A stretch of 64,000 nucleotides of DNA from Desulfurivibrio dismutans (GTDB taxonomy: Bacteria > Desulfobacterota > Desulfobulbia > Desulfobulbales > Desulfurivibrionaceae). The notes under the pieces are model-generated. The model made no database searches. It saw only the letters and a program-made list of their open reading frames with translations, and was not told the origin of the DNA. This document shows, one piece after another, positions 1-64,000 of the stretch. The DNA lies in NCBI RefSeq assembly GCF_029210385.1, contig NZ_JARGDQ010000002.1, positions 1-64,000 on the forward strand, given 5' to 3'. The translations under genes were made by a program, and so were the position numbers. How positions within the stretch are numbered: position 1 is the first letter of the stretch; every line of letters begins with the position of its first letter.

Positions 1-31
1 TGCCGGGATGTGGATAGGGAACTTTGCGCAT
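1..31 (-). CDS. higA: HigA-type antitoxin, N-terminal fragment cut by window edge
   Basis: Only the first ten codons are present, reading MRKVPYPHPG on the minus strand. A Shine-Dalgarno AAGGAG lies just upstream of the ATG. The gene starts 13 bp after the stop of the HigB-like toxin, which is the usual toxin-first order of higBA. HigA antitoxins are XRE-family helix-turn-helix proteins that neutralise HigB and repress the operon; none of that domain is visible here, so the call rests on position and on the short N-terminus with its HPG, typical of HigA (HPGE). Confidence 0.6.
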   Translation of the reverse strand, partial: MRKVPYPHPG

Positions 32-44
32 GATCCATACTCCT

Positions 45-326
45 TCAGTGGTAATCGACAATCTCGACATCCTTGGGGCCTTCCGGTGTCCACACAAAAC
101 AGATCCTCATCTGCTCGTCAACGCGAATGCTGTACTGCCCGGCCCGGTTTCCTTGCAGCGCTTCCAAGCGATTGCCTGGCGGCACCCGCAGATCGTCAAG
201 CTTACCGGCCCGGTTCAACATTGCCAGCTTGCGCATGCCCACGGATTCGATATTCACGAACCGTTTGACCCGCTGACCAGCGAACAGCCTTTGCGTATCC
301 GAACATTTGAACGACTGAATCGACAT
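45..326 (-). CDS. higB: HigB-like RelE/ParE-superfamily toxin
   Basis: This 93-residue protein matches the HigB/RelE fold in length and pattern: an N-terminal IQSFKCSDTQRLF, a central LRVPPGNRLEALQGNRAGQY, then SIRVDEQMRICFVW and a C-terminal VEIVDYH. In the family this is a small mRNA-cleaving ribonuclease that acts at the ribosome. The conserved basic and aromatic residues of the C-terminal strands are kept, so it looks intact. It is followed at once by a HigA-like start. No partner gene lies upstream; the locus sits beside a decayed group II intron, which fits an accessory region. Confidence 0.85.
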   Translation of the reverse strand: MSIQSFKCSDTQRLFAGQRVKRFVNIESVGMRKLAMLNRAGKLDDLRVPPGNRLEALQGNRAGQYSIRVDEQMRICFVWTPEGPKDVEIVDYH

Positions 327-440
327 GATTTATACTAACGGCACACGACCGTATTGTCAAGCGTTAGGGAAAGAAAGGAAGAATGTAAAATGGGGACAGA
401 TTGAACGAGTTCTCAGGCGGAATTGCCGTGAAATTGGGTC

Positions 441-510
441 GCGGTAGGGATGCCGGTTGCCCGGCACCCCCCGCGCAGATCCCGGCGTGCGGGACTACCG
501 CACCGGACTC
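441..510 (-). mobile_element. Group II intron 3' end remnant (domains V and VI)
   Basis: Read on the minus strand, 510-478 folds as a domain V-like hairpin: GAGTCCGG, a TGCGG/CCGCA upper stem, a two-base bulge and a closing CCGGGATC. Directly after it, 474-441 folds as a domain VI-like hairpin with GCGG/CCGC at the base and a CCGGCA/TGCCGG tip. This is the arrangement at the 3' end of group II introns. The catalytic AGC triad appears as AGT, so it is probably dead. No reverse transcriptase or maturase reading frame is left beside it. Confidence 0.55.
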
Positions 511-935
511 CTGCCTCGGACCAGGCGCGGGACTACGTTGGTCGCTTCCGGGATCTCCCGGCTTCCGGACAAAGGGCGTGCTGACATGCCTTGGTTCTAC
601 GACTCCGCGGGTTCACTGAAGCACTCGCGATAGTGCACTCCAGCATGCTGCCTTCCCCATCAGACAACAAGGTCGGCAACCCGGATGAGGTGATTTCGGA
701 GCTCAATAGCCCGGCCTGCCAGTACCCCTGTCAACGCTTCGCCGCCCGCCTTACAACGGGCCGACGCATGACTCGGGGCCATGACTGGTCGCTAGCCTTT
801 ATCATGCGGGGGACTTACACCCCCTACCCTTTGCCGGCTTTGGCCGGCGCTTTCGGTCTGACCCCAATTTCCCCTCAATTTCCACCCAATTTCCCCATTT
901 TCTCAACAGGCCGGGGATGCCCGGTACGCTGGGCA
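511..935. other. Non-coding remnant with several hairpins
   Basis: No credible gene. The stretch holds small hairpins: GCCCG/CGGGC near 748-765, GGGGG/CCCCC near 808-824, and a GCCGGC-type stem near 834-853. Open frames across it (for example 591-989 on the plus strand) have the composition of spurious frames. It probably belongs to the same decayed intron-associated element as the domain V/VI hairpins. Positions 327-440, between higB and the intron end, hold only a half copy of a GGGGACAGATT repeat at 392-402. Confidence 0.45.
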
Positions 936-984
936 AACAAAAAAGGACAACGACCAAGCAAGTGGTCGTTGTCCTTTGGTTTTT
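936..984. terminator. Bidirectional Rho-independent terminator
   Basis: A perfect 12-bp stem (945-956 with 963-974, loop AGCAAG) is flanked by an A-rich run on the left and TTTGGTTTTT on the right, so it has a T-tract in either direction. It lies downstream of the minus-strand cytochrome operon, whose last stop is at 1083, and most likely ends that transcript. Confidence 0.8.
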
Positions 985-1033
985 GGTAGCCGGTGCCAAC
1001 GGGCGCCGGTTTATTGGTTGTTATCAGTTACAT

Positions 1034-1072
1034 GATCATCCCGCCGGTCGTTTTGGCCACCGGGGGATGATC
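1034..1072. terminator. Hairpin just after the cytochrome stop
   Basis: GATCATCCC (1034-1042) pairs with GGGATGATC (1064-1072) and CCGGT (1044-1048) with ACCGG (1059-1063), giving a 14-bp interrupted stem starting 11 bp past the stop of the decahaem gene. There is no T-tract, so it may protect the 3' end or help the stronger terminator beyond it. Confidence 0.45.
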
Positions 1073-1082
1073 ACTGGGGATG

Positions 1083-3443
1083 TTACTGGTGACAGAACAT
1101 GCAACCCTCACCACGTCCCAGCCAGTCTTCGTGGCTGCTGTTGCCCTGCATATCACCGCCCATGGCGGTCATGTGGGCCTTCAAGTCAGCCTTGGCAACG
1201 GCATCGTCTGGCTCATGGCAAGAGAAGCACACCGATGACAGCGGCGAATTAACTCCGGTACCGATACCATCATCGTAATCAGCCTTGCCACCATCGGCGA
1301 TTACCCCAAGGCGCTTGCTGGAGTCAACCGGCAGCTTTTGGCTGTCGTTGACGTGGCAGGCGTTACAATCGAGGATGGTGTTGGGGTAGGTGATGGCGTA
1401 ATTCCGGTACGCGTCAAATTCAACCTCGTATCGGCGCTCAAAGGTATCACGTTTTTCACCCACCCCGTGGATGGCGTGGATCATAAACATGAAATCAACG
1501 GTACCCTGAACCTCGCTGCCATCACGGCTGAGCGAGCCGGCGTTGTGACAGGTTACACAGGAGGTTACACCGGAGGCCACATCGGCGGTGGTGCCGTGCC
1601 GGCTAACCGTGGTGTGACAGCCAAGGCAACTCTCGGTGGCCACAATGGCGCGGCGATCAAAAGTCACCACCTCGCCAGCAACAGCATCCCACTTAATTGA
1701 CTGCACGGTGCTGCTGATGCCGCCTTGATCGATCACCACAAAACCGTTGCGATCAGCCAGGCCGGCAAGAAAACCAGTAAAGATGGTGGTTGCCTCGTTA
1801 TCGTCGACGTTAATTGCGGTTTCAGAGGCGTCGGAGCTAATCTGTTCTACCGGACGCCCATGATCACCGTTGCTGGTCACCCCACCTTCATTGGTCCAGT
1901 CATCGCCGTAACCAAAGCCGACGCCTATACGCGCACTGTTTTCTCCACCATCGTGAAATTCAGTGAACGTCACCGGGACACCGTCCTTAAACACTTGCCA
2001 GGTAACCACCAGGTCGTCAACATTTGCCATAACAACCTCAGTAATCTCATACTGATAGCTGCGCGCTTCGTTAAGCTCGGCAATGACCGCCGCTAAGCCC
2101 TTGTTGTCATCAAGCTCACCATGGTAGAAGTCAGCGGTACCAGCCGTGGTACCACGTGCGGCTTCTTGGTTGGTGTGACACTGGGTGCAATCATTAGCGG
2201 CAAAATGGAAGATGGTGTCCGGGTGGTTAACCGGCTCGGTATGACAGGAGACGCAGGTGTTCAGCGTTACCCTGTTCCAGTCTTGGTTAGCAGCGGGAAC
2301 CTCACCCGTATGGCAGGAGGTACAGTTCTGAGCCCCGTTTTCACCGCTTCCGGTCCGGCCAAAAAGCCAGTCGGGGTAGGTGGTGGCGCTGTAGTCGCCG
2401 CCGGCGTTACCAGCGGCCAAGTATCTGTCACCGCCCACATGGATGGTGTGAATCATGGTCATCATGTCCACCGGGTTCCAGCCATCAACCTCGGGCACGG
2501 AGCTGTAGGCTTCGTAGGTGAAGGCGTTGTGGCAGGTGGTGCACTGCTGCGGGGAGTAACGACTGGTGTGCTTGTCGAAGGCCACCAAACGTTCACCGTA
2601 GTCACCCTCACCACGGTCACCGTGACACTTGACGCAGGATGCCAGGGTTTCGGCGGTGACCGCCTGGGGAATCTCGGCGTCATCAGCCAGTACAGTGCCA
2701 TCACCTGTAATGTATGCTACAGCCATGTATTCAAAGGGCACGAAACGGTCGCCGTTTACCTCAGTTTCCTGCGAACTGACGGAAATGCGGTAAATTGCCT
2801 CATCATCCCACACGGCTGCGGCATCAATATCTGCCACTATCCCTTGGACATAGGCTTGATAGTCGGCATCACCTTCGGTCCCGTCGGGGCGATCATTGGT
2901 CCAATAAGCGCCGGCGGAAAAGTCGATGGGGGTACCATCGTCGGCGAAGGTATAGCTAAACACGCCGTCGGCATCCGCCTCTACATAGTCACCACGACGA
3001 ACCCGCAGGTTGCCGGCACGGGCTACAACTGCCCCTAACATCTCTTCATTATCATCTGTCCGCAGCCGACTGCGCTGCAGCATGCTGACCCAGGAGTTGT
3101 CCGCGGCCGACCATTTGGCAATGGTAAATTCGGCCGGCACTTCGTCCTGGCCGTCAACGGTGAACTCCATGGTGATGGTACGCGGGCCATCGCCTACGGT
3201 AACGCCGGTGATTTCAGCGTCCAGCGGCATCAGCACACGATGCGCCTCTTCAGCACTCAGACTGAAGGCATCCTGACCCGGAGGACCCTGAACGCCGTCA
3301 ACGCCGTCAACGCCGTCAACGCCGTCAACGCCCGCAGAACCTCTTTTACCATCGTCGCCGCTACAGCCGAACAGGGCCAAAGACCCTCCCAGCAGGCCGA
3401 TAGCAAACAATCTTCCCAAATCCAATTTCTTTTTCATCAGCAC
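1083..3443 (-). CDS. Decahaem OmcA/MtrC-type outer-membrane lipoprotein cytochrome
   Basis: This 786-residue protein has ten CXXCH haem motifs: CVKCH, CTTCH, CTSCH, CVSCH and CTQCH in one half, and CLGCH, CVTCH, CNACH, CFSCH and CMFCH in the other, the last almost at the C-terminus. The two five-haem groups separated by a beta-rich region match the OmcA/MtrC layout. A lipobox (ALFGC) follows a short hydrophobic stretch, so it is predicted to be a lipidated, surface-exposed electron carrier. Right after the lipid cysteine come collagen-like G-V-D repeats and GPPGQ. It is the last gene of the cytochrome cluster, 276 bp after the previous stop. Confidence 0.88.
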   Translation of the reverse strand: MLMKKKLDLGRLFAIGLLGGSLALFGCSGDDGKRGSAGVDGVDGVDGVDGVQGPPGQDAFSLSAEEAHRVLMPLDAEITGVTVGDGPRTITMEFTVDGQDEVPAEFTIAKWSAADNSWVSMLQRSRLRTDDNEEMLGAVVARAGNLRVRRGDYVEADADGVFSYTFADDGTPIDFSAGAYWTNDRPDGTEGDADYQAYVQGIVADIDAAAVWDDEAIYRISVSSQETEVNGDRFVPFEYMAVAYITGDGTVLADDAEIPQAVTAETLASCVKCHGDRGEGDYGERLVAFDKHTSRYSPQQCTTCHNAFTYEAYSSVPEVDGWNPVDMMTMIHTIHVGGDRYLAAGNAGGDYSATTYPDWLFGRTGSGENGAQNCTSCHTGEVPAANQDWNRVTLNTCVSCHTEPVNHPDTIFHFAANDCTQCHTNQEAARGTTAGTADFYHGELDDNKGLAAVIAELNEARSYQYEITEVVMANVDDLVVTWQVFKDGVPVTFTEFHDGGENSARIGVGFGYGDDWTNEGGVTSNGDHGRPVEQISSDASETAINVDDNEATTIFTGFLAGLADRNGFVVIDQGGISSTVQSIKWDAVAGEVVTFDRRAIVATESCLGCHTTVSRHGTTADVASGVTSCVTCHNAGSLSRDGSEVQGTVDFMFMIHAIHGVGEKRDTFERRYEVEFDAYRNYAITYPNTILDCNACHVNDSQKLPVDSSKRLGVIADGGKADYDDGIGTGVNSPLSSVCFSCHEPDDAVAKADLKAHMTAMGGDMQGNSSHEDWLGRGEGCMFCHQ
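3292..3327. repeat. 9-bp tandem repeat encoding Gly-Val-Asp units
   Basis: Four perfect copies of ACGCCGTCA (plus strand) lie in the cytochrome gene just after the lipobox, followed by a partial fifth. They encode GVD units of a collagen-like spacer. Perfect short tandem copies are prone to slippage, so the spacer length may vary between strains. Confidence 0.9.
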
Positions 3444-3719
3444 ATCTCCTCCCTAACGCTATTGTTTTTTATGGGACACCGAGGCCACTTTCACAGCCCC
3501 AGTCCATCCACTATGGTTGCAACGGTCTCCCAGGCCCACCTTCTTGGCGGGCATGGCGCCGCATACCCAACCGCCTCCCTCAACCGGACAGAAACTCTGA
3601 CCGGACTTCAAATTATTGGTAATTCTAGCCTCCCGTCCCGCTTACTGCAAGCAATAAATTGGTCATCATCACCTATTTCCTGCACAGATATTCAACCATT
3701 GTCGCTTGGGGAAGGACAG

Positions 3720-4883
3720 CTACCAGACAGGCTTACTGGCCGCATGAGGGTCATGGCAGCCCATACAGGCATTTTCGGAAGCAGGATTCACCGGCCAGCC
3801 TCCACGCGCCCCATCCTTGGTGGCAAAATGGGTATCCCAGATCACCCAGGCCGACGGCACCGGTAAACCGGCGTCGTCAAGCGCGCCATGGAATGGAATC
3901 TTCTCGGTGTCAAGATAGTAGACAAAGACTTGCTCGGCGGCACTATACTCAGCCTTGAGAAAGACCTGATGGCATGCGGTACAAAGATTGAACAGACGGG
4001 AATATTTAGTTATCTCTTTACCATCTTTTTGCACCACCGTCGGTGACGCGCGCAACTCGCCGGTATGGCCGTCGTGGCAGGTCCGACACTGTATCGGCGA
4101 GGGGTCTGCAATGGCACCAGCACCGGGCAAAAACTCCGTCAGCTCCTCGCCATCCATCCCGACCGTCTGGCCGGCGTAGGCACGAAACCCTTCGTCGCTA
4201 TGACAGCGCTGGCAAAGCGCGCCAATCTTGTTGACTTGGCCGGCATGGGCGCTTCCTCGATACGTATCCAGAATATCATCGGCATAATAGCCGGTGAAAC
4301 TCCCCTGGCCGGCGTAGGCGCTGTGCCCGGCCGGCAAGGCTTGGTGGCATTGGCCGCAGGCCTGGTAATCCGGGGTCGGGTTGGGGTGTTCCGGGAAATT
4401 AAGCCAGTGCAGGGTGCCGGCGCCGTGGCAGGCCTCGCAGCCCACGGCGGTCATGCCGGCCGGGGGCTGCTGGTGGTCGGTAAACCAGGGGCCCAGGTTG
4501 AGGCCGTCGCCGATGGGATCGTGGCAGGCCAGGCATTGCTGGTCGGCATCGGCCCCGATGGTGCCGGGGGTGGCGTGGCGGGAAGCCAGGTAGGTGGCGG
4601 CGGGATCGGTGTTGGTCACCTTGCCGGGGTTTTCATGGCAGGAGAGGCAGCGGTCGGCGCCCACATAGCGGGCGCCTTCGGCATCGGTGCCGTAAAGCGG
4701 GTCAAGAATATTGTCCGCCGCCGGGTCGGCATCGCTGCTGCAGGCGGTGAACAGCAGCAGGGTGAAGATCGCCAGCAGCAGGGCCAGGTTTTGGCCGAGC
4801 TGCAGCAGCCGGCCGGTTGGGGGAGAGAAATTATCGTTGATCCGGTTCATCTTGATTCGGTCGGTTCCAGGTTTGGTGTTCAT
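3720..4883 (-). CDS. Octahaem c-type cytochrome lipoprotein
   Basis: From the ATG at 4883 the product has about 387 residues with a hydrophobic segment and a lipobox (LLLFTAC), then eight CXXCH motifs: CLSCH, CLACH, CEACH, CGQCH, CQRCH, CRTCH, CTACH and CMGCH. An internal ATG at 4850 also leaves a full signal peptide. The start codon follows the stop of the upstream decahaem gene by four bases, so the two are translationally linked. The pattern is that of periplasmic or outer-membrane multihaem electron carriers; no catalytic haem site of a known reductase is evident. The open frame continues upstream of 4883, but only as a shadow of the neighbour. Confidence 0.82.
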   Translation of the reverse strand: MNTKPGTDRIKMNRINDNFSPPTGRLLQLGQNLALLLAIFTLLLFTACSSDADPAADNILDPLYGTDAEGARYVGADRCLSCHENPGKVTNTDPAATYLASRHATPGTIGADADQQCLACHDPIGDGLNLGPWFTDHQQPPAGMTAVGCEACHGAGTLHWLNFPEHPNPTPDYQACGQCHQALPAGHSAYAGQGSFTGYYADDILDTYRGSAHAGQVNKIGALCQRCHSDEGFRAYAGQTVGMDGEELTEFLPGAGAIADPSPIQCRTCHDGHTGELRASPTVVQKDGKEITKYSRLFNLCTACHQVFLKAEYSAAEQVFVYYLDTEKIPFHGALDDAGLPVPSAWVIWDTHFATKDGARGGWPVNPASENACMGCHDPHAASKPVW

Positions 4884-4887
4884 GGTT

Positions 4888-5799
4888 TCAGTGGCAGCGC
4901 CCGCAGGTGGCCCCACCGGAGGCCTTGCGCAGGCGGTCGGCCCGGGTGGAGGACCAGTCGGAGCCGTGGGGACTGATGCCGCCGGGGCCGGACTTGGCGC
5001 TGTGGCATTGCATACAGGTGTCACCGCCGGGGTGGCAGGCCTGGCAGGTCTGCAGGTTGCGGCGGGCCTCGCGGGCGTGGTCCTGGCCCCAGGAATGCAT
5101 GCTGGGGGCCACGGTGTCGGAACGGTGGCAGTCATCGCAGCGCGCCAGGGCGCCGGGGCCACGGAAATCTTCATGGATGGCGGCGATATCGCCGTCCATG
5201 CCCAAATCGAAAGTGCGGCGGTGGGACGGGCTGCCGGGCCGGAGATCGCCCCGGCGGCGGAAATCGCTGTGGCATTCGTTGCACGAGGCCGGCTCATGGC
5301 AACTGGCGCAGAGCCGGGGGTTGGTGCGGGCGGCAAGAGGATGACTGACCCGGAAATCGCTGCGGTGGACGTTGAGCAACGAGCCGCCGAACTTGCCCAT
5401 CTCCTGGGCCGGACCCTGGGCGTGGCAGTTGAGACAGTAGTTCTGCTGATGGCAACCGGCGCAGTCCAGTTGGCGGTTTTTGGCCAGCGGCCCGTGGTTG
5501 AAACCCCACAGCGGGCCGTGGGTGTTGACCATGCCGGGAAACTTGACCATTTCGGTAAACTCCTGGTCGTGGCACTGCAGGCAGGCCCGCCGCTCCGGGG
5601 TAATGGTGGGGGTATCCGGCAAATGGCAGGTAATGCAGGGCGAGCCGGGAAAGACCAGGTAGCGGTGCTGCTCGTGGTCGAAGGTAAACTGGTAGTCCTG
5701 CTGGGCGGCGACCGGCGACGGCCCGGCGACGGTGAAAATCAGCAGCCAGCCGCACACGGCCGGCAGACAAGCGCTGAATATGATTTTTAAGCTCGGCAT
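4888..5799 (-). CDS. Secreted decahaem c-type cytochrome
   Basis: This 303-residue protein has a signal peptide (hydrophobic stretch ending PVAAQ) and ten CXXCH motifs: CITCH, CLQCH, CAGCH, CLNCH, CASCH, CNECH, CDDCH, CQACH, CMQCH and CGRCH at the very C-terminus. There is no lipobox, so a soluble periplasmic or barrel-inserted carrier is likely. It lies between the beta-barrel gene and the octahaem gene; in MtrABC- and OmbB/OmaB/OmcB-type conduits a periplasmic multihaem protein plugs the barrel, which is the role I infer here. Confidence 0.85.
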   Translation of the reverse strand: MPSLKIIFSACLPAVCGWLLIFTVAGPSPVAAQQDYQFTFDHEQHRYLVFPGSPCITCHLPDTPTITPERRACLQCHDQEFTEMVKFPGMVNTHGPLWGFNHGPLAKNRQLDCAGCHQQNYCLNCHAQGPAQEMGKFGGSLLNVHRSDFRVSHPLAARTNPRLCASCHEPASCNECHSDFRRRGDLRPGSPSHRRTFDLGMDGDIAAIHEDFRGPGALARCDDCHRSDTVAPSMHSWGQDHAREARRNLQTCQACHPGGDTCMQCHSAKSGPGGISPHGSDWSSTRADRLRKASGGATCGRCH

Positions 5800-5811
5800 G
5801 GTTCTTTTCTA

Positions 5812-7209
5812 TCAGAAGTTCAGGTTCAAGCGCAAGGTGGCGCGGTTATGGTAGCCCCAGTAGCCGCTGCTCTGGGCCCGTTCCAGGCGGGCCTGGAGAT
5901 CGAGATCGCTGGTCAGCCGGGCGGTTAGATCGGCCCAGAAGCGGGAACTTAAGGTGTCGTCTTCAAACTCGTCCAGGCGGCGTTCCAGCACGTCCAACTC
6001 GGTGCCGATGCCGCCCTGGACGTGGGGGGTGAAGAGCCAGGCAACCCGGGCCCGGACCCCCTTCATGTCCTGGCCTGAGTCGCCGGCGTAGCGCCAGACG
6101 CCGCTTAGGTGACCGGAAAAGCGGTTGATCCGCACCTGTTCCAGGCCGGCTTCAAAAACATCGGCGTCCCGGTAGTCTTCATAAATCTCCCGGCTGTAGC
6201 GGATAAAGCTGCGCCGGCCCTGGCCGTGGTAGTAATTGAGTTCCGCCATGGCCTCCCGGTACTTGCTGACCGCAAAGACCGAATAGATGGAGGTGGCGGA
6301 GAATACCGGCAACGAATAAAGATATTCGGTGCGCAGGCCCCAGCGGTCGCTGCGGTGGTAATTGGAGCCGATCAGGCCGTAGCTGACCCGGTCGCCCAGG
6401 TAATCGTACTGGATCTCGCCGTAAAGGTTGAGCAGCTGGCGAAAGCCGTAGTCGAAATCGGCCCCGATGAGCTCGGTGGCCTTGTCGGAATCCTCCCGGC
6501 GCTGCACATAGGAAAGCCCGGCCACCAGGGTGTCGTCGTTAAAGCGGCCCCGCACCTCGCCGCCCATCAGGGTATCCTTGGCGGAATAACTGGTGTAGAA
6601 GGCCACGTCGCCGCCGCCGAAAAGGCTGAAAGTAAAGGGCGAAAGCGCCCCGCCGGGGCGAAAGTCCAGGGTCAGGCCATCAAGCAGCGAAGCGCCGGCG
6701 GTGACCGCGATGAACTGGCGGCCCAGGCGAAAGTCGATTTTGTCGAAAAGGTCTTCCTGCTGGTAATAGGCGTAATAGAGGCGACTGTCGGCCCAGTCGT
6801 CCTCGTTGCGAAGGTCGGTGCCAAGCCGGCCGTAGGCGTAAACGGCGTATTTCTCTTCCACTTCCTCGTCAAAGTGGCGCAGGTTGAGCTGCAGGTACTG
6901 AAAGAGCGGGGCCGAATCGGAACGGCGGGATTCGGTGCGGTACTGGATCTCACTGGAGGCCCGACCGCTGATCTCCACCCCGGGGGTGGATTCTTCGATG
7001 TATATCGGCGTCAAGGCCGGATCGCCGACCGCCGTAGTCGCCAAAGGCAGCGTCTGGGCGGCCAGGGGGGCGGCGACGAGGCCAAGAAGCAACGGAACCG
7101 CCAGGAGGAGCGGGAGAAAAAAGGGGACCGATTGATTTTTTGCCTTTTTTGCCGGGGGAAAAAAACAAATCGGTCCCCATTTTTCCCTCGGCCGAGTTGC
7201 TGAAGCCAT
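5812..7209 (-). CDS. Outer-membrane beta-barrel, putative porin of the cytochrome conduit
   Basis: A 465-residue protein with a hydrophobic signal core (PLLLAVPLLLGLVAAPLAA) and a long run of alternating strands ending LRLNLNF, with a terminal aromatic residue as in outer-membrane barrels. I see no CXXCH motif. Its position directly before the decahaem gene suggests the sheath of a porin-cytochrome complex. The N-terminal 25 or so residues before the hydrophobic core are encoded by an inverted repeat (7123-7178), giving an unusually long n-region. No alternative ATG lies after the repeat, so 7209 is kept. Confidence 0.75.
   Translation of the reverse strand: MASATRPREKWGPICFFPPAKKAKNQSVPFFLPLLLAVPLLLGLVAAPLAAQTLPLATTAVGDPALTPIYIEESTPGVEISGRASSEIQYRTESRRSDSAPLFQYLQLNLRHFDEEVEEKYAVYAYGRLGTDLRNEDDWADSRLYYAYYQQEDLFDKIDFRLGRQFIAVTAGASLLDGLTLDFRPGGALSPFTFSLFGGGDVAFYTSYSAKDTLMGGEVRGRFNDDTLVAGLSYVQRREDSDKATELIGADFDYGFRQLLNLYGEIQYDYLGDRVSYGLIGSNYHRSDRWGLRTEYLYSLPVFSATSIYSVFAVSKYREAMAELNYYHGQGRRSFIRYSREIYEDYRDADVFEAGLEQVRINRFSGHLSGVWRYAGDSGQDMKGVRARVAWLFTPHVQGGIGTELDVLERRLDEFEDDTLSSRFWADLTARLTSDLDLQARLERAQSSGYWGYHNRATLRLNLNF
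7123..7178. repeat. GGGGACCGATT inverted repeat inside a signal-peptide coding region
   Basis: GGGGACCGATT (7123-7133) and AATCGGTCCCC (7168-7178) form an 11-bp perfect stem with a 34-base loop. The arms resemble the GGGGACAGATT repeats at 392 and 46485, which look like the arms of REP-type elements. Here the element is part of the 5' coding end of the barrel gene. Confidence 0.8.
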
Positions 7210-7232
7210 GAAATCTTGTCGCTTGGTTAAAG

Positions 7233-7763
7233 TTAAGGTTGCACGGGGCGCAGGTGACCGCGCAATTCGCCCGGCACATGGTGGCGGGTGTGGACGTCGG
7301 CGAAAATCATGCCTTCCTCGATGGCCGCCACCAGGGCCGCCAGCTCGTGGCCGGCCAGGGGGCCCTGCAGGTCCTCAGCCCGGATTTCGCCCTGGGCCAG
7401 CACCCCGTCGAAACGGCCCTCCACCACCTCCCGGCGTTTGCCGTCTTCGGGGAAGAGCCAGACCACGATGGGGCCGTAGCGGTCTTCCGGGCCGCCGTAC
7501 TGGAGGTGCGACATGAAGGCGTCCTGCAGGTTTTCCACCTCCAGCTTGTAGGCCAGCACCAGGCCGTCGGCACTGAGTTCCATGGTCAGCCGACCGCCGG
7601 CATGGGTTTCCACCGGCCGCACACCCATGGCATCCGGCTGCAGTTCGGCGATAAAGAGTGGGCCGGCGGCGGCGGGCTTACCGGCCGCCGCCACCAGAGC
7701 GCCGCCGATCCCCAGGGCCAGCAGGAAGGCGAGAAAAGAGAAAAAACGGTACTTGTTCATCAT
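7233..7763 (-). CDS. CHRD-domain secreted protein
   Basis: The 176-residue product has an N-terminal signal peptide (FFSFLAFLLALGIGGALVAAA) followed by one CHRD-like domain: FIAELQPDAMGV near the start, a central LVLAYKLEVENL, then a C-terminal FADVHTRHHVPGELRGHL. CHRD domains occur in secreted and surface bacterial proteins; their biochemical role is not settled. Here it lies within the cytochrome operon, between the barrel and a thioredoxin-TPR protein, so it may be a periplasmic or surface accessory of the conduit. That is inference. Confidence 0.75.
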   Translation of the reverse strand: MMNKYRFFSFLAFLLALGIGGALVAAAGKPAAAGPLFIAELQPDAMGVRPVETHAGGRLTMELSADGLVLAYKLEVENLQDAFMSHLQYGGPEDRYGPIVVWLFPEDGKRREVVEGRFDGVLAQGEIRAEDLQGPLAGHELAALVAAIEEGMIFADVHTRHHVPGELRGHLRPVQP

Positions 7764-7775
7764 GCTACCTCGTAT

Positions 7776-8615
7776 TTACCGGGAACACTGCTGCCGGGCG
7801 GCCTCGGCTTCGTCCTGGGCCGGTTCCAGGGCCAGGGCCCGGTCGATGTAAGCGGCGGCCTCTTCACACTCACCCTGGTGGGCCAGGGCCAGGGCCGCCA
7901 TGCCGTGGGCGGCGGCCAGGTCCGGATCCAGTTCCAGGCTGCGCCGGGCGGTGTCCAGGGCATGCTGGTAGTTACCGATATCGAGAAAACGCTGGCCCAT
8001 GCGCAGGTTGCGCCGGGCCACCGCGCTGTCGGCCCGGGGGTCCACCGAGCGGGGGCTTAAGCGCTGCTGCAACTCGGCGTCGTCGATCTCGCCCAGGGTG
8101 CGCAGTACCTTGGCCTTGACCCGGGAGCAGAAGTTGATCTGGGTGTAGGGCTGGTAGGCGGTGAGCAGGCCGTCGGCGTCGGTCACCCCCACCACCGGAT
8201 GCAGGCGAACGCCATAGCGGCCGTAAAGGGTGTTACCATCATCCACCAGCACCGGGCCTCGAAAATTGGCGTTTTCCACCACCGCCTTCACTTCCTCGGC
8301 GGGGTAGCGGTCGGAAACCAGGGCCGTCCAGCGAACCGGGTAGGCGGCCAGATCCTCGCCGCAGCGGGCCATGTCGGCCAGCCCCCGGCGGGATGGCTCG
8401 GGGCCGGGGCGAAAGAAGATAAAGACGTTGGCCCCCATTTCATGGTCCAGCAGGGTGGCCTCGCCGCCGTCGATGGTGGGCAGGGTAACGTTTTCCAGCA
8501 CGTCCTTACCGGCTTCCAGGTTATAAAAAGCCGCCCCGGGCTCGGACCAGACCAGTTGCGGCAACAACAGCATCGCGGCCATGGCCAGCGACCCCAGCCA
8601 GTGTCTACATTTCAT
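7776..8615 (-). CDS. Periplasmic thioredoxin-fold protein with C-terminal TPR repeats
   Basis: The 279-residue product starts with a signal peptide (LAMAAMLLLPQLVWS). Residues from about 30 to 170 look like an AhpC/TlpA-type thioredoxin fold (VFIFFRPGPEPSRRGLADM, then FRGPVLVDDGNTLYGRYGV), but the CXXC active site is missing. Residues from about 200 carry two TPR-like helical hairpins, including NYQHALDTARRSLELDPDLA. It is therefore more likely a scaffold or assembly factor than a redox enzyme. It lies 12 bp before the CHRD gene in the cytochrome operon. Confidence 0.7.
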   Translation of the reverse strand: MKCRHWLGSLAMAAMLLLPQLVWSEPGAAFYNLEAGKDVLENVTLPTIDGGEATLLDHEMGANVFIFFRPGPEPSRRGLADMARCGEDLAAYPVRWTALVSDRYPAEEVKAVVENANFRGPVLVDDGNTLYGRYGVRLHPVVGVTDADGLLTAYQPYTQINFCSRVKAKVLRTLGEIDDAELQQRLSPRSVDPRADSAVARRNLRMGQRFLDIGNYQHALDTARRSLELDPDLAAAHGMAALALAHQGECEEAAAYIDRALALEPAQDEAEAARQQCSR

Positions 8616-8659
8616 ACCGACCTCCCCGGGGAACTTTCCCCTGCGGCATTTTTACGACA

Positions 8660-9709
8660 TTATTCTTTGGTGTTATCGTAGCTCAGGGTCTGATGACAGG
8701 TACGGGCACAGGAGCCGCCGGTGTCGGTCTTGGTGTAGTTAATCGGCAGCATCCAGTTACGCGGCCCAAAGGGGACGGCGTCGCGGACCTGGTGCGGGTT
8801 TTCCGAGGCATGGACCTCGTGGCAGGCGCGGCAGGTGCGGCCCCGGTCGGGCTTATTGACATGAACGTAGTGCAGATTGCGGGAGCCATCGCGAAAGCGG
8901 GTGGTGGTGGTGGTTTCCGGGTCCAGCATGTTCTCTTCGTTGTGGCAGCGAAAGCAAAGGGCGTAGTTGTCGCGCTCGTAAGGGGCGTAGAAGCGCTCGG
9001 GGAACGCATCCACCAGCAGACTCTGGTGTTCACCGCCGTGGGTCAGGTGGCAGGCGCTGCAGTCCTTGCCTTCCACCGGCCCGTGATGGTAGGGGTTTTC
9101 TTCCAGCAGGGTGGCGAAATTGGTCCGCACCCGGCCGTCGGCGCCCGGCTTGTCGTGGCTGTGGCAGGAGATGCAGAGATCGAAGGGCAGCTTGGTGAGC
9201 AGGTGCTGAATATCGGAAGCGTGAGGGTTGTGGCAGTTGAGGCAGGCCATCTCGTCGATCACCGCGTCATGCTGCACCGCAGCCTCGGTGATGGTCTGCT
9301 GGATCTCACCGTGGCAGCCCAGGCAAAGGTTTTTGGGTTCCTCCACCAGCAGGCTGGGAGCCGGCGAGTTGTGCGGGTTGTGGCAGGCGGTGCAGCTCAT
9401 CATGGCCGGCGCATGGACCACCGAACTGCCTTTGATCTCCTGATCCATGTCGTAATGGCAGGTGGCGCACAGGGCCCCAACATCATCGGCGATCTTGCCG
9501 GGGCTTTTGCCGTCCGGCTCACTGGCATCATGGCACATGCCGCACTGGCCGGTGAGATAGGGGGCGTGGGCGGAAACCGCCTGGTCATCGGCAATCGGGG
9601 CTAACGAAGGCATGGCGGCGGTGCCGGTGGTGGTGGCCACCAGGAAGCCGCCGGCGACCAGCGACCCGGCCACCAGCAGGGCGGCGGCAAAGGAACGAAC
9701 GTTGAACAT
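8660..9709 (-). CDS. Multihaem cytochrome c with doubled CXXCH motifs
   Basis: The 349-residue product has a signal peptide and nine CXXCH motifs (CGMCH, CATCH, CTACH, CLGCH, CLNCH, CISCH, CSACH, CFRCH, CRACH). Near the C-terminus CARTCH has one extra residue, a CX3CH motif that may bind a tenth haem. Several motifs are followed by NPH, as in doubled-CXXCH cytochromes of dissimilatory metal- and sulfur-metabolising bacteria. It is the first gene of the cytochrome operon, about 115 bp downstream of a good promoter. I infer a periplasmic shuttle or the inner end of the electron conduit. Confidence 0.85.
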   Translation of the reverse strand: MFNVRSFAAALLVAGSLVAGGFLVATTTGTAAMPSLAPIADDQAVSAHAPYLTGQCGMCHDASEPDGKSPGKIADDVGALCATCHYDMDQEIKGSSVVHAPAMMSCTACHNPHNSPAPSLLVEEPKNLCLGCHGEIQQTITEAAVQHDAVIDEMACLNCHNPHASDIQHLLTKLPFDLCISCHSHDKPGADGRVRTNFATLLEENPYHHGPVEGKDCSACHLTHGGEHQSLLVDAFPERFYAPYERDNYALCFRCHNEENMLDPETTTTTRFRDGSRNLHYVHVNKPDRGRTCRACHEVHASENPHQVRDAVPFGPRNWMLPINYTKTDTGGSCARTCHQTLSYDNTKE

Positions 9710-9785
9710 GATGCGAACTCCTCTCTCACAGTTGTTAATAAAAAAACCTGCGGTCTAAAAAGGACTGCTGCCAGGGGTAAAACAA

Positions 9786-9797
9786 ACGGTACACCGT
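9786..9797. promoter_or_regulatory. Palindrome in the 5' leader of the cytochrome operon
   Basis: ACGGT and ACCGT flank a two-base centre, a perfect 12-bp dyad downstream of the predicted -10 box and about 80 bp before the first start codon. It could be an operator; no regulator is identified. Confidence 0.35.
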
Positions 9798-9829
9798 CAT
9801 TACAAAATATTTACACCCGTGCCTGGAAC

Positions 9830-9858
9830 TATGTAGTAGGAGAAGGCCGTTCTGTCAA
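9830..9858 (-). promoter_or_regulatory. Sigma70-type promoter of the cytochrome operon
   Basis: On the minus strand TTGACA (9858-9853) and TACATA (9835-9830) are separated by 17 bp. The predicted transcript would start near 9823 and have a leader of about 115 bases before the ATG at 9709. Confidence 0.65.
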
Positions 9859-9879
9859 CGAAAAACACGATAACCGCTC

Positions 9880-10410
9880 TCAGAACCGGTACTCCTCCTC
9901 GGTTTCCAGCCTGATCTCCCCCTGGATGTTACCGCGCACAATATAACGGCGTAACACCGTGTCGGCGGCCATGGCCAAGGCAAAAGGGGTGACCTCGCCG
10001 CCGGGAAAGAAGTAGATCCGGGGCAGCAGGCGCTGGTCGTCTTCATGATCCAGGTAGGGCAGGTTAACCGGGGTGTCGTCGTCTTCCAGGAACCGCAGTT
10101 CCAGGCTGAAGTCGTGGTCCAGCTTACGGGGACGCAGGGCGCCGGCGGTGAGCAGATGCCAGTCGCCGTCGCCGAAGCGGTAGAAACGATATCCTTCGGC
10201 ATGAAAGCCGACGGCGGTGGGGGTGGAGGTAAGCAGGGTCTCCTGGCCGGCCAGCCGCAGCAGGGCCGCCAGCCGCTCGGCCTCGGTTTCCAGGGGGCGC
10301 TCCCGGGTGCCCAGGGAAAGACCAACCACCCCCACCAGCAGGCCAAGGATCAGCAGAACAACAATGACCTCGATAAGAGTGAACCCTTTATTATTGCAAC
10401 CGTTCACCAA
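9880..10410 (-). CDS. gspH: Type II secretion minor pseudopilin GspH
   Basis: The 176-residue product has the type IV prepilin signature with cleavage after Gly in NNKGFTLIEVIVVLLILG, then a hydrophobic helix and a beta-rich globular domain. It is the last gene of the gsp cluster, next to gspG. GspH/GspI/GspJ/GspK form or decorate the tip of the pseudopilus; GspH is the weaker identification, since minor pseudopilins share only the N-terminal helix. Confidence 0.75.
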   Translation of the reverse strand: MVNGCNNKGFTLIEVIVVLLILGLLVGVVGLSLGTRERPLETEAERLAALLRLAGQETLLTSTPTAVGFHAEGYRFYRFGDGDWHLLTAGALRPRKLDHDFSLELRFLEDDDTPVNLPYLDHEDDQRLLPRIYFFPGGEVTPFALAMAADTVLRRYIVRGNIQGEIRLETEEEYRF

Positions 10411-10440
10411 AGCCCATAACCTGCTGATTTGTCGACTATT

Positions 10441-10896
10441 CTATTCAATGTTCCAGTTGCCTATCTCGGCGTTGATTCCCTCGCCGCCGGGGCGGCCGTC
10501 GGCGCCATACGAGAAAATGTCGATCTCGCCGTGCACCCCGGGGTTGAGATACTGGTATTCGCCGCCCCAGGGATCGCGGGGCAGGCGGTCGATGTAGCCG
10601 CCTTCACGCCAGCGCCGTGGTTCGGGCTGGGTGGTGGGCCGTTCCACCAGGGCCTCCAGGCCTTGTTCGGTGGTGGGATAGAAGAAGTTATCCAGCCGGT
10701 AGAGACGCAAGGCGCTTTCCAGGGCCCGGATATCCTGGGCCGCCTTGGTCAGCCGGGCCTGGTCGGGGCGATCCATGATCCGCGGCACCACCACCGCCGC
10801 CAGAATCCCCAGGATCACCACCACCACCATGATCTCGATCAGGGTAAAACCGGCCTGCCGTTTCATTTGTTCCTGCTTATTGTTCGGCCAACGCAT
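10441..10896 (-). CDS. gspG: Type II secretion major pseudopilin GspG
   Basis: The prepilin motif QAGFTLIEIMVVVVILGILA is followed by the strongly conserved GspG body: ARLTKAAQDIRALESALRLYRLDNFFYPTTEQGLEAL and the C-terminal LPRDPWGGEYQYLNPG with a calcium-site-like tail. The ATG at 10896 has a GAGGAG ribosome-binding site; an internal ATG at 10866 with AGGA would give a leader of more usual length. GspG polymerises into the pseudopilus that pushes folded cargo through the secretin. The gene stands after gspN rather than after gspF, which is not the usual order. Confidence 0.92.
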   Translation of the reverse strand: MRWPNNKQEQMKRQAGFTLIEIMVVVVILGILAAVVVPRIMDRPDQARLTKAAQDIRALESALRLYRLDNFFYPTTEQGLEALVERPTTQPEPRRWREGGYIDRLPRDPWGGEYQYLNPGVHGEIDIFSYGADGRPGGEGINAEIGNWNIE

Positions 10897-10966
10897 TTTT
10901 GCTCCTCACTTTTGCTCCTCACTTCCTTACTATGGTTGTTGATCAAACTTATGGTTGTTGGTCAAA
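10897..10966. repeat. Two short tandem duplications upstream of gspG
   Basis: A 13-bp unit TTTTGCTCCTCAC is repeated exactly (10897-10909 and 10910-10922), which duplicates the GAGGAG ribosome-binding site of gspG. Next to it a 17-base unit TATGGTTGTTGATCAAA recurs with one change at 10931 and 10950. Both look like recent slippage products. Confidence 0.8.
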
Positions 10967-11001
10967 AGTCCTTGGTTCTGGCAACGGTGCTCCGGACGCG
11001 C

Positions 11002-11760
11002 TCACCAGCGGCCGGAAAAACGTAACGGGATAGCCCCGTCGCGACCCGGGGAACCCAGGAAGGCCAGCACTCTGGTCAGCTCCCGGTCCTCGGGGTCCCG
11101 GGGGGTAAGCCCGGTGTTGAGCTGGTAACCTTCGGCATCAAAACGCACCACCCCGTCGACGGCCAGGGGACCGCCCTGGTCCCGGAGATTTAGCAGCAGT
11201 TCTTCCCCGGCGGACTCGAAGGTGCCGGTGAAATCACCCAACTCCAGGGGGACCGGCTGCAGGGCCTGGAAGTTCAGCAGCCAGATCTCCCCTTCCGCCG
11301 CCACCGGCCGCCCGTCTTCCAGTACCAGCCGGGGCAGCTCAACGGCCAATCGCCCGTCAACCGCCAGGCCGAAACGGCGCAACTGGTCGGCAAAGGCCGC
11401 CAAGGGCACCTCGGCCCGCAGGTCGGTCAGTTCCGCCCGGCCGAACTGGGGCCCTCGGTAGCCGCTGCTGAAAGCGGCGGCCAGCCGCCCCTCGCCGCCG
11501 AAAATCAGTTCGATTTCCCCCCGGGCCGGAGCCCAGGGCAACGGTTTAAAGCGCCAGGAAAGCTCGCGCACCGGGTTGCCCAGCACCCGGCCGGCGGCGG
11601 CGTTGCCGTGGTGCCAACTGCCGCTTAAGCCGTGCAGTTCCACCAGATCCACCCCGGCCTTCTGCAGCAGCGGCCAGGCCAGTTGGGCCGGAAAGTAATA
11701 GACCAGAAAAAAGATAAAAAAAGCAAGCCCCAGGACCAGGTGTTTCTTCCAGGTAAACAT
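11002..11760 (-). CDS. gspN: Type II secretion system protein GspN
   Basis: A 252-residue bitopic protein: an N-terminal membrane helix (LVLGLAFFIFFLVYYFPAQL), then a beta-rich periplasmic domain. WPLLQKAGVDLVELHGLSGSWHHGNA matches the GspN start in which the helix is followed by a conserved Gly-Ser-hydrophobic-Gly patch. It lies between gspM and gspG. GspN is an accessory subunit of some systems and its exact role is not settled. Confidence 0.78.
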   Translation of the reverse strand: MFTWKKHLVLGLAFFIFFLVYYFPAQLAWPLLQKAGVDLVELHGLSGSWHHGNAAAGRVLGNPVRELSWRFKPLPWAPARGEIELIFGGEGRLAAAFSSGYRGPQFGRAELTDLRAEVPLAAFADQLRRFGLAVDGRLAVELPRLVLEDGRPVAAEGEIWLLNFQALQPVPLELGDFTGTFESAGEELLLNLRDQGGPLAVDGVVRFDAEGYQLNTGLTPRDPEDRELTRVLAFLGSPGRDGAIPLRFSGRW

Positions 11761-11763
11761 GAT

Positions 11764-12303
11764 TCAACTTGCCTCGACGTCACGAATTAAAGTCAGGCGG
11801 GCGTTGACCCGAGCCGCCTGCCCGCCCCGGGCCGGCTCCACCACCACCTCCACCACTTCAATGCCGTGCCGGCCGCTCAGGCGGTCCAGCCAGCGCAGCA
11901 GGTCGTCGAAAACGGCGTCTTCCAGCCAGACCCGGACCTCGCCGCCGTCGCCGGGCTCCACCCGCTGCATGGCCCGGCCCAGGCCGTACTCCCGGGCGCT
12001 GCTGTCGATGGCCGCCAAAGGCGAGCCGGCGGCGCGGCCACCGTCGTCGGCGGTGATGGCGTAACGCCGAACCTCTTGGGCCGCCTCCCGCATCCAGGCC
12101 AGTTCCTGCTCCCGGGTGGCGATTTCCCGCTGCAGCGTATCACGGGAAGAGCTCAGTGGCGCCAGCAGCAGCAGCCAGACCAGTAACGGTACCAGCAGGC
12201 CCAGACCGATAAACAGCAGCGGTCGCTGCCGGGGCGGCACGTCGGCCAGCAGACTTTCCAGGCGGGCCTCCAGTTGGGCGCGGATTTCTTGCAGTTTGCT
12301 CAT
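11764..12303 (-). CDS. gspM: Type II secretion inner-membrane protein GspM
   Basis: A 179-residue bitopic protein with a short cytoplasmic stretch, one membrane helix (LLFIGLGLLVPLLVWLLLLA), a coiled-coil-like segment and a small ferredoxin-like periplasmic domain ending in a GIEVVEVVVEPA region. It overlaps the end of gspL by four bases. GspM stabilises GspL in the inner-membrane assembly platform. Confidence 0.8.
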   Translation of the reverse strand: MSKLQEIRAQLEARLESLLADVPPRQRPLLFIGLGLLVPLLVWLLLLAPLSSSRDTLQREIATREQELAWMREAAQEVRRYAITADDGGRAAGSPLAAIDSSAREYGLGRAMQRVEPGDGGEVRVWLEDAVFDDLLRWLDRLSGRHGIEVVEVVVEPARGGQAARVNARLTLIRDVEAS

Positions 12304-13529
12304 CGCGGCTCCCTCACCTGCAAACGGGCCTGTACCCGGTCGTCGCGGGTGGTGGCGGTGCGGATATCCACCTCCAGGTCGTGGCTCTCCAGTTGCGCCT
12401 TGAGTTCATCCAAGGCCCGCAAATCGCTGATGGTAAGCTCCAGGTCCAGTTCTCCGGCCCGGTAGCGCAGGCCCCGCAACTGCAGGCCGTCCGCTCCGCT
12501 CAGCACCGGGCCGCCGTCGGCCAGCAGGGGCAGAAAACCGCGGCCGTCACCGGCGCCGCCGTCGGCGCCGCGCAAGGTCTGGAGCTGGTGTTCCATTTGG
12601 GCCCGGGGATTGACAATGCGCTGGGCGGCGGGAAAGGCGGTACGATAAACTTCGATTATTTCGTCGTGCAACCCTTCATGGTAACGGCTCAGCCGCTGGT
12701 TTTCCAGCAACCCCAGGCCGGTGTGGGAAAGCAGCAGCAGCAGGACCAGCACCACGGGCAGGCGCCAGCGCCGCCAGTGCTTTTCCCAGTGGGCCTGGGG
12801 GCGGTACTCGCCCTGCAGCAAGTTGAGGGTCGCTTTTTCCCTGAGGTTCTCAGCCAGCAAGGCAAAAACATCACCGATCCGGTGGCGTCGGGCCACCAGC
12901 ACGGCCAGCTCTTCCGGCAACTCCGGGGCTTCTTCCTCATGGTAAAGGGTCAGCCGCGGCTCATTGCCAATACCCGGCATGCCGGGCAGAATGGCCAGGC
13001 TGTCGCGGTCCATCCCAAAACCGTCCTGGAGACCACTGCGGACCAGGGCCGAACCGTTGGCGGTGAGCAGCAGCGACGGCCCGGGGGCGGCCGCCTCTGG
13101 ACCGTCGGAGTCGGCCAGGGGGACGGCCAGAGTGTCGGGCACCAGGCCGGTGGGGACCAGGCCGTGCGCCCGGCATAGTTCAAGCCAGTAGTCCAGGCGC
13201 TGCCGGGTGATTACCGCCACCGCCAGGGCGCCGCTTTGGTCGGCCTCCCCCACCGCGAAATGCTGGTCTTCCACCTCGTCGGCTAGAAATTCTTCCAGGG
13301 CGTAGGGAATGGCGGCCAGCAACTGCTTGCGGTTGCCTGGCGGCAGGCTGACCCGGGTAAGCAACACCTCGCTGCCGGGAATCAGCACCCACAGGCGATA
13401 GCCGGCCGCCAGGGCAGCCAGATCGGCCAGGCTTCCCCAGCCGGCCACTTCCGCCCCGTCGGCCTCAAACTTCCGCCAGACGCATTCGGCCGGCGCCCGC
13501 TCATCCAGCCTGACAATAATTTTCTTCAT
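12300..13529 (-). CDS. gspL: Type II secretion assembly protein GspL
   Basis: The 409-residue product has the actin-like cytoplasmic domain of GspL (SEVLLTRVSLPPGNRKQLL and PYALEEFLADEVEDQHFAVG are typical), a membrane helix near residue 265 (LPVVLVLLLLLSHTGLGLL) and a periplasmic ferredoxin-like domain. GspL recruits the ATPase GspE to the inner membrane. It overlaps gspM by four bases and follows gspK by nine bases. Confidence 0.85.
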   Translation of the reverse strand: MKKIIVRLDERAPAECVWRKFEADGAEVAGWGSLADLAALAAGYRLWVLIPGSEVLLTRVSLPPGNRKQLLAAIPYALEEFLADEVEDQHFAVGEADQSGALAVAVITRQRLDYWLELCRAHGLVPTGLVPDTLAVPLADSDGPEAAAPGPSLLLTANGSALVRSGLQDGFGMDRDSLAILPGMPGIGNEPRLTLYHEEEAPELPEELAVLVARRHRIGDVFALLAENLREKATLNLLQGEYRPQAHWEKHWRRWRLPVVLVLLLLLSHTGLGLLENQRLSRYHEGLHDEIIEVYRTAFPAAQRIVNPRAQMEHQLQTLRGADGGAGDGRGFLPLLADGGPVLSGADGLQLRGLRYRAGELDLELTISDLRALDELKAQLESHDLEVDIRTATTRDDRVQARLQVREPR

Positions 13530-13538
13530 AAATATAAA

Positions 13539-14603
13539 TTACCTACTTCTTTGGAGAGTCCGGACATTTTCCCCTTCCCTTTGCAGCAGGCTGTGCAGCA
13601 TCACCCGGCTCTGTCCGATGACGGCCTCGGATTGTACCATAAAGTACCGGCCTTGGACAGTGAGCAAAGGGCCATCCTCGGTTCCCAGGCCGGTGCCGGC
13701 CAGGGCCGGATGTTCGAGAAATTCCGCCATGGTGTAGCCCATCTCGGGCCGATCCGCCACCAGCTGTTCAGCCCGGTACGGATCTATTCCTTCGGCCAGA
13801 GCCGCCAGCACCGGGGCCGGCGCGGTGTTGACGTTGACCGCGGCAACCTCGGGCAGGGCGGTGAGCAGGGGCTTTAAACATTCTTCGTAGCCCTCGTGCT
13901 CAAAACCGTAAACCAGGGCCAGTTCGTCGGCGTCGGTAAGCGGCCGATCAGCGGTGCGGTAGGGCGGATTACGCCGCAGGTATTCACCGTCTTCGGCACC
14001 GCCGGGAAAACGGGGTTCCTGGTCGGCGTCCAGCCAGTCCGACACCGCCTGCTCCAGTTCTTCTTCCAGGCCGCAGTAACGCAGCAGGCGACGAAACATC
14101 AGCCGCTGATGCTCCTGCCCGCTCTCACTGCCCAGCACCAGGTTGTTGACGTTGAACAACCCCTGCAGGTCATCCACCCGCACACTGAGATGCCCCCCTT
14201 CCACCGGGATCGGCGGCAGGGTGTGACCCAGGTATTCATACTCCTCACCTTCGGCGGCCCGCCCCAGCAGCAGCCCGGCCCAGGACTCCACCCCCCGGGC
14301 GTACAGATAGGCCTGATCACCATGGATGATGTTGCCGGTGCGGCGAATGTCAAGCTGCTGGGCGGAGATCATCGCCGCCGCCACGCTGGCCACCAGAGCG
14401 GCGGCCAGCAGGGCGCTGATGAGCGCTGCTCCCCTTTCGTTGCGAAAACGCCCGGCAGCACCACAGCTTGCGGCGATCAACCCGGCTTGCGTACCCGGTG
14501 TACGCGGCGCCGGGCTGCTTGCCGCAATCTGCGTCTCTGCTGGAAGTTTTCCAGGCCGGTTACCACAAACTAACACTACTGACTTTTTTTTAATTACCGT
14601 CAT
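13539..14603 (-). CDS. gspK: Type II secretion tip pseudopilin GspK
   Basis: The prepilin motif NERGAALISALLAAALVASV is followed by the long globular domain of GspK, including LQGLFNVNNLV, a SDWLDAD calcium-type region and a VNVNTAP helix-hairpin motif. The ATG overlaps the gspJ stop as ATGA, so translation is coupled. Cleavage after Gly58 would leave a 58-residue leader, much longer than usual; about 30 of those residues are encoded by a palindromic repeat (14449-14545), and there is no start codon between the repeat and the motif. The leader therefore seems to have been lengthened by insertion. Whether the prepilin peptidase accepts it is unknown. Confidence 0.87.
   Translation of the reverse strand: MTVIKKKSVVLVCGNRPGKLPAETQIAASSPAPRTPGTQAGLIAASCGAAGRFRNERGAALISALLAAALVASVAAAMISAQQLDIRRTGNIIHGDQAYLYARGVESWAGLLLGRAAEGEEYEYLGHTLPPIPVEGGHLSVRVDDLQGLFNVNNLVLGSESGQEHQRLMFRRLLRYCGLEEELEQAVSDWLDADQEPRFPGGAEDGEYLRRNPPYRTADRPLTDADELALVYGFEHEGYEECLKPLLTALPEVAAVNVNTAPAPVLAALAEGIDPYRAEQLVADRPEMGYTMAEFLEHPALAGTGLGTEDGPLLTVQGRYFMVQSEAVIGQSRVMLHSLLQREGENVRTLQRSR
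14449..14545 (+). repeat. Palindromic repeat, copy 1 (inside gspK)
   Basis: Nested inverted arms: CAGCA/TGCTG outermost, TTGCGGC/GCCGCAA, CCCGGC/GCCGGG, and GCGTAC/GTACGC at the centre (14489-14505). The roughly 90 bp are nearly identical to copy 2 in the opposite orientation at 15686-15789, and the same arms recur at 54252 and 56103. The copy lies in frame within the gspK leader. Confidence 0.85.
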
Positions 14604-15271
14604 CCAGCGTCACCTTGGCTGATGGGGAAAAGGCGGCGCAGGCGGCCCCAGTCCTCCAGTTCCAGCCAGATCTCCACCCCGGCGGGCAGCAGTTCCACCG
14701 GGAAAGCCACCGGCGGCGGCTCCTCCCCTTCTTCCCGGTCGGCGGCCGGCGGCATTCCCGGCTGGACGGTGTCCGGCGGCCAGCGTTCGTGCCAGCTGCC
14801 CTGCTGGTCCAGGAACCGGATTTCCAGCGCCTCCACCCCATCCAGCAGACGCTGGCTGAAGGGTTCCAGGCGCGGCCCCCGATCCAGCACCGGCCAGGTT
14901 TCCCGGAACAGCTCGCCGTCTTCCAAGCGGTAACGCAGCCGCTGCAGGGAATTGCCGGCCCGGCCGGGCACGTAAACCGCCCGGCCACCCCGGGTCATGG
15001 ACAGCCCATCGTCGGGGTTGAGGCCGTAATACATGGCGGGCCGGTGGTTGCCGTATTCATCCCGGACCCCCCGGGCCCTGGCCTGCTGCAGGTCCAACTC
15101 CAGGCGGGCAAAGGTCATCTGCACCGCCGCCAGGCGATCGGCCTCCAGCCTAGTCTGCTGGCGGCTGTCCAGCATGGCCTGGATACTGGTGAAGGTCAGC
15201 ATGGAGAGCACCGAAAACAGCGCCAGGGCCACCAGCAGTTCCAGCAGCGTAAACCCACCGCTTACCTTCAT
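14600..15271 (-). CDS. gspJ: Type II secretion minor pseudopilin GspJ
   Basis: The 223-residue product begins MKVSGGFTLLELLVALALFS, a prepilin with a very short leader, and continues with the GspJ pattern MLDSRQQTRLEADRLAAVQMTFARLELDLQQ and a C-terminal ELLPAGVEIWLELEDWG. It overlaps gspI by four bases at its start and gspK by four bases at its end. GspJ binds GspI and GspK to form the pseudopilus tip. Confidence 0.9.
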   Translation of the reverse strand: MKVSGGFTLLELLVALALFSVLSMLTFTSIQAMLDSRQQTRLEADRLAAVQMTFARLELDLQQARARGVRDEYGNHRPAMYYGLNPDDGLSMTRGGRAVYVPGRAGNSLQRLRYRLEDGELFRETWPVLDRGPRLEPFSQRLLDGVEALEIRFLDQQGSWHERWPPDTVQPGMPPAADREEGEEPPPVAFPVELLPAGVEIWLELEDWGRLRRLFPISQGDAG

Positions 15272-15645
15272 TGCACTCTCCGGAAGACGGTGAGCACCGC
15301 CGCCGCCTCACCTTCTTCACCGCCGACGGGCCAGACCCGGATCTCCACCTCGCGCATCTCCGGCTCCGGGGTGTCCTTGATCTCGATTTCCCAGGACCAT
15401 TCGATATCCGCCAGCATGGCCCGGCCGCTGTTGGGATCCCGTTCCCAGCCCACCGGTGACAGGGTGATCTCCGCCGCCCGGTTCATCGCCACCCAGTGAG
15501 CAAAGGTCTGTTCCTTAAGGTGGAACAGGTTATTGACCGCATTCCCCGCCGCCTGCACCGCACTGACCGCCACCAGCCCCAGCACCAGCAGGGCGATGAT
15601 AATCTCGATCAGGGTAAATCCCCCCTCGGAACGAGCCCGGCACAT
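15268..15645 (-). CDS. gspI: Type II secretion minor pseudopilin GspI
   Basis: I chose the ATG at 15645, giving MCRARSEGGFTLIEIIIALL, a normal short prepilin leader; the product has about 125 residues, the usual GspI size. The frame is open further upstream to 15852, but that part reads through a palindromic repeat and into the gspF end. The C-terminal half (RDPNSGRAMLADIEWSWEIE, then EMREVEIRVWPVGG) fits GspI. The stop overlaps the gspJ start. Confidence 0.87.
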   Translation of the reverse strand: MCRARSEGGFTLIEIIIALLVLGLVAVSAVQAAGNAVNNLFHLKEQTFAHWVAMNRAAEITLSPVGWERDPNSGRAMLADIEWSWEIEIKDTPEPEMREVEIRVWPVGGEEGEAAAVLTVFRRVQ

Positions 15646-15685
15646 TACAGCTTTTTCCCCAAAAAACAAAGATTTACCAGAAAAT

Positions 15686-15789
15686 AAACGTTCAGCAGTG
15701 CCGCAGATTCGGGCAAGCGGCCCGGCGCCGCGTACCCCGGGTACGCAAGCCGGGCCGATCGCCCGAAGGTGCGGTGCTGCCGGACGTTT
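15686..15789 (-). repeat. Palindromic repeat, copy 2 (between gspF and gspI)
   Basis: The element runs from AAACGTTCAGCAG to CTGCCGGACGTTT with nested arms and a GCGTACCC/GGGTACGC centre. It fills most of the gap between the gspF stop (15800) and the gspI start (15645), an operon that is otherwise tightly packed. It is the best-preserved copy and defines the ends of the family. Confidence 0.88.
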
Positions 15790-15799
15790 ACCAGGCGGC

Positions 15800-17014
15800 T
15801 CATTGGACCAACTGGTTAAGTTCAAAGATGGGCAGCAGAATGGCCAGGACAATGACCAGGATGATACCGCCCATGACCACGATCATCAGCGGCTCGAACA
15901 GGCCCATGGTGGCCGAGATCACCGTTTCCGTCTCCCTTTCCTGGGTGGCGGCGGCCCGGTCCAGCATCTGCTCCAGGTTGGAACTGGCCTCGCCGCTGGC
16001 GATCAGATGGATGGTCAGGGGGGGGAAATAACCTTCGGCCTGCATGGCCTTGCTGATGCTGGCCCCCTCCCGGACTTTGGTCCGGACTCGCTCCAGGGCC
16101 TCGCGCAGGGTCAGGTTGGCCACCACCCGGGAGGATATTTTCAGCCCTTCCAGCACCGGCACGCCGCTGGCGATCATGATACTGAAGGAACGGGCAAAAC
16201 GGGCCGAATCCAGGGTGCGGATAAACTTGCCGATCAGCGGCAGGAAAAGCAGACGGCCATGCACCCGGCGGCGGATTTTTTCCCTTTTCAGCAGCACTTT
16301 AGCCAGAAAAAAGGCACCGACGGCCAGCATCAACAGGATCAGGCCGTTGGCCTGGAGAAAATCGCTGACCGCAATCAGGCCGACGGTGAGCGCCGGCAGA
16401 GTTTGGTCAATATGGGCAAAGACCTCCACCACCTGGGGCACCACGTAGACCAGCAGGGCGGAAATGACGGTAAAGGCCACCACCGTGAGCAACACCGGGT
16501 AAAGCAGGGCCAGAAAGACTTTTTGTTGCAACTGCTGGCGGGATTCGGTGTAATCGGCCAGCCGTTCCAGCACCACGTCCAGGTGACCGGCCTGCTCACC
16601 GGCGGCCAGGGTGGCCCGGTAAAGTTCGGGAAAGACCCGGGGGAAGTCGCCCAGGGCCCGGTCGGCGGCGTAGCCCTCCAGGATGCGGGAGCGCACCGCC
16701 ATCAGCACGCTTTTCAGCCGCGGCTTTTCCGCCTGCTCGGCCACCGCTCCCAGGGCCTCTTCCAGCACGATGCCGGAACGGACCAGGGTGGCCAACTGGC
16801 GGGTAACCACCGCCAGGTCCGAGGCCTGAATCCGGCCGCCGCCCAAGCGACGGCCCGGGGACTTGCCCCGCCCTTCGGCCACCGGGTTGACCGCCAGCGG
16901 CATCAGTCCCTTTTCCCGCAGTTGCTGGCGCACCTGGCGCGGGGTGTCTCCTTCCAGCACCCCCTTGCGGGTCTTGCCAACGGCGTCCACCGCGGAATAC
17001 TCGAAGGCGCCCAT
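15800..17014 (-). CDS. gspF: Type II secretion inner-membrane platform protein GspF
   Basis: The 404-residue product shows the GspF/PilC pattern: N-terminal FEYSAVDAVGKTRKGVLEGD, two repeated cytoplasmic domains with the LATLVRSGIVLEEAL and SFSIMIASGVPVLEGL motifs, and three membrane segments near residues 168-190, 220-240 and 376-396. It ends typically at ILLPIFELNQLVQ. GspF forms the core of the platform on which GspE acts. It starts directly after gspE. Confidence 0.94.
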   Translation of the reverse strand: MGAFEYSAVDAVGKTRKGVLEGDTPRQVRQQLREKGLMPLAVNPVAEGRGKSPGRRLGGGRIQASDLAVVTRQLATLVRSGIVLEEALGAVAEQAEKPRLKSVLMAVRSRILEGYAADRALGDFPRVFPELYRATLAAGEQAGHLDVVLERLADYTESRQQLQQKVFLALLYPVLLTVVAFTVISALLVYVVPQVVEVFAHIDQTLPALTVGLIAVSDFLQANGLILLMLAVGAFFLAKVLLKREKIRRRVHGRLLFLPLIGKFIRTLDSARFARSFSIMIASGVPVLEGLKISSRVVANLTLREALERVRTKVREGASISKAMQAEGYFPPLTIHLIASGEASSNLEQMLDRAAATQERETETVISATMGLFEPLMIVVMGGIILVIVLAILLPIFELNQLVQ

Positions 17015-18505
17015 CTAATCCTCCCTGGTAACCCGCAGCACTTCCGTCACCGTGGTGTCGCCGGCCAGGATCCGGCGCCAGCCGTCCTGGCGCATATCCG
17101 GGCTCCTGCTCCGGACGTACTTTTCAATCTCGTACTGGCCGGCCTGGTTATGGACCATCTCCTGCAGATGCGCATCGGTGGCGACCAGATCATAGATGCC
17201 GGTACGGCCGGTAAACCCCTGGTGGTGACAATGATCGCAGCCCCGGGGGCGATAAATGGTGGGCAGGTTGTTGATGTCGGCCTCGACGCCGAGGTCGGCC
17301 AGCTCGGCCGGGGTTACGGTGTAGGGCTCCTTGCAGTGGGAACAGAGCACCCGCACCAGGCGCTGGGCCAGCACCCCCACCAGGGTGGAAGAAAGCAGGA
17401 AGGGTTCGATGCCCATGTCCCGCAGCCGGGTCACCGCGCCGACGGCGGTGTTGGTGTGCAGGGTGGAGACCACCAGGTGGCCGGTGAGGCTCGCCTGCAC
17501 CGCGATTTCAGCGGTTTCCAGATCGCGGATCTCGCCCACCATGACCACGTCGGGGTCCTGCCGGAGGATGGCCCTGAGCCCCCGGGCGAAGGTCATTTGC
17601 ACCTTGGGGTTGACCTGGGTCTGGCCGATGCCGTCCAGGTAGTACTCGATGGGATCTTCCACGGTCATGATATTGCGGCTGCTTTCATTGAGCCGGGTGA
17701 GGGCGGCGTACAGGGTGGTGGTCTTGCCGCTGCCGGTGGGGCCGGTTACCAGGATGATGCCGTTGGGGCGATGAATCATCCGGTCCATCTGGGCCATGGC
17801 CTCCGGGGCCATGCCCAACTGTTCCAGGTCCAGGCGGCCGGCCTGCTTGTCCAGCAGGCGCAGCACCACCCGCTCACCGTAGCCCGAGGGAATGGTGGAA
17901 ACCCGCACATCCACCGGCCGGCCGGCGATCTTCAGCGAGATCCGGCCATCCTGGGGCAGACGTTTCTCGGCAATATCCAGCCGGGCCATGACCTTGAGCC
18001 GGGAGATCACCAAAGGGGCCACCAGCCGGCTGGGCTGCATCACTTCTTTCAGGATGCCGTCCACCCGAATCCGCACCCGCAGGCGGTTTTCAAAGGGTTC
18101 GATGTGGATATCGGAGGCGTTTTCCTTGACCGCCTGGGTCAGCAGCCCATTGATCAGGCGGATGATGGGGGCGTCATCCTGGCTTTCCAGCAGGTCTTCG
18201 GGCTCGGACAACTGCTGGGCGATGGAATCCAGGTCGAATTCCTCGCCGAAATCGCCGCTGTTGAGCAGATCCTGCTCCGCCCCGCCTTCGTAGGCCTGCT
18301 GCAGCAGGGTTTCATAACGCTCGCGGCTGACGCTTTCCACCTGCAGCGGCAGGCCGAGAAAACGGCGCACCTCGGCCAGGGCCGCCGGAGTCGCCCCGAC
18401 CCGGCTGATGACCCGGGCCTTGCCCTGGTCGATTTCGGCCACCAGCACCCCCTGCCGTTTGGCAAAGGAAAAGGAAGGCCGTTTACTGGGGGCGGTTACA
18501 CTCAA
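17015..18505 (-). CDS. gspE: Type II secretion ATPase GspE
   Basis: The 496-residue product carries the full set of GspE motifs: Walker [16 protein letters not shown] near residue 250, the Asp box [16 protein letters not shown], Walker [13 protein letters not shown], a His box [16 protein letters not shown] and the two-CXXC zinc element (CSHC, CDHC). The N-terminal domain binds GspL in the family. The frame begins with TTG six bases after the gspD stop; no nearby ATG fits better. It powers pseudopilus assembly at the cytoplasmic face. Confidence 0.95.
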
Positions 18506-18511
18506 AGCTGC

Positions 18512-20578
18512 TTACTCTACCGGTTCCAGAGATTCCAGGGGGACCGGCTCGACCGGGGCCGCGCCGGCGTCTTCACCGGCTTCCGGGGCTTCCGGGGCCG
18601 GATGGAAATGCTGATCCTCAAAGGCCTCAAACTCCAACAGCACCGGCTGGTCCTGACCTGGCATCAGTTTGACCCCTTTCCGATCCCGTTCCAGTTGCTG
18701 TTCACGCAGCATATCGTACTGCCCCTGGGAGATCCGGCTGCTCATATCCTGATCCCGGAGAATGACCGGGCGCAGAAAAACCATCAGGTTGCGCTTGGAG
18801 CGTTCACTGCGGGTATGGCGAAAAAGGGCGCCCAAAAGGGGGATGTCCCCCAGCAGCGGCACCTTGGAGACCGTCTCCTGGACATCGTCACTGATCAACC
18901 CGCCCAGCACCAGCACCTTGCCGTCCTCCACCAGGACGCTGGTATTGATGTTGCGGGTATTGGTCACCAGACCCGCCGCCAGGTCATCGCGCTCGACACT
19001 GGAAACCTCCTGCTCGATCTGCAGCCGGATGACATCACCCTCGGTAACCTGGGGCTTGACCCGCAGCTTGATCCCCACATCCCGGCGCTCCACGGTCTGG
19101 AACGGGCTGCCGCCGACCCCGGTGGCGCCTTCGGTGAAGCTGCCGGTGAGAAAGGGCACGTTCTGGCCGACGATGATCTCCGCCTCCTGGTTGTCCATGG
19201 TCACCAGACTGGGAGTGGAGAGGATGTTGGTATCCCCATCCCGGGCCAGGGCGTTGACCAGCGCCCCGAAGTTGAAAAACTCCCGCCCCATGATCTCGGT
19301 GCTGCCGGAAAAGACCCCCATGTTGAAGCCGCCCAGGCCGGCCAGGGCGGCGATGCTGCCCTCGTCGCCGGCGGCAATGCCGCTCATGCTGGCCCCGGAG
19401 CCGGGGAAGTTGGTGCCACCGATTACTTTGTCGGCATCGGCGGAAAACCACTGGATCCCCAGGTCCACCGCCTTGGCGGTGGAAACTTCGGCGATCACCG
19501 CCTCGATCATCAACTGGGCCCGGCGGATATCCAACTGGCGGATCACCGTCTGCAGGTTCTGCAGCACCGCCGGCGAGCCGGTCATGATCAGGGCGTTGGT
19601 GTTGGCGTCGGCCTGGATATCCACCTCCTGGCGCTGCTGGGCCCGGCGCTCCTCGCGGGAGCCGTCATAACTGCCCATGCCGGTTAGAATCGGCACCAGG
19701 TCTTCGGCCTTGGCGTGCCGCAAAAAAATCACCTGGGTATCTCCCCCCTTGGCCAGGGGGGTGTCCAGGTGCAGAATGGTGGCCTTGATCCGCAGCAGGT
19801 GATGCGGATCACCCTGCAGCAGCACACTGTTGGTCCGGTTGTCGGCCACCAGTCGCAACTGCTCGGCGGACAACCGGCCGGTGCCCAGTTCCATCTCCCG
19901 GATCACCGACACCACGTCGCGGGCGTCGGCATGCTCCAACCTGACGATTTCCATTTCACCGCCGGAGCTCTGGTCCAGGCGGCGGACAATGCGCAGCAGG
20001 CGCTCGACGGTGCCGGCCCGTTCGGTGATGATCAGGGCATTGCCCTCCTTGATCGCCAGAGCCGACATCTGGCCGGAGCGGGTATTGAGCATGGGACGCA
20101 GAATGGGAACCAGACGGTCGGCCTGGAGGTACTGCAGGCGGTAGATGCGGGTGACGATGCGGTCTTCATCCAATTCCAGCGGCTGGTCGGTATCGGCGGT
20201 GATCACCAGATCCTGCCCGGCCTTGGCGGCGGGAATGATCTTGACCACGCTGCCGGTCTCGACGGCGGCATAATCATGAACCTGGAGGATGGAGAGAAAA
20301 ACCCCGTAAACCTCATCGGCCCGCAGGGGTTGCGATGAAACGATGGTGATTTTACCCCGCACCGCCGGGTCAACGATAAAGGTCTTGCCGGTGATCCGGG
20401 CCACCGAGTTGATCACCGACTCGATATCGGCTTCCTTGAAATTGAGGGTGATGGTTTCGCTCAGCCCGGGCCGGGGCAGCAGCAGCAGGCCGCAAAGCAG
20501 GATGCCCGCCAACAGCAGCATCAATCTCAATGGACGCCGCAACCGGCGCCGGGTGGAAAAAACTTCAGATGAAACCAT
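18512..20578 (-). CDS. gspD: Type II secretion secretin GspD
   Basis: The 688-residue product has a signal peptide (LMLLLAGILLCGLLLLP), an N0 domain (ITLNFKEADIESVINSVARITGKTFIVDP), three N1-N3 repeats with RLEHADA- and IFLRHAKAEDLVPIL-type motifs, and the secretin core including VPFLTGSFTEGATG, VGIKLRVKPQVTEGDVIRL and NINTSVLVEDGKVLVLGGLI. It forms the outer-membrane channel of the system. The C-terminus after the barrel is acidic and Pro/Glu rich and may be the S-domain for a pilotin; no pilotin gene is evident nearby. Confidence 0.95.
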   Translation of the reverse strand: MVSSEVFSTRRRLRRPLRLMLLLAGILLCGLLLLPRPGLSETITLNFKEADIESVINSVARITGKTFIVDPAVRGKITIVSSQPLRADEVYGVFLSILQVHDYAAVETGSVVKIIPAAKAGQDLVITADTDQPLELDEDRIVTRIYRLQYLQADRLVPILRPMLNTRSGQMSALAIKEGNALIITERAGTVERLLRIVRRLDQSSGGEMEIVRLEHADARDVVSVIREMELGTGRLSAEQLRLVADNRTNSVLLQGDPHHLLRIKATILHLDTPLAKGGDTQVIFLRHAKAEDLVPILTGMGSYDGSREERRAQQRQEVDIQADANTNALIMTGSPAVLQNLQTVIRQLDIRRAQLMIEAVIAEVSTAKAVDLGIQWFSADADKVIGGTNFPGSGASMSGIAAGDEGSIAALAGLGGFNMGVFSGSTEIMGREFFNFGALVNALARDGDTNILSTPSLVTMDNQEAEIIVGQNVPFLTGSFTEGATGVGGSPFQTVERRDVGIKLRVKPQVTEGDVIRLQIEQEVSSVERDDLAAGLVTNTRNINTSVLVEDGKVLVLGGLISDDVQETVSKVPLLGDIPLLGALFRHTRSERSKRNLMVFLRPVILRDQDMSSRISQGQYDMLREQQLERDRKGVKLMPGQDQPVLLEFEAFEDQHFHPAPEAPEAGEDAGAAPVEPVPLESLEPVE

Positions 20579-20629
20579 AAATTCCTCAACTAATTAAGCA
20601 GGCCGACTTTCTGCGCCGGGGCCACGGAG

Positions 20630-21655
20630 TCAGCGAATGGCGATGGTACTGCTGCGCTGCTGACCGTCCCGTTCGAACACCAACCGTATTTCCCGGGCGT
20701 TGCGCAACTCCTCGAAGGCGACCATGGCCGCCCCGGCATCGGACAGCGGGATGCCGTTGACTTCATATAAAATATCGTCGGGCTCAAGCCCCAGGATATC
20801 AAGAAAATCGCTGCCCCCCGGAGCCGCCAGGCGAAACCCGTGCCGCCCCCCCTCCGGATTGTGGATGTATACCTCCACCTGGCGGGCCAGATCCGGCAGG
20901 TTGGCCAGGGTGCTGTTGACAAAAGAACGGCTTACCTGCCGCCGCTCACCCCCGGCGGGCGCCGTCGTGGCCGCCGGGGCGCGCCGTCCGGCCACCGGCA
21001 GATCCTCGTCCCGGTCCTCCAGGTACAGGGTTTCCAGCTGCCCGGCCCGGCGCAACAGCACCCGGTCGGGATAGATCGCCTCGATTTCCGCGTTGCCGGG
21101 CACCGTGTCGCCAACCCCGTAGACCTCGTCATCCCCCCGGCGTTCGGCAATCACCGCCAGGCCGCGTCGGCCGTCGGCGGTGGCCAGCAGTCCTTTCAAG
21201 GTCAGGCTGAGGGTGGTTTCAGGGGCCTCGACCATGGCCAATGACAGGGCGGCGGCCTCGGCCTCGGGATCGGCTTGCGGGTCGGGTTGACCGAAGAGAT
21301 GCAGCGCGGCCAGTTTTTCCCCTCTGGCCGGGTCCACCGCCACCCCGTCGGAACGCCGAGCCGCCGGGCCGGTGGCGGCGGGAGCGCTGATGACCGGGGC
21401 CGGCTCCGGGGCGGGCAACAAAAACGCCCAGACCAGGCGAGCCGAGGCCTGGGCCAGGAAAATAACCAGTACCAGCACGCACAGGGTACGAAACTGCTCC
21501 AGGCGACGTTCATTGGCCACCAGGGCGCGCCAGAATTCACGGCCGGGCAAAGCCGTGGGCCATGACCCGGCGCCACCGGTCCGCTCCCGTAACCACGTTG
21601 TGGAAAAAATACTCACGATCTCAGGTTTATCCGCAGGCTGCTGCTTGCCGGCCAT
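20630..21655 (-). CDS. gspC: Type II secretion protein GspC with PDZ domain
   Basis: A 341-residue bitopic protein: a cytoplasmic start, one membrane helix (LCVLVLVIFLAQASARLVWAFLL) near residue 60, the periplasmic homology region (LFGQPDP, then LTLKGLLATADGRRGLAVIAERRGDDEVYGVGD) and a C-terminal PDZ domain (FLDILGLEPDDILYEVNGIPLSD). GspC links the platform to the secretin and contributes to cargo choice. It is the first gene of the operon. Confidence 0.92.
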   Translation of the reverse strand: MAGKQQPADKPEIVSIFSTTWLRERTGGAGSWPTALPGREFWRALVANERRLEQFRTLCVLVLVIFLAQASARLVWAFLLPAPEPAPVISAPAATGPAARRSDGVAVDPARGEKLAALHLFGQPDPQADPEAEAAALSLAMVEAPETTLSLTLKGLLATADGRRGLAVIAERRGDDEVYGVGDTVPGNAEIEAIYPDRVLLRRAGQLETLYLEDRDEDLPVAGRRAPAATTAPAGGERRQVSRSFVNSTLANLPDLARQVEVYIHNPEGGRHGFRLAAPGGSDFLDILGLEPDDILYEVNGIPLSDAGAAMVAFEELRNAREIRLVFERDGQQRSSTIAIR

Positions 21656-21702
21656 AAAACCGGTAAATAGTTTGTAAAACTCAAGGGATCAATCTAACAG
21701 AG

Positions 21703-21718
21703 TGCCGTATTATCGGCA
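21703..21718. promoter_or_regulatory. Small hairpin upstream of gspC
   Basis: TGCCG and CGGCA flank a six-base AT-rich loop in the gap between gspC and the small lipoprotein gene upstream (21656-21808). It may end the upstream minus-strand transcript or be an operator for gspC; there is no T-tract. I see no convincing promoter in this gap. Confidence 0.3.
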
Positions 21719-21808
21719 AGCAAGTTTTGATGATTGCGCAAGAAGTCATCAACGCGCCCCCCGCTTCCATGGACTCTTTTTGCGACTTCATCAGTTTTGT
21801 GCAGGCGT

Positions 21809-22117
21809 TCACCACAACTCCAGCTCCCGGTGGGCCAGTTCGGCGCGAACCTCGTTCCAGCGCCGGCGCAACTGCGCCAGCCGCTCCTGTTCCCCGGGGC
21901 GGCTCATCAGGCCACCCTCGCGGGCGGCTCGGGTTTCCCGCACCAGTTGATCTCCCAACCGGCGATAGTAGCCATGCAACTCATCATCCGTCATGACCAG
22001 GTAATCCCGTTGCAGCAGCGCCTCGCTCTGCCGCCCCAGTTCCGGGGCGCAGGCCCCGGCGGTCAGCAGCAGGACGGCAAGTATTGCCACCAGCAGGGAT
22101 AAAAAATTATTCCGCAC
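21809..22117 (-). CDS. Small putative lipoprotein
   Basis: From a GTG at 22117 (a TTG precedes it) the product has about 102 residues: a hydrophobic N-terminal helix (FLSLLVAILAVLLLTAGAC) ending in a lipobox-like cysteine, then a charged, Arg/Glu-rich helical part. It overlaps the end of the mltB-like gene by 11 bases, so it is probably co-translated. No family is recognised. The AGAC cleavage site is not a perfect lipobox. Confidence 0.6.
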   Translation of the reverse strand: MRNNFLSLLVAILAVLLLTAGACAPELGRQSEALLQRDYLVMTDDELHGYYRRLGDQLVRETRAAREGGLMSRPGEQERLAQLRRRWNEVRAELAHRELELW

Positions 22118-23162
22118 CAAGTTTCTCCGCCAGTTCAATGACCGCCATGGCGTAGCGGAAGGAGTTGTTCCAGTGGGTGATGGCCTGAAAGTTGGGGTAG
22201 GCGGCCAGATAACGGTGGCCGCCGCCGGCCTGCTCCAGGGCCACGATCCGCAGCGGGCGATTATCGTGGGAGGGCGGCAACTCAACCCCTTGGGCCTGTT
22301 CGATGACCGGCCGGGGCAGCACCCCCCGCCGACCGGCCCCGGCGGCCTCGGTCAGGCGTGGATCATGCAGTTGGGGGCCGAGTTCGGCATACCAGGGTTC
22401 ACCGTAACGCCAGCCGAAGTGGCGCAGGTAATTGGCGATGCTGGCCAGCACATCGGGCACCGAGTTGATGATATCGCGCCGGCCGGAGCCGTCGAAATCC
22501 ACTGCATAGGCGCGATAGCTGGAGGGGATGAACTGGGCCTGGCCAAAGGCGCCGCCATAGGAGCCACGCACGGTCCGGGGGTCAAGTTCCAGCTCCCGAC
22601 AGATCAGCAGGAAATCAATCAACTGCCGACGGTAAAATTCGCTGCGGCGGGGATAGGCGGCAAAGATGGTATTCATGGTGCGAAAGATCCTGAAAGAGCC
22701 CGACTGGCCGCCGTAGTTACTCTCAAGGCCCCAAATGGCGACCACGATCTCCCGCTCCACCCCGAACTCCTCTTCGATGCGATCCAGCAACCCGGCATGG
22801 CGTTTAAGCAGCACCCGACCGTTGCCGACATTCCACCAGGCGTGCAGCGGCGCGGCATAACGGTGATAGGGCCGGGCTTCCCACTGGGCGTCCATCAGCT
22901 CCAGCACCCGGCCCTGGATAGTCACCCCGCCGAACCACTGCTCCAGTTGCGCTTGGCGAAAACCGTGCTCATCGACCAACTCCCGCAGCAGTTCCCGGTA
23001 GGCCGCGGAGTCCAGCTCCAGCGGGCGGCCGTCGGCGGCCGGGGCCGCGACCTCGGCGGGCAACTCCCCGGCGGCGGCCGGCGACACCCCCGACCACAGC
23101 AGCATCGTCAACCCCAGAACCAGGCAAAATAAAGCAGGGTATCGCACAACCTCTCCCTTCAT
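22107..23162 (-). CDS. mltB: Lytic murein transglycosylase, MltB family
   Basis: From the ATG at 23162 the product has 351 residues with a signal peptide (FCLVLGLTMLLWSGVSPAAAG). The catalytic Glu lies in AIWGLESNYG; RTMNTIFAAYPRRSEFYRRQLIDFLLI and GSYGGAFGQAQFIPSSYRAYAVDFDGSG-type motifs are those of the SLT_2/MltB domain. It cleaves glycan strands of peptidoglycan with formation of 1,6-anhydromuramic ends. There is no lipobox, so it is periplasmic rather than lipid-anchored. It starts seven bases after the DHH gene; the frame upstream of 23162 is a shadow of that gene. Confidence 0.9.
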   Translation of the reverse strand: MKGEVVRYPALFCLVLGLTMLLWSGVSPAAAGELPAEVAAPAADGRPLELDSAAYRELLRELVDEHGFRQAQLEQWFGGVTIQGRVLELMDAQWEARPYHRYAAPLHAWWNVGNGRVLLKRHAGLLDRIEEEFGVEREIVVAIWGLESNYGGQSGSFRIFRTMNTIFAAYPRRSEFYRRQLIDFLLICRELELDPRTVRGSYGGAFGQAQFIPSSYRAYAVDFDGSGRRDIINSVPDVLASIANYLRHFGWRYGEPWYAELGPQLHDPRLTEAAGAGRRGVLPRPVIEQAQGVELPPSHDNRPLRIVALEQAGGGHRYLAAYPNFQAITHWNNSFRYAMAVIELAEKLGAE

Positions 23163-23169
23163 CAGCGGC

Positions 23170-24138
23170 CTAAAAGGCGGCCTCGAAGGCTCGCCGGAAA
23201 TCACCAAGTTGGTCCGGGGGCAGGACGTTGATGCCGGCGGCGCCGGCCCGGCCGCCGCCGGTGGGAAAAGCCCGGCACAGGGTATCGGCCCCCCGGGGCC
23301 GCGCCAGGGGGGCCCGCACACTGACCAGAAAACTGCCGTCGGCGCTTTCCACCAGCAGGGCGTGGGCCTGTTCCGGGTTGGCACGGGCCAGCTCGTTGGC
23401 AAAAACCCCGCTGACCCGGCGGGCCCAGGACTGGTCGGGCAGGCGCCAGACCCGGCCGGCCGGAGTTTCCTGCCAGGGCGCCACGGACCGGGCCTGTTCC
23501 AGGTCGTCATGGAAGCCCTGGCGCAGGATGGCCAGCACCGGCGAACGATGACAGAACTCCCAGGGATCGGTATAACCGCTTACCGCCCGGTACAGCTCCA
23601 CCGGGTCGAAATGCAGATCCGTTACCGAGGCGCCGTAGCCGTTGTAATTAAAAAGCTCGCCCAGCTCCCGCAGGGCTGCCGTCTTCTTCTCATCCAGCCC
23701 CAAAGAGATAGCGGCCCGGCGGGCCGGGCCGTGGAGGTTGTCGCCGAAGGCGGCGGCCACCGCCCAGGGGCGAAAACGGCCGTCCAACAACTGATCGACA
23801 ATCAGCGAGGTGCAAAGTTCCGGGTCCGGGTTGATATGGGCCTCGAGATGGGTATGCTCGGGAATGTCGCCGGCGTGGTGGTGGTCGACGTACAGCACCC
23901 GGCAGGCGGGCAGCAGTTGCTCCAGGGCCTCCCGGTTGCGATCCAGCGAAATATCCAGCACCGTCACTTCGGCCCGGGCCGGCGCCGCTTCCGCCACCAC
24001 TCGGGCCAGCAGGGCGATATCCCGCTTGACCCCGCTGACCAGCCGGGCCCCGGGGCGGGGCGAGGCCAGCCGCAGTTGGTGCAGGGCGCAAATGCCGTCG
24101 GCATCGCCGTTGAACACATCAAAACAAAGTCTGGTCAT
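23170..24138 (-). CDS. DHH-family phosphoesterase
   Basis: The 322-residue product has a DHH-type N-terminus (DVFNGDADGICALHQL and LYVDHHHAGD, the metal-binding aspartate/histidine motifs) and a C-terminal glycine-rich GGGRAGAAGIN motif resembling DHHA1. Such proteins hydrolyse phosphodiester or phosphoanhydride bonds in small nucleotides or oligonucleotides; the substrate cannot be told from sequence. The start overlaps the lptD stop as TGATG-type coupling, and mltB follows seven bases later. Confidence 0.83.
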   Translation of the reverse strand: MTRLCFDVFNGDADGICALHQLRLASPRPGARLVSGVKRDIALLARVVAEAAPARAEVTVLDISLDRNREALEQLLPACRVLYVDHHHAGDIPEHTHLEAHINPDPELCTSLIVDQLLDGRFRPWAVAAAFGDNLHGPARRAAISLGLDEKKTAALRELGELFNYNGYGASVTDLHFDPVELYRAVSGYTDPWEFCHRSPVLAILRQGFHDDLEQARSVAPWQETPAGRVWRLPDQSWARRVSGVFANELARANPEQAHALLVESADGSFLVSVRAPLARPRGADTLCRAFPTGGGRAGAAGINVLPPDQLGDFRRAFEAAF

Positions 24139-26561
24139 CAGATCCCCCTTTTCAGCCAGCGTGGTATTTCCCCCAGGGTATCCAGGGTGAAGATCACCAT
24201 GAAGCTCTTTTCATCAACGTAGCGCCGCACCTCCATCTCCACCGCCCAGCAGTGGGGGTGGTAAGTCACGCCAAAGGAGGCCTCGGCGATATAATCTTCG
24301 GTCAGCGATTTATTGACCATGCCGCGAAAGGTCAGGGATTTCCCCACCGGGGCGGTAAAGCCGGCCCGGACATCACGACTGCTGTCCCCGGCTTCGGTGT
24401 AAAAATAAGGCTCCCGCATACCGAGATGCTTGAGATAACGGTAATTGAGGGTCAGCGAACCGCCGGCCAGACGATAGGTGCCCTGGAGTTCGTAACGGTT
24501 GACCTTCTGGCCGTACATGCTGAGGTTGGTCTGGTAGCGCAGATCCAGGCTGGGTAGAGGCGAGGCCTGCAGGTCAAAACGCAGGTCGGAAAGCTCCCGG
24601 CGGCTCTCATCGGCCACCAGGTCGCGCCGGGCTTCATCGATATCATAGGTCTGCATCATCTTGAAAAAAGCCAGGGGCCGGGACCAGAAGTCGCCGGCCG
24701 GAGCCGCCGGTTGCACCTCCAACGGCGCCGGCGCCGGGTCATCCAGGCCGGCCGGGTTTTGCCGGTCACCGTTAACCGTCGGCACGGTGGCCGCAGTGGC
24801 CCGATGGCCGAAAACTTCGAAATAATTGTTCAGCTCGTAGGTCAGCCAGTTTTTCCGCTCCAGCCGATCAATACTGTCCAACTCCGGCAGTTCGCGCTCG
24901 CCGCTGCGGCTGACATAGGTGTAGACCAGGTTGGGTCGCACCATGTGCTCCAGACCCGGCGAGGTTACCGGGTGATCCAGGGCGGCCCGGGAGCGCCCGC
25001 CGGGAGTCAGCCGGAAATCCCGTACCAGGGTGGTGGCGAGATTGGCCTCGAAGTCGAAGGCGGTGCGATCCTGGTAACGGTCGTACTCCCACTGGTGGTC
25101 ATCGTGCTCGGTAACCTGGTACATGGTCTGGCGCACCCCCACCGTGGCCCGCCCTTCGGTCCAACCCCCGCTGCGGGGCAGGGGCGCGATCAGCTGGGGA
25201 TGAAGATCGAGCCGGTGGGCGCCGATTCCCTTCTGGCGCCAGTAATGGACATATTCATTGCTCCAGGACATGCTAAGGGGCTGGTTCCGCAGGGGGCTGC
25301 GGCCGGAGGCATGCAGCCGGGGCAGGGCCTGCAGCGGGGTACCCAGGCGATTACGGTCAACAACCTGCCCCTGGTAGTTCAGGGTGTGGCGGCTGTCCTG
25401 CTGGGCCATCAGCTCACCGGCCACCAGGGTAGTGGGGCGGAGACGGAAAAGCTGCAAGGTGGAACGGCGAGTGGCCAGCGAAGGCTCCTGCAACTCGCGG
25501 TCGAACAGATCCTCGAAATCGCTGGTGGAGCGAGCATACCCCATGCGGCCGGAATCGAATTCCATGATAAAGTCCTGGTCGGAAACCAGGTCCAGATCCA
25601 GCCGCAGCAGCAGGTCGTCGCCGAAATCGTGATCGGCCTTGCCCCGCAGCCAGTAGCGCTGGCTGCTGTCCCGCAGCCAGCCGTCATTACGATAGTTGTC
25701 ATCGACGGCGTCCTCATGCTCGTCCTGCAGGTAGGTGAGCTGGAACATGCCCAAAGAGCCGGGGGCGGCGGCATAACGGAACTCGGCGCCGGACTGCAGG
25801 CCGCGCCGGTCCATGTACTTGGGATACAGGGTAAGATCGGCACTGGGCGAGAGGTTGATGAAATATGGCAGGGCCAGGCCGTCGCCCCGGCGGTTGGAGC
25901 TGGAGAGCTCCGGGGCCAGGAACCCGCTCTGGCGGTGAACATTGGCCGGCGCCATCAGGTAGGGCGAATAGATAGCGGGCACTTCCTTGACCTGAAAGCG
26001 GGGATGAACAAAGTGGGCCAGGCCGTCGATGGTAAGGTGGATCCGCCGGCTTTTGATGGACCAGGCGGGGCGGCAGTCGTCCTCGGGGCGGCAGGCGGAA
26101 TACCAGGCGTCTTCCAGATAGTAGCTTTCCGGACCGGTTTTTTCGATATGCCTGCCCCTGATGTAAACCCCGCTTTCCACCAGATGGATGGTGGCCTGCT
26201 CCAGGCTGCCGGTCTGGCTTTCCAGGTGCAGCACCAACCCCGCAGCCGCCACCTCTTCGGCAGGCGACTCCAGACGTACCCGGCCATGGGCTTCGACGAT
26301 GCCGCCTTCCGGATCGTAAACCATCCGGTCGGCCCTGATCGCCAGGGGGGCCCCATGGCTCTCCGGCCGGGAGAGCACCACCTCACCCTCGGCAATTACC
26401 CGGCTCGGCTCCACCTGGTGAGTCAAACTGTCGGCGCTGAGCTCCCACAGCGGCACCGCCGGACTCCGCCGTTCCTGGGCCCAGGCTCCGACCGGCAGCA
26501 GCAGGAGCGGTAACAGGAGCGGCAGCAGGAGCGGCAGCAGACGCAAGTGATCGCTGGCCAC
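24138..26561 (-). CDS. lptD: LPS-assembly protein LptD
   Basis: I use the GTG at 26561, preceded by AAGAGG at a suitable distance and starting VASDHLRLLPLLLPLLLPLL, a clear signal peptide; the frame upstream runs into ilvD. The product has about 807 residues with an N-terminal OstA/LptA-like beta-jellyroll (SRVIAEGEVVLSR, DPEGGIVEAHGRVRLES) and a C-terminal beta-barrel. YLEDAWYSACRPEDDCRPAW contains the paired cysteines of the family. LptD with LptE inserts lipopolysaccharide into the outer leaflet. Confidence 0.9.
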   Translation of the reverse strand: MASDHLRLLPLLLPLLLPLLLLPVGAWAQERRSPAVPLWELSADSLTHQVEPSRVIAEGEVVLSRPESHGAPLAIRADRMVYDPEGGIVEAHGRVRLESPAEEVAAAGLVLHLESQTGSLEQATIHLVESGVYIRGRHIEKTGPESYYLEDAWYSACRPEDDCRPAWSIKSRRIHLTIDGLAHFVHPRFQVKEVPAIYSPYLMAPANVHRQSGFLAPELSSSNRRGDGLALPYFINLSPSADLTLYPKYMDRRGLQSGAEFRYAAAPGSLGMFQLTYLQDEHEDAVDDNYRNDGWLRDSSQRYWLRGKADHDFGDDLLLRLDLDLVSDQDFIMEFDSGRMGYARSTSDFEDLFDRELQEPSLATRRSTLQLFRLRPTTLVAGELMAQQDSRHTLNYQGQVVDRNRLGTPLQALPRLHASGRSPLRNQPLSMSWSNEYVHYWRQKGIGAHRLDLHPQLIAPLPRSGGWTEGRATVGVRQTMYQVTEHDDHQWEYDRYQDRTAFDFEANLATTLVRDFRLTPGGRSRAALDHPVTSPGLEHMVRPNLVYTYVSRSGERELPELDSIDRLERKNWLTYELNNYFEVFGHRATAATVPTVNGDRQNPAGLDDPAPAPLEVQPAAPAGDFWSRPLAFFKMMQTYDIDEARRDLVADESRRELSDLRFDLQASPLPSLDLRYQTNLSMYGQKVNRYELQGTYRLAGGSLTLNYRYLKHLGMREPYFYTEAGDSSRDVRAGFTAPVGKSLTFRGMVNKSLTEDYIAEASFGVTYHPHCWAVEMEVRRYVDEKSFMVIFTLDTLGEIPRWLKRGI

Positions 26562-26583
26562 TGGTATCCTCTTTCCCCGGGCC

Positions 26584-28281
26584 TTAGGCCCCCGGTGCCG
26601 TTTTACCGCCACCGCCCAGGGTACACATGATGGCGCCGGTGCAGCCGGAGCTGACCATGGCGGCGTAACGGGCGGCATAACCGGTGGTGAGCTTGGGCGC
26701 CGGCGCCGTCCAGGCGGCCCGCCGCTGGTCCAGCTCCTCTTCGGCCACTTCCAGTTTCATACGATGCCGGGGAATATCGATGCTGATTTCATCCCCCTCC
26801 CGCACCAGGGCAATGGGACCGCCCACGGCGGCCTCCGGCGAGACATGGCCGATGCAGGCGCCCTGGGTGCCGCCGGAAAAACGGCCGTCGGTGATCAGGG
26901 CCACGCTTTTGCCCAGGCCCATGCCGATGATGGCGGCGGTGGGTGAAAGCATCTCCGGCATCCCGGGCCCCCCTTTGGGGCCGCAGTAGCGAATGACCAC
27001 CACGTCGCCGGGGTTGATCTCGCCGTCCAGAATGGCGCTGTGGGCGTCGGTTTCGCCGTCGAAAACCCGGGCCGGGCCGCGATGAACCAGCATCTCGTCG
27101 GCCACCGCCGACTGTTTGACCACCGCCCCGTCCGGCGCCAGGTTGCCGTAGAGCACCCCGATGCCGCCCACCTTATGGTAGGGGTTGCTCACCGGCCGGA
27201 TCACCTCGGCATCGTAAGTTTTTACTTTTTCCAGGTTCTCCCGCAGGGTTTTGCCGGTGGCGGTCATCACCTCCAGGTTGATATCCACCCCGCCCTTGAC
27301 CAACTCATGCAGCACCGCCGGGACCCCGCCGGCCTCATCCAGCTGCTGCAGGCTGTGGGGGCCGCCGGGGATCAGGCTGCACAGGTGCGGGGTGCGGGCG
27401 CTGACCTCGTTGAAATGGCTCAACGGCAGCTCCACCTCGGCCTCATGGGCGATGGCCGGCACATGGAGGACGGTGTTGGTGGAGCAGCCCAGGGCCATGT
27501 CCACCGCCATGGCATTCTCAAAGGCCTCGGCGGAAGCGATGTCCCGCGGGCAGATATTTTCCTTGAGCAAGTCCATCACCGACATCCCCGCCTGCTTGGC
27601 CAGGCGGATGCGGGCGGCGGCCACCGCCGGGATGGTGCCGTTGCCGGGCAACGCCAAGCCAATGGCTTCAGCCAGGCAGTTCATGGAGTTGGCGGTGAAC
27701 ATGCCGGCACAGGAACCACAACCGGGACAGGCCTTGTCTTCCAGTTCGTTGAGCTCCTCCATGGTCATGGTATCGGCCCGAACCTTGCCCACCCCTTCAA
27801 AAACGCTGACCAGGTGGACATCCTGGCCGCGAAAGCGACCGGTGAGCATGGGCCCGCCGCTGACCATCAGCGCCGGGATATTGACCCGCAACATGGCCAT
27901 CAGCATGCCGGGGGTGACCTTGTCGCAGTTGGGCACCGTTACCAGGGCGTCGAAGGGGTGGGCCATGGCCATGATCTCCACCGAATCGGCGATGATTTCG
28001 CGGCTGGCCAGGGAGTATTTCATGCCGGTGTGGTTCATCGCCAGGCCGTCACAAACCCCGATGGTGGCAAAGGAGATGGGAGTGCCGCCGGCCATCCGCA
28101 CCCCGGTTTTGACCGCCTCGACGATCTTGTCCAGGTGCACGTGGCCGGGGATAATCTCGTTGTGGGCATGGGCGATCCCCACCAGGGGGCGACGGATCTC
28201 CTCATCGCTGTACCCCATGGCCTTAAGCAGGGAACGATGGGGGGCGCGTTCCAGTCCTTTGCGCAGGGCGTCGCTTCGCAT
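26584..28281 (-). CDS. ilvD: Dihydroxy-acid dehydratase
   Basis: The 565-residue product has the expected IlvD length and motifs: [29 protein letters not shown] with iron-sulfur ligand cysteines, [14 protein letters not shown], and [19 protein letters not shown] near the C-terminus. It dehydrates 2,3-dihydroxy-isovalerate and its methylvalerate analogue in branched-chain amino acid synthesis. It stands alone, without other ilv genes, upstream of lptD on the same strand. Confidence 0.97.
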
Positions 28282-28604
28282 GGCTGTGGTTTCCTTATCA
28301 GAGTAGAGTTAAGGGATGGAAAATACCGGTGAACCAGGGAACAAAAACCTCAGGACGGCACACCGGGGAGCATTTTTGCAAAATCCATAACCTACGCAAG
28401 GGTCGGGCTACTGTCAAGCGTTAAACCTTAACCCAGCCGGGCAGGGTCAAAATCGCGTGGGGTCTGAACAGGGGCCAAGACCGATGACTTTAACCCTGCC
28501 CCGCCGTTTGTCTCCGTAAAATGGCTTGCCAATTGCCGACCTTAGCGGTAAGCTGACCCAAACTATCTCATTGAAAAAGAAGACCTTACCTGAATACTAA
28601 CCAT
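28282..28604. promoter_or_regulatory. Divergent intergenic region between ilvD and a radical SAM gene
   Basis: A 323-base gap between divergent genes. It contains a 63-base inverted repeat, GGGCAGGGT (28439-28447) and ACCCTGCCC (28493-28501), with TTT/AAA next to the arms. No T-box, leader peptide or convincing promoter could be read by eye. Confidence 0.5.
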
Positions 28605-29588
28605 ATGAACTTCATCTTCGGCCCGGTCAACTCCCGCCGCCTCGGGATCTCTTTGGGCATCGACCTGCTGCCCCCCAAAATCTGCAATTTCAACTGTATT
28701 TATTGCGAGGTGGGCCCCACCACCGAGTTCACCAACGAACGGGGGGAGTATGCCGACACCGCCGCCATTATCGCCGAAATCGAGGCATTCCGGGCCGATG
28801 AGGCGGCGGTGGCACGTCTGGACGTCCTGACCATCACCGCCTCCGGCGAGCCCACCCTGCACCTCGGCCTGGGAGAAATCATCGCCCACTGCAAAAAAAA
28901 GATCGCCAAGCCGGTGGCGGTGCTCAGCAACGGCTCCCTGCTCCATGACCCCCAGGTGCGCCGGGAACTGGCCCAGGCCGACATTATCATTCCCTCGCTG
29001 GACGCGGCTCGGGATGAGAGTTTTCGCCGCATCAACCGACCGGACCGGCAGTGCCGCTTAAGCGAGATCATCGACGGTCTGGTCGCTTTCCGGCGAGAGT
29101 TTACCGGCCATTACTGGCTGGAGATCCTGCTGGCCAAGGGGATCAACGACACGCCGGCCGACCTGGCGGCCCTGGCGGCGGCGGTGGCAAGGATCAAGCC
29201 GGAACGGGTGCAGCTTAACACCGTGGCCCGCCCGCCACTGGAAAGTTTCGCCAGACCCCTGCGGGCCGAAGAATTACGGGCGGCGGCGGCGGCGCTGCCG
29301 GTGACGGTCGATATTCTCACCGACCGCGCCGCCGATGCCCCCCCCCTGGTAAGAGATGTTTTGGCCAGCAAACGAGGCCGTCGCGAAGACGAAGAGGAGG
29401 TGCTGCACCTGCTGCGGCGCCGACCCTGCACCGCCGCCGACATCAGCACCGCTCTTGGAATGGAACGGGAACGGGTTGACCAGGCCACGGCGCAACTGAC
29501 CGCAGCCGGCCATGTCGGCACCTCCCATCATCGCGACCAGAAATATTACATTGTCCTGCCCCGTGGGCAGGAGCATCCACAGGATTAA
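28605..29588 (+). CDS. Radical SAM protein with C-terminal winged helix
   Basis: The 327-residue product opens FGPVNSRRLGISLGIDLLPPK, then the CX3CX2C motif CNFNCIYC for a 4Fe-4S cluster and SAM. TASGEPTLHLGLGEII and SLDAARDESFRRINRP are typical of this subfamily. From about residue 250 a DELL-type helical domain (VLHLLRRRPCTAADISTALGMERERVDQA) looks like a winged helix. The substrate is unknown. It is followed three bases later by rng, so the two may share a transcript. Confidence 0.85.
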   Translation: MNFIFGPVNSRRLGISLGIDLLPPKICNFNCIYCEVGPTTEFTNERGEYADTAAIIAEIEAFRADEAAVARLDVLTITASGEPTLHLGLGEIIAHCKKKIAKPVAVLSNGSLLHDPQVRRELAQADIIIPSLDAARDESFRRINRPDRQCRLSEIIDGLVAFRREFTGHYWLEILLAKGINDTPADLAALAAAVARIKPERVQLNTVARPPLESFARPLRAEELRAAAAALPVTVDILTDRAADAPPLVRDVLASKRGRREDEEEVLHLLRRRPCTAADISTALGMERERVDQATAQLTAAGHVGTSHHRDQKYYIVLPRGQEHPQD

Positions 29589-29591
29589 ACC

Positions 29592-31733
29592 ATGAGCGAC
29601 GAACGAACACGTTCCGTACTGGACCGGGTCAGCCAATGGCTGGGCCGCAAGAAAGACACCAACCCCAACGAATCCCAGCCAGAGGAAAACGGTAATATGC
29701 CGGAAAAGCAAAATAAGCCAGCGGCCGCAATAGTGACCGACCATCAGCAACCGGAAGCGCAAGTCGAGGCCAACGGCAACGGCGAAACGTCAACCGGTGG
29801 CAAAAAACCTGCCAAAAGCCCTTCCGCCCGCCGCCGTGAGCAACGGGCCCGGGCCAAGGAGCGGGCCGCCAAGGCGGCCAACGATGAAGCTCCGGAGCTG
29901 GATGGCAAACCAGCCCCGGCTGAAGCCCAAAAAACATCGGCCACCGGCAACGCTTCGGCTAAAACCGCCGGCGGCCGGAGCAAAGGACGCAGCCCGGCCA
30001 AAGCCAAGGCTAAAGCCACCGCTGACAAGGTTCCAGCTAAGACCGACCCGGATTCCACCGCGGCCAAGCCCCGGAGAAAAAGTCCGGCTAAAAGCCAGGC
30101 CAAACCAAAAACCGAAGACACGGCCAATACCGCCGACACAGCCAGCGGCAAAAGCCGCCGCCAACCACCGGCCAAAGGTAAGACCAAAGAGAAATCCGAA
30201 GGCGCCACCGGGGTTAAGTCCACCCCCAAAGCCGGGGCCGGGGCCAGTTACAAGCTGCTGATCAACACCGACGAGCCTGAGGAGTGCCGCCTGGCCCTGG
30301 TCGAAAACGGTAAAGTGGAAGGCTTTTACATCGAATCCACCAGCGGCGCTCAGTGCAAGGGCAATATCTACAAGGGCCGGATTACTTCGGTGGAGGCCAA
30401 CCTGCAGGCGGCCTTTGTCGATATCGGCCTGCCCAAAAACGGCTTTTTGTCCTTCAGCGAGATCCACCCCGAATACTATGAAAAGGAGGTGGACCCGGAC
30501 ACCAACTGGAAAAGTCTTAAAATCCAGGACATGGTCAAAAAAGGCCGGGAGGTGCTGGTGGAGGTGGTCAAGGATGCCACCGGCAACAAGGGCCCCAGCC
30601 TGACCACTTATCTCTCCCTGCCCGGCCGCTGCCTGGTGCTGATGCCGGGCAGTGATTCCGCCGGCATTTCCCGCAAGATCGACGATGAGGAGCAGCGCCG
30701 CAAACTGCGCGAGATGGTAGAGGGGCTGAACATCCCCGAAGGGATCGGCTATATTATCCGCACCGCCAGCCAGGAGATCACCAAGACCGCCCTCACCCAG
30801 GATCTGCGCTTTTTGCTCAACCTCTGGACCGAGATCAAGAATAAAGGCCAGAGCGTTCCGGCTCCGGCCCTGCTTTACAAGGAACAGAACATCATCGCCC
30901 GTTTCCTGCGCGATCATTACACCACCGACATCAAGGAGATTCTGGTGGACAACGAGGAGGCCGCCGAACAGGTGAAGGATTTCCTGCAGTTGCTGCCGGC
31001 GACCCAACGCAAGAAGACCACCGTCAAGCTGCACCAGGGCAGCCAGCCGATCTTCCATCAGTACCACGTGGAAAAGCAGGTCGAGCAGATGTTCCAGCCC
31101 ACCGTTTCCCTGCCCTCCGGAGGAAGCATCGTCATCAATCCCACCGAGGCCCTGGTGGCCATCGATGTCAACTCAGGCCGCACCGCCTCCAAAGACCGGG
31201 ATTTCGAAGAGAGCATCTTCATCGCCAACATGGAGGCCGCCGAGGAGCTGGCCCGCCAGCTCAAGATGCGAGACCTGGGCGGACTGATCGTGGTGGATTT
31301 CATCGATATGCGCTCCGCCGCCCATACTCGGGAGGTGGAGAAAAAGGTGCGGGAGTGCATGAAAAAGGACAAGGCCAAGGTGGATTTCTCCCGGATCTCC
31401 AAATTCGGCCTGATGCAGATCTCAAGGCAGAAGATGGCCGCCCCCATCCAGACCACCAGCTACAAGACCTGCCCCCACTGCGAGGGTCGGGGCATGATCC
31501 GCTCGGTGGAAAACATGGTGCTGAGCTACCTGCGCCAGATTCAGACCGGGCTGCACCAGCGCAAGGCCAGCAAAGTAAAGTGCCGCCTGCCGCTGGAAGT
31601 GGCCCAGTACATCTTCAACAAGAAACGGGAAGATCTGCTGGAACTGGAAAAGGAGTATCAGGCTGAGATCATCATCGAAGTCGACCCCCTGATGCTGTCG
31701 GCGGATACCAACATCGAATTTTTAAAGGAGTAG
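29592..31733 (+). CDS. rng: Ribonuclease E/G family endoribonuclease
   Basis: The 713-residue product starts with a disordered region of about 215 residues rich in Lys, Ala and Pro. The catalytic part begins with the S1 domain (GNIYKGRITSVEANLQAAFV near residue 256), continues to the DNase I-like site AIDVNSGR and VVDFIDM, and the zinc-link CPHCEGRG near 626. This is the RNase E/G core, which processes rRNA and degrades mRNA. The E. coli-type C-terminal scaffold is absent; instead the basic extension is N-terminal. It converges on mltG with one base between the stops. Confidence 0.93.
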   Translation: MSDERTRSVLDRVSQWLGRKKDTNPNESQPEENGNMPEKQNKPAAAIVTDHQQPEAQVEANGNGETSTGGKKPAKSPSARRREQRARAKERAAKAANDEAPELDGKPAPAEAQKTSATGNASAKTAGGRSKGRSPAKAKAKATADKVPAKTDPDSTAAKPRRKSPAKSQAKPKTEDTANTADTASGKSRRQPPAKGKTKEKSEGATGVKSTPKAGAGASYKLLINTDEPEECRLALVENGKVEGFYIESTSGAQCKGNIYKGRITSVEANLQAAFVDIGLPKNGFLSFSEIHPEYYEKEVDPDTNWKSLKIQDMVKKGREVLVEVVKDATGNKGPSLTTYLSLPGRCLVLMPGSDSAGISRKIDDEEQRRKLREMVEGLNIPEGIGYIIRTASQEITKTALTQDLRFLLNLWTEIKNKGQSVPAPALLYKEQNIIARFLRDHYTTDIKEILVDNEEAAEQVKDFLQLLPATQRKKTTVKLHQGSQPIFHQYHVEKQVEQMFQPTVSLPSGGSIVINPTEALVAIDVNSGRTASKDRDFEESIFIANMEAAEELARQLKMRDLGGLIVVDFIDMRSAAHTREVEKKVRECMKKDKAKVDFSRISKFGLMQISRQKMAAPIQTTSYKTCPHCEGRGMIRSVENMVLSYLRQIQTGLHQRKASKVKCRLPLEVAQYIFNKKREDLLELEKEYQAEIIIEVDPLMLSADTNIEFLKE

Positions 31734-31734
31734 A

Positions 31735-32751
31735 TTATCGCTGGTATAAATTTACCGCCCGGTTGTGCTCGCGGAGGTTGGTGGAAAAATGGTGGGAGCC
31801 GTCGTTGCGGGAGACGAAGTAGAGGTAATCGGTGTCTTCCGGGTTGAGCACGGCGGCAATGGCCTCGCGGCCGGGGTTGGCGATGGGCCCGGGGGGCAGG
31901 CCATGGATGGTGTAGGTGTTGTAAGGCGTGGGGGTGCGCAGATCCTGGCGGGTGAGGCGGCGGTCGAAACTTTGCAGCCCGTAGATCACCGTGGGGTCGG
32001 TCTGCAGGCGCATGCCCTTTTCCAGGCGATTGAAAAAGACCCCGGCGATTTTCGCCCGCTCCTCGGCCCGGCCGGTTTCCTTTTCGACGATGGAGGCCAG
32101 GGTCATGATCTCCCGGCGGTTCAGGCCGACGTCGTTGCCCATCTCCGCCAGCAGTTCATCCAGCACCGCCCGGGCCCGGCGAACCATGACGGCGGTGATC
32201 TCTTCCTTGCTTTGCCCACGGGTAAAAAAATAGGTATCGGGAAAGAGCCAGCCTTCCAAGGTGGGCGAGTCCACCGCAAAAAGCGCCGGGGTTGCCGGCG
32301 CGGCGGCAAAGGCGACAAAACTCTCCTCGGCCAGCAGTTGCTGTGCGCCAAGTAGCCGGGCCACCTGGTACAGGTTGGCTCCTTCGGGAATGGTGACCTG
32401 GCGGCGGACGGTACGGCCGGAAGCAAGCAGTTGCAGAATTTGCCGCGGGCTGGCGCCGGCCGCCACCGCATATTCCCCGGCCTTCAGTTGCCCGCGATAA
32501 CCGCCAAAAGCAGCCAGCCAACGAAAGCGCCGATCGGGGCGCAGTACTTCCGCCTCCACCAGGGTCCTTTCGATGACCGAAAAGGGTGAGCCCGGTACGA
32601 TATAAACCAGGGTTTCACTCCTGGCCGGACCGGTCCCCATGGCATAAGCCCAGAACCACAGCAGGGCCGTCAACCCCGCCAGCAGCCCCAGCCATAAGGC
32701 CGGGCGGCGGCGGAAGTTCCGGGGCCCGGACAGCCACCGATCCAGTTCCAT
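31735..32751 (-). CDS. mltG: Endolytic transglycosylase MltG
   Basis: A 338-residue bitopic protein: a membrane helix (ALWLGLLAGLTALLWFWAYA) near residue 20, a LysM-like segment, then the YceG catalytic domain with ASIVEKETG holding the catalytic Glu and DPTVIYG, TPYNTYTIHGLPPGPIANPG near the C-terminus. MltG cuts nascent glycan strands and limits their length. The start lies two bases from the lon stop, so lon and mltG form a minus-strand pair. Confidence 0.95.
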   Translation of the reverse strand: MELDRWLSGPRNFRRRPALWLGLLAGLTALLWFWAYAMGTGPARSETLVYIVPGSPFSVIERTLVEAEVLRPDRRFRWLAAFGGYRGQLKAGEYAVAAGASPRQILQLLASGRTVRRQVTIPEGANLYQVARLLGAQQLLAEESFVAFAAAPATPALFAVDSPTLEGWLFPDTYFFTRGQSKEEITAVMVRRARAVLDELLAEMGNDVGLNRREIMTLASIVEKETGRAEERAKIAGVFFNRLEKGMRLQTDPTVIYGLQSFDRRLTRQDLRTPTPYNTYTIHGLPPGPIANPGREAIAAVLNPEDTDYLYFVSRNDGSHHFSTNLREHNRAVNLYQR

Positions 32752-32753
32752 GA

Positions 32754-35126
32754 TTAGCTAAAGATCATTTTAAGGATCTGCTCCATGTTCTTCACCGGCA
32801 CAAAGGTGATCTTGTCTCGCAGATCCTTGGGGATCTCCTCCAGGTCTTTCTTGTTGTGCTGGGGGATCACCACCGTGGTGATCTCCGCCCGCAGGGCCGC
32901 CAGGGCCTTTTCTTTCAGACCGCCGATGGGCAACACCCGGCCCCGCAGAGTAATTTCCCCGGTCATGGCCACGTCGGGGCGGACTTTCTTGCCGGCCAGG
33001 GCCGAGTAAAGGGCGGTGGCCATGGTGACTCCGGCCGAGGGGCCGTCTTTGGGGATGGCGCCGGCCGGGACATGGATATGGATATCCAGGTCATCAAAAT
33101 AGTTCTCTTCCAGCTTGAGCTCCTTGCGCCGGGTGCGGCAGTAGCTCAGGGCGGCCTGGGCCGACTCCTTCATCACCTCGCCCAGCTGACCGGTGAGGGT
33201 CAGGTTGCCCCGACCCTTCATCAGCGACACCTCGACGTAAAGGATCTCGCCGCCCACCTCGGTCCAGGCCAGGCCGGTGGCGATCCCGGGCCGGTCGATC
33301 ATTTCGCTTTCCGCCTCGGGCAGGTAACGGGCCGGCCCCAGGTAACCGTGCAGGGTCCGGCTGCTGATGGAATACGGTCCCTTGCCACCCTCGGCGATCT
33401 TGCGGGCCACTTTGCGGCACAACGCCCCGATTTCCCGCTCCAGATTTCGCAGCCCCGCCTCCCGGGTATAGTGGGTAATCAGCCTTGAAATTGCCGCCTC
33501 GGCAAACTTGATCTGGTTCGGCTTTAAACCGTTTTCCTTGATCTGCCGGGGAATCAGGTAGCGTTTGGCGATTTCCACCTTTTCTTCATGGGTGTAGCCC
33601 GCCAGGCGGATGACCTCCATGCGATCCAGCAGGGCCGCCGGGATGGTGTCGGTCATGTTGGCGGTGGTGATGAACATCACCCGGGACAGATCAAAGGGCA
33701 GGTTGAGGTAGTGGTCGGAAAAATCGGTGTTCTGGGCCGGATCCAACACCTCCAGCAGAGCCGAGGAGGGATCGCCCCGGTAGTCGGTGCCCACCTTGTC
33801 GATCTCATCCATCATGAACACCGGGTTGTTGCTCTCCACCGTCTTCAGACCCTGGATGATGCGGCCCGGCATGGCTCCGATGTAGGTCCGGCGATGGCCC
33901 CGGATTTCGGCTTCATCCCGCATACCGCCCAGCGACAGGCGGTGAAACTTGCGCCCCAGGGCGCGGGCAATGGACTGCCCCAGCGAAGTCTTACCCACCC
34001 CGGGCGGGCCGACAAAGCAGAGAATCGGCCCCTTGCTGGACTTGTTGAGCTTGCGCACCGCCAGGTACTCGAGGATCCGTTCCTTGACCTTTTCCAGCCC
34101 GTAATGGTCGGCGTCCAGAACTTCCCGGGCCACTTTCAGGTCCAGCCGGTCTTTGCTGGACTTGCGCCAGGGCACATCCTGCAGCCAGTCGATATAGGTG
34201 CGGATGATGGAGGCCTCGGAAGCGTCGGGGTGCATCATCTCCAGGCGCTTGAGCTGCTTGAGGCCTTCTTTTTTTACATCCTTGGGGAAACTGCCCTTGT
34301 TGAATTTATCCCGCAGTTCTTCCAGCTCCTGGGATCGCTCGTCGACATCACCCAACTCTTTTTTAAGGGCCTGGAGCTGCTCCCGCAGGAAGTACTCTCG
34401 CTGGCTGCGCCCCATCTCTTCCTTGGCCTCGGACTGAATCCGGGCCTGGACGGTGGAAACCTCCAGCTCTTTCTGCAAAAATTCGGCCACCTTGCGCAAC
34501 CTGGCCACCGGGTCCAGCAATTCCAGCACCGACTGGGAGTCGGACACCTTGAGCTGCAGGTTGGACACCACCAGGTCGGCCAGCCGGCCCGGCTCCTCGA
34601 CGTTATTGAGCACCACCATCAGATCCGAAGACATGATGCCCTTGAGCGCCAGGATTTTTTCCGTCTGCTCCCGGACGTTGCGCATCATGGCCTCGATTTC
34701 CACCCCAATTTCCTCGACGTCATCGTCGTGCAGGAGTTCAATATCGGCCAGCAAATAGGGCTTTTCCTGAGCAAAATTGGTAATCCGGGCCTTGTTCACC
34801 GCCTGCACCAGCACCTTGAGCCGGCCGTCGGGCAGTTTCAGGGTGCGCATCACCATACAGACCATGCCGGTGTGATAGATCTCCTTGATGCCGGGCTCAT
34901 CCACCCCGGCATCTTTCTGGGCCACCAGCACGATCAGCTTGTCACGGCTCATGGCCTCGTTGACCGCCCCCACCGAAGAAGGCCGGCCAACAAAAAGCGG
35001 CAGAATCATGTAATTGAACACCACCACATCGCGCACCGCCATCACCGGCAGCTGAGCGGGAATATCCCGTTCGTTGACCTCGGCAGCACCTTCGAATTCG
35101 GGGTCGATACTGTCTTCCATATGCAC
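32754..35126 (-). CDS. lon: ATP-dependent protease Lon
   Basis: The 790-residue product has the full Lon set: N-terminal substrate domain ([23 protein letters not shown]), Walker [19 protein letters not shown] near residue 370, Walker [11 protein letters not shown] and the C-terminal protease domain with the catalytic Ser in [13 protein letters not shown] (about residue 696) and Lys in [10 protein letters not shown]. It degrades misfolded and regulatory proteins in the cytoplasm. A sigma70-type promoter lies at 35197-35225. Confidence 0.98.
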
Positions 35127-35196
35127 GAAATATCCTCCTTATCGGGATAGAAAATGGGCAATTGCAGCAGGCCCTTCACGGCCTGGGCGATAGAGG

Positions 35197-35225
35197 AAAC
35201 TAAGCATCCCCGCCCGGCAAGTCAA
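35197..35225 (-). promoter_or_regulatory. Promoter of lon
   Basis: On the minus strand TTGACT (35225-35220) and TAGTTT (35202-35197) are 17 bp apart, giving a leader of about 65 bases before the lon ATG. The CCCCTTGACT and GGGGATG bases nearby also recall a weak heat-shock promoter, but the sigma70 reading is better. Confidence 0.5.
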
Positions 35226-35284
35226 GGGGAAACGCACCTGTCCCGCTTACCGCAATCCGGGGCGCGGTTGGATAGACCAGCAGC

Positions 35285-36118
35285 CTACACTTTGGCCAGC
35301 CAGTGAGCAACCGCCTCCTGCAGGCGGGCGCGATAGCCCTCGCCGCCGCCCAGGCCGCTGCGGCCAAAGGTATAATTAATTTCCAAAAAAAGCGGCTCCT
35401 GCCCGCCGGACGGAAAAATCAGGTCGAAGCCGGCCAGGTTGATGCCAGTCTGCCGGCAGAAATCCCGCACCATGGACCGACCCCGGCGCTGCAGCTCGGG
35501 GTCGGCCTGGCGGTCGATCACCCCGTTGCGAGCCAGGTTATGATGAAAGGCGTTGGGGTTGACCCGCCAGTAACTGAACAGTTGCTCGCCGATCACCGTC
35601 ACCCGCAGATCCCGGCCGGTGCCGGGGATGTATTCCTGCACCACAAAACCCCGTTCGCCTTGCCACTCCCGCCTCTCCAGGCCGGTCAGCAAATGCTGCA
35701 GCTGCGCATCGTCAGCCACCAGCCAGGTGCTGCCGCCCTCACCGCCAAAGCGGGCCTTGAGCACCAGGGGAAAAGTGGGCCGTTCCACCTTGAGGCCCAT
35801 TTCGGGATGCTCCCCCACCATGGTCTCCACCCGGGGAAAAATCTGGGTCCGGGGGTGAGGCACGTGATGCTGCCAGAACAGCAGGGTGTCGCCGGTCTTG
35901 CCTTCCCAGCGGAACCGGCAGTCGTAATTGGGAAAGACCGCCGGGGCACAGTGGCGACACAAAAAATACAACTCCCGCCCCACCGTCTGGGGCAGAATCA
36001 CCGCCCGGCTGCGCCGCAGCAACTCCGGCAACTCCGGCTCCCAGACGGAACGGTCCCAGATAAACCGGTCCCCTTCAATTTCCGGATGAAAAGAGATTAT
36101 CTCCCCGGCGGCGGTCAT
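35285..36118 (-). CDS. ATP-grasp domain protein (glutathione-synthetase-like)
   Basis: From the ATG at 36118 (AAGGGCG ribosome-binding site) the product has 277 residues; an upstream ATG at 36163 is possible. FPLVLKARFGGEGGSTWLV is the nucleotide-binding loop, VVQEYIPGTGRDLRVTVIG and NLAGFDLIFPSGGQEPLFLEINYTFGR the magnesium and phosphate region of the ATP-grasp fold. Such enzymes ligate a carboxylate to an amine or thiol; the substrates here are unknown. It is divergent from the hexapeptide-repeat gene at 36207, with under 90 bp for both promoters. Confidence 0.75.
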   Translation of the reverse strand: MTAAGEIISFHPEIEGDRFIWDRSVWEPELPELLRRSRAVILPQTVGRELYFLCRHCAPAVFPNYDCRFRWEGKTGDTLLFWQHHVPHPRTQIFPRVETMVGEHPEMGLKVERPTFPLVLKARFGGEGGSTWLVADDAQLQHLLTGLERREWQGERGFVVQEYIPGTGRDLRVTVIGEQLFSYWRVNPNAFHHNLARNGVIDRQADPELQRRGRSMVRDFCRQTGINLAGFDLIFPSGGQEPLFLEINYTFGRSGLGGGEGYRARLQEAVAHWLAKV

Positions 36119-36206
36119 CGGGACGCCCTTAAATTGCTTGCAAAAAGCATGAGCACCTACCATTATGCATCGTCGTTTTTTACTTGATTCTCTGAAAGAG
36201 GAAACC

Positions 36207-37073
36207 ATGTCCCTCCCCGCCGCCCCCCAAACTCCCGAGATTTTATCCGCCGTCGCCTTCTTTGCCGACCAGGCCCCGCCGGCCCCCGAGCTGTTCCCGG
36301 CCGCCGCGCCGGTCTGGGAAGGCCTGCGGGGGCTCAAGGGCCTGCTGGAGCAGCGCGATTATCCCGCCTGGACCCATAAGCTGGGCGCCGCCGACGGTCC
36401 CCTGCCGCATACCATGGTAATCTATCAACCCCACCAGGACAACGGCGCGGTCCCCGCCCCGGTCACGGTGATCCCCGGCGAGGAGTGCGAGATCATCTAC
36501 GGCAGCGCCGACAAAGGGGGGCTTCAGGTCCGCCGGGGCGGTGAACTGCTGGCCGGAGCCAGTGTCCTGATGGCGGGCACGATCATCATGGGGCGACGTT
36601 TCGATCTGGGCCGGGGGGTGCTGGTGGAATCCGGGGCTTTCCTGAAAGAACCGCTGGTGGTCGGAGACCACTGCGAGATCCGCCAGGGCGCCTACCTGCG
36701 CGGCTATTGTCTGATCGGCCGCCGCTGCGTGGTGGGGCATGTCACCGAGGTCAAACATTCGATTTTCTGCGATGACGCCAAAGCCGGACACTTTGCCTAC
36801 CTGGGCGACAGTATTCTGGGGCCCGGGGTCAACCTGGGAGCGGGCACCAAACTGGCTAACCTGCGGTTTGCCGCCGGCGAGGTCCAGATTCGCTACCCCG
36901 GCGGCCGGATCGCCAGCGGCCTGAAAAAATTCGGCGCCATTTTGGGGGCCGGCTGCCAAACCGGATGTAACGCGGTAACCAACCCCGGCACCCTGTTGGG
37001 GCGGGGCAGCGTCGTCATGCCCAACACCACCGCCCCGGCCGGTTATCATCGGCCCAAAACCATGATCAGGTAA
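36207..37073 (+). CDS. Left-handed beta-helix (hexapeptide repeat) transferase-like protein
   Basis: The ATG at 36207 has a strong AAGAGG site; an upstream ATG at 36165 is weaker. The 288-residue product has an alpha/beta N-terminal part and, from about residue 115, hexapeptide repeats (VLMAGTIIMGRRFDLGRGVL, CLIGRRCVVGHVTEV, ILGPGVNLGAGTKLANLRF). This is the C-terminal architecture of sugar-1-phosphate nucleotidyltransferase/acetyltransferase proteins such as GlmU, but the nucleotidyltransferase GXGXRXXP motif is missing. The likely role is acyl transfer to a sugar nucleotide, or a structural one. Confidence 0.75.
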   Translation: MSLPAAPQTPEILSAVAFFADQAPPAPELFPAAAPVWEGLRGLKGLLEQRDYPAWTHKLGAADGPLPHTMVIYQPHQDNGAVPAPVTVIPGEECEIIYGSADKGGLQVRRGGELLAGASVLMAGTIIMGRRFDLGRGVLVESGAFLKEPLVVGDHCEIRQGAYLRGYCLIGRRCVVGHVTEVKHSIFCDDAKAGHFAYLGDSILGPGVNLGAGTKLANLRFAAGEVQIRYPGGRIASGLKKFGAILGAGCQTGCNAVTNPGTLLGRGSVVMPNTTAPAGYHRPKTMIR

Positions 37074-37078
37074 GCCCC

Positions 37079-37363
37079 TCAGACAACCGTGGCGTAGTGG
37101 TGCAGGGCAAAGATAAATTCATAACCCAGGGCGATGAGCAAAAAGATCCGGGCAATCCCGAAGCGAGATGGAATCTGCCCCGCCACCTTGCGCACCACCA
37201 GCACCACCAGGTAGGTTAAGGCGGCCAGCAAAGGCAGCGACTGCAGCATGTGCCCCAGGGTGGCCAGCAGGGTGTCCAGGGGCTGCCCCGGAAAATAGCG
37301 CACCGAGGCCAGCAGATAGAGGACCGCAAGGATGGTGATAATGATCGTCGGACGTAAGGACAT
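37079..37363 (-). CDS. Small membrane protein, three predicted helices
   Basis: The 94-residue product consists of three hydrophobic helices (near residues 5-22, 40-58 and 72-90) with short loops; a histidine pair (LHHYA) lies near the C-terminus. No family is recognised. It is convergent with the hexapeptide-repeat gene, four bases away. Confidence 0.6.
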   Translation of the reverse strand: MSLRPTIIITILAVLYLLASVRYFPGQPLDTLLATLGHMLQSLPLLAALTYLVVLVVRKVAGQIPSRFGIARIFLLIALGYEFIFALHHYATVV

Positions 37364-37420
37364 GTTTTTATTTCAAAAAAGATTAACCCTATAACAACTT
37401 ACTGGCTGCGAACTTAACAT

Positions 37421-38479
37421 ATGAACCCTGTTTTCGCTCTTTATTTTCCCGACACTCTGCCCCCCACCGCCACCGTCAACGGCCTGGCGGCGCTGCCTTT
37501 TTCCATCCACTGCCTCCGCTGCTGGCCGGGCGATCAGCCGCCCGCTCCCTGGTCCGAGCTGGTCGCCGCCGGGCGCCTGGCAATGGTTACTTCCTTCGAC
37601 CCCGGCGAAGACGGCCGGCGGCTGCAGAACCTGCTGCGGGAACTGGAAGGCCGCCGGGGGGAAGACGCCCTGCTGTTCGCCCAGGGGTTGGCGGCCGAAT
37701 TCAGCGCCCGTCGGGAAGAAACCGCCCCGGAACTGATCGGGCCGCTGCTGGGCCAGACCAGAGACCACCACGCCGACCGGCAGCGGGAAGAACTATGGCA
37801 GGCCCTGCTGCTGCTCAAACTGGCGGAGAACCTGGAACGGGGGGAGCTGGAAATAGAGACCGAACTGCAGGCTTTCGAGGCCAGGCGGGCCGCCCTCTTT
37901 CGGCGGCTGAACGGCAACGAGGAAGAGGCAGCGGCCAGCCAGAGCCCGGCCCAGATCGAGGAACCATCTGGGCCTGTACGCCCCTGGCGCCAAGCAAGGC
38001 GATTGCTGCGGGCCTGGAGCCGGCTTTTTCTCCGCAGTGGTGTCTACCCGGAACTGCTGCTCAGCGCCGACGCCGACGCCTGGAGCCTGTTAACTGAACA
38101 TGCCGAAAAAATGGGCTGCCCGCCACAGCCTTTGGCCACTCTGCAACTGCCGCGCCTGACCACCGGGCCGGAGGCAGCCACGGCCACCGCAAAACAATGG
38201 CCGGGGCTGGAAGCCGGACAAGGGCTGATCAGCGCTTTACAGCAGGCTGCAAATGAGGGCGGCGGAGAGCAGGCGGCCGCGGCGGCGGCGGAGTGGAACC
38301 GGCAGGTGGCGGAGCACGAGCAAAACCACCCGCCGGGGAGCCAGGCATTAGAGCTTCAGCTTCTCCCTGGGATCCCGCTGCCTCGGTTAATCAGCGATTT
38401 CAGCCGGGAGGCCGAGGCCCCGGAGGCAAAAACGACCGGACCGGCCCATGGCTTGCTGGCCCTGTATCGTGCCCGTTAA
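37421..38479 (+). CDS. Hypothetical cytoplasmic protein
   Basis: The 352-residue product lacks a signal peptide or membrane helix. It is rich in Ala, Leu, Glu and Arg and mainly helical, with a conserved-looking N-terminus (MNPVFALYFPDTLPPTATVN), a middle coiled-coil-like stretch (LAENLERGELEIETELQAFEARRAALFRRL) and an acidic tail. I do not recognise the family. Codon use matches its neighbours. It starts 57 bp from the divergent small membrane protein and precedes the convergent uspA-like gene. Confidence 0.6.
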   Translation: MNPVFALYFPDTLPPTATVNGLAALPFSIHCLRCWPGDQPPAPWSELVAAGRLAMVTSFDPGEDGRRLQNLLRELEGRRGEDALLFAQGLAAEFSARREETAPELIGPLLGQTRDHHADRQREELWQALLLLKLAENLERGELEIETELQAFEARRAALFRRLNGNEEEAAASQSPAQIEEPSGPVRPWRQARRLLRAWSRLFLRSGVYPELLLSADADAWSLLTEHAEKMGCPPQPLATLQLPRLTTGPEAATATAKQWPGLEAGQGLISALQQAANEGGGEQAAAAAAEWNRQVAEHEQNHPPGSQALELQLLPGIPLPRLISDFSREAEAPEAKTTGPAHGLLALYRAR

Positions 38480-38493
38480 AAACGGGGTGACGG

Positions 38494-38531
38494 CGCTCAT
38501 AACCACGCCCACGAGGGGGCGGTTATGAGCG
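38494..38531. terminator. Hairpin between convergent genes
   Basis: CGCTCATAACC (38494-38504) pairs with GGTTATGAGCG (38521-38531), 11 bp perfect, with GCCC/GGGC continuing the stem inside. It overlaps the uspA stop codon and lies 15 bp after the upstream stop. There is no T-tract, so termination is likely but not certain. Confidence 0.45.
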
Positions 38532-38972
38532 ATAGGGATTGATGCTGATCACCGGACAATCGGCCCGCTTGATCACCTTTTCCGCCACGCTGCCAAACAG
38601 CACCCGTTCCAGGCCGCGGTAACCATGGGTGCCGATGACGATCAGATCCACCCCGGTCCGGGTGGCATGCTCGACAATGCTGTCGGCCACATCGCCGGTG
38701 AGCACCCGGGTCTGCACCTGCGCATCGGGCGCCAGGCATTCCTGGATAAAGCTCTGCATCTTCTCTTCGGCGTTGCGGATCATCTCCTCCTCAAACTGGG
38801 CGATGGGCTCGCGGGGCACGAAAAAGCCGGAATAATCATCGAAGCTCTGCACCACGAAAACCACCGCCAGCTCCGCCTTGAAACGCTGGGCCAGCGAGGC
38901 GGCCAGGGCCATAATTTTGCACGAGTTGGCGGAAAAATCCACCGGCACCAGAATTTTACGGACATCGTCCAT
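38523..38972 (-). CDS. Universal stress protein, UspA family
   Basis: From the ATG at 38972 (GGGGAGGG site) the 149-residue product begins RKILVPVDFSANSCKIMALA and ends with the family's nucleotide-binding tail: DLIVIGTHGYRGLERVLFGSVAEKVIKRADCPVISI. The G-2X-G-9X-G(S/T) pattern is present, so it probably binds ATP. Residues upstream of 38972 are a shadow. Its physiological trigger is not visible. Confidence 0.92.
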   Translation of the reverse strand: MDDVRKILVPVDFSANSCKIMALAASLAQRFKAELAVVFVVQSFDDYSGFFVPREPIAQFEEEMIRNAEEKMQSFIQECLAPDAQVQTRVLTGDVADSIVEHATRTGVDLIVIGTHGYRGLERVLFGSVAEKVIKRADCPVISINPYRS

Positions 38973-39006
38973 TACCGACCCTCCCCGGAAAGATGATAAA
39001 CTCACC

Positions 39007-41277
39007 ATGATTAACCGAAACCATGCCAAGGCCAAGGCCGCCACCGGCGAACCTGAAGACAGGCTACCAGCGGCTCCGGAAGATTGTCAAGCGCTATGCT
39101 CCGCCGCCTTGGCCATGGAGGAAATTTTCGCCGCCGACGGCCTGCTGGCCCACCAACTGCCGGGTTTTGAGGCGCGGGAGGGACAACTGGCCATGGCCCG
39201 GGCGGTGGCCGCCACCCTGGCAGACCAGCAAAATAAAGGAGTCGATCCTTATCTTGAACAGGACGGCCGGAACTACGACGACCCACATGCAGCGACGCCC
39301 CCCCGTGACCACTCACAACGCCTGCTGCTGGCCGAAGCCGGCACCGGCACCGGCAAGACCCTGGCCTACTTGATTCCCGCCGTACTTTCCGGCCGCAAGG
39401 TGGTGGTCTCCACCAACACCATCAATCTCCAGGAACAGATCCTGGCCAAAGAGATTCCCTTTATCCGCCGGCATCTGGCACCGGGGCTCAAAGCGCTTTG
39501 CGTTAAAGGGCGGCAGAATTACCTTTGCCTGTACCGTTGGCACCAGTTGCAGGTCAACCCCCAGGGTCGGCTGTTCAAGGGAAGCGCCGCCGACCACGGC
39601 GAGCAAAACCTGGAGACCATCGCGGCCTGGCTCAACGAAACCCACACCGGCGACCGGGGCGAACTGCGCGGCCTGGCCGACGACTCACCGTTGTGGGCCG
39701 GCATCAGTGCCGCCGCCGGCCACTGCCTGGGTTCATCGTGCCCCCACGGAGCCGACTGCTTCATCACCCGACTGCGCCAGCGGGCGGCCCGGGCCCAGTT
39801 GCTGATCGTCAATCACCATCTGTTCTTCTCCGATTTGGCGGTGCGCCGTTTCGGTCATGCCGAGGTGCTGCCCCGCTACGAGGCGGTGATCTTTGACGAA
39901 GCCCATCACCTGGAGAACATCGCCACCCGCCATTTCGGGCTGTCTTTAAGTCATTACCAGATCATCGATCTGGTGCGCGATCTGGAAGCCATGGCCGAGG
40001 CCCGGCTGCGGGAGCGGGACCGGGCCGGGGTGGTGCAAACCGCCCGGGCCCTGGCCGCCGAGGCCGGCGCCTTTCTCGATTTTTTCCCCTCCCGCCGGGG
40101 CCGCTTCCCACTGCGGGAGTTGATCGCCGCCGAGCCCATCTGGCCAGAGCTTTGCCAGTCGCTGACCACTGCCTTTACCGCCGTTATCCGACCGCTGGAA
40201 GAACTGGCCCGCAAGGAGGAGATCTGGGGCCCGGTGCTGCGGCGCTGCCAGGACCTGCTGGCCACCTTCAAAACCATCACCAACCCGCCCCCGGTCGGGC
40301 AGGCGGCGGCCGAACAACCACCCGGCCACGCCTCCATGCCCCAGCTGCCCCGCAACACCGACGGGCTGGCCACCTCCCCGGCCGACGGCGACCAGGCGGC
40401 ACCCCCGGCCCCGGTGGCCGCCGATGCCGCCATCTACTGGTACGAGCGGCGGGAAAAAACGGTGCAACTGGCCGTCTCTCCCATCGACGTGGCCGGCCAC
40501 CTGCAGGAGCACCTTTACCGCCAAGTCAAGGCGGCGGTCTTTACCTCGGCCACCCTGCGCACCGGCAACGATTTTCGCTATGTCAAAGCCCGCCTGGGCC
40601 TGCCGGCGGACTGCCCGGCCCTGGACCTGGCCACCCCTTTCGACTACGCAAACCGCACTCTGCTTTATGTGCCGGATCAGGATTTTCCCGAACCCAACCA
40701 GCCGGCCTATCCAGCTCGGGCCCGTCAGGCCATGCGGGAGATCATCGGCCACTCCCGGGGCCGGGCCCTGCTGCTCTTTACCAGCATCAGCGCCATGCGC
40801 CAGGCCGCCGAAGAGCTGGCCGGTTGTCGTCTGCCCTACCCGGTGCTGGTGCAGGGAGAGGCGCCGCGTTCGCTGCTGCTGGAGGAGTTCCGCCGTCAAA
40901 CCCGCTCGGTGCTGCTGGCGGTGGCCAGCTTCTGGGAAGGGGTGGATGTGCCCGGGGAATCGCTGAGCTGCGTGATCATCGACAAACTGCCCTTTGAGGT
41001 TCCCAGCGATCCTGTTATTATGGCCCGGGTCGACAAGATCAAAGCCGAGGGCGGCAACCCCTTTTTCGATTTCCAGGTGCCCCGGGCGGTGCTGACCCTG
41101 CGCCAGGGGGTCGGCCGCCTGATGCGCGCCACCAATGATCGGGGGGTGCTGGCGATCCTTGATGTCCGGCTGTTCAACAAAGGTTACGGCCGTATTTTTC
41201 TGAAAAGCCTGCCGCCCAGCCCCCTGAGCCGGGAACTTGGGCAGGTAAAAAAATTTTTCAGCCGGGAGCAAACATGA
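39007..41277 (+). CDS. dinG: DinG-family ATP-dependent DNA helicase
   Basis: From the ATG at 39007 the 756-residue product has Walker A in AEAGTGTGKTLAYLIPAVL (about residue 108), the DEAHH box near 296, four cysteines for an iron-sulfur cluster (CVKG..LCLY and CLGSSCPHGADC), FTSATL and, at the C-terminus, FWEGVDVPGESL and LRQGVGRLMR. This is the XPD/DinG superfamily, which unwinds 5'-tailed duplexes and R-loops. A 50-residue low-complexity insert precedes motif III. The stop overlaps the next gene by four bases. Confidence 0.92.
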   Translation: MINRNHAKAKAATGEPEDRLPAAPEDCQALCSAALAMEEIFAADGLLAHQLPGFEAREGQLAMARAVAATLADQQNKGVDPYLEQDGRNYDDPHAATPPRDHSQRLLLAEAGTGTGKTLAYLIPAVLSGRKVVVSTNTINLQEQILAKEIPFIRRHLAPGLKALCVKGRQNYLCLYRWHQLQVNPQGRLFKGSAADHGEQNLETIAAWLNETHTGDRGELRGLADDSPLWAGISAAAGHCLGSSCPHGADCFITRLRQRAARAQLLIVNHHLFFSDLAVRRFGHAEVLPRYEAVIFDEAHHLENIATRHFGLSLSHYQIIDLVRDLEAMAEARLRERDRAGVVQTARALAAEAGAFLDFFPSRRGRFPLRELIAAEPIWPELCQSLTTAFTAVIRPLEELARKEEIWGPVLRRCQDLLATFKTITNPPPVGQAAAEQPPGHASMPQLPRNTDGLATSPADGDQAAPPAPVAADAAIYWYERREKTVQLAVSPIDVAGHLQEHLYRQVKAAVFTSATLRTGNDFRYVKARLGLPADCPALDLATPFDYANRTLLYVPDQDFPEPNQPAYPARARQAMREIIGHSRGRALLLFTSISAMRQAAEELAGCRLPYPVLVQGEAPRSLLLEEFRRQTRSVLLAVASFWEGVDVPGESLSCVIIDKLPFEVPSDPVIMARVDKIKAEGGNPFFDFQVPRAVLTLRQGVGRLMRATNDRGVLAILDVRLFNKGYGRIFLKSLPPSPLSRELGQVKKFFSREQT

Positions 41278-42293
41278 ACCCCGAGGAATTAAAACAGCAA
41301 CTGGCCACCGCGTCCGGTGAAATCAACCAGGTTATCCAACAGGATCTGGCGCTGGTGACCAACCCCCGACTGGCGGCCATCCTGGAGCATGCCCTGCTGG
41401 CCGGCGGCAAACGAATCCGCCCCCTGCTGACCCTGCTGGCCGCCCAAATGGTGCAGAGCGCAGCGGCGGCAGAGCCCCCTCCGGCCGCAACGGTTGCCAC
41501 CCCCGAAGCATTGCAGCAGTTGGCCATTTCTTTTGAATATCTGCACACCGCCAGCCTGCTCCATGACGATGTCATCGACCATGCCTCCCTGCGGCGGGGC
41601 TGGGAAACGGTCAACACCCGCTGGGACAGCGGCAGCGCCATTCTGGCCGGCGATTTTCTCCACGCCCGGGCCCTGCTGCTGGCCGGTCGGGCCGGCGGCA
41701 TCGACTGCCTGGAATTGATCGGCACCGCCACCCAGGCCATGGTCGACTCCGAGTTCATCCAGCAGGAGGCGGCCGCCAACCAGGACTGGCGGGAGGAAAC
41801 CTATTTTGCGGTGCTTAACGGCAAGACCGCGGCCCTGATCGCCGCCGCCTGCGAAGCCGGCGCCGCCGCTGCCGGTGGCACTCCGGCCCGGCGCCGGGCG
41901 CTGCGTACCTACGGGGGCAACCTGGGCCTGGCTTTTCAGATCATTGATGACCTGCTGGATTACCTGGGCGAACCTGGCACCACCGGTAAGGCGGTGGGCA
42001 ACGACCTGCAGGAAGGCAAGATGACCATGCCCCTGCTGCTGGCCCGACAACGGGCAACCGCCGACCAGCAGGCCGAACTGGCGGCGGTGCTGGCCGCTCC
42101 GCCGGAACAGCGACCGGCCCATTTCACCAGCGTCAGGGAACTGCTGGAGCAAACCGGGGCGCTGGCCGCCTGCCGACAACGGGCGGAAGAGCTGATTGCC
42201 GCCGGCGAGCAGGCCCTGGCCGTCTTTCCCGCCAACCCCCAGCGCAGCCTGCTGAACGCCCTGGGTCAATACGTGCTGCAGAGGGACAAATAA
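41274..42293 (+). CDS. ispB: Polyprenyl diphosphate synthase
   Basis: The 339-residue product has the first aspartate-rich motif in LLHDDVIDHASLRRG (about residue 97) and the second in AFQIIDDLLDYLG (about 224), as well as GGKRIRPLLTLLAA. These are long-chain trans-prenyltransferase motifs. The small residues before the first motif (YLHTASLLHDD) favour a long product such as an octaprenyl chain for quinones, but chain length cannot be fixed by eye. It overlaps dinG by four bases. Confidence 0.9.
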   Translation: MNPEELKQQLATASGEINQVIQQDLALVTNPRLAAILEHALLAGGKRIRPLLTLLAAQMVQSAAAAEPPPAATVATPEALQQLAISFEYLHTASLLHDDVIDHASLRRGWETVNTRWDSGSAILAGDFLHARALLLAGRAGGIDCLELIGTATQAMVDSEFIQQEAAANQDWREETYFAVLNGKTAALIAAACEAGAAAAGGTPARRRALRTYGGNLGLAFQIIDDLLDYLGEPGTTGKAVGNDLQEGKMTMPLLLARQRATADQQAELAAVLAAPPEQRPAHFTSVRELLEQTGALAACRQRAEELIAAGEQALAVFPANPQRSLLNALGQYVLQRDK

Positions 42294-42294
42294 C

Positions 42295-43365
42295 ATGCCT
42301 CCCGCTCCCCGCAAAAAAACCGGGACCACCGCAAAACGCCCCGCTGCCGGGACTCGCCGTAAAGCACCGGCCAAGGCCCCCAACCGACGTCGCTCGGCCA
42401 AAAAAGGGCGCCTGCTGCTGCCGGCCTGGCGGCCTCTGTTGCTGGCGTTGCTGCTGCTGGTCAGCCTCGGGGCGCTGGCATACCTGGTTTTTCTGCACCA
42501 GCCCCAGCCCGGCGATTTTCCCGCCGAACCGTCCCCGACGCCAAGCAGTCTGTTGGACCCCCGGGAGGAAGACATTGCGAAAACTCCCGGGGATTCTCCA
42601 CCCACGGCAGCCACCCGCGGCCCATTACCCCGGGAAGCTTTACAACCCCCAGCGCCGGCGACCGAAACGCCGCCGGCGCTGGCCGATGACCCTCGCCCCC
42701 GGCTGGCCCTGATCATTGACGATATGGGTTACCGTCCGGAGATCGAGCGCCAGATGCTGGAACTCGGTCTGGAGCTGACCTTCTCTTTTCTCCCCTTTGC
42801 CCCCCACCGCCACGAGATCCTGACCCGGGCCCGGGAACAGCACCGAGCCATTCTGCTGCACCTTCCCCTGGAAGCCCTGGACGACAAGTGGAACCACGCC
42901 ACCGGTCTGCTGACCACCAGGATGAGCGACGAGGAAATCGTGACCGGTTTTGCCGCCGCGTTAAACGAAATTCCCATGGCCACCGGGGTCAGCAACCACA
43001 TGGGCTCCCGCTTCACCGCCGACCGGCGGGGAATGCAGGTGCTGCTGGCGCAACTGCCCCGCTTTGACCTCTATTTTCTCGACAGTCTGACCACCTCGGC
43101 CAGTGTCGGGGCTGAAATTGCCGCCGACCAGGGCCTGCCCTTCCTGCGCCGGGATGTCTTCATTGATCATCATCGGGAACCGGAAAAAATCCGGGCGCAA
43201 ATCGACCGTCTGCTAAGCATTGCCGAAGAACGAGGCTGGGCGGTGGGCATCGGTCATCCCTATCCGGAAACCCTGCAGATTCTGCAGGAAAAAGAAGCCG
43301 CCCTCAGGGAGCAGGTAAGGCTGGTCAAACTGGATAAGCTGGTCAAACTGCATGGTCAACCCTGA
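42295..43365 (+). CDS. Divergent polysaccharide deacetylase (YibQ-like)
   Basis: A 356-residue protein with a basic N-terminus, one membrane helix (LLALLLLVSLGALAYLVFLH, about residue 50), a Pro-rich linker and, from about residue 135, the divergent deacetylase domain: RLALIIDDMGY, ELTFSFLPFAPH, AILLHLPLEAL and NHMGSRFTADRRGM. The domain lies in the periplasm. Its function is thought to involve cell-wall glycans, but it is not proven. It starts one base after the prenyl synthase. Confidence 0.85.
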   Translation: MPPAPRKKTGTTAKRPAAGTRRKAPAKAPNRRRSAKKGRLLLPAWRPLLLALLLLVSLGALAYLVFLHQPQPGDFPAEPSPTPSSLLDPREEDIAKTPGDSPPTAATRGPLPREALQPPAPATETPPALADDPRPRLALIIDDMGYRPEIERQMLELGLELTFSFLPFAPHRHEILTRAREQHRAILLHLPLEALDDKWNHATGLLTTRMSDEEIVTGFAAALNEIPMATGVSNHMGSRFTADRRGMQVLLAQLPRFDLYFLDSLTTSASVGAEIAADQGLPFLRRDVFIDHHREPEKIRAQIDRLLSIAEERGWAVGIGHPYPETLQILQEKEAALREQVRLVKLDKLVKLHGQP

Positions 43366-43503
43366 CCCGACCCCAGGTGTGCCCCGAGAAGTATTTTTTT
43401 CTTTACTTTCGGGCCGCGAGCTATTAAACCAACAACTTAAGCGCAGCTTGACAAGGCTTCGCCGCTTCGCCACATTGTTCCATTACCTACCGGGTGCCGC
43501 ACA

Positions 43504-43794
43504 ATGAATGAGAAGAATATTGCCGAGATGGCCAAACTGCTGAAAACCATGGCCCACCCCATCCGGCTGAAAATCCTCTGCCTGCTCCAGGACAAGGAGT
43601 TGACGGTGGGGGAAATCCACCGCCAGGTCCAGACCACCAACGCCAACGTCAGCCAGCACCTCAACATCCTCCGCAACCAGGGCATCATCGACTTCCGCAA
43701 AAACGCCAATTTCATCGTCAACCGGATCAGCGAAGGCCGCATCCTGGAGTTGATCAAAACCATGCACGAGCTTTTCTGTTCCGAGGAAGAATAG
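43504..43794 (+). CDS. ArsR-family repressor resembling BigR/SqrR/YgaV persulfide sensors
   Basis: The 96-residue winged-helix protein has KLLKTMAHPIRLKILCLL at the N-terminus and LIKTMHELFC at the C-terminus. In BigR, SqrR and YgaV one cysteine lies at the same RLxILC place and the second in the last helix; they form a tetrasulfide or disulfide with persulfide and release DNA. Both positions are Cys here. NANVSQHLNILRNQGIIDFRK is the recognition helix and wing. The metal-binding ELCVCDL motif of classical ArsR is missing. Two AT-rich operator-like promoters lie at 46012 and 49536. Confidence 0.85.
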   Translation: MNEKNIAEMAKLLKTMAHPIRLKILCLLQDKELTVGEIHRQVQTTNANVSQHLNILRNQGIIDFRKNANFIVNRISEGRILELIKTMHELFCSEEE

Positions 43795-43861
43795 CAACCC
43801 ACCTTCTTGATAATTTTGGTTCACACCCCTGCCGGTTAAGTGAACATCTTTTCCCTGGATT

Positions 43862-43981
43862 TCCTGGTTGATTTTCGCCAAGCTTCTGTTCCGGTAAGGT
43901 ACCCGGCCAACACTCCGGTGGACTTTCCCGGATCGCCGAGGCAAGAACCCCCTGGTGGCGACCCTCCCTATGCAACCAGGA
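43862..43981 (+). ncRNA. Candidate structured RNA between arsR and a cytochrome gene
   Basis: TCCTGGTTG (43862-43870) pairs with CAACCAGGA (43973-43981), closing a 120-base region. Inside, TCGCCA near 43874 can pair with TGGCGA near 43956, and there are several CCGG/CCGG segments. A strong terminator follows at 44000-44036. No open frame explains it. I could not match it to a riboswitch or 6S class by eye. The strand is assumed from the terminator. Confidence 0.4.
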
Positions 43982-43999
43982 GTTTCTTGTTGTTTCACG

Positions 44000-44036
44000 A
44001 TCCCTCCGTCATCTTCTTGGGCGGAGGGATTTTTTG
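44000..44036 (+). terminator. Rho-independent terminator
   Basis: ATCCCTCCG (44000-44008) pairs with CGGAGGGAT (44022-44030) and is followed by TTTTTTG. It lies 220 bp upstream of the next gene, so it ends either the arsR transcript or a separate small RNA. Confidence 0.85.
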
Positions 44037-44257
44037 TTATGTAAACAAAGAGTAAGCATTCTGTTAACTCTTGTTCACAGATTAGCCCAAGCCGAGAATC
44101 AGGCTTATCTATCATTTCTCCTCCCTCTCTGTTTATGTCTGTTAATGTCTGCCGTAAAAATTGCGATCTCAGGATCCAAAATCGGTGTTTTACCAACCGA
44201 AGACAGACGGCAAGACGCCATCATTAACACTATTTTAAAGAGTTGGGAGGTAGAGAA

Positions 44258-44878
44258 ATGGAAAGAAAAGGCAAAAACAGCCTGATCAAATCGCTTGCGC
44301 TGGCGGCGGTCTTGATTTTGGGCACCGGGCTGTCCGGCTGCAGCGGCTCGGACGGCAAAGACGGCAAAAGCGTGAACATGGATGATGTAACCCAAGCCGT
44401 CCTGGACGAACTGGCGGGCGAAGAAACCATCACTCTGGAACCACGACCGGAAGACGAGGAACTGGCCGGTCAGCCAAGGGGCGATTATGTTGGCTCCGCG
44501 GCCTGTGTTGAGTGTCACTCCGGCGAACATGCCGGCTGGGCCGGCACCGTACATGGCAAGATGATTCAAGTGGCCAACGAAGACACCATGGCCCCCTGGG
44601 CCCGGGAACAGTTTGAAGATTTACTGGCCAACGACCCCGACAGCATTTACCTGGGCATCGGCCGCGACGGCTGGCGCGGTCAGTTGCAGTCAATGGACCA
44701 GATCAGGTACGTGGTCGGCGGCAAATGGAAGCAGCGTTACGTGGTGAAGAGCGACGAAGGTCACGTCTTTCTCCGCTACCAGTACTACTGGTCCAAAGCG
44801 GACGGCACTCACGACCACTGGTCCGAAGGGGACGATCGCGATGATCGCTGGCATGATTACGGTGGCAACAACGGTTGA
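44258..44878 (+). CDS. Lipoprotein cytochrome c, C-terminally truncated
   Basis: The ATG at 44258 follows a GGGAGGT site. The 206-residue product has a lipobox (GTGLSGC), a short collagen-like GSDGKDGK spacer and a single haem motif CVECH in GSAACVECHSGEHAGWAGTVHGKM. The pattern IRYVVGGKWKQRYVV is that of larger multihaem cytochromes, in which further CXXCH motifs follow; here the frame stops soon after DRWHDYGGNNG and overlaps a kinase fragment in another frame. A deletion that removed its C-terminal part is the simplest reading. Confidence 0.7.
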   Translation: MERKGKNSLIKSLALAAVLILGTGLSGCSGSDGKDGKSVNMDDVTQAVLDELAGEETITLEPRPEDEELAGQPRGDYVGSAACVECHSGEHAGWAGTVHGKMIQVANEDTMAPWAREQFEDLLANDPDSIYLGIGRDGWRGQLQSMDQIRYVVGGKWKQRYVVKSDEGHVFLRYQYYWSKADGTHDHWSEGDDRDDRWHDYGGNNG

Positions 44879-45356
44879 CCGGGCGTGGCAAACCCTGAGC
44901 CACCGCAGCAGCCGCCACCAACTGGCAAATTTCCTGCCGCCGCAGCTTATCGTGCCTGGTTTCGCCCTCAAGCTGGAGCAACTGTTTACCAACATCTTCC
45001 ACAACGCCCTGGACGCCACCCCGCCGGACGGAACCATTACGGTCTACGGCCATAAAGACCAAGACCAGGTCATTATCACCGTCAGCGACCAGGGCAAAGG
45101 GATGGACCACGAACAACGGGAACTGGCCATGGATCCCTTTTACACCACCAAAGACGCCGGCCATGGTTCCGGGCTGGGGCTCTCCATCTGTTACGGTATC
45201 ATGATCGAACACGGCGGCGAGATCAACCTGCTGCCCCGCCCCGACGGCCGGGGCACCACGGTAAAGCTGGTTTTCCCGGTTGACCTGCCGGGTTTTCGCC
45301 AAAAGCATGAAAGGGGGGAGGTAACCACACATGACCAGGATTCTGATCGTCGATGA
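44841..45356 (+). pseudogene. Histidine kinase fragment, ATPase domain only
   Basis: The frame holds an HATPase_c domain: N box FTNIFHNALDA, G1 DQGKGMDH, F box PFYTTK and G2 GHGSGLGLSICYGIM. The sensor part and the HisKA dimerisation domain with the phospho-accepting His are missing. The first 38 bases overlap the truncated cytochrome in another frame, so the 5' part of the kinase gene has probably been lost by deletion. It overlaps the response regulator, which was its likely partner. A stand-alone ATPase protein is possible but less likely. Confidence 0.7.
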
Positions 45357-45987
45357 TGACCATGAACTGCGGGAAACCATCAAGGAAGTTATTGAACAGG
45401 AAAATTTCCAGGCCACCACCGCCCAAAACGCCGATGAAGCCCTGGCCCTGGTGCAGCATGATTCTTTTGACCTGATCATCCTGGATATGGTGATGCCGGG
45501 GACCGACGGCATGAACGCCATCCCCCTGCTCCGCAGATACTCACCCGGCAGCCGAATCGTGGTGATCACCGCTTTTTCCACGGTGCAGAATGCGGTGCAA
45601 GCTTTGCGCCAGGGAGCCCACGATTATCTCAGCAAACCCTTTACCATCGAAACCCTGCTGGCCACCATCGGGAAAAACCTGCAGGAAGCCAGTTTTACCG
45701 ATTGCGCCGAAACCCTGGATAGTGAAGATATTTTCCAGGGGCTGGCCAATCAGTTGCGACGGCAGATCATCTTTACCCTGAAACAGCAGGGTAATATGTG
45801 TTTCATGGAGTTGGTCCGGGCGCTGGCCATTGAGGATCACACCAAGGTCAACTTTCACCTCAAGGTCTTACGCGAAGCGGGGTTTATCGAACAGGATCAG
45901 AAAAAATGCTATATTTTGACCTCGGCCGGAGAAAAGGCGGCTTCCTGCCTGGCTTTCATCAACAAAAACCTGGGCCTGACCGACTGA
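45331..45987 (+). CDS. Response regulator with ArsR-like winged-helix output domain
   Basis: The 218-residue product has a receiver domain (ILIVDDDHELRE, phospho-acceptor Asp in LIILDMVMPG near residue 52, Thr in VVITAFST, Lys in YLSKPF). From about 133 a winged helix follows: IFQGLANQLRRQIIFTLKQQ, VNFHLKVLREAGFIEQ, YILTSAGEKAA. This output resembles ArsR or HTH_20 domains, not the usual OmpR, NarL or NtrC types. The ATG overlaps the kinase fragment. With the kinase truncated, its input may be lost or shared with another kinase. Confidence 0.82.
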   Translation: MTRILIVDDDHELRETIKEVIEQENFQATTAQNADEALALVQHDSFDLIILDMVMPGTDGMNAIPLLRRYSPGSRIVVITAFSTVQNAVQALRQGAHDYLSKPFTIETLLATIGKNLQEASFTDCAETLDSEDIFQGLANQLRRQIIFTLKQQGNMCFMELVRALAIEDHTKVNFHLKVLREAGFIEQDQKKCYILTSAGEKAASCLAFINKNLGLTD

Positions 45988-46011
45988 CGCCCCCCTTAGG
46001 TGATATTTTGC

Positions 46012-46045
46012 TTGACAGCCGACCTCGATATAAATACATTTGTAT
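46012..46045 (+). promoter_or_regulatory. Promoter with operator-like palindrome, upstream of dsrE selenoprotein gene
   Basis: TTGACA (46012-46017) and TACATT (46035-46040) are 17 bp apart. The -10 box lies in the dyad ATACATTTGTAT (46034-46045). The same arrangement occurs at 49536-49564. A repressor bound here would block the polymerase; the BigR-like ArsR at 43504 is the obvious candidate. Confidence 0.65.
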
Positions 46046-46103
46046 ATGTTGAATTTGACTGGCGCAGGCTCAAGCGCAAAACTTCACCATCAGGAGGTGC
46101 ATT

Positions 46104-46424
46104 ATGAGCTGGCTGTTCATTGTGGCGACCAACGACGCCGAAACCGTGTTCAATGCCGCCCGGCTGGCCAATGCCAGTATAAAAAAGGGCAAGGAAGTCA
46201 ACATGTTCATGCTGGGCAAGGGGGTGGAGTATGAGCAGATCGGCACCCCGGAGTTTGACGTTAATGGGCAACTGGCCGAATTCGACCAGTTGGGAGGCAA
46301 CTTTCTGGTCTGAGGCAGCTGCGTAAAATCCCGTGGTCTTACGGGATCAGCCTCCTGCCCCCTTGGCGTGATGACCGATCTTTATGATATGATCGAGGAA
46401 AGCGAACGGGTTTTCACTTTTTAA
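46104..46424 (+). CDS. DsrE-family selenoprotein (in-frame TGA as Sec70)
   Basis: Translation as usual stops at the TGA at 46311-46313, after GGNFLV, which would leave a 69-residue protein lacking the functional half. Reading TGA as selenocysteine gives U-G-S-C and continues with KSRGLTGSASCPLGVMTDLYDM and a terminal SERVFTF to the TAA at 46422, a normal 106-residue DsrE-like protein. The C-terminal part is what cysteine homologues have (CxxC, then a later Cys). A hairpin with a GGTCTT loop follows the TGA. DsrE proteins handle sulfane sulfur. An AGGAGG-type site precedes the ATG. Confidence 0.88.
46328..46347 (+). promoter_or_regulatory. Bacterial SECIS element of the dsrE selenoprotein gene
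   Basis: ATCCCGT (46328-46334) and ACGGGAT (46341-46347) form a perfect 7-bp stem with the loop GGTCTT, beginning 15 bases after the TGA. The loop matches the GGUCU of the E. coli fdhF SECIS that SelB binds, and the distance is within the known range. Confidence 0.85.
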
Positions 46425-46484
46425 CCAGCCGGCGGCGCAAACGCCTTAAGGGCGGCCTCGGCAACGGCAATCCCGACCGCAACC

Positions 46485-46516
46485 GGGGACAGATTTGAGA
46501 TTTTAAATCTGTCCCC
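46485..46516. repeat. GGGGACAGATTT inverted repeat
   Basis: GGGGACAGATTT and AAATCTGTCCCC form a perfect 12-bp stem with an eight-base loop. A half copy lies at 392-402 and a variant at 7123-7178, so this is a dispersed REP-like unit. It lies between the dsrE selenoprotein and SQR genes and may also act as a terminator. Confidence 0.8.
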
Positions 46517-46625
46517 GATTGCACGTTTAAGCTGACCCGATCGCCACCAGTGGTGGCGCCCCTTTTCCGCTTACGGTGAATTCGGGCCACCGGGCCGCCA
46601 CCCTCAACCAAATTCTGGAGACAAC

Positions 46626-47831
46626 ATGGGCAACGGCAAAAAAATCCTGGTGCTGGGCGGCTCCTTCGGCGGCCTAACCGCCGCCATGGAGATTAAGCGC
46701 CGGCTCGGCAACAAAGCCGAGGTCACGATAATCAGCAAGGACGACCACTTTGTCTTTTTGCCCTCCCTGCCCTGGCTGGTCACCGGCCACCGGACGGGAG
46801 AACGGCTTTCCCTGCCGTTGAGCCGGATACTGCCGCCCCGGCGGATCGAGTTTATCCGGGCCTCGGTCAAGGGAGTTGATCCGGCGGCCCAGCAGGTGCA
46901 AACCGACCAGGGAGCGCACGGTTACGATTACCTGGTGATTGCCACCGGCCCGCACCTGGCCTGTGAGGAAATCCGGGGCCTGGGGCCGGAGCAGGGTTTC
47001 ACCCACTGTGTCTTCTCCCTGGAAAACGCCCGGCAGGCCAAAGCCGCCTGGGAAAAGCTGCTGGCCGACCCCGGCCCGGTGGTGCTGGGCTCCACCCAGT
47101 TCGCCAGTTGCTTCGGACCCTACTACGAACTGGCCTTCGAGCTGGATTACCAACTGCGCCGCCGCAAGCTGCGCCACAAGGTACCCATGGTTTACCTCAG
47201 CTCCGAGCCTTATCCGGGCCACATGGGCATCGACGGCGTGGGCCGCTCCCGCCGCTTCATCGAGGACGAATTTGCCGAGCGAGACATCAAAACGGTGGTC
47301 AACCAGTCGGTGGCCGGTATCGAAGCCAACACCATCCATTTGGCCGACGGCTCCACCCTGCCCTTCAAGCTGGCCATGCTGGCCCCGCCCTTCAAGGGGG
47401 TGGGAGGGGTGGCGGAGCTGGGCAACCCCCGGGGCTTTATCCCGGTGGACCAACATTACCGCCACCCGCAGCACCCCAATATTTACACCGTGGGAGTGGC
47501 GGCGTCCCTGGCCCCCCGGGAACCGACCCCGGTGCCCACCGGGGTGCCGAAAACCGGTTACATGACGGTCAAGATGGCCCAAACGGCGGCGGCCCACCTG
47601 GCCGCCGAGATCGATAACCGCCCGTCCCCGGCCGGTCTGGCCATCGACGAGCTAACGGTGATCTGCATGCTGGACATGGGCAACACCGCCACCCTGATGC
47701 TGGCCGACCCCATCCTGCCGCCGCGCCAACGCACCATCCTGCACAAAAAGCGCTGGGTCCGCTGGGCCAAGGCGGGGCTGGAACGTTATTTTCTCTGGAA
47801 GATGCGCCACGGTCGTAGTAATCTACCCTGA
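46626..47831 (+). CDS. FAD-dependent sulfide:quinone oxidoreductase-like protein
   Basis: The 401-residue product begins ILVLGGSFGGLTAAMEI, the FAD-binding GxGxxG-type loop, continues with YDYLVIATGPHLACEEI and a second dinucleotide-type motif near residue 150 (VVLGSTQFASCFGPYYE, with a cysteine), and has the C-terminal IYTVGVAASL FAD motif and VPKTGYMTVKMAQTAA. This is the SQR/flavocytochrome c sulfide dehydrogenase family, which oxidises sulfide and reduces quinone. Two further SQR-type cysteines are not certain, so the exact type is open. It follows the DsrE selenoprotein. Confidence 0.8.
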   Translation: MGNGKKILVLGGSFGGLTAAMEIKRRLGNKAEVTIISKDDHFVFLPSLPWLVTGHRTGERLSLPLSRILPPRRIEFIRASVKGVDPAAQQVQTDQGAHGYDYLVIATGPHLACEEIRGLGPEQGFTHCVFSLENARQAKAAWEKLLADPGPVVLGSTQFASCFGPYYELAFELDYQLRRRKLRHKVPMVYLSSEPYPGHMGIDGVGRSRRFIEDEFAERDIKTVVNQSVAGIEANTIHLADGSTLPFKLAMLAPPFKGVGGVAELGNPRGFIPVDQHYRHPQHPNIYTVGVAASLAPREPTPVPTGVPKTGYMTVKMAQTAAAHLAAEIDNRPSPAGLAIDELTVICMLDMGNTATLMLADPILPPRQRTILHKKRWVRWAKAGLERYFLWKMRHGRSNLP

Positions 47832-47931
47832 ATACGGTAAAATCACTCAGCCGATGGCCAAAAGCGGTGATCGGCCTGGCTGAGGGTAGGCTGACAAAGC
47901 TGAGGACGGCAAACGACAACAGGGTCTGACT

Positions 47932-48267
47932 TTGAAAAACGGGAACTCCGACACCACCAACACCACCGGCCCCGACCTGCGTGACCTGACGGCCCTACTC
48001 AAGGGGCTGGCCGATGAAAACCGGCTGCGCCTGCTGCTTTATCTGGCCGCCGGCGAGAAAACGGTTTCCAGCCTGGTGGCGGCAAGCGGCCTTTCTCAGC
48101 CCCTGGTCTCCCATCATCTGAAGGAGTTACGCCGGGCCCTGCTGGTGGAGGTGGAGCGCCGCGGCCCCTTCGTTTTCTGCCGCCTGGCCGACCCGCGCAT
48201 CACCGCACTGCTGGAACAGTGGCAACAACTTACCACCGAGTTGGTGGCCCGTCGGCACCATTTATAA
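47932..48267 (+). CDS. ArsR-family transcriptional regulator
   Basis: The 111-residue winged-helix protein has LLKGLADENRLRLLLYL, then LVAASGLSQPLVSHHLKELRRALLVEVERRG, the ArsR recognition helix and wing. The classical CXC metal motif is missing; the single cysteine lies in FVFCRLAD. The first codon is a TTG with no ATG nearby, so the start is tentative. It differs from the repressor at 43504, which has the paired cysteines of persulfide sensors. Confidence 0.82.
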   Translation: MKNGNSDTTNTTGPDLRDLTALLKGLADENRLRLLLYLAAGEKTVSSLVAASGLSQPLVSHHLKELRRALLVEVERRGPFVFCRLADPRITALLEQWQQLTTELVARRHHL

Positions 48268-48273
48268 AGAGCG

Positions 48274-48324
48274 CCCGGCTTACCAAAAGCGCCCGGGCCA
48301 CGCCGCCGCTTTTGGTAAGCCGGG
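48274..48324. terminator. Long hairpin after the arsR gene
   Basis: CCCGGCTTACCAAAAGCG (48274-48291) pairs perfectly with its complement at 48307-48324, an 18-bp stem with a 15-base loop. It begins six bases after the arsR stop. There is no T-tract, so it may be a transcript-end stabiliser or a small palindromic repeat. Confidence 0.5.
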
Positions 48325-48397
48325 TATTCAACAACCCCTTAACAGTCCGTTTTTCAACGGGCTGCTAACAAACCCGGCAACAGAGCGGAGAACAACC

Positions 48398-48850
48398 ATG
48401 CAGGAACTGGAAAAAATACTCACCGACCAGGAACCCGACGACGCCCTGGAGCAACTGCTGCCTCTGGCCCGGCAACTGCTGAGCCATCTGGACGACGAGG
48501 CCCGCCGCGCCTGGTTCACCCGCCTGCTGGAAGGCGATGACCGGGACAAACTGGCCGGAATGGTCAACCTCTGACTGGCCCGCTGCCTGGACGAAGGTGT
48601 CGATCCAACCAACATGTGCCAGAACCTGGTCCACAAAGTTGCCGCTTCCAAACAGCTGCAGGCCGTGGCCGAACCGGAAATCCTCGGCCTGTTTGAAAGC
48701 TGGCTCGATGAGCTGGAGGAAGAGGCCGCCGCCTATCTGAAGAAAAACCCCGCCGCCGACCATTTTGAACTTGCCTCCGCCCTGGGGCTGTCGGCCAGTG
48801 GCGCCGCTTTTCTGCTGGCCAAGCACAAAAACGGCGGTGTGGAACAGTAG
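48398..48850 (+). CDS. Hypothetical protein with in-frame TGA (possible selenoprotein)
   Basis: A GGAG site precedes the ATG. After 58 codons the frame meets a TGA (48572-48574), then continues for 92 codons as a well-behaved helical protein to TAG: LARCLDEGVDPTNMCQNLVH and AEPEILGLFESWLDELEEEA. Codon use and composition are the same on both sides. A weak hairpin, TGGAC with GTC and CCA around the loop GAAGGT (48588-48607), follows the TGA at SECIS-like distance. Either this is a selenoprotein or the TGA is a nonsense mutation. The family is not recognised. The next gene starts one base after the stop. Confidence 0.5.
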
Positions 48851-48851
48851 C

Positions 48852-49223
48852 ATGACCTACGAAGAACTGCGGGCGGCCCTGGATCTTTTCGATCTGGACG
48901 AAGGCGCCACCCTGGCCGAAATCAAGCAGCGCCACCGGGAGCTGGTCAAACGGCATCATCCCGACCACCACGGCGGCGACCCCGCCGATGATGCCGTTGC
49001 CACCGGTGATGTTTCAGGTCACCGGCAACCGACAGCGGCAAACACCGACCACCGGAACCAGGAATTGATCCGGCAAATCAATGCCGGTTACCGGCTGATC
49101 CTCGATTATATCCACAACTACCGATTTTCCTTCACCCGGGAAGAGTTCTACAAGCAAAATCCCGACCAGCGGCTGCGCCACCAGTTCGGCAACGACCCCC
49201 TGTGGGGCAACGGCTGGCGGTAA
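48852..49223 (+). CDS. J-domain protein (DnaJ-like)
   Basis: The 123-residue product starts with a J domain: DLFDLDEGATLAEIKQRHRE then LVKRHHPDHHGG, with the HPD motif that stimulates Hsp70 ATPase. After an Asp/His/Thr-rich insert, helix IV-like LIRQINAGYRLILDYIHNY follows. There is no Gly/Phe, zinc-finger or C-terminal domain. The ATG is one base after the preceding stop, so both are probably co-translated. Confidence 0.85.
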   Translation: MTYEELRAALDLFDLDEGATLAEIKQRHRELVKRHHPDHHGGDPADDAVATGDVSGHRQPTAANTDHRNQELIRQINAGYRLILDYIHNYRFSFTREEFYKQNPDQRLRHQFGNDPLWGNGWR

Positions 49224-49619
49224 TGGTTGATTTTCTGGTGTAAAATTTTGCGATTAGCCATTCCATGGACTTTAAATTCAGATCCTGCATCGCCAACCAT
49301 TACCTGCTGGACGTTCAGTCTGACCGGTTGAAAAATCCCGTCTGCTCCCTGACCGAACAGCAGTTCACCATCACCGGCGCCCTGGATTTCCTTTTTCAGA
49401 GATTTTAGCAGATCCGCGCGCCAAGCCCCTGCCACCCCGCCATGTTCCATTCCTGAAACACTCCCCGCAACAACAAGTACTCTGGCCATGGCGTTCGCGT
49501 CATTTCGGAAAAAAGCTGACAAAAAGCGATTCGGCTTGACAGTGCCTCTTTATATTAATACATTTTTATATGTCAATTGGCTTGTGCTTGCATGTTACCC
49601 CAAACTAGGAGGAGATACC
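49224..49619. other. 396-base intergenic region
   Basis: Between the J-domain and rhodanese genes. A plus-strand frame at 49265-49408 (47 codons, start MDFKFRSCIANHYLLD) has no ribosome-binding site, and a longer minus-strand frame (49148-49522) runs through the J-domain gene; I accept neither. The last part carries the promoter at 49536-49564 and an AGGAGG ribosome-binding site for the rhodanese gene. Confidence 0.5.
49536..49564 (+). promoter_or_regulatory. Promoter of the rhodanese operon, same design as at 46012
   Basis: TTGACA (49536-49541), 17 bp, TACATT (49559-49564), followed by TTTATATGTC. The bases TTGACAG and AATACATTT.TATATGT are shared with the dsrE promoter, while the spacers and flanks differ. 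Co-regulation by one repressor is likely. Confidence 0.65.
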
Positions 49620-50726
49620 ATGAAGATCAACAAGTTAGGCAAAACAGCGGCAGCCGGGACCATTATGGTGGGAATTCTGCTTTTCCTGGCGGTCCAGGGG
49701 GCCTCGGAACGGCTGGCCCCCCGCAACTGGCAACCGACCGATGCCAACCCTCGCCTGCTGGTCACCCCGCTGGAGGTGTGGGAGCATCGGGATCAATGGC
49801 TGGTGGTGGACCTGCGGGACCGGGAATCATACCTGGCGGGCCACCTTCCCGGCGCCATCCATTTGGGTGATCGGGCCCACAAGCTGCTGCGCACCGACAT
49901 GTTCGTTCCCGACTTCCGCCGGGAAGAAAGCCCCCGAGCCGGCGAGGTTTATGAGCACCTGGCCATGCAGCCGGTGGCGGAACTGGAACGAGTTTTTTCC
50001 CGGGCCGGCATCAGCCATGGGCAGACGGTGGTGCTTTACAGCGACTACGAGGACACCCTGCCCGGCTACACCTTCGTACCCTTCGTGGTTCTGGAATACC
50101 TGGGCCACCCCGATGTCCGGGTGATGGACGGCGGCATCGAAAACTGGTGGGCCCACCGGCTGCCCGTCGAAACCAGGGAAAACCGCCTGCCGCCCAGTAA
50201 CTTCCGGACCCGACTCCGGCCTCAGGTGATCGCCGACGAGACGGAGGTACTCAGCATCGCCCTGATGAACTTGGCGGTGCTGGATGAAATGGGAATCGAC
50301 GATCGGCGAATCGACATGCCTCAGTTGGTGGACAGCCGGATCGCCGATGAACATTCCGGCGCCCAACCGGCACCCCCCGGCCACGCACTGTATGAAGCCG
50401 GCGCCCGGGCCGGTCGGATCCCCCAAACCACGGTCAACGTGCCCCACTGGCAGCAGTTCGCGGACATGGAAACTCTGCTGCTGAAACCCATTCCCGAGCT
50501 GGCAGCCATGTACGCCGCCCTTGACAGGGAAAAGAGAACCATCGTATACTGCTACATTGCCAACCGGGCCTCGATGACGTACTTTATTCTGCGCCTGCTG
50601 GGCTTCAACGACCCGGCCGTGTATCATGACAGCTGGATTGTCTGGGGCAACAACCCGCAACTGCCGCTGGCCTTCGATCGCGGCGTGTCCGGGGCAACCA
50701 CCCCCAGAGCGGGCGGCTACCAATAA
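49620..50726 (+). CDS. Exported tandem rhodanese (sulfurtransferase) protein
   Basis: The ATG at 49620 follows an AGGAGG site; the 368-residue product begins with a signal or anchor helix (AAAGTIMVGILLFLAVQG). Two rhodanese domains follow. The first (VVDLRDRESYLAGHLPGAIHLGD) has no cysteine in its active loop (VVLYSDYED); the second has IVYCYIANRAS with the catalytic Cys. Such proteins move sulfane sulfur in the periplasm. It begins an operon with an RND exporter, a LolA-like protein, a barrel and a DUF2892 protein. Confidence 0.87.
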   Translation: MKINKLGKTAAAGTIMVGILLFLAVQGASERLAPRNWQPTDANPRLLVTPLEVWEHRDQWLVVDLRDRESYLAGHLPGAIHLGDRAHKLLRTDMFVPDFRREESPRAGEVYEHLAMQPVAELERVFSRAGISHGQTVVLYSDYEDTLPGYTFVPFVVLEYLGHPDVRVMDGGIENWWAHRLPVETRENRLPPSNFRTRLRPQVIADETEVLSIALMNLAVLDEMGIDDRRIDMPQLVDSRIADEHSGAQPAPPGHALYEAGARAGRIPQTTVNVPHWQQFADMETLLLKPIPELAAMYAALDREKRTIVYCYIANRASMTYFILRLLGFNDPAVYHDSWIVWGNNPQLPLAFDRGVSGATTPRAGGYQ

Positions 50727-50816
50727 TCAACAGGTTTTGCGCGCCGAAGTCGAGCAACTGCAACGCGCCCGTTCCGCCGATTGAGCATCGGCAAATCACC
50801 TTTACTGGAAGAGATC

Positions 50817-53462
50817 ATGTCCGGACACCAATGGATTCTCCCCGCCCTCAACCGCCCCCGGCTGACCATCGCCCTGCTGGTGCTCTTCGCCCTGGCCCTG
50901 GCCGCCATGCTTCCCCGCATCACGGTGGACACCAACCCGGAAAACATGCTGGCCGCCGACGAGCCGGTGCGCCTGTTCCATGACCAGGTTAAGAAGGAGT
51001 TCACCCTGCACGACATGGTGGTGCTGGGAGTGGTCAACGAGGAGCACCCCGACGGGGTCTTCAACCCCGAAACCCTGGGTCGGGTACTGGATCTTTCCCG
51101 TTTCGCCCAGGACCTGAGCGACCCGGACAACCCGGAACATCGGGTGGTCAAACGCTACGTCATTGCCCCGGACGTGGTGGACTCCATCGAACAGGACGGG
51201 CCCGGCCAGATCCGCTTTGAATGGCTGATGCCTGCCGCCCCCACCACCCGGGAAGAAGCCCTGGCGGTGCGGGACCGGGCGCTGAACAACCCCATGCTGG
51301 CCGGCACCATGGTTTCAGAAGACGGCCAGGCCCTGGCCATCTACCTGCCGCTGAGCACCAAGGAGTACGCCTACCAGGTACGCCGCGCCCTGCTGGACAG
51401 GATCGAGCAGTTCGGAGCGGTACCGGAAGAGTTTCACATCACCGGCCTGCCGGTGGCGGAAGAGACCTTCGGGGTGGAGATGTTCATCCAGATGGCCATC
51501 TCCGCCCCCCTGGCGATGGTGGCCATCTTTCTTTTGATGCTCTTTTTCTTCCGCCAGCTCAACATGATCATCGCCCCGATGATCGTCGCCATGCTCACCG
51601 TGATTTCCACCATGGGGCTGCTGATCGGCACCGGCCAGACGGTGCACATCATGAGTTCCATGATCCCCATCTTCCTGATGCCCATTGCGGTGGTGGACAG
51701 CATCCATATCCTCTCGGATTTTTTTGATAAATACCAGGAGAGCCGCAACCGGGAAAAGACCCTGAAGGAGGTCATGGACCACCTCTTCACCCCCATGCTG
51801 TTCACCTCGCTGACCTCGGCCGCCGGCTTCGCCTCCCTGGCCCTGACCCCGATCCCGCCGGTGCAGGTGTTCGGCATCTTCGTGGCCATCGGGATTATCC
51901 TGGCCTGGCTGATCACCATCCTGCTGGTTCCCGCCTACATCATGCTGCTGAAAGAAGAGAAGCTGGCCAATTTCGGCCAGCGGCCGGTCGCCGGTGAGCT
52001 CAAGGCCGGAGCCGCCGTCGGCGCCCCCCTGCTGGTGCGGCACCTCAACTGGCTGGGCGGCTTTACCTACCGGCACGCCAAGCTGATTGCCGGCGGCAGC
52101 GCCCTGGCCCTGGTGGTGGCGGCCATCGGCATCAGCCAGATCCAGGTCAACGACAACCCCATGAAGTGGTTCACCGAAAAGCACCCCATCCGCCAGGCCG
52201 ACCGGGTGCTCAACCAGCACTTTGCCGGCACCTACGAGGCTTATCTGGTGCTGGAGGGCCTTGATCAGGAACCGGCACCCGCCGCCCTGGCCACCGAACT
52301 GTGGGAGTCGCTGTGGAACCAGCATGCCCATCCCGACCGGGTGCCCTGCGATCTCTTCCTCGATCCGCCCGAGTGGTGGACCCTGGAGGCCCGCTATGAG
52401 GCGGAAAACCTGGCCAAGGAAGTCACCGACCCGGACGAGTTTTTCCGCCGCCTGGAAAACAAATGGGAAGAGCGCCTGTTTGCCGCCGAGGATGACGCCA
52501 ATTACGATTTCTGGCTCGACGCCCTGGACCGGCTGGGTGAGATGCAGGGCCGGGGGGCGACCTTCCGCCAACCGGAGGTGCTGGCCTGGCTCATCGAGCT
52601 GGAAGAGCACCTGATCCGGGCCGGCACGGTGGGTAAAAGCAACTCCCTAACCAGCCTGGTACGCAAAGTCTACCAGGAACTGCTGGGCGGCGAACCGGCG
52701 GATTACCGTCTGCCGGAAAGCGCCGCCGGGGTTTCCCAGACCCTGATGGCCTTTCAGAACAGCCACCGACCCGACGATCTCTGGCATCTGACCACCCCGG
52801 ATTTCCGCAAGGCCAATATCTGGCTGCAACTTAAAGACGGCGACAACATGGTGATGGAGCGCACCCTGGCCGACCTGGAGGAGTTCCTGGCCGCCCATCC
52901 GCCGCCGGTGGAGTTGCGCCACGACTGGGCCGGGCTGACCTACATCAACGTGATCTGGCAGGAGAAGATGGTCTACGGCATGCTCTGGGCCTTTCTCGGC
53001 AGCTTCGCGGTGGTTTACCTGATGATGACCCTGCTCTTCCGCTCGCCGTTGTGGGGCCTGCTGGCCATGATCCCCATCAGCGTCACGGTGGCCTTCATTT
53101 ATGGCTTGATCGGTTTTATCGGCAAGGACTATGATATGCCTGTAGCGGTGCTCTCGGCCCTGACCCTGGGGCTGGCGGTGGATTTCGCCATCCACTTTTT
53201 GCAGCGCTCCCGCCAGGCGTACCAAGAAACGGGAAGCTGGGCGGCGGCCCGCAGCCGGGTGTTTGCCGAGCCGGCCCGGGCCATCAGCCGCAACGCCATC
53301 GTGGTGGCGGTGGGTTTCATGCCACTGCTGGCCGCCCCGCTGATGCCCTACAAAACGGTGGGCTTCTTCCTGGCGGCGATCATGGCGGTGTCGGGGCTGG
53401 CCACCATGTACATGCTGCCGGCGGCCATCCGGCTGCTGGAAAAACGACTCTTCAAGAGGTAA
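50817..53462 (+). CDS. RND/MMPL-family exporter
   Basis: From the ATG at 50817 (GGAAGAG site) the product has about 881 residues with the duplicated RND layout: one helix, a periplasmic loop, then five or six helices, twice. APMIVAMLTVISTMGLLIGTG and VALSALTLGLAVDFAIHFLQ-type stretches (AVLSALTLGLAVDFAIHFLQ) are the conserved helix 4 regions. The MMPL-like members export lipids, hopanoids or other hydrophobic cargo by proton motive force. The LolA-like gene three bases downstream supports a lipid or lipoprotein cargo. Confidence 0.87.
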   Translation: MSGHQWILPALNRPRLTIALLVLFALALAAMLPRITVDTNPENMLAADEPVRLFHDQVKKEFTLHDMVVLGVVNEEHPDGVFNPETLGRVLDLSRFAQDLSDPDNPEHRVVKRYVIAPDVVDSIEQDGPGQIRFEWLMPAAPTTREEALAVRDRALNNPMLAGTMVSEDGQALAIYLPLSTKEYAYQVRRALLDRIEQFGAVPEEFHITGLPVAEETFGVEMFIQMAISAPLAMVAIFLLMLFFFRQLNMIIAPMIVAMLTVISTMGLLIGTGQTVHIMSSMIPIFLMPIAVVDSIHILSDFFDKYQESRNREKTLKEVMDHLFTPMLFTSLTSAAGFASLALTPIPPVQVFGIFVAIGIILAWLITILLVPAYIMLLKEEKLANFGQRPVAGELKAGAAVGAPLLVRHLNWLGGFTYRHAKLIAGGSALALVVAAIGISQIQVNDNPMKWFTEKHPIRQADRVLNQHFAGTYEAYLVLEGLDQEPAPAALATELWESLWNQHAHPDRVPCDLFLDPPEWWTLEARYEAENLAKEVTDPDEFFRRLENKWEERLFAAEDDANYDFWLDALDRLGEMQGRGATFRQPEVLAWLIELEEHLIRAGTVGKSNSLTSLVRKVYQELLGGEPADYRLPESAAGVSQTLMAFQNSHRPDDLWHLTTPDFRKANIWLQLKDGDNMVMERTLADLEEFLAAHPPPVELRHDWAGLTYINVIWQEKMVYGMLWAFLGSFAVVYLMMTLLFRSPLWGLLAMIPISVTVAFIYGLIGFIGKDYDMPVAVLSALTLGLAVDFAIHFLQRSRQAYQETGSWAAARSRVFAEPARAISRNAIVVAVGFMPLLAAPLMPYKTVGFFLAAIMAVSGLATMYMLPAAIRLLEKRLFKR

Positions 53463-53465
53463 TTT

Positions 53466-54251
53466 ATGACTTCGCGGATCCTTGCCCTTTCCCTGCTCTT
53501 TTTGCTCGCTTCCGCCACCATGGCCTGGGCCATGCCGGTGGCGGAGATTGTCGAGCGGGCCAACCTGGCCTCCTACTACGCCGGCGACGACGGCCGCTCC
53601 GAGGTGCGGATGACCATCACCGACGCCCAGGGCCGGGAGCGCCAGCGGCAGTTCGTGATTCTACGGCTCAACCTGGAAGAGGGCGGCCGCCAGCTCTACT
53701 ACGTCTATTTCGAACGGCCCGCCGATGTCCGCCGCATGGTCTTCATGGTTCACAAATACCTGGAACGGGAAGATGACCGCTGGCTCTTTCTGCCCGATCT
53801 CGACCTGGTGCGCCGCATCGCCGCCGCCGACAAGCGCAGCAGTTTCGTCGGCTCCCACTTCCTCTATGAAGACGTCTCCGGTCGGGCCCCCACCGAAGAC
53901 CGGCACGAGTTGGCGGAAGAAACCGCCGTGCATTATGTGCTGGACGTCACCCCCCGGGAACCGGAGACGGTGGAGTTCTCCCGCTACCGGGTGTGGATCG
54001 ACAAGGAAAATTTCCTGCCGGTAAAGGCGGAATATTACGACCGCGGCGACAACCACTACCGGACGGTGGAGGCCCTGGAGATCGAAGAGATCGACGGTTT
54101 TCCCACCGTGGTCAAGTCCCGGGTAATGGATCTGGAAGGCGGCGGCGAGACGGTGATGGAATTTGCCAGCGTACGCTACGATATCGGGCTGGACCAATCC
54201 CTGTTCACCGAACGCTACCTGCGCCGCCCACCGCGCGAGGTGCGCCGGTAA
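53466..54251 (+). CDS. LolA-like outer-membrane lipoprotein-sorting protein
   Basis: The 261-residue product has a signal peptide (ILALSLLFLLASATMAWA) and the LolA/LppX-like fold: VRMTITDAQGRERQRQF, RMVFMVHKYLEREDDRWLFL, FVGSHFLYEDVSGR and RYRVWIDKENFLPVKAEYYD. These periplasmic proteins bind lipid in a half-barrel and often pair with an MMPL exporter, as here. It starts three bases after the exporter stop. Confidence 0.87.
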   Translation: MTSRILALSLLFLLASATMAWAMPVAEIVERANLASYYAGDDGRSEVRMTITDAQGRERQRQFVILRLNLEEGGRQLYYVYFERPADVRRMVFMVHKYLEREDDRWLFLPDLDLVRRIAAADKRSSFVGSHFLYEDVSGRAPTEDRHELAEETAVHYVLDVTPREPETVEFSRYRVWIDKENFLPVKAEYYDRGDNHYRTVEALEIEEIDGFPTVVKSRVMDLEGGGETVMEFASVRYDIGLDQSLFTERYLRRPPREVRR

Positions 54252-54290
54252 ACGTCCAGCAGCACCGCATCTTCGGGCGATCACGGGGCG
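54252..54290 (+). repeat. Palindromic repeat, copy 3 (half element)
   Basis: ACGTCCAGCAGCACCGCAT and CTTCGGGCGATCACGG match the left arm of copy 2, but the right arm is missing. It begins at the stop of the LolA-like gene and continues into a second inverted element. Confidence 0.7.
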
Positions 54291-54326
54291 CCTCAGGGCA
54301 AGGGGCAAGCCGGGTGAAACATGGAC

Positions 54327-54457
54327 GGGGGGCGCGGAAACCGGTAGCGGCGGGTTTGTCGGCGGCCGGGCGCATGGACGCGCAGGAGGACGCCGACACC
54401 TCGGAGGCGGGCAGGAGGCCCGCCGAGAATGAGCCGCTGCCGGTTTCCGCGCCCCCC
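54327..54457. repeat. 131-bp element with 25-bp inverted ends
   Basis: GGGGGGCGCGGAAACCGG and its continuation TAGCGGC (54327-54351) are matched by the inverted sequence at 54433-54457 with one mismatch. The 81-base middle has no credible frame. It resembles a small MITE-like or palindromic unit lying in the gap between the LolA-like and barrel genes. Confidence 0.75.
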
Positions 54458-54537
54458 ACCCCCTGGCCACAACCAAGTTCTTGGGAGCTTGCCGGCTGGC
54501 CATCGGCCCTGGTTAACACTGAACTATTGGAAAAATT

Positions 54538-55827
54538 ATGACTCGTCTGTTTAAACATATGCTGCCGGCGGCTTTGACCGCCCTGTTGCTGCTGCCGCTG
54601 CCGGCGGATGCCGAAATTGCCGGGGTGCAGGATTATTTTTATGACCGCTTTGAGGTGGACCTGCACGGTTTTACCGAGGGCCGGGGCGGGCTGCGGCTGG
54701 ACCGGGAAGAAGATCAGCGGGACGCCTCCATCGGGGAAGCGCGGCTGCAGTTGGATTTCAGCCGCTGGCTGGGCGACGGCGAGCTGCGGTTGAAAACCGA
54801 CCTGCTGGCCGACGGGGTGGAGGAAGAGCTGAAGCTGGAGCTGCGGGAGGCCAACTATGCCTTCTCACCCCATCCCGACCTCGATATCCGCCTGGGTCGC
54901 CAGGTGCTGACCTGGGGCACCGGCGATTTGCTCTTCATCAACGATGTCTTTGCCAAGGACTGGGAGTCATTTTTCATCGGCCGCGACGACGAATACCTGA
55001 AAAAGGCCGCCGATGCTGTGCGGCTGGGGGTGTTTGCCGGGCCGGTCAATCTGGACCTGGTCTATGTGCCGCTGGTCACCCACTCCACCTACATCGACGG
55101 CTCCCGGCTTTCGTACTGGCATGGCGGGCGGCAGCAGATCGTCGGCCGCGACGAGATCGCCCGCGACAAAAGCCGCAACCGGGTCTTCCGGGACAGCGAA
55201 TACGCCCTGCGCCTGTATCGCCAGCAGGCCGGCACCGAGTACGCCCTGTACGGCTACTACGGTTTCTGGAGCACCCCGGAAGGGATGCAGCAAAGCTCCG
55301 GCCGCCTGATCTATCCCCGGCTGGCGGTCTACGGGGCCAGTGTCCGCCGGCCGTTGCTGGGCGGCATCAGCAACCTGGAGGTGGGTTATTACCACTCGCT
55401 GGATGACTCTTCCGGCCGCGATCCCCTGGTGCGCAACAGCGAATGGCGGCTGCTGGTCGGCCACGACCGGGAACTGGCCCGCGACCTCACCGCCGGGATC
55501 CAGTACTACCTGGAGCGCAAGGTGCAGTACAACAATTACCTGGCCTCCCTGCCCCCCGGCGCCCCGGCGGCGGACCGCAACCGCCACCTGCTGACCCTGC
55601 GCCTGACCCGGCTGCTGCTGCAGCAGAACCTGACCCTGTCGCTGTTTGTCTACTGGTCACCGTCGGACCAGGACGGCCACCTGCGCCCCAAGGCCAATTA
55701 CAAGATCAGCGACCAGTTGGCGGTGGAGGTTGGCGCCAACCTGTTCCGCGGCAGCCGTGACCATACCTTCTGGGGACAGTTTGAGGACAACAGCAACGTC
55801 TACTTAGGCCTGCGCCGCACTTTCTAA
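54538..55827 (+). CDS. Outer-membrane beta-barrel protein (DUF1302/alginate-export-like)
   Basis: The 429-residue product has a signal peptide (LPAALTALLLLPLPADA) and a barrel-type pattern: LHGFTEGRGGLRLDREE, the turn motif LDIRLGRQVLTWGTGDLLFINDVF, many alternating strands and a final FEDNSNVYLGLRRTF with terminal Phe. The GRQVLTWG motif is shared by DUF1302-type porins, often found with RND/LolA-like pairs. It follows a 286-base gap filled by repeat elements. Confidence 0.8.
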   Translation: MTRLFKHMLPAALTALLLLPLPADAEIAGVQDYFYDRFEVDLHGFTEGRGGLRLDREEDQRDASIGEARLQLDFSRWLGDGELRLKTDLLADGVEEELKLELREANYAFSPHPDLDIRLGRQVLTWGTGDLLFINDVFAKDWESFFIGRDDEYLKKAADAVRLGVFAGPVNLDLVYVPLVTHSTYIDGSRLSYWHGGRQQIVGRDEIARDKSRNRVFRDSEYALRLYRQQAGTEYALYGYYGFWSTPEGMQQSSGRLIYPRLAVYGASVRRPLLGGISNLEVGYYHSLDDSSGRDPLVRNSEWRLLVGHDRELARDLTAGIQYYLERKVQYNNYLASLPPGAPAADRNRHLLTLRLTRLLLQQNLTLSLFVYWSPSDQDGHLRPKANYKISDQLAVEVGANLFRGSRDHTFWGQFEDNSNVYLGLRRTF

Positions 55828-55851
55828 TCTTTACAAACGGAGACCAACCAC

Positions 55852-56049
55852 ATGATTGTCAACGACTGGATTCACGTCTTTGCCGGCACCTTTATCTTGG
55901 TCGGCCTGGCCCTGGGCACCTGGGTACACCCCTACTGGTATTTCCTGCCCGCCTTTGTCGGCGCCAACCTCTTTCAGTACGGCTTCAGCAAATTCTGCCC
56001 CCTGGGAATCATCCTCAAAAAACTGGGCGTACCGGAAAACCGAAGCTGA
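55852..56049 (+). CDS. DUF2892 (YgaP transmembrane-like) protein
   Basis: The 65-residue product has two hydrophobic helices (IHVFAGTFILVGLALGTWV and YWYFLPAFVGANLFQYGFS) and the FCPLGIILKKLG end typical of the DUF2892 family, which is fused to a rhodanese in YgaP. Here it is a separate gene in the rhodanese operon. The single Cys in KFCPLG is conserved in the family. Confidence 0.87.
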   Translation: MIVNDWIHVFAGTFILVGLALGTWVHPYWYFLPAFVGANLFQYGFSKFCPLGIILKKLGVPENRS

Positions 56050-56099
56050 CAGCCAAGTAAGCTGGCCAGTTGTAAATGATTACGCCCCCTCTGGGGTAA

Positions 56100-57494
56100 G
56101 TGCTCACAGGTACCGAAGGTTGCGGCAAGCGAGACGGCGATGCGTACCTTAACGTGAGGCCGGCTCGATCGCCGCAAGACGCGGTGTCCTGTGAGCGTTT
56201 ACGACCAGTTTCCCATATCTTCTTGCTGCACTCTCGCCCGGAACGGAACAACCGCTCTTCTTCCGCCACTCAATGTCTTAAACGGCTCCCAAACAAAGCA
56301 GAAAAAAGGGAGCTTTTTCTTCGCAATCTGCGGCTGGTCAACGAGCGGGCCGGGGTGGAGCCGGAAGTGATCGACCTGCTGGAAGCCTTCGCCCGGCTGG
56401 AGCTTGACCGAGGACGGCCGCCCAACCTGGCGCCGGCCCGGCCGCCCAATCCAGCCAAAAAGGTTCGCCTGTTCCTCGCCGCCAATAACCACCTCCCCGC
56501 CCCGGCCCTTGACTTTCTGGCCGCCTATTGTCAGCGAATTTACGAACAGGGTGTGGTTTGCCTCCTGAATCCCGCCCATCTGGCCCAAACCGTTTCCTTG
56601 CCCTTGAACCGGTTGCAGCATCTGGCGGCCACCGCCGAGCGCCATTACTTTTCGTACCCGATCCCCAAAAGTGACGGCAGCACCCGCCTGATCCACGCTC
56701 CTCGACCTGAATTGAAAAAGGCGCAACGGGGCGTTCTCGATGAAATTCTCGCTTTTGTGCCCCTCAACCCCCACGCCGAGGGCTTTCGCCGCCGCCGCTC
56801 CATCGTCACCAACAGCCGGCGGCATGTGGCAAACCGGGTGGTTGTCAAGTTGGACATTGAGGATTTTTTCCCCAGCATCACCGCCCAGCGAATTTTCGGG
56901 GTGTTTACCGGCCTGGGCTATCCCCGACAGGTAGCCGAACTGCTGACCGGCCTGACCACCCGCCGGGGAGTCTTACCCACCGGCGCGCCTACCAGCCCCT
57001 TTCTTTCCAACCTGGTCTGTCGCCGCCTGGACCGGCGGCTGGCGGGAGTCGGGGAGAAGATGGACTACGAGTATTCGCGATATGCCGATGACCTTACCTT
57101 TTCCAGTCAAAACAGAAACATGACCCAACTGCTGCCTTTTCTGCAGGAGATTATCCGGGAGGAGGGCTTTGCCGTCAAGACTGCCAAAACCCGCATCCAG
57201 AGAAACGGCGGCCAGCAAAAGGTCACCGGGATCGTGGTTAATTCCCGGCCCAATATCGCCCGCCGGGAAATCCGCAACCTCCGAGCGATAATTCATAACT
57301 GCCGCCGGCAGGGAGAGCTGCAATTGCAGGCATACAGATACGCCGCCGCCCGGGGAGCGGCCCGGCCGGAACAATACACCATCGACGCCCTCCAGGCTTC
57401 TCTGCGGGGCAAAATCAATCTGGTGCGGCAGGTCAACCCGGAAATCGGAGAGCGCCTGTTGCGGGATTTTCTGACGATCAGCTTTCATGGTTGA
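56100..57494 (+). CDS. Retron-type reverse transcriptase (long, myxobacterial type)
   Basis: The open frame begins at a GTG at 56100; a TTG at 56223 or a GTG at 56355 would also fit, since 56103-56195 may be non-coding. The product has up to 464 residues with an N-terminal part of about 200 residues. RT motifs in order: IHAPRPELKKAQRGVLDEIL, NPHAEGFRRRRSIVTNSRRH (retron X region), VKLDIEDFFPSI, GAPTSPFLSNLVCRRLD, YADD near residue 328, EEGFAV and the retron VTGIVVN. This resembles RTs of Mx162-type retrons. No maturase domain is present. The stop overlaps the next gene by eight bases. Confidence 0.87.
   Translation: MLTGTEGCGKRDGDAYLNVRPARSPQDAVSCERLRPVSHIFLLHSRPERNNRSSSATQCLKRLPNKAEKRELFLRNLRLVNERAGVEPEVIDLLEAFARLELDRGRPPNLAPARPPNPAKKVRLFLAANNHLPAPALDFLAAYCQRIYEQGVVCLLNPAHLAQTVSLPLNRLQHLAATAERHYFSYPIPKSDGSTRLIHAPRPELKKAQRGVLDEILAFVPLNPHAEGFRRRRSIVTNSRRHVANRVVVKLDIEDFFPSITAQRIFGVFTGLGYPRQVAELLTGLTTRRGVLPTGAPTSPFLSNLVCRRLDRRLAGVGEKMDYEYSRYADDLTFSSQNRNMTQLLPFLQEIIREEGFAVKTAKTRIQRNGGQQKVTGIVVNSRPNIARREIRNLRAIIHNCRRQGELQLQAYRYAAARGAARPEQYTIDALQASLRGKINLVRQVNPEIGERLLRDFLTISFHG
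56103..56195 (+). repeat. Palindromic repeat, copy 4, upstream of the RT; possible msr-msd region
   Basis: CTCACAGG (56103-56110) pairs with CCTGTGAG (56188-56195) and TTGCGGC/GCCGCAA form inner arms. Reverse-complemented, it follows copies 1 and 2 (CTTGCGGCGATC, CCGGC, GTACGC, CTTGCCGCAA) with many changes. Outside it CTGG...GTAAA (56071-56086) and TTTACGACCAG (56198-56208) may form a further pair. Retron msr-msd genes lie at this place upstream of the RT, so a non-coding role is possible. Confidence 0.5.
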
Positions 57495-58308
57495 AACGAA
57501 CACCACCAAATTTTCCCGGTTCCTGCTTTGGCAGATACTGTTTGGAGCAGTATTGCTTTTTCTGCTGCCACCGGCCTCCTGGGGGGCAACCGGGATCATT
57601 GTCGCCCGGACCGATGCCTTCGAAAGCATCAGGAGCCTGATGAGCAATACCTCGACCCTGACCAGGGCCGGCAGAGAGTATGTCACCGGTCGCCATGCGG
57701 GCCGGGATTTGGTCCTGGTGCGCTCGCCCATGGGCAAGGTCAACAACACCATCACCACCCAGATCCTGTTATCCGAATTCGAGGTTGACCTGGTGATCTC
57801 CATCGCGCCGGCGGGGGCAGTAGATCAAAACCTGAAAATCGGCGACATGGTTCTGGCCGACCGGGTTTACCAGCATGATTTCGGCACCATCAAACCTTAT
57901 GGCTTCATCTGGGGCAGAACGCCGGACGGCACCGGCTGGGAAGATGAGGGGTACAATGCCCATCCGGAAACCGCCGCCATGGAACAGGCCTGGAGGAGAT
58001 CTAAACCGGCCGGGCAGAAAGGATGGAAACTGGTCATTGGCCCCGTGGTCAGCGGTGATCAGATGATCGCCGACGAAGAAAAGCGTGACTGGTTGCGGAG
58101 CAAATTTCAGGCGGTGGCCGTTGATATGAGCGGGGCTGCCATCATCCAGACCTGTTTCGCCAATGGAGTGCGCGGCCAGATTGTCCGGATCATCACCGAC
58201 CAGGCCGATATCGCCGCCCGCAGCGATTTCGAGGCCTCTTTCGGTCCGGACAATTACGAACCTGACTACCGGCTGCTTATCAAAATTCTCCTCGACGCCG
58301 CCCCCTGA
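57487..58308 (+). CDS. Exported nucleoside phosphorylase/nucleosidase-fold protein
   Basis: The 273-residue product has an N-terminal signal sequence (FLLWQILFGAVLLFLLPPASWG) and then the PNP/UDP phosphorylase fold: MGKVNNTITTQILL, APAGAVDQNLKIGDMVLADRV, AVDMSGAAIIQTCFANGV and VRIITDQAD. Compared with MTA/SAH nucleosidase, the catalytic Asp (ITDQAD) is kept, but the VEMEAA motif reads VDMSGA and the N-terminal Glu of AMEEE is not obvious. It may be an altered or inactive enzyme. The start lies inside the end of the RT gene. Confidence 0.78.
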   Translation: MVETNTTKFSRFLLWQILFGAVLLFLLPPASWGATGIIVARTDAFESIRSLMSNTSTLTRAGREYVTGRHAGRDLVLVRSPMGKVNNTITTQILLSEFEVDLVISIAPAGAVDQNLKIGDMVLADRVYQHDFGTIKPYGFIWGRTPDGTGWEDEGYNAHPETAAMEQAWRRSKPAGQKGWKLVIGPVVSGDQMIADEEKRDWLRSKFQAVAVDMSGAAIIQTCFANGVRGQIVRIITDQADIAARSDFEASFGPDNYEPDYRLLIKILLDAAP

Positions 58309-58342
58309 GCGCAATCATAAAGTTACCCCGAAGAGACCCGCC

Positions 58343-60037
58343 ATGCAGAAAAAAATTTTAATCTTCTCGATCACCTGGTTGCTGCTGTTGTCGGCCCTGC
58401 CGGCTGCTACCCAGGCCGCGGATCGTTATTACCTGCTCGTTCAGGCCCGAGCCGCTCTTTCCCTGGGAGAGCAGGGGACCGCCATCGAGAAATACACGGA
58501 ATACATCGCCGCCCACCCGGCGATCACCGGCCGCAAAACCGCATCGTTTCGCAGAAATTCGCAATACTACCTGCGCAACCTGCTCATTGCCTACGGCGGC
58601 CTGATCGAGCAGCAGCAAGCCTTGGGACTATACGAACAAGCACGGCAGAATCTGGATCGTCTGCAGCAGGTTCGGCAGGATAATCAGTTCGGATCCAAAA
58701 ACCTTTACAACCTGGCCAAAATATATCGTGACCATGGCCGCACCCGGGAAGCGCACGCCGCCCTGCTGACCATTGTTGCCGACCAGCAGCGGGCTCCCCA
58801 AAAAACCAACAACAAGGTATTTGTCCGGGCCAGCGCCGAACTGGCGGAAATTCACCGGGAAGAAGACGACCAGCAAGCCCTTGCCGCAGTGCTTGACGCC
58901 GCCGTCAACGGCATTGAACTGTTTGGGCTCGATCTGAAGGATCGTTACCGGATAGGCCGATTGCTGCTGGATAATGGTGATCGTCCCAAGGGCGAAAAGA
59001 TTCTGCGCGACATGATCGAATCCATGACCCTGGATGATCTGGCCGCCGAGGAACACGCCCTGATCCGCGCTGTTTCAGCGTTATTGCGGCTCAGGGCGGC
59101 CGACAAGGAGACCACCGCCCAATTGCTTGCTGGTTTGGATCGCTTTGAGGGGGTTTATGAACTGGGCCTGCGCAATCAATATTCCCTGGCCATCGCCTGC
59201 CTCAACACCAGTCATCATCAAGCCCGTGGGATCCGGATGCTGGCCGAAATCAAAGATCGGTTCCCCGCCACCACCTATGCCCGCCGGGCGCTTTTCGTCC
59301 TGGGCCGTACAGCCGCAAGCGCTGAAGAGTGGGGCCAGGCCATGCACCATTACCAGGAATACATCGACCGCTACCCCGAACCGCGTTTTTTCTCATTGAA
59401 GGCGTATTCTCGCCTTATCGACAGCCAGTGGGCCAAACTCAAGGATCACGAGCTCATTCGGGCCGAATCCCGGCGCCTGGCCGATCTGGTCAACGATATC
59501 GCCGATTACGAAACCCAGTTGAACCTGGCCCGGGATCTCCGGGACAAGGGTTTCGATGAATTGGCGGCAGCCACCTTCAGTCTGGGGGAGGCCGCCGCCA
59601 GTGAGCAGTTGCGGCGGGAACAGCGGGCCGAAAAGCGGCTGCGAATCTTATGGAACCTGCAAAGATACGGCTATCCCTTGCAGCGATTTTCCCTGGTGGA
59701 GGAATCGGCCGCCGCGGCCCTGGAACTGATCGACGATCCCCGCAACACCTCTACGCGCGCCAAGGAAAGCACCAATTTTATCAAATCCCAGAGCCTGATC
59801 TGGCTGGGCCAGGCGCAACGGCGACAACAGCAACCTGATGCGGCCCGCAATGCTTTCGCGACTTTTCTCAGGGAGTTCCCCGACAGCCCGGACGCCGATT
59901 ATGTTCGTTTCAATCTGGCCGACATCCACGAAGAAGAAGGAGAAACTGCCTTGGCAGATGAACTCTACCGCCGAATTGAGACCGGAGTCTGGCGGGAGCG
60001 AGCGGAGCGCCGGCAACAGCGGGGGAACAGCCGATGA
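58343..60037 (+). CDS. Secreted TPR-repeat protein
   Basis: From the ATG at 58343 the product has 564 residues with a signal peptide (FSITWLLLLSALPAATQA) followed by repeated helical hairpins of TPR type: ALSLGEQGTAIEKYTEYIAAHP, AMHHYQEYIDRYPEP and QPDAARNAFATFLREFPDSPDADYVRFNLA. It resembles periplasmic scaffolds such as YbgF or BamD, but no family is certain. The stop overlaps the next gene by four bases. Confidence 0.75.
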   Translation: MQKKILIFSITWLLLLSALPAATQAADRYYLLVQARAALSLGEQGTAIEKYTEYIAAHPAITGRKTASFRRNSQYYLRNLLIAYGGLIEQQQALGLYEQARQNLDRLQQVRQDNQFGSKNLYNLAKIYRDHGRTREAHAALLTIVADQQRAPQKTNNKVFVRASAELAEIHREEDDQQALAAVLDAAVNGIELFGLDLKDRYRIGRLLLDNGDRPKGEKILRDMIESMTLDDLAAEEHALIRAVSALLRLRAADKETTAQLLAGLDRFEGVYELGLRNQYSLAIACLNTSHHQARGIRMLAEIKDRFPATTYARRALFVLGRTAASAEEWGQAMHHYQEYIDRYPEPRFFSLKAYSRLIDSQWAKLKDHELIRAESRRLADLVNDIADYETQLNLARDLRDKGFDELAAATFSLGEAAASEQLRREQRAEKRLRILWNLQRYGYPLQRFSLVEESAAAALELIDDPRNTSTRAKESTNFIKSQSLIWLGQAQRRQQQPDAARNAFATFLREFPDSPDADYVRFNLADIHEEEGETALADELYRRIETGVWRERAERRQQRGNSR

Positions 60038-61722
60038 AGTGGGCCAAATTTGCCCTGCAATTACTGCTTTTGCTGTTTCTTTTCGTTCCTGCCACCGCTG
60101 TCGCCTGGGAATGTTCGGCCTCCATCGCAGGACCGCATTGGGTAAAGATCGGGCGGACCATCACCTTAACGGCTGAAGGATTGCCGGCGGGTGGTTCTTA
60201 CAGCTGGTCCGCCACCCCGAATCTTTTTCCCCGTGGCTCCACGGCCACCCTGACCGGATATAAGCCCTCCACCTCCGATTACATCAGGGTGTCGATGCGC
60301 TACGCCACCCCCAAAGGCAACTCCTGCAGCGACACCAAGTGGATTTACGCCCACCCGGCCTGCGAAGTGCTGGTTTCCGGGCCGGGCCAGGCCGGGGTGG
60401 GGGAAGCGGTCAACCTGGGTGCCGCCGCCGATCCGTCTGATGGCGTTTTTGCCTGGAGGATCAGCTCGGGTAGCGGTAGCATTGCCGGTGATGGCCCCAA
60501 AGCAGTTTACATCGGCGATCAACCGGGGGAGGTGGAGATCGAGGTTGCCTACACCACCAGCGACGGGGCCGAAACTTGCAAGGGTTACCATCAACTCAGC
60601 ATTGTGGAGGAATGCTCATTGACCATTGACGGCCCCAGTGAGACCCCTTTGGGTGACACCATCGGCCTGCTGGCCACGGGAACTCCTGACGGCGGATCAT
60701 ACCAGTGGACGCCACTTACCGGCCTGACCCCAAGCGATGACCACCAAAGCGGAACGGCTTATTTCACCCCGGAAACCGCCGGGTTCCACGGGTTGCACTT
60801 GCAGTACACGACTACCAGCGGCGAGACGTGCCAGGACAGTTATCCGGTGGTGGCTTATAAACTGGAAAGCCTGACCCCCACAGCGGTCTGTTATGACTCC
60901 GGCACCACCCTCCAGCATTCTGATTTTGACCTTTTGACCATGCCGGCGGGCTATGAGAGCACGGTAACCTTTATCCCGGCAACGGTGACCACCTTATGGC
61001 GAACGGAGGAGGTAGAGGTAACCGGCTCGTGCAGCGACGGAGACAGCAACAATGCCGTTAGCACGGTTCTGGTGGTAAACAAGGACGTCAAACAAACGAC
61101 ATCAGTTGCCATCGAGATTCCGAACTATGTAAATGACGCCTTGGAGACAATCGGAGTCGGCGACGCCACCGACCTCAGGATGGCAACAGATTTCGAAAGA
61201 TACAGCGAATGCTGCTCCGGCACCAAAGTCGGCTCTTCCACCAGCGGGAGCGCGACAGCCGGGTTGCATATCGATGCCGGCCCGTTCACCATTGTCGGCA
61301 TACCCCTGCCGCCTAAGATCAAAGATTATGTCACTCTCGACGCCATGGCGGTAACGGTCACCGGCGGTACCGATGCAGAGATCAACGGCAATTACGATGC
61401 TTGTCAGGACTCCACCCAATGGAGCGGCTCCGGAGGTTTGGCGGCGACAATCGAAGTGGGTGGTGAGGTGAAAGCCCAAAGCCCTAATGAGGTTGTAGTT
61501 TTTAAAGGAAAACTTAGCGGAAAATCAGGCGTATCGCAAACACTAGAGGTTGAGTCGGCAGGTCTGCTTATTTCTGGTGAATGGTCTGGTTTAAATGTTT
61601 CCGGGACAATATCACTAAGATTGCGCCGAATGACTATAATTGAAGAATCTGTCCATAGATTCATGGTTGATAGAAAAGAGCTGTTGCCTGCTTATGTGTC
61701 ATTACCAGTTTTAAATGACTAA
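60034..61722 (+). CDS. Secreted protein with Ig/PKD-like repeats
   Basis: The 562-residue product has a signal peptide (LLLLLFLFVPATAVA) and at least three repeats of about 85 residues, each starting with a Cys (CSASIAGPHWVKIG, CEVLVSGPGQAGVGE, CSLTIDGPSETPLGD) and with a second Cys late in the repeat (GNSCSD, ETCKGY, ETCQDS); a disulfide per domain is likely. The repeats resemble bacterial Ig-like or PKD folds. The remaining half is unknown. Base composition falls from about 61490 on. The protein probably lies on the cell surface or in the periplasm. Confidence 0.7.
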   Translation: MKWAKFALQLLLLLFLFVPATAVAWECSASIAGPHWVKIGRTITLTAEGLPAGGSYSWSATPNLFPRGSTATLTGYKPSTSDYIRVSMRYATPKGNSCSDTKWIYAHPACEVLVSGPGQAGVGEAVNLGAAADPSDGVFAWRISSGSGSIAGDGPKAVYIGDQPGEVEIEVAYTTSDGAETCKGYHQLSIVEECSLTIDGPSETPLGDTIGLLATGTPDGGSYQWTPLTGLTPSDDHQSGTAYFTPETAGFHGLHLQYTTTSGETCQDSYPVVAYKLESLTPTAVCYDSGTTLQHSDFDLLTMPAGYESTVTFIPATVTTLWRTEEVEVTGSCSDGDSNNAVSTVLVVNKDVKQTTSVAIEIPNYVNDALETIGVGDATDLRMATDFERYSECCSGTKVGSSTSGSATAGLHIDAGPFTIVGIPLPPKIKDYVTLDAMAVTVTGGTDAEINGNYDACQDSTQWSGSGGLAATIEVGGEVKAQSPNEVVVFKGKLSGKSGVSQTLEVESAGLLISGEWSGLNVSGTISLRLRRMTIIEESVHRFMVDRKELLPAYVSLPVLND

Positions 61723-61738
61723 AATTTAGGAGATAAAA

Positions 61739-62539
61739 ATGGTAAAAAAAATTCTAATTTTATTTTTCGTATCATTGCATCCTATAGTATGTTATGCAAG
61801 CAATTATGATGACCCGATTAAGATAACCACCATAACAAGAACACAAGCCGATTACTTGTCGCCGGAAAATACTTTGTTTGCTGTACAGTCTTGTTTAGAG
61901 ACTCAAGATATGGATTGGTGTGACGAGCTTATGACCAATAAATCACTCGCTCGCGATATAAAACTTTTTCAGGAAGCAGGTATAGATCGTAGCGAAATGT
62001 TCCGGTTACAAAAAAGCGTTAAAGAATCATTTATAATTGACAAATTTGAATTCAAGGATGCTGTGGTTATTTTGGTTGAGGATCATGAACATAACGGCAG
62101 TGTTAATATCATACCGTCGACTTTTGTCAAAGAAGATGGATTATGGAGGTTAACAAATAAATATTCTGCCGACCAAGATCTCCATAAATATTTTTATTAT
62201 ATCCCCCCGCTTTTCTACGGCAAGGGGGGGCGCCCAACCGATGTGAACAAGTTTCTAGGCTACGCCCAGCCCACCGAGGCTCGAACCGAACTTGCTCCCG
62301 GAGCGAACAGCTATACTGTTCACGTTTATTATGGCCGAACTGTCGATCCGGCCACTTTTTCGGCGGAACTGAACCGGGAGGATATCAGCGCCCTGTTCTC
62401 TCCCGAGCCCTTCACCGACGAGGAGCTGGAAATTCCTCTCCAGCCGGGCCGCAACACCCTGGTGCTGTCCATCGAAGGGGGTCGCAATGATGGCAAAACG
62501 GCCCGGGATACCGATCGCCTGGTCTTTATCGTGCCGTGA
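61739..62539 (+). CDS. Secreted hypothetical protein, composite base composition
   Basis: The ATG follows TTAGGAG. The 266-residue product has a signal peptide (ILILFFVSLHPIVCYA). The first 160 residues are encoded by AT-rich DNA unlike the rest of the window; from about 62205 the DNA turns GC-rich again and the frame encodes a beta-rich domain (YTVHVYYGRTVDPATFSAEL, then GRNTLVLSIEGG). No family is recognised. It is last in the operon with the RT gene. Confidence 0.6.
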   Translation: MVKKILILFFVSLHPIVCYASNYDDPIKITTITRTQADYLSPENTLFAVQSCLETQDMDWCDELMTNKSLARDIKLFQEAGIDRSEMFRLQKSVKESFIIDKFEFKDAVVILVEDHEHNGSVNIIPSTFVKEDGLWRLTNKYSADQDLHKYFYYIPPLFYGKGGRPTDVNKFLGYAQPTEARTELAPGANSYTVHVYYGRTVDPATFSAELNREDISALFSPEPFTDEELEIPLQPGRNTLVLSIEGGRNDGKTARDTDRLVFIVP

Positions 62540-62582
62540 CACACGGAGATACTCTATATTGGGGTGGCTACGAAAGCCCCGG

Positions 62583-62653
62583 TTGGCGCAAAACTCTTAA
62601 TATGGTATGGTGCAAAAAACTTAACAAACCATATTAAGAGCTGGTGGCGCCAA
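62583..62653 (+). promoter_or_regulatory. Long inverted repeat over the fic start
   Basis: CTCTTAATATGGT (62594-62606) pairs perfectly with ACCATATTAAGAG (62628-62640), and TTGGCGC (62583-62589) with GCGCCAA (62647-62653). The right outer arm ends on the first base of the ATG at 62653. As DNA it could be an operator; as RNA it could hide the ribosome-binding site. Confidence 0.65.
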
Positions 62654-63600
62654 TGCCGTATTTGGACTCAAAAGCAACAAACCGTCTGGACGAGAAATTA
62701 TCCCTGTTGAATTCCTGTCGACCTTTCCCCGAGGCGGCGGTTAGAAAGCTTAAGGAGCAGTTCGGCTTGGAAATGACTTACAACTCCAACGCCATCGAGG
62801 GGAACAGCCTTACACTCAAGGAAACCTTTCTGGTCATAAGCGAAGGTCTGACCATCAAAGGTAAGCCACTCAAGGACCATCTTGAGGCGAAAAGTCACAC
62901 TGAAGCCCTGGAGTATTTATACGAATTAGTGGCCAAGGGCCGGGGCATCACGTTCTCGGAGCGCCTGATCAGGGAGTTCAATCAGATTGTGATGCGCGAT
63001 CTCGATAAAGAATGGTCCGGCCGGTACCGGAACAGCAACGTAATCATCGGCGGGGCCGATCATCAGCCGCCCGAAGCAATGGAGGTTCCCCGGTTGATGC
63101 GGGAACTGGTCGCTTGGGTACGGCGAAACAGGATGGTTCTGCACCCGGTTGAGCTGGCGGCCTTGTTGCACCACCGGCTTGCCCACATTCATCCTTTTTT
63201 TGACGGCAACGGCCGGACCTCCAGGCTGGTCATGAATGTTGTCTTGATGCAGGCCGGTTTTCCATTGGTGGTTATCCTGAAAACCGATCGAAAAAAATAC
63301 TACCGGACCCTGGCCGAGGCCGACCGGGATAATCATGGCCCCTTCGTACGCTTCATTGCCCAGGCGGTTTTTCGGTCACTCGATATCTATCTTAAAGTGC
63401 TCACCCCGGCCCGGAAGGCCGGGGAACGTTTCATCCCTTTAGCCGAGCTTGCCAAGCTCTCACCGTTTTCTCCCAAGTATCTCAATCTGTTGGCCCGCAC
63501 CGGCAAGCTTGAAGCCCATAAAGAGAGGCGCAACTGGTTGTCGTCGGAAGAGGCGCTCAAAAGGTATCTGGACAGCAGGGAGAGAAAGAGAAGAAGCTAA
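62653..63600 (+). CDS. Fic-domain protein with N-terminal inhibitory motif
   Basis: From the ATG at 62653 the product has 315 residues (a GTG lies nine bases upstream). The Fic core HPFFDGNGRTSR is at about residue 180, with the catalytic His. TYNSNAIEGNSL at about residue 45 is the (S/T)xxxE(G/N) inhibitory helix of class II Fic proteins. The C-terminal part contains a winged-helix-like LAELAKLSPFSPKYLNLLARTGKL. Fic enzymes transfer AMP or related groups to proteins. Confidence 0.93.
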   Translation: MPYLDSKATNRLDEKLSLLNSCRPFPEAAVRKLKEQFGLEMTYNSNAIEGNSLTLKETFLVISEGLTIKGKPLKDHLEAKSHTEALEYLYELVAKGRGITFSERLIREFNQIVMRDLDKEWSGRYRNSNVIIGGADHQPPEAMEVPRLMRELVAWVRRNRMVLHPVELAALLHHRLAHIHPFFDGNGRTSRLVMNVVLMQAGFPLVVILKTDRKKYYRTLAEADRDNHGPFVRFIAQAVFRSLDIYLKVLTPARKAGERFIPLAELAKLSPFSPKYLNLLARTGKLEAHKERRNWLSSEEALKRYLDSRERKRRS

Positions 63601-63687
63601 AGTTGCGCTCCGGGCTTCGGCGATTTGGCGGCAGCGACCAATCGGCAGGCTTGACGGTTACCGCCGGAACCGCTACGCTTAGTTGCC

Positions 63688-64000
63688 ATGGAGCCCAGAA
63701 TCTTCACCGCCAAATACCTGCTCAAGACCAACCCCTATTTCTTTGCGGTGCTCCGTGAGGCCCAGGATCTGGAAAGCGCGCGCGGGCGTTTGCTGCAACT
63801 GGTTGACCGGTGTGAAGCCCGCAGCGGCGGCAAAGAACTGGGGCAGGGGCAGGACGCCGGCATCCGGGCCCGCGTCCGCGACTGCGCTGGCGTCCTGCGT
63901 TCGATGATCAAACCGGACGCGGAGGAAGCGGCGGGATTCAGTGTGGCGCAAGCCCTGTGGGATATCGCCCGCCATCAGCCCCGGCCGGAACTGACCCCGG
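63688..64000 (+). CDS. Unknown protein, cut by window edge
   Basis: The ATG at 63688 opens a frame that runs to the end of the window (104 codons): MEPRIFTAKYLLKTNPYFFA, a helical stretch, then a Gly/Gln-rich turn and a second helical part. No family is recognised. A TTGACG/TACGCT pair at 63651-63679 with 17-bp spacing lies too close to the ATG to be the promoter unless the transcript is almost leaderless. Confidence 0.5.
   Translation, partial: MEPRIFTAKYLLKTNPYFFAVLREAQDLESARGRLLQLVDRCEARSGGKELGQGQDAGIRARVRDCAGVLRSMIKPDAEEAAGFSVAQALWDIARHQPRPELTP

Follow-up and report, generated by a model that had tools for sequence, protein, structure and literature searches.

Does the in-frame TGA of a DsrE-family gene in Desulfurivibrio dismutans end the protein or encode selenocysteine (Sec), and what would a selenoprotein of this kind do? 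The gene lies within the 64,000-nucleotide stretch of DNA that we analyzed (hereafter, the window) and runs from an ATG at 46104, through a TGA at 46311-46313, to a terminal TAA at 46422-46424. Under the plain table-11 reading, the uninterrupted open reading frame comprises 69 amino acids. When the TGA is translated as U, the protein has 106 residues: the first 69, then U70-G-S-C73, with 36 residues after U70. The initial annotation had pointed to the 69-residue plain frame, the TGA at 46311, the U-G-S-C motif, and the 36 further residues, all of which the sequence bears out. Its 7-bp hairpin with a GGTCTT loop is likewise present, with its first base being the 15th after the TGA. The features of the gene and its signals are:

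46104..46424, + strand: predicted selenoprotein gene of the DsrE family, encoding 106 residues, the 70th being Sec; Pfam DsrE match of 41.4 bits, relatives with a likewise placed TGA
46311..46313, + strand: TGA codon, predicted selenocysteine U70 of U-G-S-C; TGA in 61 of 62 relatives, Cys in Cys homologues
46328..46347, + strand: putative bacterial SECIS hairpin, 7 bp, loop GGTCTT; fold of -10.8 kcal/mol, covarying stem in 69 distinct sequences
46092..46103, + strand: ribosome-binding site (AGGAGG) and spacer upstream of the start codon, read directly; most homologues have similar purine-rich sites
46012..46040, + strand: possible sigma-70-type promoter, TTGACA-17-TACATT, from a consensus scan only

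Were the TGA a true stop, as the table-11 reading has it, the locus would hold a truncated 69-residue DsrE or a decaying pseudogene. Against this stands the retention of the TGA and of the 36 codons downstream across the phylum and into Nitrospirota. Searching the class yielded 51 DsrE matches, from 48 of 258 genomes; in 47 there is a single TGA, two others are Cys forms of full length, and the last two are partial. A second, independent scan, over named genomes, recovered 62 loci with DsrE relatives, hosted by Desulfobulbaceae, Desulfobacterales, Syntrophobacterales, a Desulfovibrio, and several Nitrospirota. Codon 70 was readable for 62 DsrE matches (60 loci) and is TGA in 61; the sole TGC belongs to a Cys paralogue adjoining a Sec copy. 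A phylum search with a Cys copy as the query still returned mainly TGA copies. Change downstream of the TGA is also biased to third codon positions, which account for 12 of the 14 base differences from the nearest relative, and these 36 codons look to be under purifying selection. No copy was found in two genomes of the same genus, one of them merely 77% complete.

Two further observations concern individual loci. Tandem dsrE copies, a Cys copy immediately followed by a Sec copy, occur at L065/L097 (G046) and L156 (G497). Frames disrupted near the site, by frameshift or sequencing error, were seen in metagenome assemblies (L149 4001-4307 and L121 4001-4309).

The hairpin, ATCCCGT-GGTCTT-ACGGGAT, folds with a shuffle z-score of -3.5. 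By itself it is weak evidence, since among the 1700 TGA triplets of the window, both strands counted, 20 are followed at a similar distance by a perfect stem of 7 bp or more, and in 10 of these the loop contains GG; that such hairpins are not rare in the window speaks, if anything, for a true stop. Chance is excluded because relatives conserve the TGA as well as the stem and the protein sequence beyond the TGA. Across 69 distinct sequences, 89.4% of the stem cells are paired, and changes on both sides of the stem occur in 34 cells, whereas 500 shuffles, which retain relatedness, averaged 6.6 such cells and never exceeded 13. Sliding the stem by one to three columns lowers the pairing to 26-50%. 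In one compensatory change, TCC...GGA becomes GCC...GGC, with the third base of a Gly codon tracking the stem. Protein constraint alone would hardly produce such changes, and the SECIS proposed initially appears as a covarying stem at the expected bacterial position. At one stem position (columns 23-32), 25 of the 69 distinct sequences show an A-A mismatch. The loop GG comes from codon 78, which encodes Gly in 30 of 31 Sec copies; the four Cys homologues compared have Gln, Asn, or Asp instead. Since Gly is near-invariant in the Sec copies and replaced in the Cys homologues, the RNA may constrain the protein here.

An Rfam scan of the site at a permissive E-value reported no SECIS, and its best matches, to miRNAs, were chance matches on a nearby inverted repeat. 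The intergenic region between dsrE and the SQR-like gene (46479-46522) carries an 18-bp inverted repeat, 94% complementary with an 8-base spacer (GGGGACAGATTT..AAATCTGTCCCC), which resembles a REP or MITE-type element.

The host genome (99.99% complete) encodes the complete Sec machinery: selA (638 bits), selB (358 bits), a tRNA-Sec gene with the anticodon TCA, and selD, with one in-frame TGA of its own. The search for selA, selB, selC, and selD suggested at the outset therefore recovered all four, selC as tRNA-Sec. This machinery, together with the covarying SECIS at the expected bacterial site, argues against decoding of the TGA as Trp or Cys, or its non-specific read-through. A Cys reading would match the homologous residue: as had been anticipated, alignment places Cys at position 70 in haloarchaeal and other Cys homologues, the haloarchaeal ones being plasmid-borne, 35-39% identical, and annotated “DsrE family protein”. 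Trp was seen at this column in none of the homologues compared. Conservation, the Sec machinery, and the covarying SECIS led us to reject both the pseudogene and the alternative code; we regard a true stop as very improbable and non-Sec decoding as equally so.

We are almost certain, judging from sequence, that 46104-46424 encodes a DsrE-family selenoprotein whose TGA is read as Sec. SelB and Sec-tRNA(Sec) would decode the UGA at codon 70, guided by the hairpin just downstream, and the ribosome would release a 106-residue product with U70-x-x-C73 and a third conserved Cys, Cys85.

Family membership, also claimed initially, holds over the whole length once the TGA is read through: Pfam DsrE (PF02635) matches residues 4-106, across the TGA, with 41.4 bits against a cut-off of 22.7 (E = 1.8e-10), and a six-frame genome search recovered the same stretch with one TGA. 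An AlphaFold model built on a 35-sequence alignment (AF2) reached a pLDDT of 94.4; the single-sequence model was poor (pLDDT 49). The predicted structure is a clear DsrE/YchN fold. Its structural matches include 3mc3 (Z 16.8), E. coli YchN (1jx7, Z 15.7), 3pnx (Z 14.6), DsrE (2hy5_A, Z 13.8), and TusD (2d1p_A, Z 13.7); ten solved chains of the DsrE-type fold lie at Z 13-17 and other folds below 8. With the single window sequence, phmmer found no match in the PDB; a profile gave YchN as the only significant match (E = 2e-4) and aligned U70-x-x-C73 with the CKTC of YchN. The two proteins are 20% identical and share the fold, with a CxxC at the U-x-x-C position; YchN has Cys where the window protein has Sec. 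Both C73 and C85 are invariant across the 31 Sec copies compared. A phage search returned no match.

Proteins of this kind are already known, in keeping with the initial remark that DsrE-like Sec proteins had been reported (PMC1088965, PMC1794560, PMC13188914). In the parts of these sources available to us, DsrE-like U-x-x-C selenoproteins are described from the Sargasso Sea set, and hence since 2005 (PMC1088965), from D. vulgaris (PMC1794560), from GOS data (PMC2398784), and in a 2026 review table (PMC13188914). Those from Desulfovibrio and marine metagenomes share with ours, as far as these parts describe them, the PF02635 domain, the U-x-x-C motif, and a bacterial SECIS, the features on which we liken them. 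The surveys, in the same parts, hold few DsrE-like Sec sequences (one in 2006) and make no mention of the SQR-like and ArsR neighborhood. What is new here is the extent of Sec in this DsrE group, for which it is the norm among sulfate reducers, and the gene neighborhood.

Among Cys-containing relatives, YedF (TIGR03527) combines a DsrE domain bearing CGxC with a SirA domain, whereas the window protein has a DsrE domain only, 106 residues, and Sec. Weak NCBIfam similarity to YedF appears in 15 of 35 relatives of the window protein, and a separate YedF-like gene lies elsewhere in the host genome (C23:28178-28441). Scanning the window protein itself against NCBIfam gave no matching model, TIGR03527 included, so that its truncation by automated annotation, as had been foreseen, is plausible.

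A tree of 72 rows placed all 49 U-x-x-C Sec rows in one clade (support 100/99); the alignment spans 106 columns, and many inner forks are unresolved. The Sec and Cys labels require three changes on this tree, as would be expected if Sec had arisen separately in two more distant subfamilies. One of these, a second DsrE selenoprotein subfamily (L079-L090, e.g., L083, L084, and L086), has the signature LLA-U-G-K-[LC]-LDLHGV, is 26-35% identical to the window protein, carries its own SECIS (CCTCCACGG..GTGGAGG), and in many copies has lost the second Cys (UGKL for UGKC). Clustering of its neighbors gave no gene common to at least three loci. The published selenoprotein tables, in the parts available to us, list DsrE with U-x-x-C only. 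A third DsrE-type group (L161 and L170, from G625 and G554) shows a U-K-K-A context, YG-U-KKAL-MHGVH, and by the tree is a separate Sec origin. In a recent study, 0.7% of DsrE type II sequences were without the active Cys, which was ascribed to sequencing errors (PMC13293266); some of these might be Sec codons.

Three genes downstream of dsrE recur at related loci:

46626..47831, + strand: SQR-like flavoprotein (Pyr_redox_2), recurring neighbor; Pfam 63 bits
47932..48267, + strand: ArsR-family regulator, recurring neighbor; Pfam HTH_5 50 bits
48614..48850, + strand: 78-residue conserved protein (MCQ-LVHKVA...), companion of the ArsR gene; no Pfam match

The initial description of the adjacent enzyme as SQR-like held at the level of Pyr_redox_2 (63 bits); against NF049943, a type III SQR model for the selenoprotein subtype only, the enzyme scored 93 bits, with a cut-off of 525. 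An SQR-like gene lies just downstream of dsrE in 10 of the 21 regions compared, one with a Cys dsrE. In a wider set it was found at 7 of 60 loci, all of the Desulfobulbales-type group. Outside this group, most dsrE copies lack an SQR-like gene within about 4 kb, which leaves an obligate SQR partnership unsupported; by sequence comparison, the pairing is real but lineage-limited. The ArsR gene (8 of 21 regions; 15 loci of the wider set, a few being weak matches) and the gene for the 78-residue protein (relatives at 12 loci of the wider set) are spread more widely near dsrE than the SQR-like gene, in many Desulfobacterota. Other neighbors include two-component, DnaJ-like, rhodanese, and MMPL genes, with a DnaJ-like ORF and a rhodanese gene located downstream. 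No DsrF- or DsrH-like (tusC/tusB) gene was detected beside dsrE in a Pfam scan of the neighboring genes.

Sequence comparison thus supports the frame, the Sec codon at the position of the DsrE active-site Cys, the SECIS, the sel machinery, the predicted fold, and the recurrent SQR-like neighbor. The best explanation of the whole is very probably a Sec-containing DsrE made via SECIS and acting as a putative sulfane-sulfur acceptor, a role that we infer from the position of Sec70. Homology and gene neighborhood suggest the following mechanism. Sec70 would attack a sulfane sulfur, from polysulfide or from a persulfide presented by the SQR-like enzyme, a rhodanese, or TusA, and retain it in the form of a selenenyl sulfide (Se-SH), from which it would next be handed to an acceptor thiol; alternatively, Cys73, a possible resolving thiol, would close a Se-S bond and sulfide would be released. 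The outcome would be cytoplasmic sulfur transfer or persulfide reduction in a sulfur-cycling Desulfobulbales bacterium. That Sec may make this a faster sulfur acceptor, as proposed initially, follows from chemical reasoning only.

By analogy with characterized relatives, we give sulfur carrying an even chance of being the main function of the Sec-containing DsrE. U-x-x-C and CGxC are classic redox motifs, and a protein with a U70/C73 pair might instead be a selenium-containing reductase of the thiol-disulfide type, removing polysulfide or another oxidant rather than carrying sulfur to a pathway. We consider this a distinct possibility: its motif is of the redox type, no variation at C73 or C85 was seen among the 31 Sec copies compared, and a like guess was made for the CGxC of YedF (PMC5322559). 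However, DsrE relatives that have been tested bear sulfur on the active-site Cys: Cys78 of A. vinosum DsrE carries persulfide sulfur to DsrC (PMC3397948), and Cys67 is the sulfur-carrying residue of cable bacteria DsrE type II, with TusA (PMC13293266). The reductase is also at odds with the distant UGKL subfamily, many copies of which have lost C73, so the U70/C73 pair is not always needed.

More speculatively, sulfur-cycling Desulfobacterota could have a dedicated, selenium-dependent sulfur relay made up of the Sec-containing DsrE and the SQR-like flavoprotein; in the cytoplasm, Sec70 would accept zero-valent sulfur from the flavoprotein and pass it into the reversible Dsr pathway. We think this improbable at present. 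A DsrE gene adjoining an SQR gene is known from the DsrE4 group (Metallosphaera cuprina Mcup_1724; PMC4175335). Compared by gene order and residue, DsrE4 is encoded downstream of SQR and has Cys, whereas the window dsrE precedes its SQR-like neighbor and encodes Sec. Relays involving SQR, rhodanese, and DsrE-like proteins are considered in the cable bacteria papers, which make no mention of selenium. D. alkaliphilus is without canonical dsrEFH and expresses sqr weakly (PMC5516251). If true, the relay would help explain sulfur oxidation or disproportionation by Desulfurivibrio-like organisms without canonical DsrEFH.

That the protein is instead the DsrE subunit of a DsrEFH complex, type I or II, is highly unlikely and was rejected, as DsrE of DsrEFH (2hy5) and TusD of TusBCD (2d1p) share its fold, with a sulfur-carrying active-site Cys in the same region, but are heterohexamer subunits, whereas the Pfam scan of the neighboring genes showed no DsrF or DsrH partner gene beside the window gene.

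The Sec-containing DsrE adds a well-supported selenoprotein to a sulfur-cycling lineage, and selenocysteine emerges as the rule rather than the exception for this DsrE group across Desulfobacterota and some Nitrospirota. Because no NCBIfam model matches, the proteins of the group have probably been shortened or missed in annotation and omitted from comparisons of sulfur metabolism. Their selenocysteine indicates a testable selenium requirement in the handling of sulfide and polysulfide.

Follow-up and report, generated by a model that had tools for sequence, protein, structure and literature searches.

A candidate horizontally acquired retron cassette, damaged at its 5' end, joins a reverse transcriptase to exported proteins in Desulfurivibrio dismutans

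The effector of retron II-A is a cytoplasmic NDT-like protein, and to our knowledge the known retron effectors reside in the cytoplasm or inner membrane, where they are directly controlled by the complex of reverse transcriptase (RT) and msDNA. Retrons have been sorted into 13 types according to effector and operon structure (PMC12548924), and the core hairpin of the II-A retron Ec86, with an 8-bp stem and a 3-nt loop, is required for RT binding (PMC6868368). A further RT class, UG4, has been reported beside fimbrial genes (PMC8934634). Here we describe a retron-type RT and its neighbours in a 64,000-nt stretch of the D. dismutans genome, referred to as the window (Table 1), together with related loci in other genomes.

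The cassette family shares features with each of these systems. With retron II-A it has in common the idea of a nucleoside-processing-type effector, an 8-bp/3-nt msr core and the nearest RT in the PDB, but the cassette carries a Sec-exported protein of the MTA/SAH nucleosidase (MTAN) fold together with exported TPR and Ig-like proteins. As in UG4, the RT adjoins genes for exported surface proteins; UG4, however, is a non-retron class, whereas the cassette RTs score as retron. The XIII/Mx162-like retrons resemble it in that RT_XIII is the best PADLOC model for five of the six cassette RTs, the ncRNA lies 5' of the RT, and VTG and YADD are present. In contrast, the III-A and 'other' models reach almost the same scores, III-A is the top model for the RT of G549, and the PADLOC models for retron accessory proteins match no exported partner, so that the type XIII definition of RT plus accessory proteins applies to the RT only. 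A literature search, with the main retron-type classification paper outside its scope, found no retron with these partners and nothing relevant on retrons linked to a phosphorylase or nucleosidase, to a signal peptide or to Desulfobacterota. We interpret the cassette as a new type of retron, all partners of which are predicted to leave the cytoplasm.

Table 1. Features of the cassette and its surroundings in the window
Feature	Coordinates	Strand	Evidence
Island: left-end repeat, RT-to-U266 operon, Fic gene	56054..63629	.	Empty site in two congeners, GC
Palindromic dispersed repeat, ~110 bp, at the expected ncRNA place	56093..56203	+	Genome copies, boundaries, ncRNA models
Retron-type reverse transcriptase, 5' end incomplete	56298..57494	+	Profiles, alignment, structure match
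Exported MTA/SAH-nucleosidase-fold protein	57487..58308	+	Pfam, profile alignment, signal peptide
Exported TPR protein, YbgF/BamD-type repeats	58343..60037	+	Pfam, homologues, signal peptide
Exported Ig-like repeat protein, family not assigned by Pfam	60034..61722	+	Homologues, signal peptide
Exported protein U266, last gene common to the cassette	61739..62539	+	Homologues

The window RT matched Pfam RVT_1 (2e-23), its top PADLOC model was retron RT_XIII (3.9e-100), with the 'other', outgroup and III-A retron models just below, and its nearest PDB entry was the Ec86 retron RT (9e-62). The alignment showed YADD and VTG, and a region X that reads NSRRH, a variant of the retron NAXXH. The first-pass annotation, made from the sequence of the window, had called a retron-type RT with X and VTG motifs, and this holds; its comparison with Mx162-type RTs holds only loosely, as XIII is the best PADLOC model with III-A and 'other' close behind. 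The RT unit had also been drawn from 56071, and here the annotation needed correction: 56071-56297 is not RT sequence, profile homology begins at 56298 (position 4 of 401), and the frame has no ATG, an upstream in-frame TTG or GTG being a possible start. Across the six cassette RTs, YADD is invariant, VTG is present in five and replaced by LTG in G549, and region X is an exact NAXXH in four, with NSRRH in the window and L003. The last two RTs diverge with dN/dS ~0.16, which indicates purifying selection, although dS is near saturation. Plasmid and phage records contained only distant RTs (at most 37% identity), and RT identity in viral contigs was only 32%. In G259, a related RT (41%; L036 6443-9488, minus strand) has a DNA methyltransferase-like gene downstream in place of the nucleosidase, and then another gene that contains a Cys cluster.

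The cassette is known from six loci, the window and five other Thermodesulfobacteriota genomes. The first-pass annotation had proposed a neighbourhood comparison of close RT homologues, and this returned the same nucleosidase and TPR neighbours: the relatives' RTs are 44-66% identical to the window RT, and all precede an exported nucleosidase and a TPR protein. The closest relative, L003 (Syntrophobacteraceae; class Syntrophobacteria), shares 66% identity in the RT, 58% in the nucleosidase and 56% in the TPR protein, and G030, G043, G152 and G549 share 44-47% in the RT and 37-46% in the nucleosidase. RT, nucleosidase and TPR genes occur at all six loci (the TPR gene of G043 lies across a contig break, on another contig piece) and the Ig-like gene at five; the cassettes of both G030 and G043 reach the end of a contig. 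Among 290 related genomes, the TPR family was found in four (G000, G030, G043, G152), the very ones with the RT and a close nucleosidase. The six RTs form a single clade (support 91/92), and the RT, nucleosidase and TPR trees all pair the window with L003 and place G549 beside them; G030 and G043 group together by RT and by TPR protein, and the nucleosidase tree is weakly resolved at this point. The window copy has its nearest relative in L003, from another class, whereas same-order genomes are only 44-47% identical; the cassette has therefore moved horizontally.

These data bear on one of the two readings first offered, namely the chance arrival, in this genome, of a retron ahead of an export operon unrelated to it. 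The window copy does lie on an island whose left edge carries a repeat, but the same gene order recurs in five further genomes, which span at least two classes, the trees largely agree and co-occurrence in 290 genomes is perfect; with neighbours shared by the close RT homologues, we discard chance landing as extremely improbable. Judged from these shared neighbours, the pairing of RT and nucleosidase is not accidental and their coupling is genuine. The intact order, as reconstructed across the loci, is a TAT-signal Cys-rich gene, msr-msd, RT, nucleosidase-fold protein, TPR protein, Ig-like protein and a further exported protein. Few defence genes were seen around the cassettes.

The island in the window is 7.6 kb long, and the same site is empty in two congeners. 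In G002, the sequence matching window 55824-56053 ends at 2402 and the match resumes at 2563 with window 63630; in G003, the match ends at 1738 and resumes at 1817. GC content is 55.8% in the island vs 63-65% in its flanks. A SoFic-like Fic-domain protein (PADLOC) is encoded inside the island at 62644-63600 and is absent from the other cassettes. Far from the island, a full-length Rfam match to the group II intron D1-D4-6 RNA lies at 593-817 on the minus strand.

We then considered the retron ncRNA, which was found directly 5' of the RT in all five relatives, with a length of ~129-137 nt. Its a1/a2 repeats pair over 12-16 bp, with 10 exactly matching bp in G549; a priming G is present, and a T-rich stretch ends in TAG. 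The msr contains a hairpin with an 8-bp stem and a 3-nt loop, conserved as ATRGYGNTACRCYAT, and a second hairpin forms the msd; with its 8-bp/3-nt msr, the RNA fits published retron anatomy including the Ec86 core (PMC6868368). In the alignment 89.7% of pair cells were paired and 13 of 30 pairs had changed on both sides, values reached by none of 500 shuffles. A model built without L003 recovered the L003 ncRNA at 4e-15, and one built without L035, the most divergent member, failed to recover that of L035. A TAT-signal Cys-rich gene lies upstream in four of the five relatives. Its stop falls inside a1 in L003, L025 and L026, where the ORF is small; the ORF is also present in L035 (tblastn 1.6e-7), and apparently only its C-terminus remains in L024.

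None of this was found in the window. The Rfam search of the window gave no retron ncRNA, the models built from the relatives' ncRNA matched nowhere in it, and there is no TAT-signal gene. A search of the whole D. dismutans genome for the ncRNA was also empty; it was run without a positive control and on its own shows little. The absence in the window is instead judged from L003, whose RT is 66% identical to that of the window and whose ncRNA is still detected when L003 is left out of the model. By these comparisons the window copy has lost the ncRNA and the TAT gene, and its production of msDNA by the usual route has probably ceased. As the RT is constrained and the protein genes are still open, either the ncRNA was lost recently or the proteins remain in use. 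The family has the shared neighbours and the upstream RNA whose joint absence the first-pass annotation had set against its proposal, and the window copy itself is without ncRNA.

At the expected place of the ncRNA the window has a hairpin with a very stable fold (-68.9 kcal/mol, z -6.7). The first-pass annotation had located the msDNA locus at 56050-56250, and we too accepted a 107-nt hairpin (56096-56202) as msr-msd before rejecting it. The hairpin is one copy of a dispersed repeat that is widespread in three genomes of the genus, with 40 or more sites in each: this one (G000), G001 and G002. Two congeners that carry it have no RT, and it was not found in G003 or G004. That the window copy is a working retron with this hairpin as its msr-msd would agree with the well-placed inverted repeat and the stability of the fold, yet the dispersed copies in RT-less congeners and the lack of any match to the relatives' ncRNA models make it very improbable. 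The msDNA locus was therefore wrongly placed in this copy, where a repeat occupies the site and no cognate ncRNA is left.

The gene after the RT was expected to encode a secreted phosphorylase-fold protein overlapped by the RT stop. Indeed, the RT stop (57494) overlaps the nucleosidase ATG (57487) by 8 nt, and the product matches Pfam PNP_UDP_1 of the phosphorylase superfamily (5e-37), is closest to MTA/SAH nucleosidase (8e-43) and has a signal peptide with n, h and c regions and a predicted cleavage site, PASWG|ATG. Cleavage there would give a mature protein that opens with the fold's first strand, which points to a true signal peptide rather than a membrane anchor. A viral copy of the nucleosidase was searched for and not found. 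Residues were read from a profile alignment with S. aureus MTAN and from the alignment of the six members; we take Glu12, Glu174 and Asp197 (E. coli numbering) to be the catalytic residues of MTA/SAH nucleosidase (Pfs/MTAN). The cassette proteins share with that enzyme the fold family, the catalytic Asp197 (kept in all six) and the SGDxFI motif, which takes variant forms in the window and G549. They differ in having a signal peptide and in the two glutamates: the ribose-binding Glu174 is Ser or Gly in 6/6 (Ser in the window), and the water-activating Glu12 is lost in five (Ala in the window) and kept only in G549. The complete Glu12/Glu174/Asp197 triad is therefore not a property of the cassette family. 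A stand-alone exported MTAN-like protein with no RT (L041 1399-2226, minus strand) keeps the EME motif, so the altered residues are a mark of the cassette family. Instead of working as an ordinary MTA/SAH nucleosidase, the cassette protein probably has altered chemistry or binds a ligand of the purine-nucleoside type.

Export signals were predicted for every partner protein at every locus, and the secreted TPR and Ig-like proteins annotated downstream in the window both have signal peptides, as had been claimed. The Ig-like protein gave no Pfam match; it is conserved in G030, G043 and G152, and in G549 its N-terminal part forms the start of an Rhs protein. U266 is shared by the window, G152 and G043, with a match in L026, a same-position ORF in G043 and a C-terminal fragment in L003. 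The terminal genes of the cassettes vary and look surface-like, with Ig-like proteins, an Rhs protein with a Tlde1-like end (G549) and LamG (G152). At L035, the Ig-like N-terminus is joined to the Rhs protein with the Tlde1-like end at 2935-7467, and a duplicated Rhs fragment lies upstream of the TAT gene at 11766-11991. At L026 (8485-11880), TPR and Ig-like parts lie in one frame with an internal signal peptide, and are either fused or separately started. An RT that adjoins exported Ig-like and surface proteins could suggest a diversity-generating retroelement mutating the Ig-like gene. This was rejected, and we regard it as close to impossible: no TR/VR pair of direct repeats of at least 45 nt was found in the window (54000-64000), L003 or L024, the RT scores as retron, and the relatives have a retron ncRNA.

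We favour the reading that the window holds a horizontally acquired, 5'-damaged retron cassette, and that in intact members RT-msDNA would control an envelope-side arm that most likely defends against phages. The sequences themselves show the gene set, its co-inheritance, the relatives' ncRNA and the export signals; from here we infer that the RT of intact members would make msDNA in the cytoplasm and that the RT-msDNA complex would control the effector arm through its synthesis, its retention before export or signalling. The site of action would be periplasmic or on the cell surface, and surface signalling or competition are less likely roles than phage defence. Against this reading stand the small number of loci (six), the scarcity of defence genes around them, with Fic confined to the window island, and the missing ncRNA of the window copy. 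The other reading first offered, an RT system acting at the envelope, thus gains from the shared neighbours a genuine coupling to exported genes, and an envelope-acting defence function would be the inferred part. A cytoplasmic RT-msDNA complex has no obvious hold on an exported protein, and the usual antitoxin logic of retrons is therefore not directly transferable. We propose, tentatively, that the whole effector arm is extracytoplasmic, with RT-msDNA controlling the altered nucleosidase and its periplasmic or surface partners in envelope-side immunity or signalling.

A rather unlikely alternative is a surface or signalling module without a defence role, serving extracellular nucleoside sensing, adhesion or inter-bacterial competition, in which the retron regulates expression or a DNA product. 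It would account for the export signals of all partners, for the surface-like terminal genes (Ig-like, Rhs/Tlde1-like, LamG) and for a nucleosidase with replaced catalytic Glu and retained SGDxFI and Asp197. However, retrons of known function are defence systems, and neither a regulatory element nor a hallmark of a known surface system was found.

If the extracytoplasmic arm proposed above is real, it would be the first case of envelope-side retron immunity or signalling, with an exported nucleosidase-fold effector arm. The intact members (G030, G043, G152 and L003) are compact enough for cloning and testing. Because every partner has an export signal, the logic of direct control by RT-msDNA is hard to apply, and the cassette reveals either a new, trans-envelope mode of retron action or a retron role outside defence.
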